Made by a program: the position numbers and the translations under genes. Below are positions 1 through 64,000 of a stretch of 64,000 bases of DNA, one piece after another (positions within the stretch are counted from its first letter, which is position 1; each line of letters starts with the position of its first letter). The DNA is from Byssochlamys sp. IMV 00236 (Eukaryota; Ascomycota; Eurotiomycetes; Eurotiales; Thermoascaceae): contig MSJH02000810.1 of assembly GCA_001931875.2 (NCBI GenBank), positions 817,535 to 881,534 of the forward strand. The letters are read 5' to 3'. Below the pieces are notes generated by a model. That model worked only from the letters and a program-made list of their open reading frames with translations, was not told the DNA's origin and did not search any database.

Positions 1-265
1 CGTCAGCTTCACCAGCTTGTATCCCAAAGAACTGAGCATCGAATGCCCGAGGATCCTCTGATAATAGATAAGCATCAGTCACGTTGCTAGCACCGTGATA
101 ATGGCCATCATGATGGTAGAAGCCTTGGGCGTTGAACCGGTCGATTTTTCGCGACACGTCTCGGGGGTCTCGGAGAAGCTCCCATAGCTTTGATGGAGAG
201 CTTGCATCTCCTGGAAGTCGGCAGCCGCTCCCGATGATGGCAATAGGCTCACGCGGAGGAGTCAT
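1..265 (-). CDS. Type I polyketide synthase (HR-PKS or PKS-NRPS), N-terminal part only
   Basis: An open frame starts at an ATG at 265 and runs off the left edge. Its 88 or so residues match the beginning of a fungal ketosynthase domain: [14 protein letters not shown] near residue 6, then [28 protein letters not shown], and [20 protein letters not shown] at the edge. That block order is typical of highly reducing PKSs and PKS-NRPS hybrids, whose KS begins almost at residue 1. The active-site cysteine and all later domains lie outside the window. A stand-alone enoyl reductase lies 1.5 kb upstream on the same strand. Trans-ERs usually serve PKSs whose own ER is inactive, so a PKS-NRPS or LovB-like enzyme is the best guess. 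The family call is secure; the subclass is inferred. Confidence 0.88.
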
Positions 266-1777
266 TCTATGACAAAAGCAACCATATAATACAAGTCTCA
301 GCAAGCAGCGGTGTTCTTTGGGACATATGGACGAGATAAATCCTCAAACAGAACCAATGCGGGATAAAACGAATATTAGGGAAGATAAAGTATTCGTACA
401 TATGGGTCACTTTCTAGCTTTTGTGCTCATCAGAGTAAGACCCTTCCCGAGTGTATTTCGGGCCAATGCCTTCCTTTGTCTTTCGACTATGTACTAGCGA
501 ATCTAACTCTCCTAGGAAAGCAAGGCATGGCCGTTTAACTCTTGAATAGAAGCTCGGTGATTTTGCTAACCAGCGCTCATTCTATAAAGAAGACTACCTA
601 TGGACCTGCATGAGTCCCCAATTACTGGAACATCTATTCCAAAACTTACTACAGACTTACTGCTAAAAGGAACATGAGAAAAAAAAATAGTAATTGGTGT
701 GTTACTTGCATTAAGCGCTGTGGTGGCATTATTTTAGAATACGCACATGCAACGCATGTTCTTTGTTATGTTCTTTGTATGTGATCTGCAGTTGTGAGTA
801 TGCTAATGACAAAAAAGACGGTTCGTTATAAGATTATTATGGACCCATTCTCCGCTTCTTTGTTAAGGTTTGGCTAACCATTTCCCACTATCTATCTTGG
901 CAAATGACTACAGACAGGAAAGGAAGTGGTATAAGATGAGAATAGTGCGAGGTACGAAACAAAAACATCAGGCAGGAAATAAAGGCAGCCGGGATGGTAG
1001 TAAGGTGGGGTTATCTTGATGTGTCAATAAACACTCTATGAACATGTGTCCACATCTTGCGCGCCCTTCGGTTTAGATTACATTTCAGGGATCCCAATAT
1101 TTAGTAGGATCGACAAGGTGAATCCTAATTTACCAACCGATTTCCTTGGATTCATTCAACCTTACAGGTAGCCATTTTACCCTAGAGAGCTATATATACT
1201 ACTTTAAGCGCAAAATCAATGCAAAAGCCCCTGTCCCTGTCCTGGACCACGCAATGTAGAGGTCATTGCTTAATGGAAGAAAAAAGAAAAAAAAAAGGGA
1301 GAGAGGCGGGAGAATCGATCTTTGGAAATGTGTATCAGCCGACATGATAGACGTGGATACATGGTGCGCCTAAGTGCGTAACGGCCGTGTTGCATGATGA
1401 TCAGATTAGATTATCAGATAATCAGAATTCTACATTCGAGCCCTTGCCTAGCGGCCGGGCTTCTTCCCCACTAGGATATCATGCAGGTACACATTAAGCG
1501 AGCATGATGACGATACCCCAGTTAGAATGGGGGAAACTAAAAAGCTTCAGAATGCTTATCCTCGGAACTGCCACCGAGTTATGCCTAGTGTTGTCGATCC
1601 TGAAGCTGAAGCTGCCGTTGCACTGTCTATCATAGAAACATTATTGCACCATGAAAACTTGCCAAGCTAGATATATGTATTACCGCCGGTTGTAATGTCA
1701 ATCCTTAACGGGACACGTAAGCGAGACGGAGGAAGGGAAGACATTGTTCTTATGCACAAAAGATATCTAGAACTCCT
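266..1777. other. Intergenic, PKS promoter side
   Basis: This 1.5-kb AT-rich stretch lies between the PKS start and the 3' end of the enoyl reductase gene. It should hold the PKS promoter. I see no convincing coding region, RNA gene or repeat in it. Confidence 0.6.
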
Positions 1778-2854
1778 TCACCACTCCATTGGATACACCA
1801 GTTTAAAACCCCGCACCTCTTTCCGTCGAATAGACTCGATGCCCTCGAGGATGCCGGGAAGCCCGCCTGGACAGATCTTGACCGGATGGGATCGGATCCG
1901 ACCTGCTTCTATGAGCGGCTGTACTGTGGAAAAGAAGCCCTCGGCCCAAGCCCGAATCTCGCGGTCTCCATCCCGTCCGTAGGGAGCTGGCCACGAGCAG
2001 CCCCGGCCCGTCACGCTCGTGGCGAGGATCCAGTTGGGTTTGACAACTTTCCGCGTATTTTGCGACTCCAGGAAAGGATCTAGAGCCACATATCTGCCGC
2101 CGGCACGCCCAATGGCATCGTAGCAAAGCTTCATCGTGGACGGTTGTGTGATGCAGTCGACCGCGAAAGCCAGGGCGTTTCGCGTATAGGCTCGAATATC
2201 CTGAGCGCAGGTCGGTGAATGATAGTTGAATGCCTTTTCGGCGCCGTAAGATGTCACCAACTCGACGTGGTCAGGGGAGCAGGTGACGATTGGGCGGAGA
2301 TTACACCCTCGGAGGAGCTGGATGGCCATCGTTCCCGTTGCCGTGCTGCCACCGTTGATCAGCACATAGATGGGCCTGTCGGCAGGGTATTCAAGTGAAG
2401 CCGGCAGTTTAAGAGAATGGAAGAGTGCCAAGCCTGCAGAGGCCAGTGATGTTCCCAACCCTGCTGCATCAGTGAAAGGCATATCGGCCGGGATCTTGAC
2501 CACCAGCGATGCAGGACAGGAAGTATACTTGGCAAATGCTCCCCCACTGGGTCGCTGTCTATTCATACTGTCTGCACTACCACAGACGCGGTCACCAGGT
2601 TGAAGTGGCCTTGTCACCGCAGAGCCAACAGCGGCCACAGTGCCGGCAAAGTCAAACCCAAGAATAGCTCCAGGGTAGGCAAAACCATGAAGCATTTTCG
2701 TGTCCACTGGGTTGAGAGCCAATGCGGCAGTATGAATCAGCACTGCATCGGGCTCAAGATCAATAACAGGCACATCATCGGCGATTTTAAGGCTGCCAGC
2801 ACTATCAGCAGCGATGATTGCCGTCTGGGTGGAAGGAAAGGGAGAAGGAGCCAT
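1778..2854 (-). CDS. Trans-acting enoyl reductase (LovC/ApdC/TenC-type)
   Basis: Intronless zinc-independent MDR-family reductase of about 358 residues, close to the usual LovC-type length. The start was set at the ATG at 2854 (MAPSPFPSTQ...) rather than an in-frame upstream ATG that would add 12 residues, because family members begin like this. Visible motifs are HTAALALNPVDTKM and GAILGFDFAGTVAAVG (GroES-like part), and LINGGSTATGTMAIQLLR (nucleotide-binding loop). Members act in trans on highly reducing PKSs or PKS-NRPS hybrids that have a dead ER domain, reducing the alpha-beta double bond of the ACP-bound chain with NADPH. The tandem position behind a PKS on the same strand supports that role. 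A stand-alone quinone reductase is less likely. Confidence 0.85.
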   Translation of the reverse strand: MAPSPFPSTQTAIIAADSAGSLKIADDVPVIDLEPDAVLIHTAALALNPVDTKMLHGFAYPGAILGFDFAGTVAAVGSAVTRPLQPGDRVCGSADSMNRQRPSGGAFAKYTSCPASLVVKIPADMPFTDAAGLGTSLASAGLALFHSLKLPASLEYPADRPIYVLINGGSTATGTMAIQLLRGCNLRPIVTCSPDHVELVTSYGAEKAFNYHSPTCAQDIRAYTRNALAFAVDCITQPSTMKLCYDAIGRAGGRYVALDPFLESQNTRKVVKPNWILATSVTGRGCSWPAPYGRDGDREIRAWAEGFFSTVQPLIEAGRIRSHPVKICPGGLPGILEGIESIRRKEVRGFKLVYPMEW

Positions 2855-4638
2855 TGTATATAGAGAACAGTTGTGTCGGCTGACTTTCAATCAGTATGTA
2901 CGGGAGATACCATTCATATATTAGCAGACCTAGTAACTTTTATACAGCCATGGATATATTGCATGTTTTAAAACCCTAGCGAGTCAAGCCCCCTGACCCC
3001 ATGTGGCAGCTATCATACGCTTAATACATGGTGCTCCATTATTCCAACGAATAAAGATGTTCATAACGTCTCCTCCAAACGCTTAGCACATTAAATCAGC
3101 GAGAACTCAATGCTTTATTGATCGATGTGGCTCGTACGTTTTACCTATAGACCGTTACCAGTGGGCAAACCTTAAAGCTAGACCTGTGGACCCCATAGGC
3201 AAAGTCCAGGCGCCGAACTGTCAATTATTCGCACATCTATAGAGCTCGCACGAATTACTCCTTATGGTCGTGATCTACAATATGTAGCTATTCCCGTGCA
3301 GAATCCACAGCTGCAGATCTCTCGGGCAATACGGACGTAGGAAAAATCTTGCATTTGTAGCAATGCTGATCAGCCGACATCGGAAAAGGGAGAAAAGAAA
3401 TTGGTCACGCGGTAAATGGACTCATAATTGACAATATCGCATTTCCTACCTAGAACCTGGCATTTAGCAGCGATGGATGCTTAAGGTAAATGATGGTTTT
3501 GACATTAGGCATGATAGATACCGATTTCAAGGTTCAATTTCTATGCACAACCGCTGGGGCTCATCTTTTACGATCAGTCATGTACGCCCTTAAATACAGT
3601 AACTGTCAAATCCGAGCGACCAAGAGGATATTTCTCCTTTGCGTTATACAATCAATTAGCTTCTCGTCTATGCCTCCACTGGGAGGTGGTCCTTTTATAG
3701 TCCGGGAGTGGTGTAGAGAGTCTAATAGTAACCATAATTGCGTAATAACGACCTTAGGATCAGTATAATGTTGTCTACCAAGAACTTGAGGGTTCACAAA
3801 TCATTCCTCATAATGGTGACCATGCCGTGCTGAATGTTTCTCATTCTGAGAGAAATCTTGTCGTGCCCCAGCGGGAGCACAAAATTTCTTAACCAGAAAT
3901 TTTAAAGCTAACTATACGGAAGGATGTTATATAATAATACTTATAGTTCTTTTCTCTAGAACCTAATCCTACTTATCTACCGATACCAGGACGTGTGCAC
4001 AAACTCCCCTCTCAGATAGGTTATGTTATCAAGCTTCCTCAGCACTGTGAAACCTACAGGTCAAGTCCAAGTAACCATATTGTATTCTGTCGAGTTCTAG
4101 GATCTCGGAAGCAAAAGCAGAAGCTAAACATGTGCTTTAAATAATATACTGTTGATCTTGATTACCCATACCCCTTATTTAGGTTTTGTGTTGGGATCTA
4201 GGACCACGGAAGCAAAGACACTGGATAAGCATTTGATGCGGGAATAAAATCTTGATTGCTTAGAGAACTAGAGGGTACCGAAATCTATCAGCTATTTATA
4301 CCCACGACTCTGTCCTGACATCCCTGCTGCCTGGAGCTGCGCTGGAATACTGTCTTGAGCGTTCCATGGTTCCAGCGTGTCTGCTATGATCCTATCTTGA
4401 TCGATGTAGGTGGCTTCTCGTTGCAGCTGCTACCCAGTTTGTATAGGGTAGTAGCAGCGGTTTGCACCTCGCTTCCACAGAAGCCGTGAGCGCCGACATA
4501 TTGCAGCTCGACTTGGTACGCGTCAACATAGAGGACTAGAGGGGTCCGACGCCGAGCACATATAGCATAACATATATATCGGGACAAAGAGACATCGAAA
4601 CTATACTGTGTATCCAAACCAATCCTCGTCAACAAACC
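2855..4638. other. Intergenic
   Basis: This 1.8-kb AT-rich stretch separates the enoyl reductase from the sugar transporter. Short open frames here (for example near 3490-3770) have no recognisable family or splice context. I see no supported feature. Confidence 0.55.
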
Positions 4639-6972
4639 TTACGCCGCGCTGATAGCGTCGAACCTCTCAGCCTTTGCGATGATTGGTGGTGGCTTGGGGA
4701 TATACTGTCGGAAGATATGCCGTCTTATAAACCAAGGAAGCCACACGGTCAATTCGTAACGGATAAAATCCTTTGTCGGAACAGAGAATACCTCTGCGGT
4801 AATGGTTAATGAAAGGCGAATTGAATTGAAAGGAAGTCCACTTACGGTCTAACTCTTCCAGGGTTAATTGCTTGGTTTCTCTAACAAAGCAGAAGATCAT
4901 GAACCAAGCAATAAGGTTGAGACCAGCATAGAAGCCGACTAGAGTGAAGGTCAGTAAAGCACCTCGCGAGAGAGTCTGGCGTATCCACTTACAGGCACCG
5001 GTTGGAGTCATAACCGTTTTCATTCGAGGGAAGGTTAAACTAAGAATACCGGCTGCACCACAATTTGTCAGTGAATGCTGGTGGATATAAGATTTATAAA
5101 TACCCACCGAAAGTGTTGTTGATGCAAACCGCCCAGGCCATTCCCTGTTCTCTCTGGATAGTAGGGAACACCTCGGCAGAGTACTGGAAGGCAACTGGTC
5201 CCTCGCCCAACGAATAACAAATTGTGAAGAGATAGACGAATCTAGTGCACAAACGTAGTTAGCTCAGTTCAGAATTCCAGATATGCTAAGATAACTTACA
5301 GGACAACTGGTCCAATTTGTGAGCCACGGCTACCAGTTGTGTTCAGAAGAGATAGACCTCCAGCCAATAAGAAGATGCACATAAGTGGAAAAGTCTTGAT
5401 AAAAGAGACTATCAGTTATATCCATTCACACACATTCCAGAGGGACTCACACTCAAAGTTAAGGTTCTTCGGCCCTTAGTATCGATGAGGAACACAGTAG
5501 GGATAGTGGATACGACCTGAATAGCACCGTAGCCGAGAGAAGCGTACAGAGCCTGGGTCGCTGTGTAACCAACGTTTTCGAAGATAGTTGAGCTATAAAA
5601 AGAGATGACTGCAGTATGTTAGAAGTGACAAGTGACAAGAACTCAGAGGTAACCTACTGTTGATACCACACATCTGCTGGGCAATCATAACTGTAGAGGC
5701 ACCATAGTTTGCTCTCCTGATCCGAGGTACAGTGAAACAATCCCACAGACGGGAGAAGTAGCCCGCACCACGAGCTTCCCTAACTTCTTCCTCGTAGATA
5801 ACGAACGAGTAGTAAAAGTCTCTTGCGGCGATTATGGGATGAGCCCGCAAGCGTAACATAGATTGGAACCCTTGGGCATGCTTTCCATGCTTCATGAGCC
5901 AACGAGGGGATTCGGGACAGAAGAAGATACCAACGCCCAGAATGAAGGATGGGATAAATGCTGAACCCAGTTGGAGACGCCAAGAAATGCGACCAGTATC
6001 TTTGACAATGACATTGGCACAGAAGCCCAAGAAGATACCTGTCCGCGACGATTATTAACGGCCCAGGACAAGTGATAAGAGGAGGCTTACCAACTACCAC
6101 CCAAAGCTGCCAGAACATGACGAGAGCACCTCGAATTCTAGCCGGGGCCATTTCAGACGAGTATATGGGGACTGTGGCATTTTTGGCACCGATACCGATA
6201 CCCATAATGAAGCGCGCCGCGAACAGCCCTTGCCATGATTTTGCGAAACCGGAACCAATTGGGGTTGCAGTAAGACAGCAAGCCGTGAGAAAGATCTCAC
6301 CTCTTCGGCCTAAGTAGTGATTGAGCGGATCGACGATGAAAGCGCCACTGTTGCCGAAGTCAGTTACAGATGTCAACCGAGCATAGCAGCACACTTACAT
6401 GAGACCGGCAGTTAAGAAGATAATGGCATTGATGAGCCCCACAATCCATTCATCTCTTCCTTTACCGTTTATACCAAATTCTTCGGGGAACGACAAGTTG
6501 GCTCCGTTCGAACCAGTCTGGTCCCATCCTTGCGTGGCAGCCCCAATAGCACACAGACCAATTGAGTACCACAGCATGAACGGACCGTGCCATTTGTGGT
6601 CCCTCTCGTAGGCGAGCGCACTGCGCTCTCGTTCATCAAGCTCGGCGACCATCTCGAATCTTTCCGGGTCTCGCGCGACGAGAGCAGCCCGACCAAAAAG
6701 GTCGGCGTGCTCAGGCATGCCATGTGACTGAGCGTAGGCCCGAGCATCTGCTACAGCCTGTTCCGTGGAGACTCGCTACGGTGAAAAGGTTCGACGTCAA
6801 CAGATACTTGCCGTGCGTGAGGGATTGGCTCTGCAAAGCTCACCTTCAAGGGGTTCTCAACGATGTTAACAGCGATTGAGTCGCGCCGAGATGGCGGATC
6901 AACCTTGGTTGCCGGAAGCACATCTTCATTGTGCGAGGCGTCGATAATGTCTGCGGCTGCTTTTTCAGTCAT
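4639..6972 (-). CDS. MFS sugar transporter (sugar porter family)
   Basis: Multi-exon gene with at least nine introns. The start is the ATG at 6972; no in-frame ATG lies upstream. Exon 1 is 6844-6972, intron 1 (6776-6843) restores the frame, and exon 2 is 6399-6775. The remaining exons run to the stop at 4639 (C-terminus ...[10 protein letters not shown]). Sugar-porter signatures include [11 protein letters not shown] after the second membrane segment, [39 protein letters not shown] after the sixth segment, IAQQMCGIN in the seventh, TKGRRTLTL, and [12 protein letters not shown] after the last segment. The long N-terminal part before the first membrane segment ([12 protein letters not shown]...[10 protein letters not shown]) is typical of a fungal subgroup of inositol/polyol-like transporters. 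The substrate cannot be read from sequence. A role with the adjacent PKS is possible but unsupported. Confidence 0.86.
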
Positions 6973-9900
6973 GACTGTTGGGATTGCTTTGACAGGGAGA
7001 CGTCTTGATAGCCAGGAGAACGGGTTCAGGAAGAAAACCAAAACCTCGAGGCTAGAATCCAGGGCTGTCTTGAGTTTTTACGGGGCATTAACTTACATTT
7101 TAAATAAATAGGCTTCTTCACAGTGCTTTCAAGGCCGGGTATATTCTCTCCACTACTCCGTACTTTGCGTGGTTTACATCCACGAGGAGAATCTGGGGGC
7201 GGCCATGGTCAAGCTAGCGAGGCGTTTCTGGGGCCAACGCTAAACCGGTCAGGTAAATTAGCCCACGTTGGACGAATCCGGGGATTCTCGTGGGGTAATG
7301 GCTCAACTGTGGCTTCGGGATATTGTTCGCTGCTGGTGGTATTCTTGCCGCGATTTGTGACAATTTGCGGTTTACTACACCAAGCCAAATGGCACTAAGA
7401 CGAGGCAGGCCGAATGCCCAGCCATGGTGTTCTATGGTGAAACCTAATCACTGCCTCCTCAATTCTCTGCTTAATATTCCTAAATGATAGGATGATTCTT
7501 CTAGTTTCTAGACAAGACGCTAGCCCGACAAGCTTGTTCCCTTTCATCTGCCTCCATATTGCGCCAGGTTAAGGCAGCCTTGGCTCTTATACACACTTGT
7601 ACTCTGTAGTGTCGGGTATTATCATCTTGATCGAAGCGAGACACTGTACATTGGTCAGGCTACCGCGTGATCATTGGGGGAGCAAGTGATCGGGCCCTTC
7701 CGGCGATTGTTAGGTATCATCGATGGCAAGCCACTAGGTTTACTTGCTAGAAAGCGGTAGAAGAAGTCGAATTCTGTCAAATCATAAATTCCGCTTCAAA
7801 AAGCGTGGCGCCTGAGACCCGCAGCTAAGGAACAGGACGTCCGCCACGTTCAAAAGTTCCGGATAGAATTTACGATCCAGACCGGATTCAGGCTAATCCA
7901 CCGCTCAGTCCGCCATGCAAGGAATCACATGGATTGAAGGCTCTCTCAAGTCTGTGCCCTTTCTCTCTCTCTCTCTCCCTACTACAATATTAACTCGGTT
8001 CACGGGGATGCATACTTCGTGACGCAAAAGAGGACTTCAATACATTACCTAAGTAGATTTAGGGTTTACTAACAACCAATAGATAAGGGATTATAACATC
8101 AACGCTGTTATACTTATGAAAAGTATAGCTTACCCGAATTAGAGTAATAGACCATGTCGCAAGCGGCTCTAGGTCAGCTGGTTATACAGCCCTTGGTAAT
8201 CTGGCATATCCTATACAACGTCATAATTTCAGCTACAAGCACGGGCGATGTCTGATTCAGCCTTACGTATGACTTCCTGGTAGCTCTTCAGCTGAGAGGA
8301 CTAGGGAAATTTAATTTTGAACCTGGGGAGAGGGAGCTTCCAATTAGCAAGACGCAATATCAGATTCTAGGATATCACCGGCCAGGATTGCCTTGTTCTG
8401 AATAGGACCTACTTTGCATGTTTCTTTTACCTAGCTGTCGAGATCTAAATGCCTCATCAATTCGTACTGCTAGATGGGCACGTGGCCGGAACCTTGTCAT
8501 ATCCCTTGCAGCATTTTGCAAAGTATATTGAGGCTGGAAGATAATTCTCCTATGACTAGCGTGGATACGAGACAATGCGTTACACAGCAGAATACGGTAT
8601 TCCCTCATCTGAGCCCTCTTGGACTTAGTAGGAGTAAGAAAACCTCCGAGACTCCTTACCTAGGGAGTCCCTCACGGGGCTGTCGGACACGTTTGCCTCA
8701 GCGAATCACCTATAAGGTTAAATAACCTAACCTTTGCTAAGAATCCGCTATATGGGAAGTTTAAGCCTGCTAAGAAGGAATACGGCACAGACTGAGCCGT
8801 CACGATGTTAACAAATGACTTTTCCCCAGCTATCCTAGGAATTAGGAAGGAGTTTTCTGACAACAGAATGCGGAGTACATGCCCTTAGATTAAAATAAAA
8901 GAGGTCCCGCAATAATTAACATGATGGTCCCTTTGTCTAGAGATTGGCTTGCGTCCCCACTGAGACAGCCGTCAATATAGAACCCAGGATATTAATTTCG
9001 GCGCTAGGGGCCTAGCACGCTGCCTGCCACGCTCTCCGATTGTGGTTTACTTAGCGCGTCGCACAGATAGCGTTAGATAGCTTTGAGGTTTTGAGCTCGA
9101 TTCCTAGAGGACGAAGCAATCGATCATTCTTTCCTCCAGAGCATCCAAGATGTTATAAGCGCCAGTTTGCCTTATATCTTTTTTTTTTCCTCAGATATTG
9201 ACGGCGAGCCATTATTGCTTACAGCACGTATCTTTCGATCATTTTAATCAAGATCCTGAAATGTGCTAAAGCAATCACGCGAGGGGGGCATATACCTTCG
9301 CCCAAGAACTGTGTTCGCTCCTTGAACACTCTTTTCTATAGGAGACGCGGTTCTGATCCTTATTTGATCAACTTCTTAATAGCAGATCATTATTTGTCTG
9401 CAAAATTAATATTTAGGATGACTTTTTCAATGAGATCCTGAGCGAAGAACTTGACTTTTCTCTCGCTCTCTTGCTCCCACCGCAGAGCAGAGTCAAGACA
9501 AGTGCCGGTAGATTGCGAAGACCTTATTGATTCTTAGAGAGTCCTTGACGATAATAATGGCTATAACACCTGTAAGAAATAGAGAAAGATATCTGTTAGA
9601 GATCCAGGTAGAGTCTCGACCAACTCCTACTAGGAGTTCTCCTTTTTGGTCGAGTGGCAGAAAGCCATCAATATCCATTAAACACAATGAGATGCTAATC
9701 TTGCGCTAACAATATTGAGGAGCCAGTATGGCTCATTTCGTCCAGATTCAGTTTCTTATTGCAAACTGAAGGATTCTCCCATCTATCTACCGATTATAAT
9801 TCCTTTACCTCGAAAGTACTATGTACAACAAATCCCGTTACCTCAACTATTGCCGCATAGCGTGAGCCACCCCATTAGATTACCTGCACCCCGAAATGCC

Positions 9901-10997
9901 TTTCCGCAATCAGAATCGCTCGCATGACGGACGCACCAGCCTTTTATGTCGTTCCTGCTAATCTCAAGCCTGAGGAAGTCGAAGTCTTCACCCCCTTTAT
10001 TCTATTCAGGACGATCCAAGTATTAGTCCCCGAGGGTTTAATATAAGTATGTACATACAAGGGTAGCTAGCCAGCGCGTAATAGATGACAGGCTATTATA
10101 GTGTTTAGTCTTTTGTATGAGTGGTATTTAGGCTGATGGCCTAAAACACTCCCTATAGCTTAGTCTTGAGAAGCTACGCACCTGCAAGTAGATATTTGAC
10201 ATGCTTTTAAGCGCGTCTGAGCCACCATCGATTAGTTCTACAGTTCCTGTCCCACCCTTTGATAGTGTCACTGCCGCGAAAGAAGCTGTAGGGGTTGAGT
10301 TCATAAATGACTTGCAGCTCAATGACAGTGCCGATCGTAGTGATAGTAGATTGTCACAATGGGCAGGGAAAGCTTCCTAGACATTACTGCTTCTTGACTC
10401 GAGCTAACATACATTCAGGTGAATGTATTACAGCTATTACAACATCTAAATTCCACAGAAAATCAGAGTCAGACTTAATCTGCCGAACTATTTTTGATGT
10501 GATATTTTATAATCGCCTCAATTCTGCGGCCATGACGCTGACAGGCAAGTAAAATTCTTATGAGTGCAATCTGTATCAATTCAGTTATTTTAGCGGCAAG
10601 TTTAATGTGTTGGAGATTCTTGACCGCCGATTCAGCCGCATATACAAGTGCGGCTGACAAGGTTGTTCCCATTCTCATCCCTTTGTTGTTGCTATTCAAT
10701 TTAACAAGGTAGAATATTACCATACTTAGTACTCACATAATACGAACATAGTGGAGGAAAATTGGTGGTATTCTTAGTCTGCTTAGCTAGCGCGGGGTCA
10801 TGGAGAGGCTGGGACGCCAACTTTTATTTACGGGCTGTTGTTGACAACAAGCCAATTAGTGTGTTTTAGTGGCATGACCCCGGGTCGCTACAACTAGTGA
10901 ATTTTATAAACTGATCACAGCTAGTTACAATAATAGACGCTTCCCTTTCCGCTCCTGTGTATAGACACTCTTCGGTATCGGTCCTCCTGACCTAATA
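6973..10997. other. Gene-poor stretch
   Basis: This 4-kb AT-rich stretch lies between the transporter and the FAD oxidase. It contains only short open frames in conflicting directions (for example near 9493-9687 on the minus strand and 10475-10723 on the minus strand), none with a recognisable motif. A short CT microsatellite sits at 7962-7977. I see no transposase or reverse transcriptase motif, but decayed transposon sequence cannot be excluded by eye. Confidence 0.5.
7962..7977. repeat. (TC)8 microsatellite
   Basis: Eight uninterrupted TC dinucleotides in the gene-poor stretch upstream of the oxidase gene. Confidence 0.9.
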
Positions 10998-12891
10998 ATG
11001 GCGAGATACCAACTAGTAAGTATCATTTTAAGGACTCTCGCTTCATTAGGATATCTCCTATTCTGATAGCCCGGGCTATTCGAGACATTATGCTAATGTG
11101 ATAAAGAGTTTAATTATACCGGCTCTTGTGGCTATTCTGGCTGTTGTATCATCTTTGAGTCCTTCTCCCAAATGCAAATGCTTTCCCGGAGACTCTTGTT
11201 GGCCGACACCGCATCAATGGAACTCTCTGAATAGGACTGTTGGCGGCCGTCTTATCGCAACAGTTCCCCTTGGCCAACCTTGCCACGACCCCTTTTACGA
11301 TGCTGAAGTGTGCAGCTCACTCCAGAGCCAATGGCAAGAAGCTCCAATCCAGTATGTGCATTTCATTCTACAAATTGGATTGAAGAAGATTCACGTTTCA
11401 CACCTAAACGGTGCCTCCTTCTTCTAAACTATATTTGGAAACTCATATTAATACAGTATGGAGTCCTCGTCCTCCGTCATGGCACCATTCTTTGCCAACC
11501 AGAGCTGTGATCCTTTTACCAAGGAATCAAAACCATGTCTACCGGGTAACTATGTGCGATATGCGGTAAACGCAACGTCCGTGGAGGACATTATCGCAAC
11601 CGTAACTTTCGCAAAGAGCAAGAATATTCGCTTTGTTATTCGAAATACCGGCCATGACTATCTCGGTCGCTCGACCGGTGCAGGGTCCCTTGCAATTTGG
11701 ACACACTATCTCAAGAATATAAGTTTCCTAGATTGGGATGACCCTTACTATAAGGGAAGGTCTGTGAAGGTTGGTGCCGGTGTTCAAGGCTATGAGGCCA
11801 TGGCTGCCACCAAAGCTCAAGGACTGGTCCTCGTCGGAGGTGAATGCCCAACTGTTGGTATAGCTGGCGGATATGCTCAGGGTGGTGGACACTCCATTCT
11901 TAGCACGAAATTCGGCTTAGCTGCCGACAACACACTTTCCTTTGATGTCGTTACTGCGGACGGAAAGTTCGTTACTGCTTCTCGAACTCAGAACCAGGAT
12001 CTCTACTGGGCACTCAGCGGCGGCGGCCCCGGGAACTATGGTGTTGTTGTCGCTGTCACCTTCAAAGCTCACCCAGACACTCACTTTGGAGGTGCTTCTC
12101 TAACATTCTATGCCGACTCAAATCCTACCGATATCTTCTATCAAGGCATTTATGCCTTCCACGAAAAGCTCCCTGCCATCATTGATGCAGGCGCCATGGC
12201 TGTTTATTTCTTCGATAGTACATTCTTCAGCATTGCGTCCCTCAGCCTCTACAATGGGACACAAGAGGAGGTCAAGTCCCTTCTTGCTCCATTTGTCGTA
12301 CAGCTCAGCAGCCTGGGTATCAAGTATAACGTGACATATGGAGAATCGACCACGTACTGGGACCACTATAACAAATACTTTGGGCCCTTGCCTTACGGAA
12401 ACATCCAAGTCGGTATCGCACAATACGGTGGTCGTTTAATTCCCCGATCTGTCGTCGCAAACATTTCATCGACCTACCGCAGCATAGCTGAACAAGGCGT
12501 CACTTTTATCGGCGTGGGTGTTGACGTCTCTGCGTTTGGAAAGTCGCAAGAGAACTCTGTCCTGCCCGCGTGGCGCAACGCCATCGTACATGCTACCCTC
12601 TCTACCCCTTGGAATTTCACCGCTCCTTGGTCAGAGATGATTGCCAGACAGGACCTTATGACTCACAAAATCATGCCGGAGATCGAGGCAGCTACACCTA
12701 ATAGCGGGGCGTATATGAACGAGGCCGATTTCAGGCAGCCAAATTTTCAGCAGGTCTTCTTCGGCTCAAATTATGAGAAGCTAAAGAAAATCAAGCAAAG
12801 ATGGGACAAGGATGGCTTTTTCTATGCAACTAAATCTGTCGGTAGTGAGGCTTGGACTATCTTGAAAGACGGAAGAATGTGTGCCACTTGA
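10998..12891 (+). CDS. Secreted bicovalent-FAD oxidase (BBE-like, PCMH fold)
   Basis: Berberine-bridge-type flavoprotein, about 565 residues. Proposed exons are 10998-11015, 11107-11351 and 11457-12891. The short first exon (MARYQL) gives an ATG and a good signal peptide when joined at 11107; the frame around 11098 has no ATG of its own, so the 5' end is the least certain part. The body shows KCFPGDSCWP, NQSCDPFT, RNTGHDYLGRSTGAG (His for the 8-alpha-histidyl FAD bond), GGECPTVGIAGGYAQGGGHS (Cys for the 6-S-cysteinyl bond) and LYWALSGGGPGNYGVV. The C-terminal BBE domain has YMNEADFRQPNFQQVFFGSN and ends near DGRMC. Such enzymes oxidise alcohols, amines or C-C/C-N positions in secondary metabolism. 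It opens the putative ribosomal-peptide cluster; the substrate is unknown. Confidence 0.9.
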
Positions 12892-13184
12892 AAGTATATA
12901 AGTTGAAGTCTGTCGTATAATGTAGATAATGGGAGGATCCTAGACTGATTATAACTTCCAATGCTATCCGTAATACAAATAGGAAATTTCAAAAGCCCAT
13001 TGAGGAGACTCGACTGCAAGCTGGTGGGCAGAACAAGCAGGCAACAAACATAGTGCTCGAATATGTTGCCAGGGTTGAAAGTAAGATTAAGTTTTAACCA
13101 ACAAGCTAGACTTTATTTCGGAATGGGAAACCTGTTACGTCTTTCTATTCAATCAATTGTAGCTCATATCAGAAGGTATCATTA

Positions 13185-14277
13185 TTATACTGATGCCACA
13201 CTCCCTGTGATCCGCTTAAACTCATTCTCCGTGTGCTTGTTGATCTCTTCCAAGTCTCCGCTTTCTCTCAGCTTATGCAGATACGTTTCAAGATGCAGCT
13301 CATAAGTTTCGCCATCCCAATCCACCGAGTAGACGCCACTGCTAGTCTGTCCATTTGATCCTATAGCCGGAGTTAAACCGATCGCCAAAGGAACTCCACA
13401 AGCTGCATCATTAATGCCACCTTTCTCATGGTTCTGAATGCTAGGACGATACATCGCACTCGTGGCTAAAAACAAATGCCGTTCACCGCTCTCTTCTAGT
13501 GGAATAGACGAGAATGAACCAATCAATGAGGACGCGGCTCTCATCACCAGCGGCATATCTCGCATTTTCGTCTTCACCGTTCCTGGGTTTGCATGAATAA
13601 AACTGACTTCTGGTGCCTTCCGGGCTAGTGCCTCGAGTGACAAGGTCACCATAGTCGCGATATGGGCTCGTTTGGATAGCACAGAGAGATGTCGCGCTTG
13701 GATGTCGTCTGCATGAAAGTGTCCCTCCTTATGAGCCGAGAAGACACTCACGACTCGGCGAAGACCAGGGGCATGCCGAATAAGCGGGAGAAAATTGAGT
13801 ATGAATCGCACTCGGGAATAATGTACAAGTGCCATGGTCATTGGGAGACCTTCTGAAGTCTCTGTTGATTTCTAGCTTAGCCATTCCAATTCCCATGTCT
13901 GTGTAGCGCTTTGGTCAGGGCCTACCATGAGCTGCCCCTAAGTTTCCAGCACTTAGGAACAACAGATTCACGACAGTTTCCTTCTCCTCAATCTTCCGAC
14001 AGATGTTGTCTACTGCGGAAAGCAGACTCACATCGGCAAGAAGCAAGATGTATTGTCCTCTATGATTCAGCTTCTTGCATTCCTCAACAACACGGTTTCC
14101 AGATTTTTGCGAACGTCCGATAATGTATATGCGAGGTTCGCGCACATGTCTTGCAAACTGTTTAGCTGTTGCTGCACCAATCCCATCGGTCCCTCCAACG
14201 AAAACGGCGACAAGACCAGCAGGGAGAGCAGTCGAGATTTGCGCGTTCGAAGACTGGATGACAGTTAAATCAATCAT
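13185..14277 (-). CDS. Short-chain dehydrogenase/reductase
   Basis: Two exons, 13926-14277 and 13185-13861, joined over a GTAGGC...CAACAG intron, give about 342 residues. The N-terminal Rossmann fold shows VFVGGTDGIGAATAKQFAR (a TGxxxGIG-type NAD(P) loop), then YIIGRSQKSGNRVVEECKKL, and LLFLSAGN (the NNAG-like strand-4 motif). Across the splice the sequence reads AAHETSEGLPMTMALVHYSRVRFI, containing the YSRVRF segment with an active-site tyrosine candidate, and later HANPGTVKTKM. This divergent SDR type is common in fungal biosynthetic clusters. It shares its strand with the methyltransferase gene 250 bp upstream and probably belongs to the same cluster. Reaction and substrate are not predictable beyond NAD(P)-dependent carbonyl/alcohol chemistry. 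Confidence 0.85.
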
Positions 14278-14529
14278 GTTCCTATTCGCAATTATTTCGC
14301 CGTCTGTCTTGATTGTTTATTGTTGTTTCCGGAGTAATTCAAGGAGTATTAAGGCCAGTATTTCTGTTGAACCTGCTTCTGGCTGTCTCGTGTATGATGA
14401 CGTTGCGTGATAATCTGAACGAGAATGTCCCACCTGTTATCGGATGATTTGATTGGTTGATTGTGTTGCATACAAAAAGCCACCTACGCACGGACAAGTT
14501 GAGATACGATTTTCTCCCTTACATGGAAC

Positions 14530-15813
14530 TTATATAGCATTTCTTCTCGCAACAACCACAACTCCTCTCACAATATTGCTCCGTCCCCACCAACTAAACA
14601 GTTTTCCTGCAACTTGTAGCTTTCCAAGGCTCAATTTAAACTGCCTCAACTCAGCTTCTCTCCGCTCCATATATCCTCCGATCCCGGAAAACACATATTC
14701 AGAGATATCGTGTATTTCGATATTATCAGACGCATAACCAGCCCTGACTAACATATCGCGGTAATCGGACAAAGTCTTGAAGTTTGAGAAGGGGATGGAC
14801 GACATAAAGCATACAGCACGTAGCAGAATATTGTCAACGGGATGTACCGAATCAGCGAGAATGAGATCAAACGCCATAAAAGAAGCGCGGAGCTCGCGAG
14901 CAGCATAGGATAAAAGGGGATCACGGGAAGGCTTGAAGTGATAAAGAGTGTCCAAGGCAAGCAGCCACGTGTGAGCAGTCTGAGACTGCTTATCGCCGAA
15001 TCCTTGCTGAGATGTCGCGGTTACGGCATCCTTGAGTTCGCGGCTCCACGACGTCGGATCTGCTGCGTCTGCACAGAATATATGGATACTGTCGCTTCTA
15101 CCGGTATCTTTGATCCGTTGACGAGCAAACTCGGCCTGGTGTTGATTCACATTTATGCCGACATAGGCGTCAAACAGCGGCCGACGCTCCGATCCAGGAG
15201 CATGATCATCGATCCGGGCCAGCCATTTCATCAAATAGATAGTCTGGTCACCACAACCACAGCCAACATCAATAATCCTTAGGGCCGAAGAGTCTCTGAC
15301 GCTTAGCGGTCTTCGATTGCTATCAAGAAGTCCAGCTGTCCGTAGCACTTTTTCCAGAAGAGCGGTGCACGCTTCAGGAAATGATTGAGTATGCTACATA
15401 AAATAAGTTATATCATGTATAAGGATAGTATACCTGGGCATTGAACCTACTTTCCAATATCCCATATTCATCCACATGCTTGGCGGAGGCATCTCAATAT
15501 TGAGAAGAGCATGGTCTAGACCATAAAGCTTGTCTTCGCCGCTATCCGCAAAACAGCAACGAAAGAGGCTACTGGTGGCATTTTTGATGAATGGAATAAA
15601 TAGGAGGCCACAGATCCAGCCGTAGAGAAAGCTGTGGTCATTCAGAAGAGAACAATAATCCTTAGACCATATGCCTTGACGGTCAGTAATCCCAGACAGC
15701 CACAACGTGCTAATAACGGCAGATAAAGCTATCGCCGCAGATATAGGCCAAACGACATGGGAAACCAGACCACACATCCTTACTTCATACAAAATTGGAA
15801 ACGAATGTAACAA
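14530..15813 (-). CDS. SAM-dependent methyltransferase with N-terminal membrane anchor
   Basis: Two exons, 15451-15813 and 14530-15393, joined over GTAGGT...ATGTAG, give about 408 residues; an in-frame ATG at 15777 would give 396. One or two hydrophobic segments near residues 18-40 and 65-80 suggest a membrane anchor. They are followed by LDHALLNIEMPPPSMWMNMGYWKHTQSF, a lead-in found in small-molecule N- or C-methyltransferases. Motif I is clear: LRIIDVGCGCGDQTIYLMKW, then YVGINVNQHQAEFARQR and IHIFCADAADPTSW. WLLALDTLYHFKPSRDPLL follows. It lies between the SDR and the repeat precursor. Backbone or side-chain methylation of the peptide is a plausible role, by loose analogy to the methyltransferases of dikaritin clusters, but homology to those was not tested. 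Confidence 0.85.
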
Positions 15814-17329
15814 ATTCCACTTCTGGTTCGGTTCTTCGACCCGAGTTCACGCCAGATGACTAATTCAGCGCTAATCTGTAACTAGTTAACCAGATCTGAT
15901 ACCTAGCAACTATCGCAAATTGGCCAGACAATTGTAGATCTTTCCAAGTAACACGCAATCGACCAGGTATTTGTATCGTGGTCCTCGTCGCCTTTGTGCT
16001 GCATTTCAGCAGTCTCATTGGTCGCTAGTATCTAGTAAAACATCTTCAATATACAGATGAAATGAGCTCTAGGTAAGAGACTAATTCGGCAGCATCCATG
16101 GTGACTTCATGTTAACAACGTGCGCTTACCTACTCGGAGCTACCGCAGTCCAAACATCGAGGTTCGTATGTTGCCTCCAGTAATTATCGCATACAAAGGA
16201 AATAGCAAGACCTCGGCTACATCTTCTCTTTACGCTCACCGGGCTTCATTGTGTTGTGTCTTTGCCGCAAACAGTCATGCACTTATCGGCTTACAAGAGT
16301 ATTTGTGGACTTATGTCGTGCTATGACAGCCCGTACTGTATCATAAGGACTGCGGGGTAGAAACATACTAATTTCATCAATTGGATTCCTCGTAAGGTCT
16401 TTCAACTTCTAGTGTCAAGTAGCCGCATATCTACAACATTCAATTCTCACTCTGTCTCCATCCATTCTTTGTTAATAGGTTGTCGGTCCCCTAAACAGTT
16501 ATCAAGACTGCCAGCTGGGGATTATTAGGACTAGCCACTTTGTATTCAATACAGGATGATCATGGAATCGACTGTCGATACCATCCGTTGTCGTAGACCT
16601 ATTCCGGCCATCTTGTAGTGTAGATCTACTGTTATGAACGGAGGCCAACATTGAACCCCAAGCTGGGCTGGTCGGAAATCTTTCCTGGTTCAGCCTCCTC
16701 GCTGCCTCACCGCAACAAGGTCCGCTGAATGAACAATGCTTGTCCTTCTCCATCTGTTACCAGTATTAGATGCTGCACCACAGATCAGCAATCATATCAG
16801 GCTAAGTCAAGTTATATAACCTTGCCGCTTCATTTAACTTGCATACTTCGCCCCCAGCTTGCTGCCGCGCTACATTAGGTGGATAAAGAATGTCGGTGCT
16901 CATTTCAATTTGCATATCAGGCTATCAAGCATGATAGGAGCTTGGTGCCCGAGGATAGACAAAGAAGGGCGCTTAATGTAACGTTGGAGATCTACTTTCT
17001 TTATATAGCGCGGTAGCCATGCATTCACATGTTGCACTTGCTTACAGCTTCTTGCGAATCGTTGGGTTTAGCATCTATAATCTCTATGGTTATATCATAG
17101 GTGCTTTGTATGCTATAACCCACAGTGACACCAACTGGGAAAATGGAAAAGGCGATCGTCTTCCCTACCCAAGACATAGGACTACCATTGAATTCTGTTC
17201 CTCCCTTGGACGCGGTTATAAATGTCTTCGAGCTCAGGCATAGATCTCTATATCGTTTCTAGTCTCCAACCAAACAGCTTCTGATCATATCAAGACCTCT
17301 AAGACAGATTCGCTTTACAAGTGCCAAAA
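15814..17329. promoter_or_regulatory. Divergent intergenic region between methyltransferase and precursor
   Basis: This 1.5-kb stretch should contain the promoters of the leftward methyltransferase gene and the rightward precursor gene. A TATAAA box lies at 17217-17222, 108 bp before the precursor ATG. I looked for a small UstYa-like (DUF3328) gene here and found no matching motif; short open frames such as that at 16502-16753 on the minus strand show nothing recognisable. Confidence 0.5.
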
Positions 17330-18037
17330 ATGGAGCTTCTATGTCTCCGAAACCCTCTTGTTCTTATTGGAGCGCTTGCCCTCCTATGTCTCTGCGCCAA
17401 CGCCGCCCCTTTGGACCTTGATACCAGAGATACTGGAGACGACCTTGCCTGGTGTACGCCGTACTGCATCCCTGGCCAGAAACAGGAAGATGTCCAAGCT
17501 ACCAGTTTAGCCACTAGAGATTCTGGAGACGATCTTGCCTGGTGTACACCATACTGTATCCCGGGGCAGAAGAAGGAGGATGTGCAGACTAGCAGTTTGG
17601 CCACTAGAGATACCGGAGACGATCTCGCCTGGTGCACACCTTACTGCATCCCGGGACAGAAGAAGGAGGATGTCCAAGCTACCAGTTTGACCGCTAGAGA
17701 TTCTGGAGACGATCTTGCCTGGTGTACACCATACTGTATCCCGGGGCAGAAAAAAGAGGATGTGCAGACCAGCAGTTTGGCCACTAGAGATACCGGAGAT
17801 GATCTCGCGTGGTGCACGCCTTACTGCATTCCGGGAGAGAAAAAGGAGGATGTGCATCAATCGAGTGCTAGAGATAGCGGTGATGATCTTGCTTGGTGCA
17901 CTCCTTACTGCATTCCGGGAGAGAAAAAGGAGGATGTCAAGAAAAGGCAGCCTCAGGGCCTCGCTGCTAGAGATACTGGAGATGACCTGGCTTGGTGCAC
18001 ACCATACTGCATCCCGGATCAGAAACGGGAAGCCTGA
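17330..18037 (+). CDS. Secreted multi-core peptide precursor, candidate fungal RiPP precursor
   Basis: Intronless, 235 residues from the ATG at 17330. Residues 1-25 are a signal peptide (MELLCLRN... then a Leu/Ala-rich core ending ANA). The rest is seven tandem units, starting at residues 34, 64, 94, 124, 154, 182 and 215, with 30-residue spacing for the first four. Every unit contains the invariant GDDLAWCTPYCIP, preceded by R-D-T/S and followed by G/D-Q/E-K-K/Q/R-E. The last unit ends QKREA, a Kex2/Ste13-like dipeptide arrangement, and unit 6 is followed by KKR. This is the architecture of Kex2-processed repeat proteins and of ustiloxin-type precursors. Each core has one Trp, one Tyr, two Cys and two Pro, suited to disulfide or side-chain cross-linking. 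Neighbouring redox enzymes and a methyltransferase support a RiPP cluster. An alpha-pheromone is the main alternative. Confidence 0.82.
   Translation: MELLCLRNPLVLIGALALLCLCANAAPLDLDTRDTGDDLAWCTPYCIPGQKQEDVQATSLATRDSGDDLAWCTPYCIPGQKKEDVQTSSLATRDTGDDLAWCTPYCIPGQKKEDVQATSLTARDSGDDLAWCTPYCIPGQKKEDVQTSSLATRDTGDDLAWCTPYCIPGEKKEDVHQSSARDSGDDLAWCTPYCIPGEKKEDVKKRQPQGLAARDTGDDLAWCTPYCIPDQKREA
17429..18034 (+). repeat. Seven tandem coding repeats (90-bp unit, 180-bp higher order)
   Basis: Units lie at 17429-17518, 17519-17608, 17609-17698, 17699-17788, 17789-17872, 17873-17971 and 17972-18034. Units 2 and 4 differ at only three silent positions over 90 bp, and units 1 and 3 both carry the ATSL spacer while 2 and 4 carry TSSL, pointing to duplication of a two-unit 180-bp block. 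Units 5 to 7 are more diverged and have variable spacers. Confidence 0.95.
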
Positions 18038-18483
18038 ACCAAAGAAAAGATAACCATGGAAGCCAGGAAAAGTCTCAACGTGCGAGAGACTTTAACTCGC
18101 ATTCGAAAACACCGGAAGCTTCCATGGTATTCTAGGTAACCAGGAGAAGAGCATCACTCACTTTCTGGATGACTACAGTGATATGTTATGACCGTTTAAG
18201 GATTTTACACCTGCGGACTCCGGTCATTGAGGTTCTTAACGTTGAACGCACATTAATCAAAAAGTCCTACATTGCCGATTACATGCCGCGTTCAGGAGAG
18301 GCATTGAGAATACGTCCACTCGTTTAGCAGTCACCCTTATCAGGTCTTATAGTTTGGATCAGAATGACATCGTCTGAAATGTCTATATTTTCCTCGTCCT
18401 TGTTCAAGAGATTTTAGTTTCAGTTCTGACTTGTAATACATTACTGGGTGAGAAGGCACTCGTTAGATCGTAAGGCTCCGCTT
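18038..18483. other. Convergent intergenic region
   Basis: This 446-bp stretch lies between the convergent precursor and HRQ-protein genes and should hold both 3' ends. I see no other feature. Confidence 0.5.
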
Positions 18484-19944
18484 TTAAAACGGGTACTGTG
18501 CTTCCTCAGTAATCTCAATGATTCCCCTTTTCTGCTGAAGTTGGTGTTGCTCATCGAGATACGGAAGTAGGATATGTTCCCATTTCTCTTTCCCTTTATA
18601 GGCAGATACCACGTCATCCCATGCGCGAATCGCCTCGGCGAGACGACCAGGAACGTGAGGCTCTTGAGCGATTGTTGTAATCGGCTCAAAATACGTCCTC
18701 ACAGTAAATAGTAAAGCTTTCGACCTTGGCAGTCGTCTCAGTGTCTGACGCTCTGATCGGAAGTGCAGTTCTTCGACAGTCAGGTCAGAGCTATCAGATG
18801 TGGCCCATGCTGACTCCTATTAGTTTTCGTCATGTTAATCTATTAATTCATGTTCTTTGGACTTACAGGCAATTTCATCACCGTCCTGGTTTCCCATTCG
18901 ATGTGACCAGTGAAGTCCATCGTCGAGCTTGATAAAATACTACAATTTTGTCAGTCCCATTATGATTGAGAGCCCAAGATCCATGCTTACATTGTTCCGC
19001 GTCACTGGCTTCTCCGGGGTAAGGTTTTTGAAGAACCGATTCATAGCTTTCTGAAGCTTCTGTTCATAATGTGGAACTCCCGCTTCAAGGTGCAGCGTGT
19101 CGAGAGACATTCGAAACTTCTCCTTAAGACGCCAGAAGCCGGGTAAGCAAACAGCCCCTGCATCTAGATGATACCGTCCATCTTCGCTACGTTAGCTCTG
19201 CCGAGATAACAGCATTATAATTGGCTTACCGTCATTCTCCACCATCAAAACAATATCATCCTGTATCAGCTTCGCAGCAGTCACTAAGGCATCGGTAGGG
19301 GTCGCTGATAGATATCAGCTACACGATAAACCCCGCGTTTATTGCACTTATACACCTACCAGCCGGCCACGAAAACTTTTCTCCAGTCAATACATTATGA
19401 AGAATTTTTTCTTTTAGTTGGAATATGGACGGATAACGATGACAAAGGTACTGAGTGAGCTCCTCAAGGACCTCGAAGCATGCGTCTCGAGTTACCGCGT
19501 TATCAACGTACTTGATATGGGCGTCCAAGTCGTTTTCTAACTCCGATACCTTTGTATCGTGGTACCATTTGAAATATGAGTCCATTTCAATCCACTCGTT
19601 CCAATCCATTTTCCGAATCCCCATGGTAATGAAGTTCGGGCCATGGCGGAACGGCCGGTAGACTTGCGGTGTCTTCGATTCCACGTTGAAATCATTGAGC
19701 GCTACCGGCAACGGCGTCTTGAATTGTCCTTGTGCAGGTAGTTTCTCCTGATTTGTCCTTCCTATGGAACATTCAGCAGTAGAAACCTCACGGAGATGGA
19801 TACACGGAACATACCAATATTGGATACCTTCTGGGATATCTTCACCCAAATGCAGAATACAAGAGGCCCAAGAAGTATCAGTGTCAAGCATGTTTTGGCC
19901 GATAAGTTGGACAAGGGCTCAAGGTGGAAAAATCTGTGAGGCAT
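18484..19944 (-). CDS. DUF3445/HRQ-family haem-type oxygenase, membrane-anchored
   Basis: Six exons by eye (19815-19944, 19360-19761, 19230-19304, 18991-19181, 18867-18939, 18484-18809) give about 398 residues. An N-terminal hydrophobic segment ([16 protein letters not shown], residues about 20-35) anchors it. DUF3445 landmarks follow in order: [113 protein letters not shown] and [20 protein letters not shown]. The bacterial prototype is a haem-dependent oxidative N-demethylase. Fungal HRQ proteins are mostly uncharacterised. Its position tail-to-tail with the precursor suggests oxidative tailoring of the peptide, which is inference. Two chosen acceptors (before 19181 and 18809) are less canonical; neighbouring alternatives give stops. 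Confidence 0.85.
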
Positions 19945-20057
19945 GACTATTACTTAGCTGCCTCGAAGAATTTCTGAAGTTCTGTCGCTGCTGTCAAACT
20001 CGCGTCCAGGTGAATGTGGCTAGAAATATGTGTGGAAATCCATCTCTCCTATCTTCA

Positions 20058-20303
20058 TCAATTGGGCTTATCGGGTAAGATATAGAGCAACCCTGCGCCA
20101 TCCCGCAGCAACAACGTAGTTTCGGATTCGATTGCCAGAAACGTCCAGTAGGTGTAGTTATACTGGTTCAGGATACTTTGCCTAGGCGCTTCGAGGCGGC
20201 AGATGGAGAGATTGTGCATGGCACAAATCGGCAAAAGGCAAGAGTCGTCCTTAATCAATGACAGAGTGGCGAGAGCGCCTACAGGGTCAGGTACACTAGT
20301 CAT
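20058..20303 (-). CDS. Small open frame of unknown function
   Basis: An 81-residue ATG-started frame lies 100 bp upstream of the HRQ gene on the same strand. It begins MTSVPDPVGALATL and ends ILPDKPN. I recognise no domain, signal peptide or membrane segment. It could be a small cluster gene, an exon of something larger, or chance. Confidence 0.25.
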   Translation of the reverse strand: MTSVPDPVGALATLSLIKDDSCLLPICAMHNLSICRLEAPRQSILNQYNYTYWTFLAIESETTLLLRDGAGLLYILPDKPN

Positions 20304-21015
20304 ACTGGTCAATAATTATGGATGGTGTTCTTATTCTCTTTGGTTTCCTTCACTAGTCCTTACTGTATCAGGCATCTAGATAGGCCATCCCCACAGCTGC
20401 TACCGACAACGGCAGAGATATTCCGTTTCCTAACATGAGTATTGTCTCTCGGGACTACTCGCTGTTTCGAGCATATATTGACATATAAGGCATTCTATTA
20501 AGAAGAGGGACAAAAACAATATTAGAGTAAAATCGAAACTAGAAAAACAGGTCAGAAAAACTGCGATGAAGCAAAAGGAGACGAGATAATTTCCCGGGAC
20601 TAGGTATCCACCCCCGCATTATGTACTTATTTCACTTTGCGATAGGGTTTCCCCCAGGTCATGATACTTGACATCGACAATTTCAGGTAGACACCATTCT
20701 CCGAGCAATGTATATTTTGACACAGCATGCAAATTCGCATTAGCAGGGTCTCAATGAGTGTGACGCAGAGGGCAAATTTCCTTACAGGAACCGTTAGTGG
20801 TTGTATGTAAGTACCTGAAGCTCCGAGGTTGCCGAGGAGCGATGATCAATAATCTCATCGGCTAAACACCAACAACTGGTAACTAACTCACCTCTACTTA
20901 GCTAACCCCGCGACTTTGCAACACGTCTAGTTTCCAGATTCTACCATTGCGAAAATCCCGACGATCCATCAGCTTTTTTATCATTCTAAACGGAAACTAG
21001 AACGCAGACACCAAC
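20304..21015. other. Intergenic, promoter of the FMN oxidase
   Basis: This 0.7-kb stretch lies upstream of the hydroxy-acid oxidase gene. I see no coding signal in it. Confidence 0.5.
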
Positions 21016-22587
21016 ATGTCGGAAAACTATGGAGCTTTCCAGACGGAAATTTACGGTAAGGGATTTTTAATGAACGTCAAGCCGACGGTGACGACCGACC
21101 CCCGTCTCTTGGAAGAACACGCGAAAAAAGCCTTGGGGTCGCGATCATTTAACTATGTCGCTGGAGGAGCCGGAGAGAAAGCGACTATGGACAGCAATCG
21201 CTTGGCCTTTCGCCAATGGAAACTGTAGGTTCTGCATTATTTTCCTCGTGTATATTGCTTCTGTCGAAAGCCCTTCCTCGGTGTCCGCGTGGAAGGATAT
21301 ATGTGTCTCTTGCAAATATCAGTTTCTGATGTGTAAGGAAAACTCGTACTGAATTTTTCGAATAGGATCCCAAGGATGATGAAGCCGGTATGTGTATAAT
21401 GGATACTTTTCAAGGCAATGAACGTTCAGGATAATACTGATAACAACATTCGACATCGTATAGATGGACGGCCAGGATATTTCCGTCGAATTATTTGGCC
21501 AAAAGTATCCCACGCCGCTACTCATGGCCCCAGTCGGGGTTCAATCGCTCTTCCACGAGGACAAGGAAACTGGTGTCGCAGAAATCTGTGGCGAGTTGGA
21601 TGTCCCGTATATCTTGAGTACTGCTAGTAGTTCCTCAATTGAGGAAGTGGCTGCCGCAAACGGCGCCGGGAAGAGGTGGTATCAGCTATATTGGCCATTA
21701 GATGATGCAGTGACAGTTTCTCTGCTCAAAAGGGCCAAAGAAAATGGTTACAGTGTCCTCGTCGTAACATTAGATACATGGTCTCTCGCTTGGTAGGGTC
21801 TTTGGATGTTCATTATCATATTCTTCGTTTCAATCCAATACTAACGAGAAGCCTGCAGGCGTCCAGCGGATCTTGATAATGCCTACATCCCTTTCATTAG
21901 AGGGGTAGGAAATCAGATAGGGTTTAGTGACCCTGTCTTCCGTGCCAAATTCAAGGCAGAGTCTGGGTGCGAAGTAGAGGAGGATGTCCAAGGCGCTTCA
22001 AGGGCGTGGATCTCAGATGTGTTCTCTGGGAAGCCTCATACCTGGGATCAGATCTCCTTTCTGCGGAAGAACTGGGATGGCCCGATCGTACTCAAGGGAA
22101 TCCAGCATGTGCATGACGCCAAACTGGCCCTCGAAGCAGGTTGCGATGGTATAATTGTTTCTAACCACGGAGGTATGTCTACTCTTTCCACCAGCACAGG
22201 ATCCGTGACTGTCGTTCCGTCTTAGCTTACTCTCCAATCTCTCCAATAGGTCGCCAAGTCGATGGGGCAATTGGTTCTCTTGAAGTTTTACCAGAAATCG
22301 TAGATGCTGTTGGAGACAAAATGACTGTCCTCTTTGATTCGGGCATCAGAACCGGTGTTGATGTGATCAAAGCCCTTTCACTTGGGGCAAAAGCAGTGCT
22401 CGTGAGCCGACCCGTCATCTACGGACTGGCAATTGACGGCAAGAATGGAGCGAGGTCCGTCTTACAAGGACTGTTGGCGGACCTTTATCAGAGTATGGGG
22501 CTTTCCGGAATCAGAACTGTCGCGGAGTGCACAAGGGATGTGATGAGGAGGGTGCAATATGGGGGTGATATGAAAGCAATGATGTGA
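21016..22587 (+). CDS. FMN-dependent 2-hydroxy-acid oxidase/monooxygenase
   Basis: Five exons (21016-21224, 21366-21387, 21464-21792, 21859-22172, 22250-22587) join in frame to 403 residues. It is a TIM-barrel FMN enzyme of the lactate 2-monooxygenase/glycolate oxidase family. Signatures are YVAGGAGEKATMDSN, PTPLLMAPVGVQSLFH, KRWYQLYWPLDD (active-site tyrosine), VVTLDTW (aspartate), [35 protein letters not shown] (catalytic His and substrate-carboxylate Arg) and TVLFDSGIRTGVDVIKALSLGAKAV. All catalytic residues appear present. The family oxidises 2-hydroxy acids to 2-keto acids, sometimes with decarboxylation. As the last accessory gene before conserved TRM44 it may be the right border of the peptide cluster. 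A general metabolic role is also possible. Confidence 0.9.
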
Positions 22588-22804
22588 TCGCCGTTAGAGA
22601 TCGCATGTATTCGTGGCATTTCTGGAATGCGATCAGCCCGCTGGCCATCCAATATCGGTTACCTTCCAATTTGGAGAGAACCAAAACGACTTTTTTGTCC
22701 GTACCAACACTGTATATACTTCAAAGTTTGAAACATTAGCAAACGCTACGTTCTCTGCCTGTATCGTAATTCTATGCATGAGGCCGCTAGTATTGCAAGG
22801 CTGA

Positions 22805-24727
22805 TCATTCAGATTCCGATTTACCCTTATGGCCCCCTTTCCCTTGACCCTTGTTTAGTCCCTTAGCCCTATCTATCCATATCCTTGCAGCTTCTTCGAC
22901 GCCTCCTTCCCGCATGCATTCCCGTTGAACAATCATCTTGATTTTTTCAGTAACAGATGAAGCGACCTCATCGTCACATCGTCCCTCTTCGTCGTCTTGC
23001 TTATGTGACTTGTCCCAGCGTTGCTGCACCTGCTGTCGACCTCCAATTATTCCCATATTTCGTGTACTCGGTATCCGAAGTAATGTCTTCTCGACTTCGT
23101 AACCAACTTCTTCCGCGACGCTCATTGTCTTCGCCGTAAGTGAACCATACATTGACTTCAGCATTCCAGCATCAGTTTTTTCTTCCATTTTGGCAGCTCG
23201 TAAGGCTTTCAGGTCGCCACTCGCAGGCTGTGGGTTCTGTTCCACTTCTTCGTCAACAGTGTGTCCGTTCCTTTTTCCAGTTTTCGGGGGTGGGTATCGA
23301 TGGCGTGCTCCTGATAGAGAATGGGAGCAGCATGGTATGGCGAGAAAAGGCAGCGGAGATTCAGGCTGAGACAGGGCCGCCATAAGTGGTGTCCAGACAG
23401 TCAGTTCGTCAGCATGGTTCGAGATTATGAAGGTGTCTTTCGGGAAAATCCCAGTGTGAGCTGATACACCTATGTCTAGCATGTTGCTCTCTCCGCGGGC
23501 CACTATAGCGTCTCCAAATGGCTTGGGGACGTATATTGACTCCTTGAGACACTCCTGTACGGATTGAGGGAATATGCTCCAGGTTTTACGCCGGCGAGCA
23601 TCAAACCCCCATCCCTTATAACCCTCCATAAGCAAAACATATACCAAAACCCCGTTACCACAAGCGACGTCGACGAACCCAGGGAAATCACTCTTGGATT
23701 CCCCACTGCTTTTGCCATCCTTCTCGGCTTCGGGTGCTACCCCGTACATAGAACGCCATAGCTCTATGAGAAACGCTGTAATCGCTAAATCCTCGAAGAC
23801 ATGTTTCGAAGGTTCCGTCTCCTCAACCCAATTTTCACAGAGATGAGAGCCATATTTGATCTTTAGTCGGGAGTAGGTGTTCTGTATCCGGTGTTGCGGT
23901 AGAACATTGTCCTTCGAAGGATTATAATTTCCACCTTCAGTGGTATCAGAAGAACGTGTTATTCGAGCCAGTCGGATCTGGGTTGCCAGCAGAGCCTGAA
24001 GTGTACGTTCGAGGCGAGTCGGGATTGGTTCTTCAGAATCGTAAAATGGCAAGAAATGTATAGACAATGACCCGGAATGTGCAGATTGATGTGATGTTGT
24101 TACTGTAGAATCACTTTTGAAGTCGTAAAGGAAAGCTAATGAACGGAGTAGCGGATGATACCAGGGGAGATCATCCTTCGAGGAGACATGAGGAGTATAT
24201 ACGAAAAGCAACCGGTCGATTTTCGTGTCATCATGTGTTTCGTCTCCATCCGTCTCTCCATTCAAAACACTTCTAGCAGATCCAGAATAAAAATGGCACG
24301 TCTGCTCTAGGGCACGGTCCAGCTGGGGATTTCTAGGTATGAACCTTCTCACAACGGTCCTTGTTAACTCGAAACCTGATACTTCCGCTGGAGGGAGCGG
24401 TTTGACGTCCTCTATGTCCGTATCTGCATCTTGGTTCTGCGCAAATGATAGTTCTCTTTCCTTAGGTGTCTTCAGCCTACCCTCGCTGTCGAACAAGATG
24501 TCGGCTCGGAAAAGATGGCTGGAGTTTTTGTTCGGGTTTCCCAATAAAAAACTGGTCAGGTTGTACATGACCTGTGGAACAAACGGCAGCCCTTCTCTTA
24601 TCAGGTCTGGAGACGTGACCCATCCTTCTTCTCTGAATTTCAACGGTGAAGGTGTAAGGGTCTCAGAGAGAGGTTTGCCTGTTAATGACGAGGGGTCTGG
24701 AGCAACTTTTCGCCTGGAACGCGCCAT
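22805..24727 (-). CDS. TRM44: tRNA (uracil-O2-)-methyltransferase Trm44
   Basis: Single-exon frame of 640 residues. The AdoMet-dependent core is seen at [40 protein letters not shown] (about residues 350-390), the Trm44 family signature with a D-x-A-C-G-N-G SAM loop. [17 protein letters not shown] and [13 protein letters not shown] follow, then a long, charged C-terminal part. Trm44 makes 2'-O-methyluridine at position 44 of serine tRNAs in the cytoplasm. It is a conserved housekeeping gene and marks the border between the accessory left third of the window and the core block. Its stop codon lies about 220 bp from the convergent FMN oxidase gene. Confidence 0.9.
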
Positions 24728-25245
24728 CTTGTGGCGATAGAAATACCCTTAGAGATGTTCCTCAAAGGGAAAGCAGAATGTTTAGGAAATGACCGAAAGG
24801 GTATAAGAGAGCTTCTGATCATGGACTATTGGATTCTCACAGGTGCAAAGCTCTGAGGGTTAACGCCGCGGCGGATGTACTCCACCAATTTATTTTTGAT
24901 GTTTTCGATGCGCGGGCAATGCATGTCCGCACTGTACACTCTTTCTTATGACTGCGCGCCTGGAGGGGCTGTCGGCATTATTTCACCCTGTTCCATATCA
25001 TTTAACAAACCCTAATGCTTTTAACAATCGGCACATAAATAGATAACATACTGTGAGTGATCAAGCGTCGCAATCTCTGAAACCTTCCAAAAAGGCAGGC
25101 GGTCTGTCATGGCAGTTTCTCGGAGTTTCCCGCAAATAAATAGAGTACCCAGCTCTCATTATGAAGTCCTCGCTATTTGAACTTGGTCGACTGCCAACAC
25201 CAATTGATACCACGCAAGCAAGTTAATACACATGTTATAAAAAGA
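24728..25245. promoter_or_regulatory. Divergent promoter region
   Basis: This 518-bp stretch lies between the divergent TRM44 and small mitochondrial-type gene starts. No specific motif was recognised. Confidence 0.5.
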
Positions 25246-25687
25246 ATGGCATCCACGGCATCCACCCAAAAATTCAAACGTCTAGTTTTGACTGCAGCTG
25301 TAACCACGATCACCATCGCGGGTACTCTCTACGGAGCAGGACTGAAGACCGAGCAAGAAGCCAAGCAGGTACGACCGGACAATGTCTTCTTCATTCGTTA
25401 ATTCATTCCCAATCGACTACGGGACTGTCTAGTCAATTATCTAGTCAATTAGTCATGGCAAACATAGGTCAACGGCTAATATACATGTTTATTTCATATA
25501 GGCAGAGAAACAACGCAAGGAAACCCCCATCGATGACCACATCGAATCTCTCCGAACTCTGCGCAACGAACTAGTCACGAAAAGAAACACGGTCCAGAAA
25601 CAGATCCAAGACTTAGAGACCCGTGCTGAGGAGAAGAAAAGAAAGGGTCTCGGTGTGGCTCCCGGACAGAGGCCAGATGAAGGATGA
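25246..25687 (+). CDS. Small membrane-anchored coiled-coil protein, probably mitochondrial
   Basis: Two exons, 25246-25368 and 25502-25687, join in phase at GCAG/GT...TATAG and encode 102 residues. The basic start (MASTASTQKFKRL) is followed by one hydrophobic segment (VLTAAVTTITIAGTLYGAGL, residues about 13-32). A charged helical stretch (HIESLRTLRNELVTKRNTVQ) is then likely a short coiled coil, and the tail is Lys-rich. The layout resembles small inner-membrane assembly factors, but I cannot name the family. It lies divergent from TRM44. The start was chosen at the ATG directly before the signal-like region; another in-frame ATG lies 69 bp upstream. Confidence 0.7.
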
Positions 25688-26464
25688 TTGGGGCAACGGC
25701 AAGGATAGCATTGAGACTCTCTTACCATCGACGAATGCACTCCATCGGTTCTTGTTCGGCGGATTCTAGCTCAGTTGCGGGCAGGTTATCATTGCTGTCC
25801 ATTCCAGAGGTGATCGGTTGAACGTGCATTTGCAAATCCAGGAGCCATGACGGCATCACTGTCCATTAAGGGCAGAGGGATCTGGTAGATCGAGTCTGCT
25901 AGTTCCTCCCGGGGCACGCTCCCCCGATACCTGCTGTACTGTTCCGCAGGTGCAAGCGAAGGCTGCCATGGTCGAAGCTAAATGACTTCCGCCTGTCTGC
26001 CGGGCCTCTGAGTGAAGAACAATGGAGCTGAAGCTGAATCCGACGGCAAATGACCAGGGTGCGTAGGAGACATGCCGGAATCCTAGTCGAATCTTCCCAT
26101 GTGGCAATCCGCGCCTATATTGGTATATTGGCGATTGGATTCGCCATGGAGGAATATACGTTGAAGACCTCAGAGCAATACGGCTGGAAATATTCAGGAT
26201 TATATACATGAAAATATGTATCCTATTCTCGTTGTCTATATATCTATCTAATATGTGCCGACGAAACTGAAATGAAATCAAACGAGTGTCGTGTCACCAG
26301 CTGGGTATATATCTGTCTTGCAATCACAAAATCCTTCTGAGAACACCATATCCTGTCATTACCCCAGTTAGCTCGCATGATGGAATGAGCCAGATCCATA
26401 AACGACATGTCGATTTTTACAGAGTTGCATGAAAGATTCGATATTTTCGTCCGTGACTCGCAAG
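25688..26464. other. Convergent intergenic region
   Basis: This 0.8-kb stretch lies between two convergent genes and contains their 3' ends. I see no supported coding region. Confidence 0.5.
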
Positions 26465-29400
26465 TCAATCCAAAGCGCCACGAGCTAAGGCTGCAAGGCT
26501 AGCTTCATATCTAGCTGGATTGTGATCCCCCAGCATACCTGAACCAAATCTCAGCTCTGAGAATAGGGCCTCGACATTACGGACAAATTTAAACTGCACT
26601 CTGGTGGCAGGCCGTCCGAGAAAGCCATCATTGCCTACATTTGAAGTAAAGGCGTCTCGTTGCAAAACACGCATTGTCTCGACAACGAATACTTCCCCTG
26701 GCGGCACAAGTTTCGGTGCCACCATCTCTGCACGTAGAGTCTTCAACGCCGCCCAGGCCCAGGCGTCATCGCCGGCTTCCTCTCCAGCATTGACTATTAT
26801 GGGGGGTTGGTTCACATAAAATTTGTTGATAATGCTCTGCTTCAGTGCCTCCCATATTCGAGATCGGATATGCGACTTGGCGCCGGAGGTGTCGGTTTTG
26901 AAAGCCTGCGCGACCCCATGCACATCATGTAAGATACCAAGCGAGAGACTCGGAACCACATCCTGGCCGTTGACCACGGTTGTTATCAATCCACGCGTTG
27001 CCCGTCTTAAAAACGGGGACATCACTGCGGGGGGCCCATAGGCATAAACATGGATCGGGCGACCAGAGGGTAACGAATATGCCATATGGGCTTGTTCTTG
27101 TTCTCGGTGGCCTGCTGTTAGCAGCAGCGGCCTGGCTGCCGACAGGGAAGAAGCAGTGACAAATGATGGACCATTAGAGCCAGTATTTGGTTCGGAAATC
27201 AGTATTGCAAGTAAGGACGCAACACCACCACCAAGAGAATGTCCACAGAATATGACACCATAGTCGACGAATTCCTCTAATGCCGCTTTGATAGTCAGCA
27301 TGACCCTGCCACCGCCACCTTCCAGGAGGCGCCGTGCCGAGGCAAGCATTCCTTTGTGAACTTTCCAGTTCTTCCCCTGCCATTCGAGGTCATCATAGTC
27401 GCAAGTCACGTCTGTCAAGATATCCTCAAAGCCCCATGTCCCCCTTAGTGTCAAGATGATGGCTTTAGACTCGTGATCTATAGAAAGATAATGGACAAGG
27501 GGAAATCCCATTCCCGTCTCGCCTTTGGAGTTCGAGCCGCCTTCTGGATCAACAAAGGATGATAGGAGTATTGTGCTAGGAGGAAGGCCGGTGTGGTCCG
27601 AAAATGAACAATGCTCATGATGATCTGAACGTATAGAGCTAATGGCTTTTGTCGCCTGGGAAATTCCCATCACTTTAAGAGCGTTTGAACCGTATGATGC
27701 AGATGCGAAGCGGCAGAAACGCCGAACGTTATGCACTAAATGATTTGCCGGAAATATGCCAGGCACCGTGCCATTGCGGCTAAGCTCTATCAGTGTTGCT
27801 TGATCATCGTAGACACTCTTACGTGGGCGAGGAGCAAGTATAAGGGATGCCTGTGATCCCGCCGTCGCTAGAGAATAAATGCTAGGCACAAATGATCCTG
27901 ATCTTCTGTGTATCGTGGATGAGCCTGGGCGAACTTCGCCATCGGCAGACACCATCATATCTTTCTCCGATAACGTAGCAGACAGGGCACTATCGCTTCG
28001 AAGATGGGTCTTAGCGAGAGCAGATCCAGGCCGCGTATCGACAGATCGTACAGAGTAGCTGTCTGTCTGCGCAATGAAAGACTCCCTGCTCTTCTCACGC
28101 ACGGAATAATAATCTGACCTTGACGGTGTTCGCCCATGGAGATCGCGGGGGTGCCTTCTAGCGGTTGGGGACGGAGTAGACCTCAACGTAGGACTAACTG
28201 GTAACCGCGGTTGAGGTTTGTTCCTGTTCACTGCTGGAGGTGTTACGCCTGGTTCACTAGGATAGTGCGCATTCGGTGATGGCTTAATCCTGGAGGTTTG
28301 CGTTCTAAATAGACCATGAGGAGCAGACGCCCTCTTCAAGCCAGCGTCTTTAGGCTCCTTCTCTTTGCTCTGGGAGGTATCAGAAGGCCGGCCAGGGCGG
28401 GCTCTTGATCCCGACTTAGCAGGCGCCCTCTTTTTATGTTCTGATCTCTCTTCAGCGGTCTGCTTGACTTTTTGGGCGAATTTTGAAAGAGACTTCTTTC
28501 CGGACGTCCCCTTTTCATTACCGCTTAACGAGGAGGAGCTTTGTTTGTTGCGAGGGCGTTTGTGAGTGACAGGTCTCGACGTGTTCGAGGTGATTTTTCT
28601 CTCTTCTGAAGGTGGTTGAAGCAGAGAGTCCTCCTTAATGATATCTTCACGGAAATCAGAAGCTTGGTCGAGGGCAGTGTTAGACGGCCTGTCGTTTCTA
28701 TCACGATTATTTGCTACCGAAGCTCTATGGCTGTCAGGATAGTCCATATCTGTGATTTCAGTAGCAAAAGAGTGCCACATATGGCTATTATCCGTGTCCC
28801 CAGAAATAGTATGCTCTTCACCTGATTCGAACCCAGAGGAAGTCGGAGGGCCACTAGACTCTTCACGGCGCAACTCTGCACTTTGAGACCGGTTCAACGC
28901 CGTTCTGAACACCACAGTATGTTTTGGAGCGTTTGCAGTATTCCGCGATTCTTTTCCAGGCATGTAGCTAGGATCATGATGAAACCTTTCTTCAATCAAC
29001 ATTGTACCGGGGGGAGCAGTGATCTCAGTATCGTCATCAAAAATGTCCACAGTAATGGTGCGCGCAGTGACAGTCTCCGTTTTGATAGATGCGTGACACC
29101 CTTCAGGTAGTTGACTCATGATGTAGCGTCTGATATCATCATCTGATATCTGATGTTGACTCTCGGCGGACAGGTCTAGATGAGGATGACGGAGAACAGC
29201 AGCCGAGGCCCTCTCTCGCTCGACAGCATCGAAAGCTTCTTCGTCTTTCCCGGGAGACAAGAACGAAGCTGGACGCCGGGATTCACCATCGAAGTTGTCC
29301 TGAGGTTCATTCGTGTATCCGATCTGCTGAGTCCCTATGACATCGGCTCTCACACCGTTATCCAGAATGACCACATCCCAGACAGTCTCTTCTCCGCCGC

Positions 29401-30143
29401 CTTCACGGATCTCTCTCTCTGTATTCCTCTTTCCCCAGCGTTGAAGCAAGGCAAACCCAATTGATCCTACTAATAGATCTCCCACGCCAATCTTCTGTCC
29501 TTCGTTATCTATCTCCATACCATTAAATTCCTTTCGAATCAGAGTTATAATTGCCGCGATAGCTCGTGACGACTCTGTAGAACCCAGTATCGAGTCCAGG
29601 GCGAACAGTAGGCTTTGTGAAAGATTTGAGACCGACGACAGAGTTGCGGAAGAGAGATGAAAGCCCGCGGATGCAAAGAAGGACGCGGAGGTGACTGTTG
29701 AATGCAAAGTCGCAAGCTATGAAAATATTCAATCAACAATAAACTCTATGCAGAAAATCTTCTGGGGTTGAGCTTACACTTCTCTCGAAGAGAGACTCTG
29801 CCTCTGCCCTCCCCAATTCACCATGACTTCTGATAGCGATATCTCGCCCAGCCCGGGTCAAGATGCCTTCGATAACCGCCCTGCTTAATTCCAGACCCGT
29901 CAGGGTTGTCACTCTGGCTCCATCAATCGCTGCTCCACCGAATAGACTACCCAGTCGGAGAGAAAGCGAAGTCGATTGCGCAAAGAAGGATACCAAGGAT
30001 GCAACAGGCCTTGGAAGGAGCGTACTCCCGGACGTTGGACGGACATGGCTTGCATTCTCCGCTTTGTCGAGATCATGTTCCGTGTTCGATCTGATCTCGT
30101 CTTGTTTTACTGGAGCCTTTCTTATGTCCTGATGCTCGGACAT
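26465..30143 (-). CDS. Lipase class 3 protein, sn1-specific diacylglycerol lipase-like
   Basis: Two exons (29778-30143 and 26465-29715) join in phase to about 1205 residues. The ATG at 30143 (MSEHQDIRK) is the first in frame. The middle is a long, low-complexity, Ser/Arg/Lys/Pro-rich region, probably disordered and phosphorylated. The catalytic alpha/beta-hydrolase domain is C-terminal: VHYLSIDHESKAIILTLRGT, DILTDVTCDYDDLEWQGKNWKVHKGM and VIFCGHSLGGGVASLLAIL with the GxSxG nucleophile serine. VYAYGPPAVMSPFL and VVNGQDVVPSLSLG (acid residue region) follow. The order matches fungal DAG-lipase-alpha-like proteins, which release fatty acid from diacylglycerol at membranes. Hydrophobic stretches in the first 220 residues may associate with membrane. 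The specific substrate is inferred. Confidence 0.85.
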
Positions 30144-30701
30144 GACGAGCGCATTGGGAACAGGCCACAATTCCGTGGTTGCGCGTTATGTATTCGATGA
30201 AACTGAAGAGGGGATCAGGGAAGATCAGGAAGATCAGGAAGATCAGCCATCGGACGCCACGTCAAGATGAGATGACATGTCTCTGGGTCAGGTACGCTGC
30301 ATGGGACGAGAATAGGTAGGGTCATCATCAGGATACCAGGGTTCTACTCTAACTAATTATTGTTGCGAATCACGGATCGCATCGAGATCGCATCCTCGTC
30401 TCGGGCGACGATCGACGCGTCGAGACTCTGACATGTGATTCCCCGCACGGCGGGCATTAATTAGTTATTCTTGCATTGTGTGTATTAACTACCATATGCT
30501 CAAGAAAAGTGCTCTAGATATGTCGAACATTGCCGCAAGTTATGATATCGTGTTTATATAGAAATGGAATGGAACCCTGTACATGTCCACGCTTAACTTG
30601 CGTATCAAGTCACGTCGCTCGTCGCAGAAATGCACCCCATAATAAACAGCGCCCTAAACCATACATAAGGGTATCGAACATCCATCAATTAAGCTTGTCT
30701 C
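30144..30701. other. Intergenic with short tandem repeat
   Basis: This 558-bp stretch lies between the lipase start and the SMC5 stop. A short array of about three and a half GATCAGGAA units lies at 30213-30246, near the lipase 5' end. Nothing else is recognised. Confidence 0.6.
30213..30246. repeat. Short tandem repeat (GATCAGGAA)n
   Basis: About 3.5 near-perfect copies of a 9-bp unit, 70-100 bp upstream of the lipase ATG and therefore likely in its promoter or 5' UTR. Confidence 0.85.
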
Positions 30702-33700
30702 CTAAGCACCAACGTCAACACTGCTGTTCCACCTGGCGGTCTCACTAGAACCTCCAACCGCTTTTCCCTTCCCCTTGCCCTTGCGGCTGCTGTCTGAGCC
30801 TGCGATCTCCCTCATCCGGCGTACAGCACGGCCGAAATCGACAAGAGTGTAATCCTCGGGCATGTGTTCGCCGCTGACAATGCAGAGAACTTTCATACCT
30901 GGCTTATAGACCAGCCCGCTGAGCAGCTTGGGGGTAATGAGGAAATATTGACTGCCACCACCGCCACCGACTTTGTCATCGTCATTATCAACTTCCGACG
31001 ATGCGCAGGCAATGTCCACCATGCGCTCGTGAACCATGCGTTCGTTCCTGGGGTCCATACCCTGGTTGATCTCATCGACGACACGGAATGGAGATGCAGA
31101 CAGCGATTGGAGAGCCATCAGATAGAAAATCGTACTGACGGCCCTTTCTCCACCAGATTGCCGATGGGAATCCAAAATGGAAAGGTTCTCATGTTCTCGG
31201 AATTTGACCTGGATTTGGATGGACCACTGATCAAAGTCGCTGTCATTGGATTCACCCTCGGTAGCTGTTGGATCCTCAGCTTTGTCTACGCTGACCTGAC
31301 CCGCGCATCCGATACGAGCGAACGAATCCGAGAATGCATCACTGATTTTCCGCACTAACGCATCAAGTTTTGGCTCCCACTTGCCTCTGATCTCATTAAT
31401 GGCATGGTCGTAGTCTGCGAGTGACTTCTGATAGCCTTCCAGTTTCTCCCGCAACCGCTGGATTTGACGTTCTCGGTCTTCGAACTCTTTGATGAGACTG
31501 GCACTGCCTTCATGAGTGAGCTCCAAACGAGCTTTTTCAGAGTCGATGTCCGCCTCCAGTTGGTCCATAGTGTGATTGGATAAGGTAGGAAGAAGCTCCT
31601 TGAGGTCTGGCTGATCACTTGAGGCTCGGACGACGCGCTCCGCGTCTTGAAGCAACTTCCTTCCCATCTCGGACGTGGTCTTTAGGTGTCGCATTGCCTC
31701 TTTCACCTCGCCTCGTTTTGACTCTAGTGTTTCTTTAACTTCACTGTTTCGCTCCTTCAGTGTTTCAAAATCAGACAATCCTTCGATATGCTTAATTTCG
31801 ACTAGCACCAGGTCCTCGTGGAGTTTTCGAAGCTTCTCCACTGCATTAGCGTATTCGATAGCGATCTCGGCTTTCTCGATGGCAATATGATCCTGCTTGT
31901 TACGGATTTCGTTAACACGATTTTTCATGTCGGCTAAGCGCTTGTCGTTATTCTTGCGCTTGGCGTTCCATTGCTCGAGCTTTTCCGGGATTGCTTTAAA
32001 CTCGGTTAAATCACTTTGTTTCTTTTTCTTGTCGTTCTCGAGATCGGTCTGTAAACTTCGGTTAGTGGATGGTAAGATTTGAGCATAGGTCGAATGAACG
32101 TACCCTCTCCTTATCCTTCTCCTCATAGATTTTCCCGAGGCGAGTAAGTTCAGCTCTGTCAGCTTGCATTCGTCCTTCGATCTCTTGGATCTCGCCCTGC
32201 CATTCCTGGATGCGCTGTTGTAATTGCTCTTTCACCGATACGTCCATGGGCTGGTTGGTCCAGAATCTGGCTGGTCTGACTTGTCTGACGCGAGTTGACG
32301 TAGCACTTGGGCCGTATTCACGTCTCCGAAGAACTTGATAGCTTTGCTTTCCAGCAACCCAAGAGCTGATAGAGCTACTCTCCATTCTTGCGAATTCTTC
32401 GTCTGAAATATCTCTAAGGCCAATTGGAGTTTGATGTAGCTTATTCTCGCTGCTTAATATGGCCAACACTGGTTCAGGACCGACGAGAAAGTCGGTTGCC
32501 CAACCATCGAACCCCATGCGGCGAAGTTGGTCAGCAGGGAACGGCGGTTGTAAGCTGCTCAAAGAAAGCGAGCAGGTCCGAATACTGATGTCATGAAGTT
32601 TCATCTCCATATTCAGAGCCCTCTGAAGGGTTCTAAAGTCATTCCGGCTCTGCGTAGTGAACGCCGAGAAATCTGTACGTTGAAACAGCGATTCAATGGC
32701 ATCAGCATACTTAGGGTCCTTTATAGAGCAGGTCACAATGGGCGGCCCGAAAACTTCATGTTCAAATTTGTCTTGGTTTTCCAAGACCCAGCAATACGCG
32801 CGATAAGAATCGGGGGACAGTCGTTTTAGTTTCTCTTCTTGCTGCCCAGCTTGTGAATCCAGATTTCTCAATTGGCGTTCCGCTTGTCGGACACGGTCAG
32901 TCTTTTCGCGCATCTCCTGTACAAGAGGGTCCTTCGCTTTCTGCAGCTCTTCCGCTCTGTCGTGGAGCTGCCGAAGTTCTCCTCTTAACTCTCTCTGCGC
33001 AAAAGTCAGTGACCATCAGGATTAACCGGGTTTCAGGTATGGCTTACGATTTTCTCGTTATACCACTCAGGATCGAACGTCTCTGGGGCGTTCTCCAGTT
33101 TTCGTTGAAGTGCATTAATAGATTGCTGTATCCTGCTACCTTCCTGGCGACAAGCCATCCCGACCTTCCTCTCTGCCTCGACTTGGTTGTTCAGATCCCG
33201 GAGTGAATCTTCGTGTTGTTCCATCCTCTTTCCAATCTCTGTCACAGCGGCATCAGCTTTGTCGACTAACCGCTTTTTGTGTTTGACAAATTCATCCAGT
33301 CGCAAGCAATAATCTTGTTTTGCATTCACGGCTCTAAGAGCAGGCTCCAGCTGCGCCTTCAGGTCGTCCAGCTCCCGTTCGAGTTCATCCTTCCTTCGCT
33401 TTGCAGCCTGAAAGACAGTATGATGGTCCTTATACCTCGTGATTGGGCGGGAAAACTCGAGCATCTCGATACGTCTCTTGATTGCAGCCCTTTGTCTCAT
33501 ACTTTCAACGTCGGCCCGCTGCAATTCTTGTCGATTCTCAAGATTCGCAACTAGATCATGGTCCGCTCTGATGTCTGTTTGTAGCTTCTTCTGTTCTGCG
33601 CGCAACTTCTTTAGATCCTCATGCCATTGAACCATTTCTGGTCCAGCTGCGGCTCGTTGCGTAGAGTGGAGGAGTTCAACCGGTGACAGCGCAGCAAATT

Positions 33701-34542
33701 CGCTGACTTTGTCTTGGGGCAAGAACTGGCACAGGTTGTCGATCTGGATTGAGAACGACTGCGCCAGCTTCAGCACCTGAGATCTTGATGCTTGTTGCCC
33801 ATTTATTGTGAAGGTGCTCTTGTTGCCTTCACGTTTGATCGTTCGGGATATAACGGGGTTGCGACGCAATCGAGGCGGGCCCCAAAGTTCGATCTCAATG
33901 GTGGCTTCTCGGCATCCATGCTTCACGAACTCGCCAGGATCTTTTGCACGTCCTAGATGCTATCCAGTATAGACACATTAGAGGCTGTACTCATACCCGG
34001 ACTACTTCACGGAGATAGAAAATCTTTCCGGGGCTAATAGAGCATATAGACTGTACCTGCGGCCCCCAACCCAATCCTAAACAGATAGCACAGACGAGCG
34101 TACTTTTCCCCGTACCATTTGGTCCGATCACCATGTTCAACCTCGGGCCTGGGAAGAACTCCGCAGATGTATATGTGACGAAATCTGTCAGCTTTATTCG
34201 CACAATAGCTCCTGGTTTGAAGCCAGGAGTCTCGTGAGTGTCGGATGGCTTTGGCGCAACAGCAGATCCGTTCGTTCGGGATGTCAGGTTCGCGGGCAGG
34301 TTACGATCTCTCGACTGAGAGGGCACGGAAGATGTACCCGTATCTTCGTCGCTATCTTCCTCTGATAGTCCGTCTTGTCCATCTCGGACATCCTCGTCGC
34401 CAGACGATTGGAGTCGGATACGCTTGCTGCCGTTGGATGTCCGCGACGCGGGGGTGTCTTCTCCTGATATGCGAGAAGAAGCCCCATCGTCATCAGAGTC
34501 CTCCGTTCGCCTTCGACGAGATGGAACTACCAGTGAAGGCAT
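30702..34542 (-). CDS. SMC5: Structural maintenance of chromosomes protein 5
   Basis: Four exons (34057-34542, 33048-33959, 32104-32994, 30702-32048) join in frame to about 1211 residues. An acidic, Ser-rich N-terminal extension (about 110 residues) precedes the ATPase head: [12 protein letters not shown] and [23 protein letters not shown] (Walker A). [15 protein letters not shown] and [23 protein letters not shown] are Smc5-specific. Two long coiled coils flank a hinge (around [27 protein letters not shown]). The C-terminal head has the signature loop [17 protein letters not shown] and Walker B region [24 protein letters not shown]. With Smc6 and Nse proteins it forms the nuclear SMC5/6 complex for DNA repair and replication-fork stability. 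The SMC5/6-type DEINQGMD makes SMC5 secure over other SMCs. Confidence 0.95.
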
Positions 34543-35228
34543 GTTAAAAGCCACCAAGGCTTATGAATAGTTGTTGTCTATGAAGGACTCGGACGATGAT
34601 GGCTCTGACACGAGACTCGGAAAACGCGACGAGTACAACCGCGACGCGACAGAGCAAATTAGAAGGCGGTGAATTTTGGCAAAATACATACATAGCCTTA
34701 CAGTAACATAATGCGTAGATCAGAAAAAATGCATCTATCATACCCCTCTCCCATGTCAGTGTACAAGGGAAATTTAATGAACTGAATCGTTAACAGTATT
34801 TTCTTGAAGACCAAGATGCCCTCAAGCTAATGATTTCTCCATACTCCAAAATAGCCAAATGCTAGACCGCTAGCATCGGAAAACGAGGGAACTCAACTAC
34901 ATCAGCATCGTGTGAGTACTAACACAGAAGGAAGAATATATGTAATAAAATTGGGAGATAACAAGCGGAAATGAATGAAAATGAATGCGAAGTGCACGAG
35001 AGAGGTATCCAAAACAAGCCATACACCGGCACATTTGGAGTAAGATCGAACAAGGGTTTATGTATGATCGCACTGAACAGGGTGCATGCTGTCTTTCAAT
35101 GACGGTGTCCCAGATTACTGATATGCCTTACCGCTCATACCAGAGGAATTGTTCTGAATTCTCCTCTCTTCTGTACGTACGAGCTTTGCAAAATTCATCG
35201 CCTGGTCATCGAAGATGTTATTGGCTCC
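34543..35228. other. Intergenic
   Basis: This 0.7-kb AT-rich stretch holds the SMC5 promoter and the 3' region of the monooxygenase. No other feature is seen. Confidence 0.5.
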
Positions 35229-37053
35229 TTACACGTGTTTCGCTTTCCATTCGTCAATGAGCCCACGATAATCAGCGGGGCCATAGGGCTCAAAACATTC
35301 GCTCAGGAGATTTGATTTCCTGTGCACGCGGAGACCCAAGTCACCCAGGAGCATGTCAATGTACGGAAGCGCGTCGAAGACAAAGTCGGGGTTACGCTTT
35401 CCAAAGCCACCAGGGTACCGGAACTTTCCAAATTCGGTGTGCAGTGCTGTTTCCCAGTCTATGGCTTCAGCGGAGTCTTTGGTGTCATCAATCTTTTCAT
35501 ACTTGGTCGGACCCGACGAGTTGCTTTCCAACGGAGAAAGGGTCAGATCACCGCCCAAGTAAGCAACCGCCCACAGTGCTTGTGTCTGCGCGACGAGAGC
35601 TGTGTTGATCGTCATGGGAATCCCCAGGAACGCAATTGATCGCTTTTCGAACATCGACGGAGGAACCATGAAACGAGCTAGCCGGTAGGGATGCGGAACA
35701 CAGGCTTCTGCATCCTCTGCTAACGGCTTGTAATTTGGATTAGGGACAGGCTGGTCCCTGAGACGCGGGAAACGATCAAGGATCTCTGCGTCAGCCTTCT
35801 TCACGATATTGTCATCAATTGTGTCGTCGCTCCATGGAAATCCAAGCTCCCGCTCAATGCCCTCGGGTAGGAATTTGATATTTGGCGTGGCTCTCCAGCC
35901 GGTAGCACAGACCAGAGCATTTGTTGATAGCACATCACCCGTAGACAGATGCACCTGTCCAGGTTCCAGATGAGTGATATCTGCAATATGAACTCGGATC
36001 TGGCCATTCCTGACATACTCGAAGATATCTTTTGGGTAGTTCAGTATACTGAGTCCACTTGCAATCCAAAAGGGGCTGATCCATGGCTTGAGTTTCTTCG
36101 TCTCGGGATGATTATCATACCCGTTCATGGTAATCACGTCGTTACCAAGGACAGACCAGAAAATGTCTACTATCTTTCGACCAAGCCAAGTTCCATGGAG
36201 CAACTTACGGGTACGGAGAAATCCGTCAGCCTCTCCCCAGACGCAAGGACTGAAGAATGTCAGGAACCGCGTGGTAACTAGCTTTTCCAGCCACTTCTTC
36301 AACGGTGTCACGTAAGGGGGAACCATCCATGTTGGCCCATGTCCGGATTCTCTGATGACCCAGTCAACCTGTACGCCCGAACTAGCGCAAGCATATGCAA
36401 CATCCCAGGCGGACTTCGTACCTCCAAATACGGTTACGTGCTTTTCCGATTGTAGCACGTCCGGCTCATAATCCAAGAAATGACGGGAGTGGAATAATGG
36501 TGCACCGAAGGTATCCTGTCCGCTAAAGGTCGGTAGAAATGGCTCAGAGGTCAACCCGGTGGCCATAATCAGTTTGGAAGGCTCAATGATCTTGGTTCTT
36601 GGCTCATTACCATTGCGCTCGGTCACAATGAGCCGCCATCCGCCATCGAGTTTCTGCTCTGCGGTCTCGACTTTTGAATTTAAACGGATTCTACCGAGAA
36701 TCTGAAAATGCTCGGCATACTTTTCGAAGTAGTGTTGGAGGATATCGCCTGGGATATGCTGGCCAGGTTTGACCCCGAATATATCCGAATCCATTGGGAA
36801 GTCGCTGTACTCGTACGTTCCCAGCATATTATTGGACTTCAGTCCGTAGTATAGACGTTCCTTAGCCCACACACCGCCCACAGACGATGCAGACTCCAGA
36901 ATGATAACATTGCTCCCTGGGTGGACCTTGATGTATGTCTTCGCTGCAGCAAGACCACTCCAACCTGCCAGCAGATTAACAACTGGCCTCTGGACCAGGG
37001 AAAAGAAACAACTCACCTGCGCCTATGATCGCGACATCAACGGTGTCCGTCAT
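35229..37053 (-). CDS. Flavin-containing monooxygenase
   Basis: Two exons (37017-37053 and 35229-36964) join in frame to about 590 residues. The small first exon supplies MTDTVDVAIIGAG, completing the FAD loop GAGWSGLAAA across the splice. SASSVGGVW follows. The FMO fingerprint is GQDTFGAPLFHSRHF (FxGxxxHxxxF type), and the second dinucleotide loop is VTVFGGTKSAWDVAYACASSG, with Lys-Ser in place of the usual Gly-Ser. ATGW occurs in NALVCATGWRATPN. Members use NADPH and O2 to oxygenate N, S or ketone groups. No other biosynthetic gene adjoins it, so it may be catabolic or an orphan secondary-metabolism enzyme. C-terminal sequence (PYGPADYRGLIDEWK) resembles fungal FMOs of unknown substrate. 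Confidence 0.9.
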
Positions 37054-38731
37054 CTTCGAGCTTTTTTCACGGATCCCTTCCAAGGACTCCAAAAGAGAAA
37101 AGGTGGTAGTTGCTACCGCGAGTGCAAAAGTAATTGGGTCAAAAAGAAAGCAGCAGCATTGAGTCTAGTAATAACATCCACGGAGGACACAGAATGTCTT
37201 CAAGTCCCAAACTCTGCAATGCAAGCGAAGAGCCATTGGAAGCTCTTAGCCTCTGCACAGAAGCGTAGTTCCATGACTAGGATAGCTCGATTTTTCAGGT
37301 CCCACGAATTGCCATTATTGCGACCAGCCAGACCAGCTCCTCTTAGTAGCGAGTGCAGTTGCAGCCACTGGTCCATTTTGGCGGGCGGCAACGGTCTCTT
37401 TGAAACTCGCTATGTTGGTGGACTGGGCACAAAGACCAACCCGCAGCATCGCACACTAAAAATCCCCGCCCCAATCCAGCCCAAATGACTGGAACTTCGA
37501 AGCAGAAGAGCATAATATCTAACAGCCAAGGAGCGAGCTCGTGCTGCTGAGCTCAAATAGCGCTAGGGCTATGCTGGGTTCATGGTTCCATGATGCAGAG
37601 ACGGCCTCAGTCTGTTGTGCCACCTGCGGCCTGTCAGGAGCTGGACGAATCGATAGAATGGCCTCCAGATCTTGGCAATTGGCACAGACTATGGAGAACG
37701 GGACGGCGGCAACGTCCCGTTAGTTCGTAAAACCCGCCTGCTAGGATCTTGGGGACATTTCGCCTGGAACGACTCCGGATTCGATATCAGGAACCGAGAC
37801 TTAGAGTACTTGAGAGAGAGGCGAACAAGAGTCCTGAGCGCAGAACCAAGAAGTAACGGAAACATCCTCGGCTCACAGGCATGGTACGTGTCCTGCAGGA
37901 AACTGCTTGCAGAAAATAACACTATATTTTCATTTTCACTATCAGATTTCAATCGCGTCCAACCAGCACGGGGCCTTCCCTCATGGCGAATTGGTCTAGG
38001 ACGTCTATCATTTCTGTGGATACCACATACTATCTGTGCTACCCAGAGGAAAACTGGGATTATTCACGGTGGATTACCGGGAAGGGCAGTCTTTATCTGC
38101 ACCTCAATCACGAAGATAAGCGAAGATCCCTGATATGCTGTAGTCACCTATAGTTAATCTAGAGGCAAGTCCAGACCGGACAATACCCGATGATTATTTG
38201 ATAGACTATTCGAATTTCTACAGGTCTTTTTTTTTCTTGGGAGGCGTCTGTGGGACCGTTAGAAGATACGAGTTCTTGGATAAAGAACAAGCACCCTGGC
38301 CTTGGTACTGCAAGACGGCCGAACAGCTAAACAGCGGATAAATCGGAAAGTATCAGAGTCTAGACGGACATATACCTTATTTCATGGAGTCCGAGATTGC
38401 TCCCCCACCACATGGCAACCTTTTGGCCTTCTTTGCATGTCAATTCCGGCACGCTAGTCGTCTGGCTTGGGACGGCCGTTACAGGTTCTAATCTTGACTT
38501 GTCATACCTTGATCGAGCATCTATGGCAAATAGTTCAAGATGTCGGCCTTGATGGCGAGTTCATCTGCCGCTGGGCTGTCCATCAAAGAAGGTCATAAAT
38601 GCTTTGTTTCAAGCAGAATGGCGTCGGAGGGCAATTGATGGATACATCCTTCGCCGCTCGCTCTTTTCTCTCTTCCGTTTCGTCCTCCACTGTGCCTCGG
38701 CCACTCGAAGACGGCTACACATGTACAGACC
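37054..38731. other. Intergenic
   Basis: This 1.7-kb stretch between divergent genes contains a 153-codon open frame at 37672-38133 with no family motif or sensible codon pattern, which I treat as chance. Promoters for both flanking genes would lie here. Confidence 0.45.
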
Positions 38732-40260
38732 ATGGCTGAGTTTGTTACGGAAGCTTTCACTCTTCTTGCCATTGCAATCGTTGTGATTGCCGTGCGCACC
38801 TACGCTCGTTTAACCTCAGCAGGACTGAGGAACTTCCAGCTCGATGATTATTTGATGCTCGGAGCTGCTGTAAGTTGACCAGTCGAACGAGGATGAATAA
38901 ACCGATATACTTATTACGTCTCTACGCATATACGTCATATACGGGTTAGAGACAGGAGCCGCATACTCCGTTGGGGCCCGTTTTCATGGCCTTGCGAAAA
39001 CTCCATGACAAATGAACAACGGGCAAGTCTGGATCCCAACTCACCAGAATACAAAATGAGAGTAGGAGGCTCCAAGATCCAGGTTACGGGATGGTCGTTA
39101 TACACGACTCTGCTCTGGACTCTAAAGTCATGTATGGCTGTCTTCTATTCGCGCCTTACGTGAGTATATCTCTTTCCCGGTCTATGTTCCCAGATGGTCT
39201 ATTTGAACCTAATTGGCTATTGTGCATTTCAGATCAGGACTACTGGATATGGCGGTTCGCATTCGAATAACTTATGTCGCGGTAGGCGCTACATATATCG
39301 CAGTAATCCTATCTATTCTCTTTGGGCGCCATCCTATGCACAAGAATTGGCAGATCTACCCTAATCCGGGGAATATGGAACACTGAACCCTAGCGATCAA
39401 TTGCTCATAAAGATGCGGACTCCTTCCTTTCAGATCATATCCAACCGGCCGTGTCCAAAATAGAGATCTACGTGACGGTTGTCTTGAACGTTTCCACGGA
39501 CGCATACTTGATGACAATCCCCGCACCGGTAAGTATATGAGCTAGGCATTAAATCATTCATTCAGGAGAGCGAATTTTTGTTGATCTGGTACAGATGCTC
39601 TGGAGAGCCCGTCTCCCTCTCCGTCGTAGGCTTTCCCTCATGGCCCTTTTCAGCGGCGGTCTCTTCGTCATGATGGCAGGAATTCTGCGCTGTGTTTTGA
39701 TTCTCACAGTAAGCAACAAACCCTGCTGCGCTCCGCCGTGTCTAATAATAACCCCAATACTAACTTTCGCGCTCCCAAAGGCTGGTGCCAATGGTGCCCA
39801 ACAAGCCGGAAGCTGGGCATGCCGTGAGACCTTCGTTGCCGTAATTATTTTCAATGTTCCCATGATCTACCCTCTCTTCCGCAGAATCCTGCGTCGAATT
39901 GGAATACTCCCTTCAGAGTCCCAAGATGCCATTTCGGATCAGCCCAACACTCCTGGAAACTCCAGTGGATACAAACGCAGGATATATCAACATCCCCTAT
40001 CCGTGCCAGAGACCAGGTGGGGAAACGACGAGCAATATATCCTGGAAGCGCAAACCCCGGACACGGGGAATGCTGGCTCTCACTCCCTAGAGCAGCGTCG
40101 TAGTCGACTTGACGGAATCAAAGTCACTCTTGAGACCTCCGTCCAGAGTGCCGCGGACCGTGAAGATGATAGGTCTCTGGGTCATAAGACGGCAACAGGT
40201 TATCCTGGACGAAACCTCTCCCGGATGGATAGTCGGGAACTACCCCTTTTCGTTCCTTGA
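38732..40260 (+). pseudogene. Fungal rhodopsin-domain integral membrane protein, apparently broken
   Basis: The start MAEFVTEAFTLLAIAIVVIAVRTYARLTSAG with QLDDYLMLGAA before a GTAAGT donor is the classic opening of the fungal rhodopsin-like integral membrane family. Later blocks follow: YGLETGAAYSVGARFHGLA near 38940-38995, then MTNEQRASLDPNSPEYK in another frame. GWSLYTTLLWTLKSCMAVFYSRLT, RITYVAVGATYIAVILS, IEIYVTVVLNVSTDAYLM and a final membrane segment with FVAVIIFNVPMIYPLFRR complete the order. Two defects show. At about 38996-39003 the reading frame shifts by one base between GLA and MTNEQ. Near 39377-39383 the expected GT donor reads GGAATATG. A cytoplasmic Ser-rich tail ends at 40260. 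Sequencing error or unusual splicing is the alternative to a true pseudogene. Confidence 0.65.
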
Positions 40261-41055
40261 GTCAAATCTGGTGCTAAAAGATTTTAGATAATTCTTTGCG
40301 ACGAATAATGTGTATGGATCTCATTTGCTTAATTACTTCCTTCTTGAACTGCTGGTCTGTCATATGGAACGTTTGGGCATGAGCATATTATGTAGGGCCT
40401 CCCATCTCGGGATAACATGATATAACGTTGTTTGATATATATATATGCACGCAGTATGTACTGTGTGTTGTATAGATGCCATCAAAATAGACCTTATGAA
40501 GAAATCTACTGGAAGCAATCCTGCTCATATATATATATATATATATCCTCTGCGGGTTAACTGCAACGTCGTCCGCCTGGTCCCTTTTCGAGAGTTGACG
40601 CGACAGGCCCCCTGCATGGAATCAAGCTACTACATCGGCAAGTATACAACTTCGTTGTCGAGTTCTGGGATTGGACCTTGGAAGTTTACTGCAGTGAAAA
40701 TAGAGCTACAGAAGACGTAACAAGTTTAAGATCGTGAAAAGGTTGTCATTAATGGCCATCTGCAAGATCCTGAACGGGAGACAACTCCAAAACAGATGAT
40801 AGGAACTTTTCTTCTTTTGAGGGAAAATAGAATCGTTTTCATAATTCTTGAATTGACTGATTTCCTGTGCGCTGGAATGGTTTCCGAACCCGTGCAGTGA
40901 ATTTCCCAGGATTCTCCTCGCAACTACACTAAAGAACCAGCATTTTTGTGTTAATAATCCCCTTTCTACTCTCATTTGATATGATGAGCGAAGGGCAAGG
41001 AGTACCCGCAATCCCGACTTTCATTATGACCACAAATACACAAACGACGACCCGT
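40261..41055. other. Intergenic with AT microsatellite
   Basis: This 0.8-kb stretch lies between convergent genes, with an (AT)10 run at 40527-40546. It should hold the RPL32 3' UTR. No other feature is seen. Confidence 0.55.
40527..40546. repeat. (AT)10 microsatellite
   Basis: Ten uninterrupted AT dinucleotides downstream of the membrane-protein relic. Confidence 0.9.
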
Positions 41056-41926
41056 TTAAGCCTCAGTCTGGACACGGCCCTTGGCGTTGGTGACCTTGAC
41101 GCCGAGAGCCTTGGCCTTGGCGATGATGTCGACACGCTTGCGGGAAGAGACAGCGGAAGCGATCCTAAAGATGTCGTGGTTAGATTAGCTCGTCGATAAG
41201 AATCATCTCGTTCCATGTGGAACCGAGAAGAGAGATTGAAAAGACAATTCGAGCATCTGAGAACCGTATTTTTCTCATGCCAAAAAGGAGAATCGTAGGG
41301 TGACGTACTCAGCAGCGTAGGTGCGGTTGTGCATCAGGAGCAGCTCAACGTCCTTGGGGTTGTGGACGAGGAAAGCCTTGTGGCCGGAGGGCATCATGTG
41401 GCGGGTCTTCTTGTTGCTACCATAACCAATCTATCCATCATCACATCACATCAGCATTCGTTTCTGTTTTATTCCGTTTCATGCATTTCCGAGGCCTGGG
41501 AGCAGATAAAGGTTGACGTACGGAAGGCATGGGAATGGTGCCCTTGAAGCGTCTGCGGACGCAGTTGTCGATACCCTTGGGCTTGCGCCATGAGGGGTCC
41601 ACACGCGCGAAGCGGTCGCTCTGGTGGCGGAAGAAGCGCTTCGTGCCTGTAGAATTCGGGCGTCAGTCGACTCTGTATAACAATTCATGTCGAGTGTTCC
41701 CTGTCCAGTCCTCTCTTGTCCGGATGAATTCTCGAAAGGCACCAGAAACCCCGTGGCACAATCTCAATCATCACATTCAAGATATTTCCTCCTCTTTCCT
41801 TCAGTCCACCACAAGAGCTCCTTGTTTCCTCACATCGCAGGACATTCAAGTTGTAACGAAAAGTCGGAGGGAGGAGCAGAACATACGCTTCTTCACGATC
41901 GGGACGTGCTTCTTTGCGAGGGCCAT
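41056..41926 (-). CDS. RPL32: 60S ribosomal protein L32 (eL32)
   Basis: Four exons (41887-41926, 41522-41646, 41309-41430, 41056-41164) join in phase to 131 residues, the normal eL32 length. The sequence shows [88 protein letters not shown], and a C-terminal [19 protein letters not shown]. All three introns have GTATGT/GTACGT donors and AG acceptors, as expected of an intron-rich fungal ribosomal protein gene. The protein is a structural component of the large cytosolic ribosomal subunit. [10 protein letters not shown] has Cys where many eukaryotes have Arg; this may be a lineage feature. Confidence 0.96.
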
Positions 41927-42606
41927 CTTCAAATCCAAATATTAGTACGAACAGGTCTTTTCGATACGAGCGATTGATTTCAAAAGCCAGTGCAGAATAG
42001 CATACCTTGTCGGTCTTGTTAGGTCTCGCTCGCTGGGCGTCGTGGGAGATGGGTGTGACAATTTCAGATTCAATATCGAAGTTCGCGCTAAGGTTGGCCG
42101 CCCGAGGAGTGCACACCGTTTGGCGCTAGTGGGCTCGTTAAGCGAGACTTCAGGTTTAGCCTTAGGGTTCTCCGCCCGCAAAGCCCTGATTATGTAAGTA
42201 CAGACATTGCCCGTCTAAATCCGCGAGATATACAAGGACATTTTGCCAAACACCAAACTTATATCAATATTTATTGAGAGATAATGCGTCTCATGTTGAG
42301 GGATACCATATCTGTTTACATTTATTTCAGGTGCCTATCCGAGCTAGCAGTACCTATGGCCTGAAAGGAAATATAAACCGCTTCCAGCTATCAACAGACC
42401 CGTACCCAATAGGATTCACTCCAAGAAAGAAACAAGACATGATAGTTAATAAAATTGATCTCAATTACTATCTGCACCGGTCTCTCACTACGAGAAAATG
42501 TCCGTTCACTCTCGCAACGATCTACATGCACAGTTTCGGAGCCTCATAGCATCACGACAACAAAAGAAATGACCAGTTCAAGATCATCTGTCTCTTGACA
42601 AGAAAG
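41927..42606. promoter_or_regulatory. RPL32 upstream region
   Basis: This 0.7-kb stretch contains the RPL32 promoter and probably a 5' UTR intron. The left part overlaps the 3' region of the downstream TPR gene. No specific element was recognised. Confidence 0.45.
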
Positions 42607-44259
42607 TTAATTCTTGCGGCAGAAACACGAAGCCCGGATTGGGACGTCCGCTGTAGCCGACGTGTCTGCCAGCAGTTTGTGGATAGTATGCTCCTTATCG
42701 TCTCTCCCGAGTCGCCGCAAGCATTCATGATACCCGTGCAATGCCCATACATTATTGGGATGCTGCAGCGCGCGGGGCAAGGTACCGTCTAACCCAAGAT
42801 CAGCCGCATATATAGCTGCTGCCTCTTCTACTCGATCTTGCTCCAGCAGAAGTGCCCCATACGCATGACGAGGTGGTTGCATCCAGCCCCATGGCTCATC
42901 ATATGGCAGGGAATCAGAGCGAGAAATAGCTGTGCGTAGATGGTCGAAGGCGATATCAAAGTTGCCTTTTCGATACTCCAGTTCCCCGGCAAGCATTGCT
43001 TCGGCTATCTGAAGAACATCACGGCACGTATTGTTGAAAACTACACGTGAATGAGGGACAATTTCCACGGCGCGTGAAAACAGGACCTGCTCCTTATCTG
43101 CATTTTCAATATCCCCAATCACAGCATATGCCACGCCCTTTCCATAGTGAAGCATCGCTGTTGTTGCACAGTACAATTTCTGATCTTCCGGCAGATCGAG
43201 ATCTAATATCTCTTGCCAACGCCCAAAGCGGACGAGACCATGCACACGCATGGCAAGAAAGCCCTCGAGCCAATCTGCCATGGGCGGTAATTCCACACGG
43301 AGTAGATCCTCCGGTATTGACGCCTCCAGCTGGATGATCGTGTCCCACGCGACTTGAAATTTCCCTGCGAACATTGCCGCATATAAACGGAAATGATAAT
43401 TATGCGCCCGATAAAGCGTATAGAAGTTGATGGCGCCTTCTCGAGAAACAAATGTTCTATCCGCACGGATAGCATCCGTATTCGAGACTATAGCCTGCTC
43501 ATAGTGGCCGCAGAGAACATCAATATGCGAAGGCATGTGGTTTAAATGACCAGCATCCGGAACCAACAGACGTAGATGATCGGCAGCGGGAAGTGCTTTT
43601 TCTGGTGTCCCAGACATCTCCATGAGGTGTATATATAAATGCAGTATCCCCGGGTGCTTCAAGCCGTCTTCCAGTGATAATGCATGCTCGAGTACCTTTT
43701 TGACTTCCATGGTGCTGGCCCCTTCAGCTGGCTGTCCGGTTCGAATATCCCACAGCGCCCAAGGGGTCAGATTCATCAACGCATCCGCGTACAGAGCTGC
43801 GATATCAAGGTCATCCGGAAAGCGAGTATAAGCCATCTTCATCGCGTCAGCGTACTGTTTGTTCCAAATTGATAGATCGCGCTCCTTTGAGTCTTTCTGA
43901 TAACGGAACTGAACCGCTCTGATAAGCAATTGCTCAGCTGGGGAGGCATGCTGAGCATGCTCTTGGGCTGCCACCGCGGCCTCGTGTGTGCTCTTGATTG
44001 TTTTCTCACGTTCAGCATCATCAAATACGCTCCATGGTTTGTTATAATTTGGACCGAGCGAATATGCTAATCCCCAGTATGCCATCGGACAGGTGGGGTC
44101 CAGGGTAATGGCGTGTTTGAAGCATTTACTCGCCTCTTCGTGGTTGAACGCATATGTCCAGACCAGTCCGCGGTCAAACCAGATTTGTGCATCATCGCTG
44201 CTTGTTGTCACTGTACGGTGAAAACCACCAAGGTCATAATAGGCAACCTGAGAATCCAT
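42607..44259 (-). CDS. TPR-domain protein of unknown function
   Basis: Intronless frame of 550 residues from MDSQVAYYDLGGFHR. An early TPR-like pair reads AQIWFDRGLVWTYAFNHEEASKCFKHAITLDPTCPMAYWGLAYSLGPNYN, and further helical repeats extend to the C-terminus (AYGALLLEQDRVEEAAAIYAADL, NVWALHGYHECLRRLGR). HHxxLHLYIH-like sequence (GILHLYIHLMEMSGTPEKAL) and HLNHMPSHIDVLCGHYEQA recur in this bacterial-like family of TPR proteins, found widely in fungi and bacteria and often annotated only as tetratricopeptide-repeat protein. No signal peptide is visible. It likely serves in protein binding or an unknown enzymatic complex. The last residues RASCFCRKN are unusual but may be the natural end. Confidence 0.85.
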   Translation of the reverse strand: MDSQVAYYDLGGFHRTVTTSSDDAQIWFDRGLVWTYAFNHEEASKCFKHAITLDPTCPMAYWGLAYSLGPNYNKPWSVFDDAEREKTIKSTHEAAVAAQEHAQHASPAEQLLIRAVQFRYQKDSKERDLSIWNKQYADAMKMAYTRFPDDLDIAALYADALMNLTPWALWDIRTGQPAEGASTMEVKKVLEHALSLEDGLKHPGILHLYIHLMEMSGTPEKALPAADHLRLLVPDAGHLNHMPSHIDVLCGHYEQAIVSNTDAIRADRTFVSREGAINFYTLYRAHNYHFRLYAAMFAGKFQVAWDTIIQLEASIPEDLLRVELPPMADWLEGFLAMRVHGLVRFGRWQEILDLDLPEDQKLYCATTAMLHYGKGVAYAVIGDIENADKEQVLFSRAVEIVPHSRVVFNNTCRDVLQIAEAMLAGELEYRKGNFDIAFDHLRTAISRSDSLPYDEPWGWMQPPRHAYGALLLEQDRVEEAAAIYAADLGLDGTLPRALQHPNNVWALHGYHECLRRLGRDDKEHTIHKLLADTSATADVPIRASCFCRKN

Positions 44260-44747
44260 TTCTGTTGTTTTGTTCTATGGTTGGCATGGGTTGCGGGGAT
44301 GGTAGTCCATTGGGTCCATAGTTGAATTAGTTACCAGGTCGGGGATAGCGCCCTGTTTCGGCGAATCCGCACCACCGATACTTAAGCACCATACCCGACC
44401 GCCCCTCTATGATAAATGCAACGCTCCTCCCAACGTTTGGCCATTGATGCTGCTGTGGGCTGGTCGAGGCCGGCGTGATATCTGCCCTTCGCGCGAGACA
44501 CAGATATGCGAGTTCATATGTCCAAGGAATGGACAATTTGTCTGTCGCGTAGACATAAATTTAGCGTCCCCTTGGCGCCGCGAACGTCGTCGTCGCGTGT
44601 CTAGCTCTTCTCTGCGTTCAACTCTTCTAACACTGCCCTCTAGAGCTTTTCCATTATCAAGAATCTAACTATATACTTGAGTACGTATAGTCTGCTATAG
44701 TCAGATGACTTTATGCTAAAACATCTTGCCATCTTGCGACCAGCGCC
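44260..44747. promoter_or_regulatory. Divergent promoter region
   Basis: This 488-bp stretch separates the divergent TPR and phosphotransferase genes. No specific motif was recognised. Confidence 0.45.
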
Positions 44748-45590
44748 ATGATCGCATGCATCCTTGGTAGAATAACATCTTTTATTCTACAAGTTAGGCT
44801 TCTAATCGGCAAGAAGGTGTTTGGTTCTCTAGGGCCGACCCTCGTCAAGATTAGTCGAGACCGAGTCATCAAAGGGCCTTGTCAATTGGCAGAGCTGGAA
44901 GCTCTCAACTACGTCGCCAAATCCACATCCATACCTGTACCAAAGGTTTACGCGACCTACGATCAGCTTGAGGGACTTTACATTGAAATGGAATACATTA
45001 AGGGAACAAGTCTTGAAACCGCATGGATTGGTGGCGTTTTGTCCCCAGCTCAGAAAAAGGCTATTGTCAAAGAGCTTGCTGGCTTCGTTGAACAGCTTCG
45101 ACGGCTCAAACCACCACATGAGGGAATAGTGGCTTCAGCAGAACTCAGAGGTGTTCTCGACTATCGGGTGGGAACCAGTCTCTTTGGGCCATTTCATGAT
45201 CATGAAGAGTTCCATTCTTTTCTTCGTGGGCATATTCCCTTAGAGAATTGTTCACAGGTATATGGCGAAGCAGTTTCACGTTGTCATTCTCGTCAATATC
45301 GAAGCTGCTTTTCCCACTCAGACCTCGTGCCGCGAAATATCATTGTTCGCGATGGCAAGATCGTTGCGCTAGTTGATTGGGCATTCGCGGGTTGGTATCC
45401 AGAGTATTGGGAATACACGAAAGCGCATTATGGACTCCTCAATATGCCTGACTGGTATGAGGAACTTCGAAGTGTTGTAGCGAGGTATGATGATGAACTG
45501 GCTGCAGAACGTGCTTTATGGGAGCAGTTCAACGAACCGGGAATGGCACAGCAATGGGTCAACAACTTTGCGACCTCAAAGCGTGTATAA
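44748..45590 (+). CDS. Phosphotransferase-family protein (APH/kinase-like fold)
   Basis: Intronless frame of 280 residues from MIACILGRITSF. The order of motifs fits aminoglycoside-phosphotransferase-like kinases: ELEALNYVAKSTSIPVPKVY, then GLYIEMEYIKGTSLETAW (hinge), then CFSHSDLVPRNIIVRDGKIVALVDWAFAGWYPEYWEY. The last block has catalytic HxDLxxxN with Ser in the second position in place of the common Gly, and D-W as the metal-binding DFG equivalent. A Lys equivalent may be in VKISRDRVIKG. This family is greatly expanded in fungi and mostly of unknown substrate; antibiotic resistance should not be assumed. Lengths of related fungal proteins are about 250-320. Confidence 0.87.
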   Translation: MIACILGRITSFILQVRLLIGKKVFGSLGPTLVKISRDRVIKGPCQLAELEALNYVAKSTSIPVPKVYATYDQLEGLYIEMEYIKGTSLETAWIGGVLSPAQKKAIVKELAGFVEQLRRLKPPHEGIVASAELRGVLDYRVGTSLFGPFHDHEEFHSFLRGHIPLENCSQVYGEAVSRCHSRQYRSCFSHSDLVPRNIIVRDGKIVALVDWAFAGWYPEYWEYTKAHYGLLNMPDWYEELRSVVARYDDELAAERALWEQFNEPGMAQQWVNNFATSKRV

Positions 45591-45789
45591 TCGACCGTTG
45601 TTTAGGACACTTGTCTGTATTATAATCCTGTACACTAATTCATTTCGTAAGAATAGTCAGTCATCGATGTGGACTCCTGCCAATGATCCTGGTGATGACA
45701 CGATCCCGTCCAGGATCACCGTATGTGAACCGGTGAATAATAGCAATACGATAAATAGGCCAACAAAATCCGTAATCTGATTATAATGA

Positions 45790-46323
45790 CTACGAAAATG
45801 TTCTGGTATAATCGTAGAGATTGTCAGATTTGGGTTTCGCCAACCACTCATCAGCCAACGTAAGGGCCCGACCCATAAACCGATCTATGTCGAATTGTTT
45901 AGCTATTCCATTATTTTGTAACGATCTGATTGCAGCAGAGGTCCAAGTCACGCAGCTCTCTGTTGTATTTTTAATCGGAAGAGGAACCGCGACGAGAATC
46001 GTCTGGATTTGCGCGTCTGAGATATGGTTTGGAACCTTTCCGATCAACACTCTACCGATAAGACGACCGCTTCTGATGGGGTCAACTCGTTCCTTAGGTC
46101 GGAAGAACCAGTTTCGTTCTGGATTGAGATCTTGTCGAGTATTCGGATCAGGAATTGCCCCATCAGACACATCGTATGCCGTGCAGTCAGGGCCTTTGGA
46201 GCCCTTAGGCGCAATCAAGATTCCCCAGTGAAATGCTTCGTAGCCTAACCGTGATCGATTTTCACCGAGCGACATTTCATCACGGTGGTGGATCGTGACC
46301 ATGACTCGGCGTTTATTACTCAT
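45790..46323 (-). CDS. Conserved fungal hypothetical protein
   Basis: Intronless frame of 177 residues from MSNKRRVMVTIHHRDEMS. Blocks such as GYEAFHWGILIAPKG, DCTAYDVSDG, GRVLIGKVPNHIS and ESCVTWTSAAIRSLQNNG followed by AKQFDIDRFMGRALTLADEWL look like a common fungal family whose members often act as small stand-alone domains. I cannot give a function. The Cys-Val-Thr-Trp and Phe-His-Trp-Gly segments could be part of a papain-like or ubiquitin-hydrolase-like fold, but this is speculation. No signal peptide is seen. It lies tail-to-tail with the phosphotransferase gene. Confidence 0.7.
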   Translation of the reverse strand: MSNKRRVMVTIHHRDEMSLGENRSRLGYEAFHWGILIAPKGSKGPDCTAYDVSDGAIPDPNTRQDLNPERNWFFRPKERVDPIRSGRLIGRVLIGKVPNHISDAQIQTILVAVPLPIKNTTESCVTWTSAAIRSLQNNGIAKQFDIDRFMGRALTLADEWLAKPKSDNLYDYTRTFS

Positions 46324-47087
46324 GTTCGTACAAAACACCCAAGTATTCGGTCAGGCTTAGGATGGTGATATTACGGAGGCTATAGAACCCGACAGCTAAT
46401 GTATTGTATCGATGAAAATCTTATAGATGCTGTAGGACCTTACACCTATTATGAGCGGTATGGTTTTCTGAGTAGATAAAGAGCTAGAAAATTGCGAAGG
46501 GGGAAAAGAATAAGAAGTGTCGGTGCTTCAGGAATCCATCTCGGGTTTCGACAACGCATTGGATTAGCAATTCTGCAAGTAGCCAATTCGGGAATGCCGA
46601 CCTGGGGGAGACGAGTAAAAGGATTCCTATCATCAGAAACACAAGTTTCAATAGACTCCATCTTCTGGATCCCTTGCGGCTCATTGAGTCCGTAGATAAA
46701 AATATCAACAATCGGAAGCAGGAGCAAACTGCTCATGATAATATTTCCTATGGGAACATATATCAACGACACAATAAGCTACGGAACCTGTGTCCTTCAG
46801 AAGCAGACAAGCTGCCACCGCACCGACAGAAGCCTATCAGCCGTCAGTCAGCAATTGCTAAGGGGAAGGCATACCGCTGTCGCTCCCTCATCGACTTGCA
46901 GTCGACTTGCCGGGCCTGAACTGTCAGTAGATGTTCTTTCCCGACGAATGCACAGCTGTTGCTGGCCCTGTATAACTAATGCTGGCAGGATCTCTCACAA
47001 AATACATGATTTCCAGATGCCTGATCCAACAGTGATCAGCTGAACTTATCACTGTCTTCTTGGGTGGTTTGTGTTGGATTAACAATT
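46324..47087. other. Intergenic
   Basis: This 0.76-kb stretch contains only overlapping short open frames on both strands (46449-46772) with no family motif. No supported feature. Confidence 0.45.
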
Positions 47088-47550
47088 CTATATTAGGTGG
47101 AACACTACTGTGTTGGTAGCAAGGTAAATATTCTCGTTCCCAAAAACAACTAGGTATATCTCAATTGTGAAGATCTTAGCCGAGGAATCCCAGTACTTTT
47201 GACTTCGAGGATATTTGCCAAAGAAATTGAGAGGTGGAGGGCCCAGCACAGCTTCTATTTCAGCGAGAAGGTGTACGTCTGACTGCTTCCGGTTGAGTGT
47301 TCTACTACCGTCAAACAAATGGTGGTCTTCAAATAAGTCCCAAAGTAGCACTCCGATGTTCCATATATCGACTTTTGATGTCCAACAGCAGATAGGAGAG
47401 CCAGGAAAGAGCCTGGGGCATAACAGCACGTGGTGGAACGCTAAAGCGGCGGCTCGCCGTGAGAGTTACAGTGGAAATCCGACCGTATACCATATCGCCT
47501 CGATAGTGGTCATTTTCGACGTCGATTTCACAGGGGAGATGTAATGCGGG
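47088..47550 (-). pseudogene. C-terminal relic of an SRPK-like protein kinase
   Basis: The minus-strand frame 47088-47429 carries SKVDIWNIGVLLWDLFEDHHLFDGSR, HLLAEIEAVLGPPPLNFF and SQKYWDSSAKI. This matches subdomains IX-XI of fungal SRPK-like kinases (DIWNLGVxxWDLFEGxxLFD...LGPPP). The expected N-lobe, catalytic HRD loop and DFG are missing, and the sequence just upstream does not form the usual APEV segment in frame. The piece is flanked by intergenic DNA and by the reductase gene. It looks like a decayed copy of a kinase gene; such kinases are often duplicated in fungal genomes. A mis-spliced but functional gene is unlikely because no upstream kinase motif is seen within several hundred bases. 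Confidence 0.6.
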
Positions 47551-47839
47551 GCGGTGTTTTCCCAGGCCAACCGGGCAACTTCAGCACGCAATGAGAGCAG
47601 ACCAAATTACAGAGTAAGTCGACAGAACTCTTTGAAATATCAACTAGCGGTACATAATGCATTTATTTTGACCGTATAAATTCTCCCAGAACTGGATTCG
47701 TCGAATCCCACACTGGATGCAATAACAGAAATGCCGTCTCATTCGTGACTTTATCCTTATCATCAAATCCCAATACCCAACCAGGAACGCCTCGCCATGC
47801 ATGCAATAGATTAGTGAAAACATCGATGTCTCAGGTATA

Positions 47840-50033
47840 TCACCACCCGAAAGCCTCCACATGGAGGTAAATGCCCTGGGCACCCGTTCCCTTGTGAACA
47901 GCGCGCTCGTCGCTAAGATATACAACGCTACGGCGTACATCATCTGCAAGGCCGCGAGGGCCACATACGACGACGGCGCTTTCACCCTCAGCTTGTTCCA
48001 GAACCTTGCGTATGATGGTTCGCGGGTGGGGCCGCCCCGAGAGAAGAGGTATGGGATGGGATGGGATAGACTCCTCAAGAGACGAAAGTGACGGGTTAGG
48101 CAGTTCTGGTGGAGGGGCAGGGCCTGAGCAAGCGCATTTCGAAATCGATGTCTTATCTTCCTCTTCAATTGTCATGGCGCAGCAGCAACCGCCTCCGGGG
48201 AGACAGCTGTGGCCCTTTTCATCGGGAAGTTGTTGCTGAGATGCAGATATTGATGTGGAATGAGCAGAGATACCGTCCTTCTCGACAACCTTGTTTTCCA
48301 TCTTGTCTTCATCAAGAACCGATATGCGCGGTTTTGGCTGAACAGGAGCGCTATGTGACGGTGGCTGCAGGTAAACGGGCTTCTCATCCAGCTTCTCGTC
48401 GCATGTAACATAGATGCTAAGCTCGATTGTTTTATCGAAATCGGGCTGCACACGCCTGCACACTTCCAGATCGGCCAGGACTGACTGAAGCTGAGACTCA
48501 AACCAGCTCAGCTGGGCTCTCGATCGAATGACCCACACTACACGTATTCTTTTGGTTGCAGCAAGTCGAGCTGCTGAGAAGAATCGCACCCTGGACGCTG
48601 CAGGAGGCTCAGTGCATTCCTTTTTCCACCCCTCGACAAGATCCCTCAGCAAGGGTACAACGAATGTAGCCCCCATGCCACCTGCCATCAGGATGACGCT
48701 GTCGAACTGACGCAATGGACGCATTCCACCATATGGGCCTTCAAGCAAAACTGTCTTGGTGCGAGTGACTGCGGCGGTGCCTGAATCACCGAGAATGCCA
48801 TGGTTCTTCGAGGCATACTGGAAGAACCTTCTAGTCCCTCCCTTTTCAGCCCGTACAAGAAACTCCAGTTTCTTGTCAGAGGGAAGTGACGCGATGGTGA
48901 ACGGATGGTTTTGAAAAGGCACAATGGAATGACAAGCCAAGAACACATGCTGGCCTGGCTTCCAGTGGATGGCCGGATTTTCCACCGTGATCCGAGTTAC
49001 ATTGCCCGGGAGCGGAGTGAACGAGGCCTGATGGGCAAAGAAGCTGTTCTGCAGGCGACCATTCCTCCGTGCAAAGGGATGGAGGAAGGAAATATTGGCA
49101 TATAGAACCAAGGCGTAACGAATGACATGATCGAACACTACCAGGCCGATGGGAATCCAAACCCAGGCTTTGACTTCATCTGGAACATGGAGCCATACGG
49201 CGGCAAGAAACCCAGCGAAGGTCACTATATGCTGTAAGACGAATATCTCATAGCTCAAGCGGCGAACTGGGCCAGCGGATGAGATAACAATGAAGGTGAG
49301 GATACACCACGCCGCGAAACCACGCTTGGTTAAGGGGTCATTTTTGAGTTGATACGTGATATAGTCGTACTGAGCCCAGTCACGGAACCAGAAGCCCATA
49401 TGGATGGTGACACTAAGCCAGAGGGTACGGGCGATCGCGCGATGGAACCAATTGAGGCGTTCATGGCTCAGGCCAGTCAGGTATCCAATGATATTCTGCC
49501 TCGCCGCCAGAAGGAAGATCAGGGGTAGCTGCGCGAGGGCGATGAAACCGGTCCTGTACCCGACATTTTCCCAGTTCCATCGGTTGGTGCTATCCAGCTT
49601 ATAGAAGCAGAATACCAGCACCACAACCAAATTGCTCAAGACAACGACCACTGGCCCCAGTGGAGGCAGATGAAACGATTTCGTGCCGATCGACAAAGGT
49701 CGCAGGGTGGCATATGCGACCTCGCGCGATATGGCAGTGATTGTGGCATAGATCCCGAAGAAAAGCGACTTTGGTTTTGACGGATTGAGCGATGTGTCCC
49801 GGAGCCTGCCATTGTCCGTTAGTATTATTATCTTCTTACCAGGACTATTATGCAAGGGCCATAGGCACTTACCGCTGACGAGCCAGGAAACGGTCCAGAA
49901 CGTGCACAACGGTGGCGGCCGCAATTGCAGAGCCGACGACAGCCCAGTACATCTTCTGGAGATAGAAGAGACCGGGCACCCCGTTGCCCATGGACATGTC
50001 GCCCATGGGCATATCCCCCATCGACATGGACAT
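47840..50033 (-). CDS. FRE-type metalloreductase with Met-rich N-terminus and Cys-rich insert
   Basis: Two exons (49873-50033, 47840-49805) join in phase to 708 residues. The only upstream ATG in frame is at 50033, giving MSMSMGDMPMGDMSMG, a Met-rich leader predicted to face outside. Six or so membrane segments follow, with haem-ligand His candidates in HRAIARTLWLSVTIHMGFW and LQHIVTFAGFLAAVWLH. FAD binding is marked by QNHPFTIASLPSD, NADPH binding by LLEGPYGGMR, LMAGGMGATFVVPLL and VVVCGPRGLADDVR. The NADPH domain carries a long insert with six Cys (SCLPGGGCCCA and KCACS, near 48110-48220). FRE enzymes reduce Fe(III) or Cu(II) at the plasma membrane. The divergent Ctr gene and nearby BIM1-like gene favour copper. 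Confidence 0.92.
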
Positions 50034-50506
50034 CCTGTCGGTGCGGGAGAACGTTGCTGGGGGAGGCCGTTTCAAGTGTTAGACCGTGTCTAGGTCTGGA
50101 GGGACAGTATGATTATATCGCGGGGATCAGCGCATCTACAACTCCAGACCACCGGAACAGTAATATGTCAGACGGCTGTCGCACTTGTCAGCGATCAACA
50201 CTGGGGAAATCTAGGATCGTAAATAGCCACGAGGTTGGCAGGAGAATGGGCCATCGATGATCCAGCCGGTCCAGACGCAGCGCCCGTGATCCTATCGCGG
50301 GACGAGCAGGATAAGAACGACAACCACGAGGTCTGATGGGCCCGAGAATGATAGAGTCAGTCAGTCAATCTTTGGCATACTCTAGAATCATAACGATAAT
50401 AATTAATAGTAACTAATAATATTTTTCCCGTCTCATCCTTGGGACTCCGCAAACAGCACGATGGCGGGTTCCGCAGACGGCTTCCTGATAGGACGCAAGT
50501 GGGAGA

Positions 50507-50521
50507 AAATCTGCTCAAGCG
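50507..50521 (+). promoter_or_regulatory. Candidate copper-response element, copy 1
   Basis: AAATCTGCTCAAGCG, the first copy of an exact 15-bp direct repeat in the FRE/Ctr bidirectional promoter. It includes the 8-mer TCTGCTCA, one base different from Mac1-type sites. Confidence 0.55.
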
Positions 50522-50548
50522 CCAACTCCGGCCCCGAGAGAGTTGAGG

Positions 50549-50563
50549 AAATCTGCTCAAGCG
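50549..50563 (+). promoter_or_regulatory. Candidate copper-response element, copy 2
   Basis: Exact second copy of AAATCTGCTCAAGCG, starting 42 bp (about four helix turns) after the first. Paired sites at such spacing are usual for Mac1-type regulators. Confidence 0.55.
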
Positions 50564-50907
50564 TGAATCCACTACAGTACTGGGCAAGAGAAAGAAAAAG
50601 AATTACTATTATTATTATAGGCATTTTTACGCGTTCTCTTAGCTTGTCGCTGACAGCCCGTTACTACTTACGCACTCTAAGTAGATCGGCACCACGTTCT
50701 CTCTCCACCCGGCTTCAATAAGATCCAGGCCATCTCCCTCTCCCATACGAACTGAAGGCAATTAACTAATAATTATTCCTGGGGTTCTCTCGCAAATCTT
50801 CTCGTTACTGATACATTCACGGTTTCGACCCTGGTTCGTCGTGTGACGCTTGCTCTACACATCTTCTGTCCTACTCTGTGGGAAGTCTATAAGAGTAACC
50901 ACGCCGG

Positions 50908-50915
50908 TCTGCTCG
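50908..50915 (+). promoter_or_regulatory. Candidate copper-response element, copy 3
   Basis: TCTGCTCG, a one-base variant of the repeated 8-mer, 140 bp upstream of the Ctr start codon. Confidence 0.35.
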
Positions 50916-51051
50916 CAATTGACTGCAAGAGCAATCGTGCAACTGCCGGGAAAGGCTTCGTTTCTTTCATCCCATTGCTGTGGCGGAAACCCATCACTAC
51001 TACCTTACTATATACTCTAATCGTCGATATCGTCGCAAGTTAGTTGCCAAT

Positions 51052-51697
51052 ATGGATATGAGCAGCATGAACATGAGTGGCTCGTCGAGCTCGTCCGGCA
51101 TGTCATCGTCGGACATGTCAAGCATGCCCATGGTATTTACCAACACCCACACTATGCCTCTGTACTCGACACTGTGGACACCCAGCTCCCGGGGCGGCTA
51201 TGCAGGCACCTGTATCTTTCTCATCATCCTCGCCATCATCGCTCGCGGTCTCATCGCGTTCAAAGCAATCATGGAGCAGCGCTGGCTCGCTGCCCACCTG
51301 CAGCGGCGCTACATCGTCGTCGCGGGAAAGAACCCCGAAGCTGGACGTATCGCATCGGATCCTGAGGCCAAGACAGCAACTCTGGTGAGCGCCGAAGGGG
51401 CGCAGGAAACTGTACGTGTGGTGCATCGTTACACGCAGGAGGCGTTGCCTTGGCGATTCAGCGTGGATCTGCCCCGAGCTCTGATTGTTCTGTGCATTAC
51501 CGGTGTTGCATATCTCTTGTAAGTTTGCATGATCTATTATTATCCCTTTCGTCGTGTACCAGACTAACCAAGGGCCTAGGATGTTGGGCGTCATGACGAT
51601 GAACGTTGGTTATTTCTGCTCCATTCTGGCAGGTACCTTCCTGGGTGAGCTGGCAGTAGGCAGATACATCCAGTACAATCACTGGAACGAGCACTAG
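51052..51697 (+). CDS. Ctr-family high-affinity copper transporter
   Basis: Two exons (51052-51518, 51580-51697) join in frame to 194 residues. The extracellular N-terminus is Met-rich (MDMSSMNMSG, then SGMSSSDMSSMPM). Three membrane segments follow: GTCIFLIILAIIARGLIAF, RALIVLCITGVAYLLMLGVMTMNVGYF and CSILAGTFLGELAVGRY. The second contains the MxxxM copper-selectivity motif (MTMNV with a preceding Met), and the third contains the GxxxG trimer-packing motif (GTFLG). The cytosolic loop is about 80 residues. Ctr proteins import Cu(I) as homotrimers at the plasma membrane. It lies divergent from a metalloreductase gene that would provide Cu(I). The protein resembles fungal CtrC-type transporters, but orthology was not tested. 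Confidence 0.95.
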
Positions 51698-52276
51698 ATG
51701 CGACCTGGATGTCGTCTACCTTTCCTTGTCGATATTATTGATGGATATGCAGCTTTTCTGCGGGCGCAGCGGGACTTGGTGCGCTCTCTTGGAGGTTGTT
51801 CGGGCTTTTTGATGACTTTGGTATTTCTTGACGGGCACTACGATTATGATATCCCCTATGGTTTTGTTTTCTTTACTTTCTATAGCATGACGACGAAGAT
51901 AGCTTCGTTCTCTTTTATTTGGTGATAATAATGAGAAGTCATTATTGACACGATCTATTTTCTCCTCGTGTGGATCATGGAACAGAATATACCGCACAAA
52001 CGAGTCGTCCAGCCGGAATACCGATCTGTCAAAGCTTTCATCCTGTCACAAATGACAGCCAAGTTAATCACCTCAACAAAGAAGCCGGGTCGGTACAACC
52101 TCAGCCTGCTGCTGTCCGATACTGCTTACTACAGTCGTACTGTACCAGTGTCTGTCCAAGTACAAATAGCAAATCAGCTCTGTGTACATAACACGATGCT
52201 ACTATTATCTAAGTGGTTGTCATTGGCCGGATCCGGCACAGGCACAGGAACATCAACTTTGTTGGCCAAGCGTAAT

Positions 52277-52291
52277 ATTATTATTATTATT
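52277..52291. repeat. (ATT)5 microsatellite
   Basis: Five consecutive ATT trinucleotides in the Ctr/BIM1-like intergenic region. Confidence 0.85.
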
Positions 52292-52455
52292 GATAAGAAT
52301 CGGAGAAAAAACTAAACTCGTCTAGTGAGTCAGGCCGGACAGATCCGCCCACTACTACTAGTATCAGCAATTCCGGTTTCTTCTGTATATGGTAGTAACA
52401 CTTTTTTTCTAGTTCGAAAACTGCGATCTCGAGCCTCCGAAAGAGGTTAAAGGCT

Positions 52456-52473
52456 GAGCACAAATGAGCAGAT
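52456..52473 (-). promoter_or_regulatory. Paired candidate copper-response elements upstream of BIM1-like gene
   Basis: On the minus strand this reads TCTGCTCA then TGTGCTCA, separated by two bases. The first is the same 8-mer as in the FRE/Ctr promoter; the second is the A. fumigatus Mac1 site as I recall it. The pair lies about 575 bp upstream of the BIM1-like start codon. Confidence 0.55.
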
Positions 52474-53046
52474 TATCGGCCACGCTAAGATCCCCGTCTT
52501 CCATTGCCCAATCATCGATCCCGCCACTCATTCTTCCTCTCTTGGGATCTAGATCTGGATGCCGCCGGGATCGAGATGGGAATGCTTTTTGCGATATGTC
52601 CGGATTGATGGTGAGAAACGAGAGACTCGTTTAGCTGTTAATAATGACTCGTCCAGGCCGCATAGAGTATTGGAGGTTTCTATAGAGTCGTTTTCGTATT
52701 CAGGTGGAAAAAAGAATATGCTAACGACGATTTGAAGTATAATAACAATGCAGCACTTGTCACTCATAGAATAACAAAGTCCAAGCCATGATTTAGTCCG
52801 CAGAACAGAGTATCACAAAGTCTGAGAGCCGAGATGAATCGTACCACATGGCGTCTCCACGTGCTTTGCTGATGGATTGGTCCTGGATCCGGGATTCTAG
52901 ATCCCCGGTGTTGCGGCTTAATAACTACTGAAATAATCTGCATTCCTGCCAGAGCTTCTAGACATAATATTTGATTTGACTTCTCTTTCGACTCAAGATA
53001 TCCCCCGGTCGTTGTGTTTACTGCCAACAGAATAATAGCCATCACC

Positions 53047-53814
53047 ATGAAGTTCTCCCTTCTCTCTCTGGCGGCCATTGTGCCCCTGGCGGCCGCCCAC
53101 TTCAAGCTCGAATATCCCCCCAGTCGAGGCTTTGACGAGGACAAAATGCCCGAATTCCCCTGCGGTGGCTTTCCTCAATCAAGCAACCGCACCAAGCTCT
53201 CCCTATCCGCCGACTCGATCCCCGTCGCCTTGATTCTGGGTCACAGCCAGACGGCTGCGGAGGTCCTCCTGGCTCTGGGAAACGACCCGGGAGACAACTA
53301 TAATATCACTCTGGCTCACACCTTTGGCATCACCGGCCTAGGCGCCTTCTGCTTGCCATCAGTCAGTTTGAAGGGAGTCCCATTGACGGACGGTCTCAAT
53401 GCGACTGTGCAGGTTGTCACGGACGGAGATAACGGCGGCGGTCTATACGCGGTGCGTAAATCGTGGATCATAAGTTGCATTCTGAACTTGATAACAGACT
53501 GACACTGACAATATCAACAGTGCGCCGACGTGACCTTCACATCTGCTGTCACGAGCGACGATGTATCTGCAACGGTCTGCAAGAACAACACCGGTGTCAC
53601 CGCAACCCCCTTCTCCGGTGCTGCTGCCGCCCGCAATGCCAATGAGTCTACTGCCGATGGCCAGGCCCAGAGTGGTGCTGGATCTAGCTCTTCTTCTTCT
53701 TCCGCCAGTGGAACTGCCGCCACGGCTACCTCCAAGGGTGCTGCTGCTCCCCTTGAGACGGCTGCCTGGGGAATGATGGGTGCTGCGCTGATTGGTGGTC
53801 TTGCTGTGTTGTAG
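53047..53814 (+). CDS. BIM1/X325-type GPI-anchored copper-binding protein
   Basis: Two exons (53047-53451, 53521-53814) join in phase to 232 residues. The signal peptide MKFSLLSLAAIVPLAAA is followed by His-18, giving a mature N-terminus HFKLEYPPSRGF. This exposed His is the copper-brace residue of LPMO-like folds. DEDKMPEFPCGGF, SNRTKLSLSADSIPV, GHSQTAAEVLLALG and GLGAFCLPSVSL are typical of the X325/BIM1 family. A Ser/Thr/Ala linker and a C-terminal hydrophobic stretch (GMMGAALIGGLAVL) indicate a GPI anchor. In Cryptococcus, BIM1 works with CTR1 in copper uptake, and X325 proteins lack LPMO oxidase activity. The family, the adjacent Ctr and FRE genes, and the upstream motif pair support copper acquisition. 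Confidence 0.9.
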
Positions 53815-54016
53815 GGTGGTATCTTGTCATTTGGGCAGGTGTATATCGGTTATCATGATTGTGAATGAGTGACGAGTATCTGTTGTATCCGATACCAAAA
53901 TATTTCTGTTGGCTAGACAGTGTAGTGGAGCTTCTTCTATGGCATTGAGCTTTGGTGGCTCTGCTCACTCAAAAAATAAAAATAAAAATAAAAATCAGAC
54001 ATCTCCATAGCCATAT
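53815..54016. other. 3' region of the BIM1-like gene with short A/T repeat
   Basis: An AAAAT array (four units, 53971-53995) lies in the intergenic region downstream of the BIM1-like gene. Confidence 0.6.
53971..53995. repeat. (AAAAT)n short tandem repeat
   Basis: Four consecutive AAAAT units with a leading A run, in non-coding DNA between two genes. Confidence 0.88.
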
Positions 54017-54295
54017 TCAAATGGGTATCTGATTCATAAATACTTTTTTTTTCTTTCCTCCAAGTTCCCAGTCCGTTATATCTGGGAAGAGACCAAACAA
54101 CGTGAAGAGCATTGCGAGAAGTATACAAAGGCGGTGAGTCCGCAGTGGACCTTGGCGGCAGAATCCGGACTGTTCTGCGGGGAAAAGACGAAGCATCTTG
54201 TCGATCAGCGTCCCATTTACGAAATCCAGTCGCTTCTTCTGCAGCTTCTTTGCATTCGCTTGCTCTCGACTATAGTTTGCATCTTCTTCCGCCAT
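54017..54295 (-). CDS. Small putative membrane protein, unrecognised
   Basis: A 92-residue ATG-started frame, divergent from the acyl-protein thioesterase gene. It begins MAEEDANYSREQANAKKLQKKRLDFVNG, an acidic then basic helical stretch, and has one hydrophobic segment (LCILLAMLFTLFGLFPDI). I recognise no family. The position, about 165 bp head-to-head with a real gene, and the ordered composition make it slightly better than chance. Confidence 0.3.
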   Translation of the reverse strand: MAEEDANYSREQANAKKLQKKRLDFVNGTLIDKMLRLFPAEQSGFCRQGPLRTHRLCILLAMLFTLFGLFPDITDWELGGKKKKVFMNQIPI

Positions 54296-54461
54296 CTTAT
54301 CCCCCTCCACGTTCTGCGGAAGAAGGAGTCAACAGTCTCTCACCGTTCTCTCGGAGACCCGAAGCCAACCGTGTTGCCCTGTTGGTTTCGCGTTCACGTT
54401 CACTCGAGCTGCGTCTCTTATCGATTCTAAGACATACACGGATTAGACATTCAAAGACACC

Positions 54462-55569
54462 ATGTCTGTGCGTGCACCGTTCGTTGTGCCTGCGCTGAAG
54501 AAGCATACGGCCACCGTGATCATGGCGCATGGTCTGGGTGATAGGTACGTCCGTTCCTATCCACGTCTTCCCCTTGCCAGTTATAACTGGCTATCAGCAG
54601 AGTATCTGACTGACTGATCCCAACCAGTGGTGCAGGATGGTACGTTCCCTCGTCTCGTCGTTTATCCGGTCTATATATGGTTGTGGACTTCGAGAAGGCT
54701 CTTGACTTCGATCGGGAGCAGGACGGTGGACAAGTCTAATGCGGCTATCACTGGCAGGATGTCTTTGGCGCAGAACTGGCGCCGACGGGGCAAGTTTGAC
54801 GAAGTTTCGTTCATTTTCCCCAATGCGCCTGTCATCCCCATCACAGTGGTATGTAGTGACTGCAAAATCGCCCGTGGAATGCGACATTGTCGAATTAACC
54901 GCGGATCAGAACTTTGGCATGTCCATGCCCGGTTGGTATGATATTGCGAAACTGGGCAAAGACGTAAGTCTACTATTCTCCTCGAGAAGTGAATCAATTC
55001 CTCGCTCACGCGAAACCCAGATGGACTATGAAGAGTTCCTCAGCAAGCAAGACGAACCAGGTATCCTGCGCTCGCGCGACTATTTCAACACGTTGATCAA
55101 GGGAGAGATAGAGAAGGGCATCAAGCCCTCGCGAATTGTTCTCGGCGGCTTTTCTCAGGGTGGTGCCATGTCGCTTTTCACAGGCATCACAGGAGAGCAG
55201 AAACTAGGAGGCGTTTTTGGTCTCTCATGCTACCTCTTGCTCAGCGACCGCATCAAGAAGTATATCCCGGAGAACTTCCCCAACAAGGACACCCCGTTCT
55301 TCATGGCACATGGCAAGGAGGACGAAGTAGTGAAATACAATTATGGCGTTATGAGCAAGGACGCCTTGGTGGACATGGGTATCAATGTCGAGTTCCACGA
55401 CTACGAGTATGTCCCTTTCTCTTCCCGTTGTGTGCATGTTTCACGTATTTACACTTCCGACAGGGACCTTGGCCACTCCGCAGACCCAGATGAGATCGAA
55501 GCCCTGGAGCGTTTCCTGCACAAGACGCTGCCGGCCGAGGGTGACGGACAAACTTCCGCTGGCTTGTGA
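54462..55569 (+). CDS. Acyl-protein thioesterase 1
   Basis: Six exons (54462-54544, 54628-54639, 54758-54848, 54910-54963, 55021-55406, 55464-55569) join to 243 residues, with a 12-base second exon. Motifs are TVIMAHGLGDSGAGW (oxyanion region), FPNAPVIPITVNFGMSMPGWYDI, VLGGFSQGGAMSLF (GxSxG nucleophile), FMAHGKEDEVV (acid Asp) and DLGHSADPDEI (catalytic His). All three catalytic residues are present. The enzyme removes palmitate from S-acylated cytosolic proteins such as Ras and G-alpha. The very short exon is confirmed by codon continuity (S-G-A-G-W). The gene is a standard conserved fungal one and shows no oddity. Confidence 0.93.
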
Positions 55570-57099
55570 CTGGATGGTCCTCACGCCGAGGCAGCGGAGT
55601 CTAGCATAGGTTCGAATGCGACATACACGTTCGCTATCGGACTTATTGTCTTGCTGGTAGCGGCTCTACTCGTGAGAGTCCGAGGTGGGCACCGCGACCA
55701 GCACGAAACCAAATAACCCACATCTCATCAACGTATTCCATCGTATCTTTCCTCTTTACAGTCCGCAGCGAGACTTTTGAACAGTTTACCTTTGTCATAT
55801 ATACACTCGGAACTGGACAGATAGACACTAATAGCCAATACTGCAATCGCATTGTAACTATTCTAAACCATATACATCCAGGAAGTTTACCTTCGCATAC
55901 TTGGGAAATACACAACAAGACTAAACGCGATACCTCTCAAAAGACACAGAAATTAACCCCGTAGTTCTCATTCACTAGTATACAGTATCAAGAAGCGGAG
56001 TACTCCTCGCATCTCTAACGAAAACACCGTGAATATCCAACCCCTCCACTGAGAAATCTATTAACTTAGACATTCTCCATCACTCAGTAGAGGTACTAAG
56101 CCACATATGGACGGAACCCCCCTTCCAAGGTTCTCATCCATGGGTATATGAATGCATCCGGATCACAGTCAGCCTGGACTATTCATTTTACTTCCTATAT
56201 AAAGTCCAACAGAGCATCCCTCCTCTCTGTGTCTTGTTTTTTTTTCAAAAGCATCGATCATAAATCATCTATATTAGATATGGCGGCTCAACCAAGCAAG
56301 CCAAAAGAAATACCCGAACTATACAGAAGCACTACTTAGCATCATCAATCTACCACTACCAAAGTCAATCAAGTCTAACGCTAGAAGTGGTCTATACCTT
56401 TCTTTATTTCTGAAGCTCCGTCTTGGTTTTGATCGCCTTGCCCAGAGCCTTCTTTGATTGCTCTCGCGGAAGAGGAGGGCATCCGCTGGAATGACATGAT
56501 CAAGGTGGCAACAGTCAACTCCATACAGTGAACTCCCGACAAGGGCATGAGGCAGAATGTATCATCCTTGACTGGGTGGACTGACACCCTAGCAGACCTT
56601 GGCTTCACTACGGATAACAATCGCTGCAATGTTGCATTGACTTGTGCAAAGCAGTGTCTAGTTAATTGTTGTCGGTTCAACCTGTCGTGAGCCAAATGGT
56701 CGAAACTGGAGACTACGATGTCTATATCTTGGGTCTGGGGGTGGTTTATATGAGTTTTTATATATCTATTTACGAACACTACTCTACTCCTCGTCGTGAC
56801 CTGGCATTCTGTATAGATCTTTTTTTCTTTCTAATATCGAACCTTTTCTTCCAAGTCATTCGTCTCGAGAGGCTTCCGCATACTTAGTTATTTGGGGCAA
56901 GATCCTACAAAATTGAAACCATGGAATATCAATGACCGCTCGAATGGTATCGCTTTTCGAGAGAGATGATGTCTATAAGTCCTTCGGCAACTTCATCTTT
57001 ACTTTTGACATATCCGAACGGAACAACAACATCGTGCTCTGTTGCGCGTAGTAGCGTCTCCCAAGCGCTCCGCGGTCTCATGTGGCAGTATGCTAATAG
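55570..57099. other. Intergenic
   Basis: This 1.5-kb stretch follows the thioesterase. It contains short, conflicting open frames only (for example 56381-56779 on the minus strand). No supported feature. Confidence 0.45.
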
Positions 57100-58060
57100 C
57101 GCTTGTATGTAGCATGTCGAAGAAGAAACTCGGCTCACGGCAACGTCCGGGAGAGTCGCGAGCGTGAAGCTCGCGAGGCAGCGGCTTCGGAGGGTCTTCT
57201 TGATCTTATCCCCGAAACTCAGCTTGATTTAAACGTCAAGGTCAGGGACGAGCATGGTCTACAAGGGAGATTCCATAAGTACTTCGACGACCTACTTAAA
57301 CTCCATTTTCATATCACAGTCGAAGGGAATCCTGTTCGCAGATTTCAAATGCGTGCAGTTTACTTTGACCGGCACTCCTGACGTGATCTTGATCCCTCAT
57401 GGCATGGGCCAGCCTACTCCTGCGTCCGGTCTGGCTGAAAGTAAGTAGGGCTTTCTATGGGTTGGGATACTGCTAACTCCATATTGTCCAGATCCGATCG
57501 TAATTGATGATGATACACCCACCCCCTCCCGAACCTCCTCCTGCGCCAGCTGCGGGTAATCTGATTCGCCACATCCGGAACATGATCGAGAAACTCGCCA
57601 TTTTGACACACGTGTTGGAAGGAATGGTTATGGAGCTTGCGACTCAACTTGAGTCATGATTTTGCGCTGCCACGTTTGGGAGCTGAGGATGACGATCACG
57701 TTTTGAAGGTCGTTGGGGAGTTAAAGGTTACCCATGGGGGTCATATTGAAAGGGCAAGCTTAGGTACCTCCTGAATAGAAAGTCCAGTCCGAATATACTT
57801 AATATAGGATACGGTGACAGAGGAACGTCTACGGTAGTCCCAATGCGTGGCGTATATAGGCAAGTCAACCATTTCTCGCTTGTCTTTGGATATTAGCTAA
57901 TTGTATTATATAGGCATGGTACATCACATCCGGAGATAAGAGGGCAGGATAAACACGATTGTTTATGGGTGCTGTTTACTGATGTAGACGAGTTTACTTT
58001 TCTGCGCATTGATTGCAAGGTAAATCACCTATATCTACTTCATGAACATCGCCGGCTGGA
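57100..58060 (+). pseudogene. Possible decayed gene of a fungal GELK-motif family
   Basis: Frame fragments in shifting frames on the plus strand resemble, in order, an unnamed fungal family I remember with PD-(D/E)XK-like features. The fragments are GTPDVILIPHGMG near 57370-57410, NPIVIDDDTPTPSRTSSCASCG after a possible intron ending at 57491, VVGELKVTHGG near 57709-57747, and DEFTFLRID near 57985-58015. Stops and frame shifts separate them. No intact gene model could be made. The match is weak and based on memory, so it is offered only as a hint that this gene-poor region holds decayed coding DNA. Confidence 0.3.
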
Positions 58061-61000
58061 GATATTCGTGTTAAGCAGCCGTCTTCCACAGATCAAAGTT
58101 GGTGACTTGAAGGAAAGGAGCGAAGCAGCTGGACAATGATTCGAGCAAAGACTGTGCTCCACGAGACATATCATTGGAAGACTACTGTCTCCGCTCCAAA
58201 ATGCGTTGACTGGACCTATAAACCCAGCGCGGTGGTCAAGTTAGGCCGAGTCTCGCCAGAAGAGAAATGAATTGTGCAGCAAGTCGACATAGATGATGCT
58301 CGGATGATTGTCTGCAAGAGATGGATCTCCTTAAGCAACCCCGAGACCCGGAAAACCTGTTGGGTATACCAGAAGCTCTTGGACGACTCTAAGGGACGGC
58401 ATTCCGAACTCGCCTGAGTCTGGGGAGAAGACGACAAATAAGGGACGAAGAGAGCAGCCCTTCTTTTCCAATGACGACAGAGGAAACGGACGCGAATTTT
58501 GAGAGAAGCTCAGTATCAGGCGATCACGAGCATCTTTTCCAAGGAGCAATGCCATCACTTCTGGATCGAGCGTAAGTCGAGGACCAGCGACTGCTTCATT
58601 CGGATAAAGTGCAAGCCTAGATTGACGAAGGAGAAGCACTCTCTATCCCTGAGATTGTCCTCCAATGGCCGCGGAGTTTACTTTTGTTGATACGAAAAGT
58701 ATCCAAGAAAACCAAGCGGATAGATCTCAACCTTACTGGAATCTTTGTACACCGGAAAACCAGCGGAGACTTTGTCTTGAATTCGAAATTCCCTCAGTTT
58801 AACCCAAGGGGGTTCTCCATTGTCGTGGTGATTAAACACCTCCTCTCTCAAGTCTGGTTTTGCTAATACCCTTTTCCATTTATACATTCTCTTCCATTTG
58901 GTATATTGGCTAAGCCATCCGTAACTTTAATGGGCAGTATACCGGTTCCCGCAAGGAACCAGATATGCTCCTACGTTAACTCCAAACAACTATCTACTTA
59001 CAATCCAGAGCGGCTGGTCTAAAGGCTTGCCTCGTCTTGATAGCAAAGTCCAAATGGTACTTTTTCTCCATTGGACCAAGATTTCAGGGACACCAATATA
59101 ACATGTTAACGGTATATTTGAAGTTTGGGAAAGAGACGCCGCCAACATTCCGTATCTCAAGCAAAGTGGAGTAAGTAATTGATCTCACAGATACACAAGA
59201 ATTAGACAACTGATCGAAGAAATAATAACAGTTTATCTTCCCAAGCCCTGCCACTACAGAAACGCAAATAATCTCTATAATTTAAGCTTAACTCTTCAGT
59301 CCGGCGCATATTCTTATGAAAAGAATGGTATTGCGTCGATAATCTGCGAACTTGGGCGAGGATACCAATCATAAACATGGGTTATGTACCGGCATGAATT
59401 ATCCAAGGAACCATCCAATACCATTTCCCCTTTCACTTTTTCACCTACTTTCGCCCTCGATCGTCTCTTCGGGTCTTGTCTTACTTTTTCTATGATATAT
59501 TGTTAATATGTTCACCCCTTGAACTCCCGGATTGTGACAAATCCAAACGAACCCAGTTAATCGCAAAGCACACACACAGAAAACGCCTCGAAAAAAGCTT
59601 CTAGCTTTTTCACAATTGATAATAATTAAGCATCCCACGTTTTCTAAACCGTTGTCGATCATCTATCAAAATCAGACATGAGTAAGCACAGTCTGTTGTT
59701 CAAACGCAATTTTTGACAAATTGTCTTCGAACATAACATTTACCCTGTGACCACATATGATTCTTCTTTGATACTCAGACACAAAACTCTTATTTGAGTA
59801 TTATTCTTCTTCGTTCAAATTCGTGGAAATATCGAGAAGGCCCTAAAGCACACTTCCTGCTCACAAAGTGCAGGGATTCTTTATCCCCATGGATCAGATG
59901 GAGATCAATGAGCTTATCAACAGAGCGAATCTCGTTAACAAAACTATACACGACCTTCCCCATAAGTTCTTAGAGTCGAGGTCAGAGGTCACAGAGAAGC
60001 AGTTTGCTATGTTTCGGGCTATTTGTCCAGAGACGGGGAAATGGCACTAAAGAGACCACGGATGGGAACCAGACCTTGACAACGTCAACGAATTTCTTGG
60101 TACTTACATCTTCGGTTTAAAATAAATACCAACTGCAGGTCGAAGTTGACATCTCGGAACAGAGTATGCAGTTCGATTGTTTGGTACAAAGCCAGAATAC
60201 AAATCAGTTAGCAACTGCTCCGAACAAGAATAGTATCTGGCGGAGCACGTATGGATGGGATCCGAACTCCTTGTCTCGAGATGAGATCTGGACGCATTTA
60301 GTCCGGATCACGGAACGTGCCAGTGCACTTTCTCCTCGGTCTTGTCTTCAGTCAAAGCAGCTCGGAGAGCGATGACCCACCTGGAAGACAAAAATACTGG
60401 AAGCTTCACTTCGGCAGAAGTGGGCAATCTGATGAGTCAATGGGTAAAAGCCGAGGGTCTAAGTTACTCTTCTATTCTCACGACTCAGTAGGCGTATTAT
60501 GAGAGGAACCCGGCAGTCATATGTACAAGGTGAGATCATGATAACTCACCGTCCTAATCTCATTCCTTGGTCTCAACTATGATTTTCTATACTGATATTT
60601 ACTTAGATAGAATTAGAGATAAGGGTGCCCATCATATCTGGTGAATGTAGCCCCGATCTTCGCGAAGCGGGCTCCGATGCCGCCGACGTTTCTGAACTGC
60701 TCCGCCAGTTGCGCGGACTCCTGTTGGAGTTCCGGCGTGTCGTTACGAGTCTTGAGGCTTTAGGGGTAATAGACATCAACTACGATTTCCGGCTGTTCAA
60801 GTATGGCGATCCCAACAGCAGACCTCGTCCGATCCATGCCAGCTCATAACATCGCAAAGACACTCACAGCCACCGATCACTCTTGGGCTTTTCGTCTACA
60901 TTGTCAAACTAGAGTTCTTTGCCATGATGGAGTCAAAAGAGCTGATTGGATGGCACCCTCTTAGGTGTAGGGCTTATATTAGCATCTCACGCTGCATTTT

Positions 61001-61627
61001 TCGGGGGGAGATAGAATCTCATAGTGTTGCCTTTTGATACCATGACATATTCAGCATGCCACTGCCACCAGAACAAGATTGTCTCGAGCTTCCTCTAATA
61101 TCTAGAGAATAATACACCAGCGTGTTCATAGGATCAGATTTCACCGTCTCCTTTACACGCTGAGTTTTAGAAGAAGAATGGAAACAAACTGCTAGCTCTT
61201 TAGTCTCTTTCTTTTCTCTGTGTCGCCTGTAATCTATCTGACCGGCTCAAACTACATTACTCATGAGCCGTCTTGGAATTATTGAAAGCATCAATCGTTA
61301 CTACAATTCCTATAAATAATTGAATACAGCAGCACGCTTGTACGTAACTCCATAATAAGAAATAAATAGTATAATAATAACTATAGAAAATCGCAATATC
61401 TCTACTCTAAGCCATGACGTATGCGGTTCCGTTAGCTTCGATTTGATCCGCCGAAACGGCCGAGCGGAGAGCCAAGAAGCGCGTTCTTACTCTTAGGTAG
61501 ACTACGGACTCAGAAGCTCCAGCTTCACTTAACTTAACTACATCTGATTGAGCTTGACATCTCTCTCTATCCACGGATTATACCAATTACTTTTATCTTA
61601 TCTTGAATCGACTCAATCGCAAGCACA
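58061..61627. other. Gene-poor stretch with unassigned fragments
   Basis: This 3.6-kb stretch has short plus-strand frames at 59868-60050 (MDQMEINELINRANLVNK...), 60166-60375 and 60625-60849 (SELLRQLRGLLLEFRRVV...). Their amino-acid composition looks coding-like, but no family is recognised and no consistent splice model joins them. They may be exons of an unknown gene or relics. I see no RNA gene. Confidence 0.4.
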
Positions 61628-62339
61628 ATGTTCCGTTTCGTAAGTATCATCCATCCCCCCGTTCATTCTTCACTGCTGAACAGACTCATACCATCATCCC
61701 ATTTGGCTATCATGCCACCACCCATCAATACATCAATCACTCACTCACTCACTCACCCAATCCATACCTAACAACCACCAACTAATTCCAACCTCCCAGG
61801 CCCGAACCTTCGACGTCGTCACCCTCTTCCACAAACCCAGCGTACCCGCCTCCCAGCGCACCCTCAACCTCCTCAAAGTCGCCCACGCAACAGCCACCGA
61901 AACCACAACAATCGACCAAGCATCCGACAACACGGCCCAAGCACTACGCGAACGAGGCGAATTCGAACTCGAAGTCACCGAAGAACCCCCTACTCCGGAC
62001 CAGCTGCGCAGTATCCTGGATTATGCGGCGCGCGCGGATCCCAAGCAGAGTATTAGTGATATCGTGCGGGGAGCGAAAGATGCAGCGGACGCGTTGAAGA
62101 AGGTCAAGGAGAATGGGGATAATTTTGTTAGGCCGGTGGTGAGTGCGGAATGTTTTTTATGCTTTGAGCTTTTTTTGCCCTTTTATTGAATTGGGTTATG
62201 GTGTGTGATTGGGGCCAGTTTTGCTAACGCGATGCAGACCGTCGACTGGAACAACGGCCAGGCTGTGGTGGGTGATAAAGAGTCCGTGATCCTCAAGATG
62301 CTGCAGCAATTGCCGGAGGGCGAGAACAAAAATCAGTAG
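61628..62339 (+). CDS. FMP46-type mitochondrial redox protein (DUF1687, thioredoxin-like)
   Basis: Three exons (61628-61639, 61800-62138, 62238-62339) join in frame to 150 residues; the first exon encodes only MFRF. The sequence continues ARTFDVVTLFHKPSVPASQRTLNLLK, with the thioredoxin-like beta-alpha start, then FELEVTEEPPTPDQLRSILDY, NFVRPVTVDWNNGQAVVGD and ESVILKMLQQLP. The V-T-L-F-H-K-P and D-W-N-N-G-x-A blocks are typical of the fungal FMP46/DUF1687 family. The usual Cys seems absent from the CxxC-equivalent position (KPSVPAS), so redox activity is unproven. Intron 1 contains a (TCAC)5 repeat. The protein probably localises to mitochondria, based on the yeast relative. Confidence 0.87.
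61737..61756. repeat. (TCAC)5 microsatellite in an intron
   Basis: Five uninterrupted TCAC units inside intron 1 of the FMP46-type gene. Confidence 0.9.
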
Positions 62340-62978
62340 ATTGTAGACTGCTTTCGTCTTTTTGTTCTCCCCCTCTCGCTCTGGCGAGTTTTGAAACGAT
62401 TGAACGGTTAATGCGGATTGCGCAGTGTCTTGCGCCGCATGTTAGCTATCTATTGAGGGGCCATCTCACCTCTGGAATGAAATCATATCTAAGCAACATA
62501 TAATGTTTCGGGCAAGTATAGCATAATTGATTGACTCTTGCTGTTGTGATTCATCTGGGCCAACAACAAACAAGACGATAATATAATTACTTTTAAAAGT
62601 TGCCTACGGAACGGTTACTTTTTCAGATTCCATTCATGTTCTATTATTATTCATACAGAACAATCAATACGCTCCGAAGGTTGTCAACTCCATCCTTTTT
62701 GAGACACAGTCACTAAAACAAATTCATCCGACTCCAGCAAGTAGACTTCCTGCGCAGAGTAAGACATGGCCAGAGGCACACTAAGACAATAGTAGAGAAG
62801 GGTAGGTCATTAAGAGGCATGTACGACACGAATCAGAATTTCAAAGATGCAAGGGCAGTAATAAAGAAACGATGCAGCCCGCCGAGATTCGAGCCAGCTC
62901 GTCTATCCGGGGAGAACAATAAAGAAATCGACCGCTAGAAAGGAACAAACGCTGTCCACTAAGCGCTCCCACCAAGGC
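62340..62978. other. Convergent intergenic region
   Basis: This 0.64-kb stretch lies between convergent genes and should contain both 3' UTRs. No other feature is seen. Confidence 0.5.
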
Positions 62979-64000
62979 TCAGATCATGGTCCCAAATGTT
63001 CCATCGGTCGCAATGGGTTTGCGCGGGCTGCTGCGCCCATCACTATCGACAGCGGGCTTGCGGTGTCTACGGTCGGTCAGCAAATCGCTCAAAGTTAAAT
63101 AGGGCCGGAAAGTCCTTACCGGAAAGTGAAACCAACAAACAGGCCCTTGCTCATCTTGTCCTCTCGGTCTGCCATGTCCTCCAGTGCCTTCTGTTTGTCG
63201 TGCACTTCCTTGTACTTGGCCATGTCTGCTTCGTTGCTGAAATCATCAAAGTACCCGGCATCGGTTTCCGAGTCGAGTTCAGGCACAAATGGCGCCCTCT
63301 GCTCCCGCAGTCGGGTAAAGTCCACCTCCGCAAAGTACTCGTGAGTATGAATCTCCCGGATGTTCTTGAAACGCTGTTCCTTGGCAGCCACCAGCCTAGT
63401 GATGAGATCCCAGGTCCGCCGGGAGAGGAAGTAGTTTGGATCTTCATACTGGGGCTTCCGCAGAACTTTCTGCCAGCGTTTGAGGTTCTGCCATGTCTCG
63501 TCGACAGTTGCTCCTGCGAACGGAGGGTAACCCGCGAGAGCCTCGAAGAGCATGCATCCCAAACTCCAGTAGTCGACCGTGAAATCGTACTCCTGGCCCT
63601 TCAAGACCTCAGGGGCCATGTAGTCCGGCGAACCAACGATTGACTTGGCATAGTTGACATCCCGCTCCCTCAGAGAGCGATATCCCTCCCGTCTCTCTGC
63701 CATAGTTCTCTGCTCCATTGGGCGGCCAAATGGCACCGGGGTGTTGCCAACCTCTTCTAATTTGACGCGCATCGACTCGATCTTGCCTGGGTTGAGCATT
63801 CCAGCAGCCAGGCCAAAGTCCGTCAGCTTCACGTGTCCTGTCGAGTCGATCAAGAAGTTCTCTGGTTTCAGGTCACGATGGATATAACCCAGTTGATGGA
63901 GCGCATCGACACACATGAACATCTCGGAAATGTAGAATCGCGCGTGACGGTTGTGCAGGACACCGGTATTGTTCAGCAGCGTACGGAAGTCACCACCAGG
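62979..64000 (-). CDS. NDR-family kinase of the septation initiation network (SidB/Dbf2/Sid2-type), 3' part
   Basis: Exons 63120-64000 (open at the right edge) and 62979-63066 give the C-terminal half of an AGC kinase. Visible motifs are RFYISEMFMCVDALHQLGYIHRDLKPENFLID (catalytic HRD loop), KLTDFGLAAG (DFG), the long NDR-type insert before the activation segment, SIVGSPDYMAPEVLKGQEYDFTVDYWSLGCMLFEALAGYPPF and WDLITRLVAAKEQRF. The C-terminal tail has DSETDAGYFDDFS and FVGFTFRHRKP, with the hydrophobic-motif Phe-Thr-Phe-Arg. These features match Dbf2/Sid2/SidB kinases of the septation network rather than Cbk1/Cot1. In A. nidulans SidB controls septum formation. The N-terminal part with the Mob1-binding domain lies outside the window. 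Confidence 0.88.

Follow-up and report, generated by a model that had tools for sequence, protein, structure and literature searches.

The window analysed here is a 64,000-nucleotide stretch of a 1.03-Mb contig (C807) in the 47.4-Mb genome of Byssochlamys sp. IMV 00236. It holds an intron-free gene (17,330 to 18,037, + strand) for a 235-amino-acid precursor of the Kex2-processed repeat protein (KEP) kind, in which seven copies of the core GDDLAWCTPYCIP follow an N-terminus (MELLCLRNPLVLIGALALLCLCANA/AP) that is signal-like when read by eye. TRF places a 90-bp tandem repeat array of 5.8 units inside this open reading frame (17,426 to 17,938, + strand) and lists it twice, with a score of 585 at period 90 and of 709 at period 180. 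The Trp codons of the seven WCTPYC motifs lie at 17,450, 17,540, 17,630, 17,720, 17,810, 17,894 and 17,993. A degenerate pattern for WCTPYC matched the genome at these seven places, all in the precursor, and its backwards control matched none; the seven-core secreted precursor of the original prediction is thus borne out, with a signal-like start and with no copy of the motif elsewhere in the genome. When the genome was searched at E≤10 for a paralogue of the precursor or a second cluster, the precursor matched itself alone. Each core contains a single Trp and a single Tyr, and its two Cys are in CX3C spacing. Pairwise comparison of the seven 13-amino-acid cores gives 123 synonymous and 0 non-synonymous differences, and the core peptide is therefore under purifying selection; the 13-codon spacer stretches behind the first four copies give 21 synonymous and 18 non-synonymous differences. 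The repetition of the core peptide is beyond chance. WCTPYC was absent from the papers of the PMC library searched, PYGLP-type, PYCIP and YCIPGQ words gave no literature match on fungal peptides as judged by title, and in the viral and prokaryotic collections viral_contigs and genome_contigs the core pattern was nowhere matched exactly.

Kex2-type processing sites flank the cores only in part: a dibasic site follows six of the seven cores, but copy 1 has KQ instead, and the N-terminal side of every core is a single Arg (R-D) without a dibasic. Five dibasic-bounded segments of 25–28 amino acids hold one core each, and copies 1 and 2 lie in a common 55-amino-acid segment. ED stands behind each of the five internal KK sites, QP behind KKR and EA behind the C-terminal KR. 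For the unmodified disulfide forms, the computed [M+H]+ values are 1852.752 (DTGDDLAWCTPYCIPGQ), 1838.736 (DSGDDLAWCTPYCIPGQ), 1165.481 (trimmed WCTPYCIPGQ) and 3040.330 (dibasic-only EDVQTSSLATRDTGDDLAWCTPYCIPGQ). In the passages of PMC7329392 that define them, KEPs have an ER signal and at least three tandem repeats of at least 8 amino acids between KR, KK, RK or RR sites, none longer than 100 amino acids; the precursor has such a signal, read by eye, and dibasic-bounded repeats of this number and size.

The precursor lies within a run of five enzyme genes, all of whose models were built by hand and are stop-free. A BBE-type FAD oxidase (10,998 to 12,891, + strand; 565 amino acids, 3 exons) matches FAD_binding_4 and BBE, has a hydrophobic, signal-like N-terminus by eye, and aligns the His and Cys of the bicovalent FAD pattern with MtVAO615 (6f72). 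An SDR-like reductase (13,185 to 14,277, − strand; 2 exons) matches adh_short, and the YxxxK motif occurs nowhere in its 342 amino acids. The SAM methyltransferase (14,530 to 15,777, − strand; 396 amino acids, 2 exons) has Pfam matches below cut-off and two hydrophobic N-terminal stretches, by eye, of the membrane type; it gave no further match in the genome at E≤1e-3 and none in the PDB at E≤0.01. Its upstream region (15,778 to 17,329) is also that of the precursor on the opposite strand. An HODM protein (18,484 to 19,891, − strand; 5 exons modelled, start uncertain) matches PF11927, the HODM family formerly called DUF3445, and aligns with 5lte, a haem-dependent oxidative N-demethylase (E 4.5e-18); judged by title or abstract, the DUF3445 and oxidative N-demethylase literature showed no link to fungal RiPPs. 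The fifth gene (21,016 to 22,587, + strand; 5 exons, 403 amino acids in the model used) encodes an FMN-dependent hydroxy-acid oxidase that matches FMN_dh and is lactate oxidase/2-monooxygenase-like; its last intron has two equally open placements. Pfam matches and the stop-free models thus agree with the predicted set of methyltransferase, SDR, bicovalent FAD oxidase, DUF3445 protein and FMN oxidase. By eye, no signal-like N-terminus was seen in the HODM, SDR and FMN oxidase models (the HODM start being uncertain), and two HODM paralogues in the genome have hydrophobic starts.

To the left of this run lies a PKS-NRPS gene, whose ketosynthase start occupies positions 1 to 343 (− strand) and which extends leftwards out of the window for about 11.8 kb (C807 at about 805.7–817.8 kb) with the domain order KS-AT-DH-MT-KR-ACP-C-A-T-reductase. 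Next to it, a zinc-type alcohol dehydrogenase family protein (1,781 to 2,890, − strand; ADH_N and ADH_zinc_N), presumably LovC-like, is read as its trans-acting enoyl reductase, and pieces of a sugar-type MFS transporter (Pfam Sugar_tr) follow in several frames at 4,670 to 6,394 (− strand), with a start by eye perhaps at about 7,077. Beyond the PKS-NRPS on the left we saw, by eye and without a Pfam match, C6-type regulator-like sequence, and the neighbourhood extends about 13–14 kb past the window edge. The stretch is bounded by ANAPC4 on the left and on the right by a PF07757 methyltransferase gene, which we take to be TRM44-like, and no P450 was found among the Pfam-scanned ORFs of the PKS-NRPS/precursor stretch. 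The starts of the FAD oxidase and PKS genes are about 10.7 kb apart, and between them lie the enoyl reductase, the transporter pieces and a gap of about 3.9 kb without an ORF longer than 96 amino acids; because this gap separates the five-enzyme run from the transporter, the run could be a cluster of its own. The original prediction held that the enzymes act on the precursor; since they adjoin a PKS-NRPS that has transporter pieces and a trans-enoyl reductase beside it, another client is plausible for them, and the claim is not supported.

The absence of DUF3328 from the interval, also noted at the outset, is upheld by a whole-genome search with the UstYa profile, which gave no match in the interval or on the rest of C807; its 12 matches are spread over seven other contigs. 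HxxHC occurs at eight places in a scanned 104 kb, none of them UstYa-like by eye, and neither search revealed a disguised UstYa here. The further step, from UstYa absence to a new class, is not supported: in the survey passages of PMC7329392, 6,120 of 7,878 KEPs (78%) lack DUF3328 in the 15 genes nearest to them.

Paralogues of the flanking enzymes elsewhere in the genome were screened for neighbouring KEPs, in a form that catches only repeats within one open frame. The four remaining HODM genes, read in 8-kb stretches, had none beside them, so HODM was rejected as an indicator of KEP clusters; the stretch with the closest paralogue (C631, 51.6% identity) is one-sided, its gene lying at a contig start. 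At its loosest setting the screen flagged one long non-KEP frame in one stretch (L032). Further FAD-oxidase matches lie on C814, C783, C824 and C790, the closest (C814 at 341.3–343.1 kb) at 53% identity, and no KEP was seen in 15 kb around it. About 13.6 kb from this paralogue is an HODM gene; we rejected C814 as a sister cluster, as helicase-like ORFs (by eye) lie in between and its product is only 24% identical to the HODM protein of the window.

Exact words of 8 to 12 nucleotides were counted in eight upstream regions of the locus, with 20 simple shuffles as control. There were 87 8-mers in at least three of the eight regions versus 80.75 in shuffles, 5 versus 4.5 in at least four, 3 common 9-mers versus 7.1 and 0 10-mers versus 0.45. 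With no excess of exact 8- to 12-mers in at least three regions, these eight regions give no sign of co-regulation by a common exact promoter word, and the test is negative for PKS-NRPS tailoring and for RiPP modification alike. No gapped palindrome with 4-bp half-sites occurred in at least four of ten upstream regions, some of them overlapping.

The peptide gene is genuine and unusual, but does not yet amount to evidence of a new natural-product class. The reading that we put forward, with belief and doubt about evenly balanced, is an ordinary KEP with disulfide-looped peptides, in or abutting a PKS-NRPS cluster whose product the five enzymes likely serve. We infer that the precursor would enter the secretory pathway, where Kex2 would cut behind the KK or KR that trails six of the seven cores and Kex1 would remove the basic residues; a cut past the conserved single Arg (R-D) would probably then free a peptide of about 17 residues, D[TS]GDDLAWCTPYCIP[GD][QE]. 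This peptide would be linear with one CX3C disulfide loop, and might be secreted for an extracellular role as a signal, in defence or as an effector-like molecule. The signal-like start with dibasic sites, the invariant core protein, the prevalence of KEPs without DUF3328, the abutting PKS-NRPS, the absence of KEPs from the HODM and FAD-oxidase paralogue stretches and the lack of excess promoter words all favour this reading. Against it, the precursor sits mid-run among the five enzymes and has its 1.55-kb upstream region in common with the methyltransferase, the gap of about 3.9 kb sets the run apart from the transporter, the promoter words tie the enzymes no more to the PKS-NRPS than to the precursor, and the FAD oxidase, with its signal-like start, could encounter the precursor during secretion.

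The position of the precursor within the run and the signal-like start of the FAD oxidase would also fit an UstYa-independent RiPP cluster, in which the methyltransferase, SDR, HODM protein and FMN oxidase would act after a secreted FAD oxidase on WCTPYC, for example by crosslinking or oxidation of Trp, Tyr and Cys, and so make a cyclic peptide of a new kind; the PKS-NRPS would be an unrelated neighbour. The bicovalent His/Cys pattern of the FAD oxidase, the methyltransferase's lack of another genome match and the strong constraint on Trp, Tyr and both Cys of the core fit such a pathway; we nevertheless consider it rather unlikely, given the alternative client next door, the paralogous HODM and FAD-oxidase stretches without a KEP and the lack of a common promoter word. 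Moreover, the HODM protein, SDR and FMN oxidase show no signal-like starts by eye (the HODM start being uncertain), and so could reach a secreted precursor only through a later cytosolic step. That the secreted bicovalent FAD oxidase, the HODM haem-type enzyme and the membrane methyltransferase in particular modify the CX3C core is, in our judgement, unlikely. We doubt more strongly that the peptide is a second alpha-pheromone-like signal, secreted in many copies, starting with Trp-Cys and perhaps read by a GPCR. The overall architecture is that of an alpha-pheromone precursor, WC and PGQ occur in the core, and the QP behind the internal KKR is an XP dipeptide. The ascomycete alpha-pheromone consensus is a long W-C-...-G-Q-x-C loop, however, and the core WCTPYCIPGQ has its Cys pair as CX3C; the STE13 signature is not repeated, the five internal KK sites being followed by ED and not by XA or XP; and the genome has one STE2 and, apart from the precursor, an ORF (L017) with a single WCRRPGQPC copy and a signal-like start. 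A genome-wide pheromone pattern matched this ORF and one other (L016), and its backwards control also gave one match. In favour of the pheromone reading, PYCIPG is loosely like the PYG[LM]P[IV]G that Pleosporales pheromones share, according to the pertinent passages of PMC6339444. As the main alpha-pheromone gene the precursor was rejected, L017 being the more canonical. Most improbable of all is membership of the precursor in the PKS-NRPS cluster itself, for example with a peptide that is conjugated to the product or protects against it: PKS-NRPS, enoyl reductase, transporter and possible tailoring genes do lie together between ANAPC4 and the PF07757 gene, and this position is what speaks for it, but we know of no precedent.

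Should the peptide prove to be a substrate of these enzymes, the locus would add a fungal RiPP class overlooked by UstYa-keyed mining, in which a core with two Cys undergoes FAD chemistry and chemistry of the haem-demethylase type. Otherwise it shows clearly how a KEP in or beside a polyketide-peptide cluster can pass for a new RiPP pathway, and the secreted peptide, strongly conserved, would be open to direct tests of its function. PKS-NRPS clusters with a trans-enoyl reductase are an established kind, and the locus resembles them in bringing together PKS-NRPS, enoyl reductase, transporter and oxidoreductase or methyltransferase genes, and differs in also containing a KEP and an HODM gene and in showing no P450 among its Pfam-scanned ORFs. 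Ascomycete alpha-pheromone precursors likewise have a signal-like start, repeats and a core with WC and two Cys, but here the Cys spacing is CX3C and there is no repeated STE13 signature. Within KEPs as described in passages of Le Marquer 2019 (PMC6339444) and Umemura 2020 (PMC7329392), the precursor shares the signal-like start and the repeats between dibasic sites, but has lost one dibasic site (KQ) and would need a monobasic N-terminal cut. With dikaritins of the ustiloxin, phomopsin and asperipin type it has in common a multi-core KEP among possible tailoring genes and a core Tyr. Those clusters, unlike C807, have UstYa near the precursor, and this genome itself has a dikaritin-like precursor adjoining UstYa matches on another contig (C802); the core here is GDDLAWCTPYCIP, not the EDYxI type of ustiloxin and phomopsin noted in the relevant part of PMC6339444.

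The precursor gene is an intron-free open reading frame of 235 amino acids (window positions 17330-18037, + strand) with seven WCTPYC cores and a hydrophobic, signal-like N-terminus (MELLCLRNPLVLIGALALLCLCANA), which bears out the original prediction of a seven-core precursor with a secretion-type start. The genome searched comprises 47.4 Mb in 840 contigs, with the window at positions 817535-881534 of contig C807; introns and gene content mark it as that of a fungus. A degenerate DNA pattern for WCTPYC matched this genome seven times, always within the precursor gene, and its backwards control gave 0 matches; no second precursor-like stretch was found anywhere in the genome at E≤10, and scans of viral and prokaryotic contig collections gave no exact match to the core pattern. 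Pairwise comparison of the seven copies gives 123 synonymous versus 0 non-synonymous changes in the 13 core codons (GDDLAWCTPYCIP), and 21 synonymous and 18 non-synonymous changes in the 13-codon spacer stretches 3' of the first four copies, all of these being sums over copy pairs rather than independent events. The repeat is a peptide under selection rather than a DNA artefact. Since GDDLA is also constrained, the mature peptide probably begins N-terminal to the Trp. A dibasic site follows six of the seven cores (KK five times and KR once; copy 1 has KQ), and a single Arg followed by Asp lies upstream of all seven, with codons identical in every copy. Judged from these sites, the products would most likely be peptides of about 17 residues with one CX3C loop, or of 25-28 residues if the Arg is left uncut.

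All five enzyme types predicted to surround the precursor were recovered with Pfam, namely a BBE-type FAD oxidase, an SDR (adh_short), a HODM protein (PF11927, formerly DUF3445), an FMN hydroxy-acid oxidase (FMN_dh) and, through matches below the cut-off, a methyltransferase. Our five hand-built gene models contain no internal stops; the four introns of the HODM model are all GT-AG, and the last intron of the FMN enzyme has two equally open placements. The nearest structure to the FAD oxidase is MtVAO615 (6f72; E 1.2e-139), with which its NTGHDYLG and GGECPTVG stretches align (NTGHDYLG and GGTCPTVG in MtVAO615); we take these to be the bicovalent FAD pattern. Its closest paralogue is 53% identical and lies on contig C814 (stretch L040, 3949-5136, - strand); a HODM gene is found about 13.6 kb from that paralogue, and a P450-like ORF was noted nearby by eye. 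The HODM protein aligns with 5lte across residues 136-375 (E 4.5e-18), and the FMN enzyme is closest to lactate oxidase and lactate 2-monooxygenase. Catalysis by the SDR-like protein (13185-14277, - strand) is uncertain because the YxxxK motif is absent from its entire length. By eye, the N-terminus of the methyltransferase carries two hydrophobic stretches; searches with this protein gave no PDB match at E≤0.01 and no further genome match at E≤1e-3.

A PKS-NRPS gene of about 12 kb extends leftward out of the window (C807 about 805.7-817.8 kb, including window positions 1-343, - strand) and codes for KS (active site DTACSSS), AT, DH, MT, KR, ACP, condensation, AMP-binding, carrier and terminal reductase-type (motif YVASK) domains. 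It is accompanied by a zinc-type dehydrogenase (1781-2890), read as a trans-acting enoyl reductase, by transporter pieces (4670-6394) and, on its left, by a C6-type regulator-like sequence recognized by eye (-13331 to -12507; no Pfam match). Housekeeping genes border the locus: on the left one for ANAPC4 and another for an importin-like protein, and on the right a PF07757 methyltransferase gene, presumably TRM44-like (22805-24748). A dispersed element of about 75-100 bp (about 9580-9680) has at least 40 further genome matches (40 of 59 candidates scored); it folds as a hairpin as DNA (z -4.55) and has no Rfam match.

Because the PKS-NRPS, reductase, transporter and regulator-like sequence adjoin them between housekeeping borders, the five enzymes could be tailoring genes of a PKS-NRPS cluster, and we put at about even the chance that the precursor is an ordinary Kex2-processed repeat protein (KEP) whose neighboring enzymes serve the PKS-NRPS product. 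That they modify the WCTPYC core in a UstYa-independent RiPP cluster, with the PKS-NRPS an unrelated neighbor, seems rather unlikely to us. The signal-like N-terminus of the FAD oxidase fits action on the precursor, and about 3.9 kb without an ORF longer than 96 amino acids between that gene and the transporter fits two adjoining clusters. No KEP was seen in the 8-kb stretches read at each of the four remaining HODM genes (one stretch one-sided) or in the 15 kb surrounding the closest FAD-oxidase paralogue. Exact 8- to 12-mers present in at least three of eight upstream regions showed no excess over simple shuffles.

A UstYa (DUF3328) profile matched the whole genome 12 times on seven contigs and gave no match in the precursor interval or elsewhere on C807, as had been predicted. 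As a positive control, 29 kb were examined on three of the seven UstYa contigs, and the remaining four were covered within about 1.5 kb of a match. On C802 (stretch L037, about 2160-2390, - strand) a frame with three EYAYIAVDSD-like cores separated by KRRAED lies some 1.5 kb from one UstYa match and some 3.6 kb from the other; it is a dikaritin-type precursor, and the other two control stretches showed no KEP. The KEP screen is not very sensitive, since it caught the C802 locus first through an adjoining frame, and the true frame, read by eye, was flagged only at a looser setting. An ordinary KEP linked to UstYa is thus present in this genome, and the WCTPYC gene belongs to a different type.

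The best-known KEPs without UstYa are the alpha-pheromones, described as unmodified (PMC6339444). The WCTPYC gene differs from these in lacking the pheromone loop; ED rather than an STE13 dipeptide comes after all five of its KK sites, although QP, which has the XP form of such a dipeptide, comes after the KKR site. Elsewhere, a single-copy WCRRPGQPC ORF with a signal-like start (stretch L017, 1336-1647, - strand), found with a pattern whose backwards control also gave one match, is perhaps the alpha-pheromone gene, and one STE2 receptor gene is present (C837, stretch L036). Because the loop is absent, ED follows KK and the WCRRPGQPC ORF lies elsewhere, the WCTPYC gene is not classed here as the pheromone gene. 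It does fit the definition of a KEP in a published survey (PMC7329392), which gives most KEP types a single-genus range and counts 6,120 of 7,878 KEPs without a DUF3328 gene among the 15 closest genes. A UstYa-less KEP is thus the usual case, and the absence of UstYa, taken in the original prediction as the mark of a new class, is shared by most of the KEPs in that survey.
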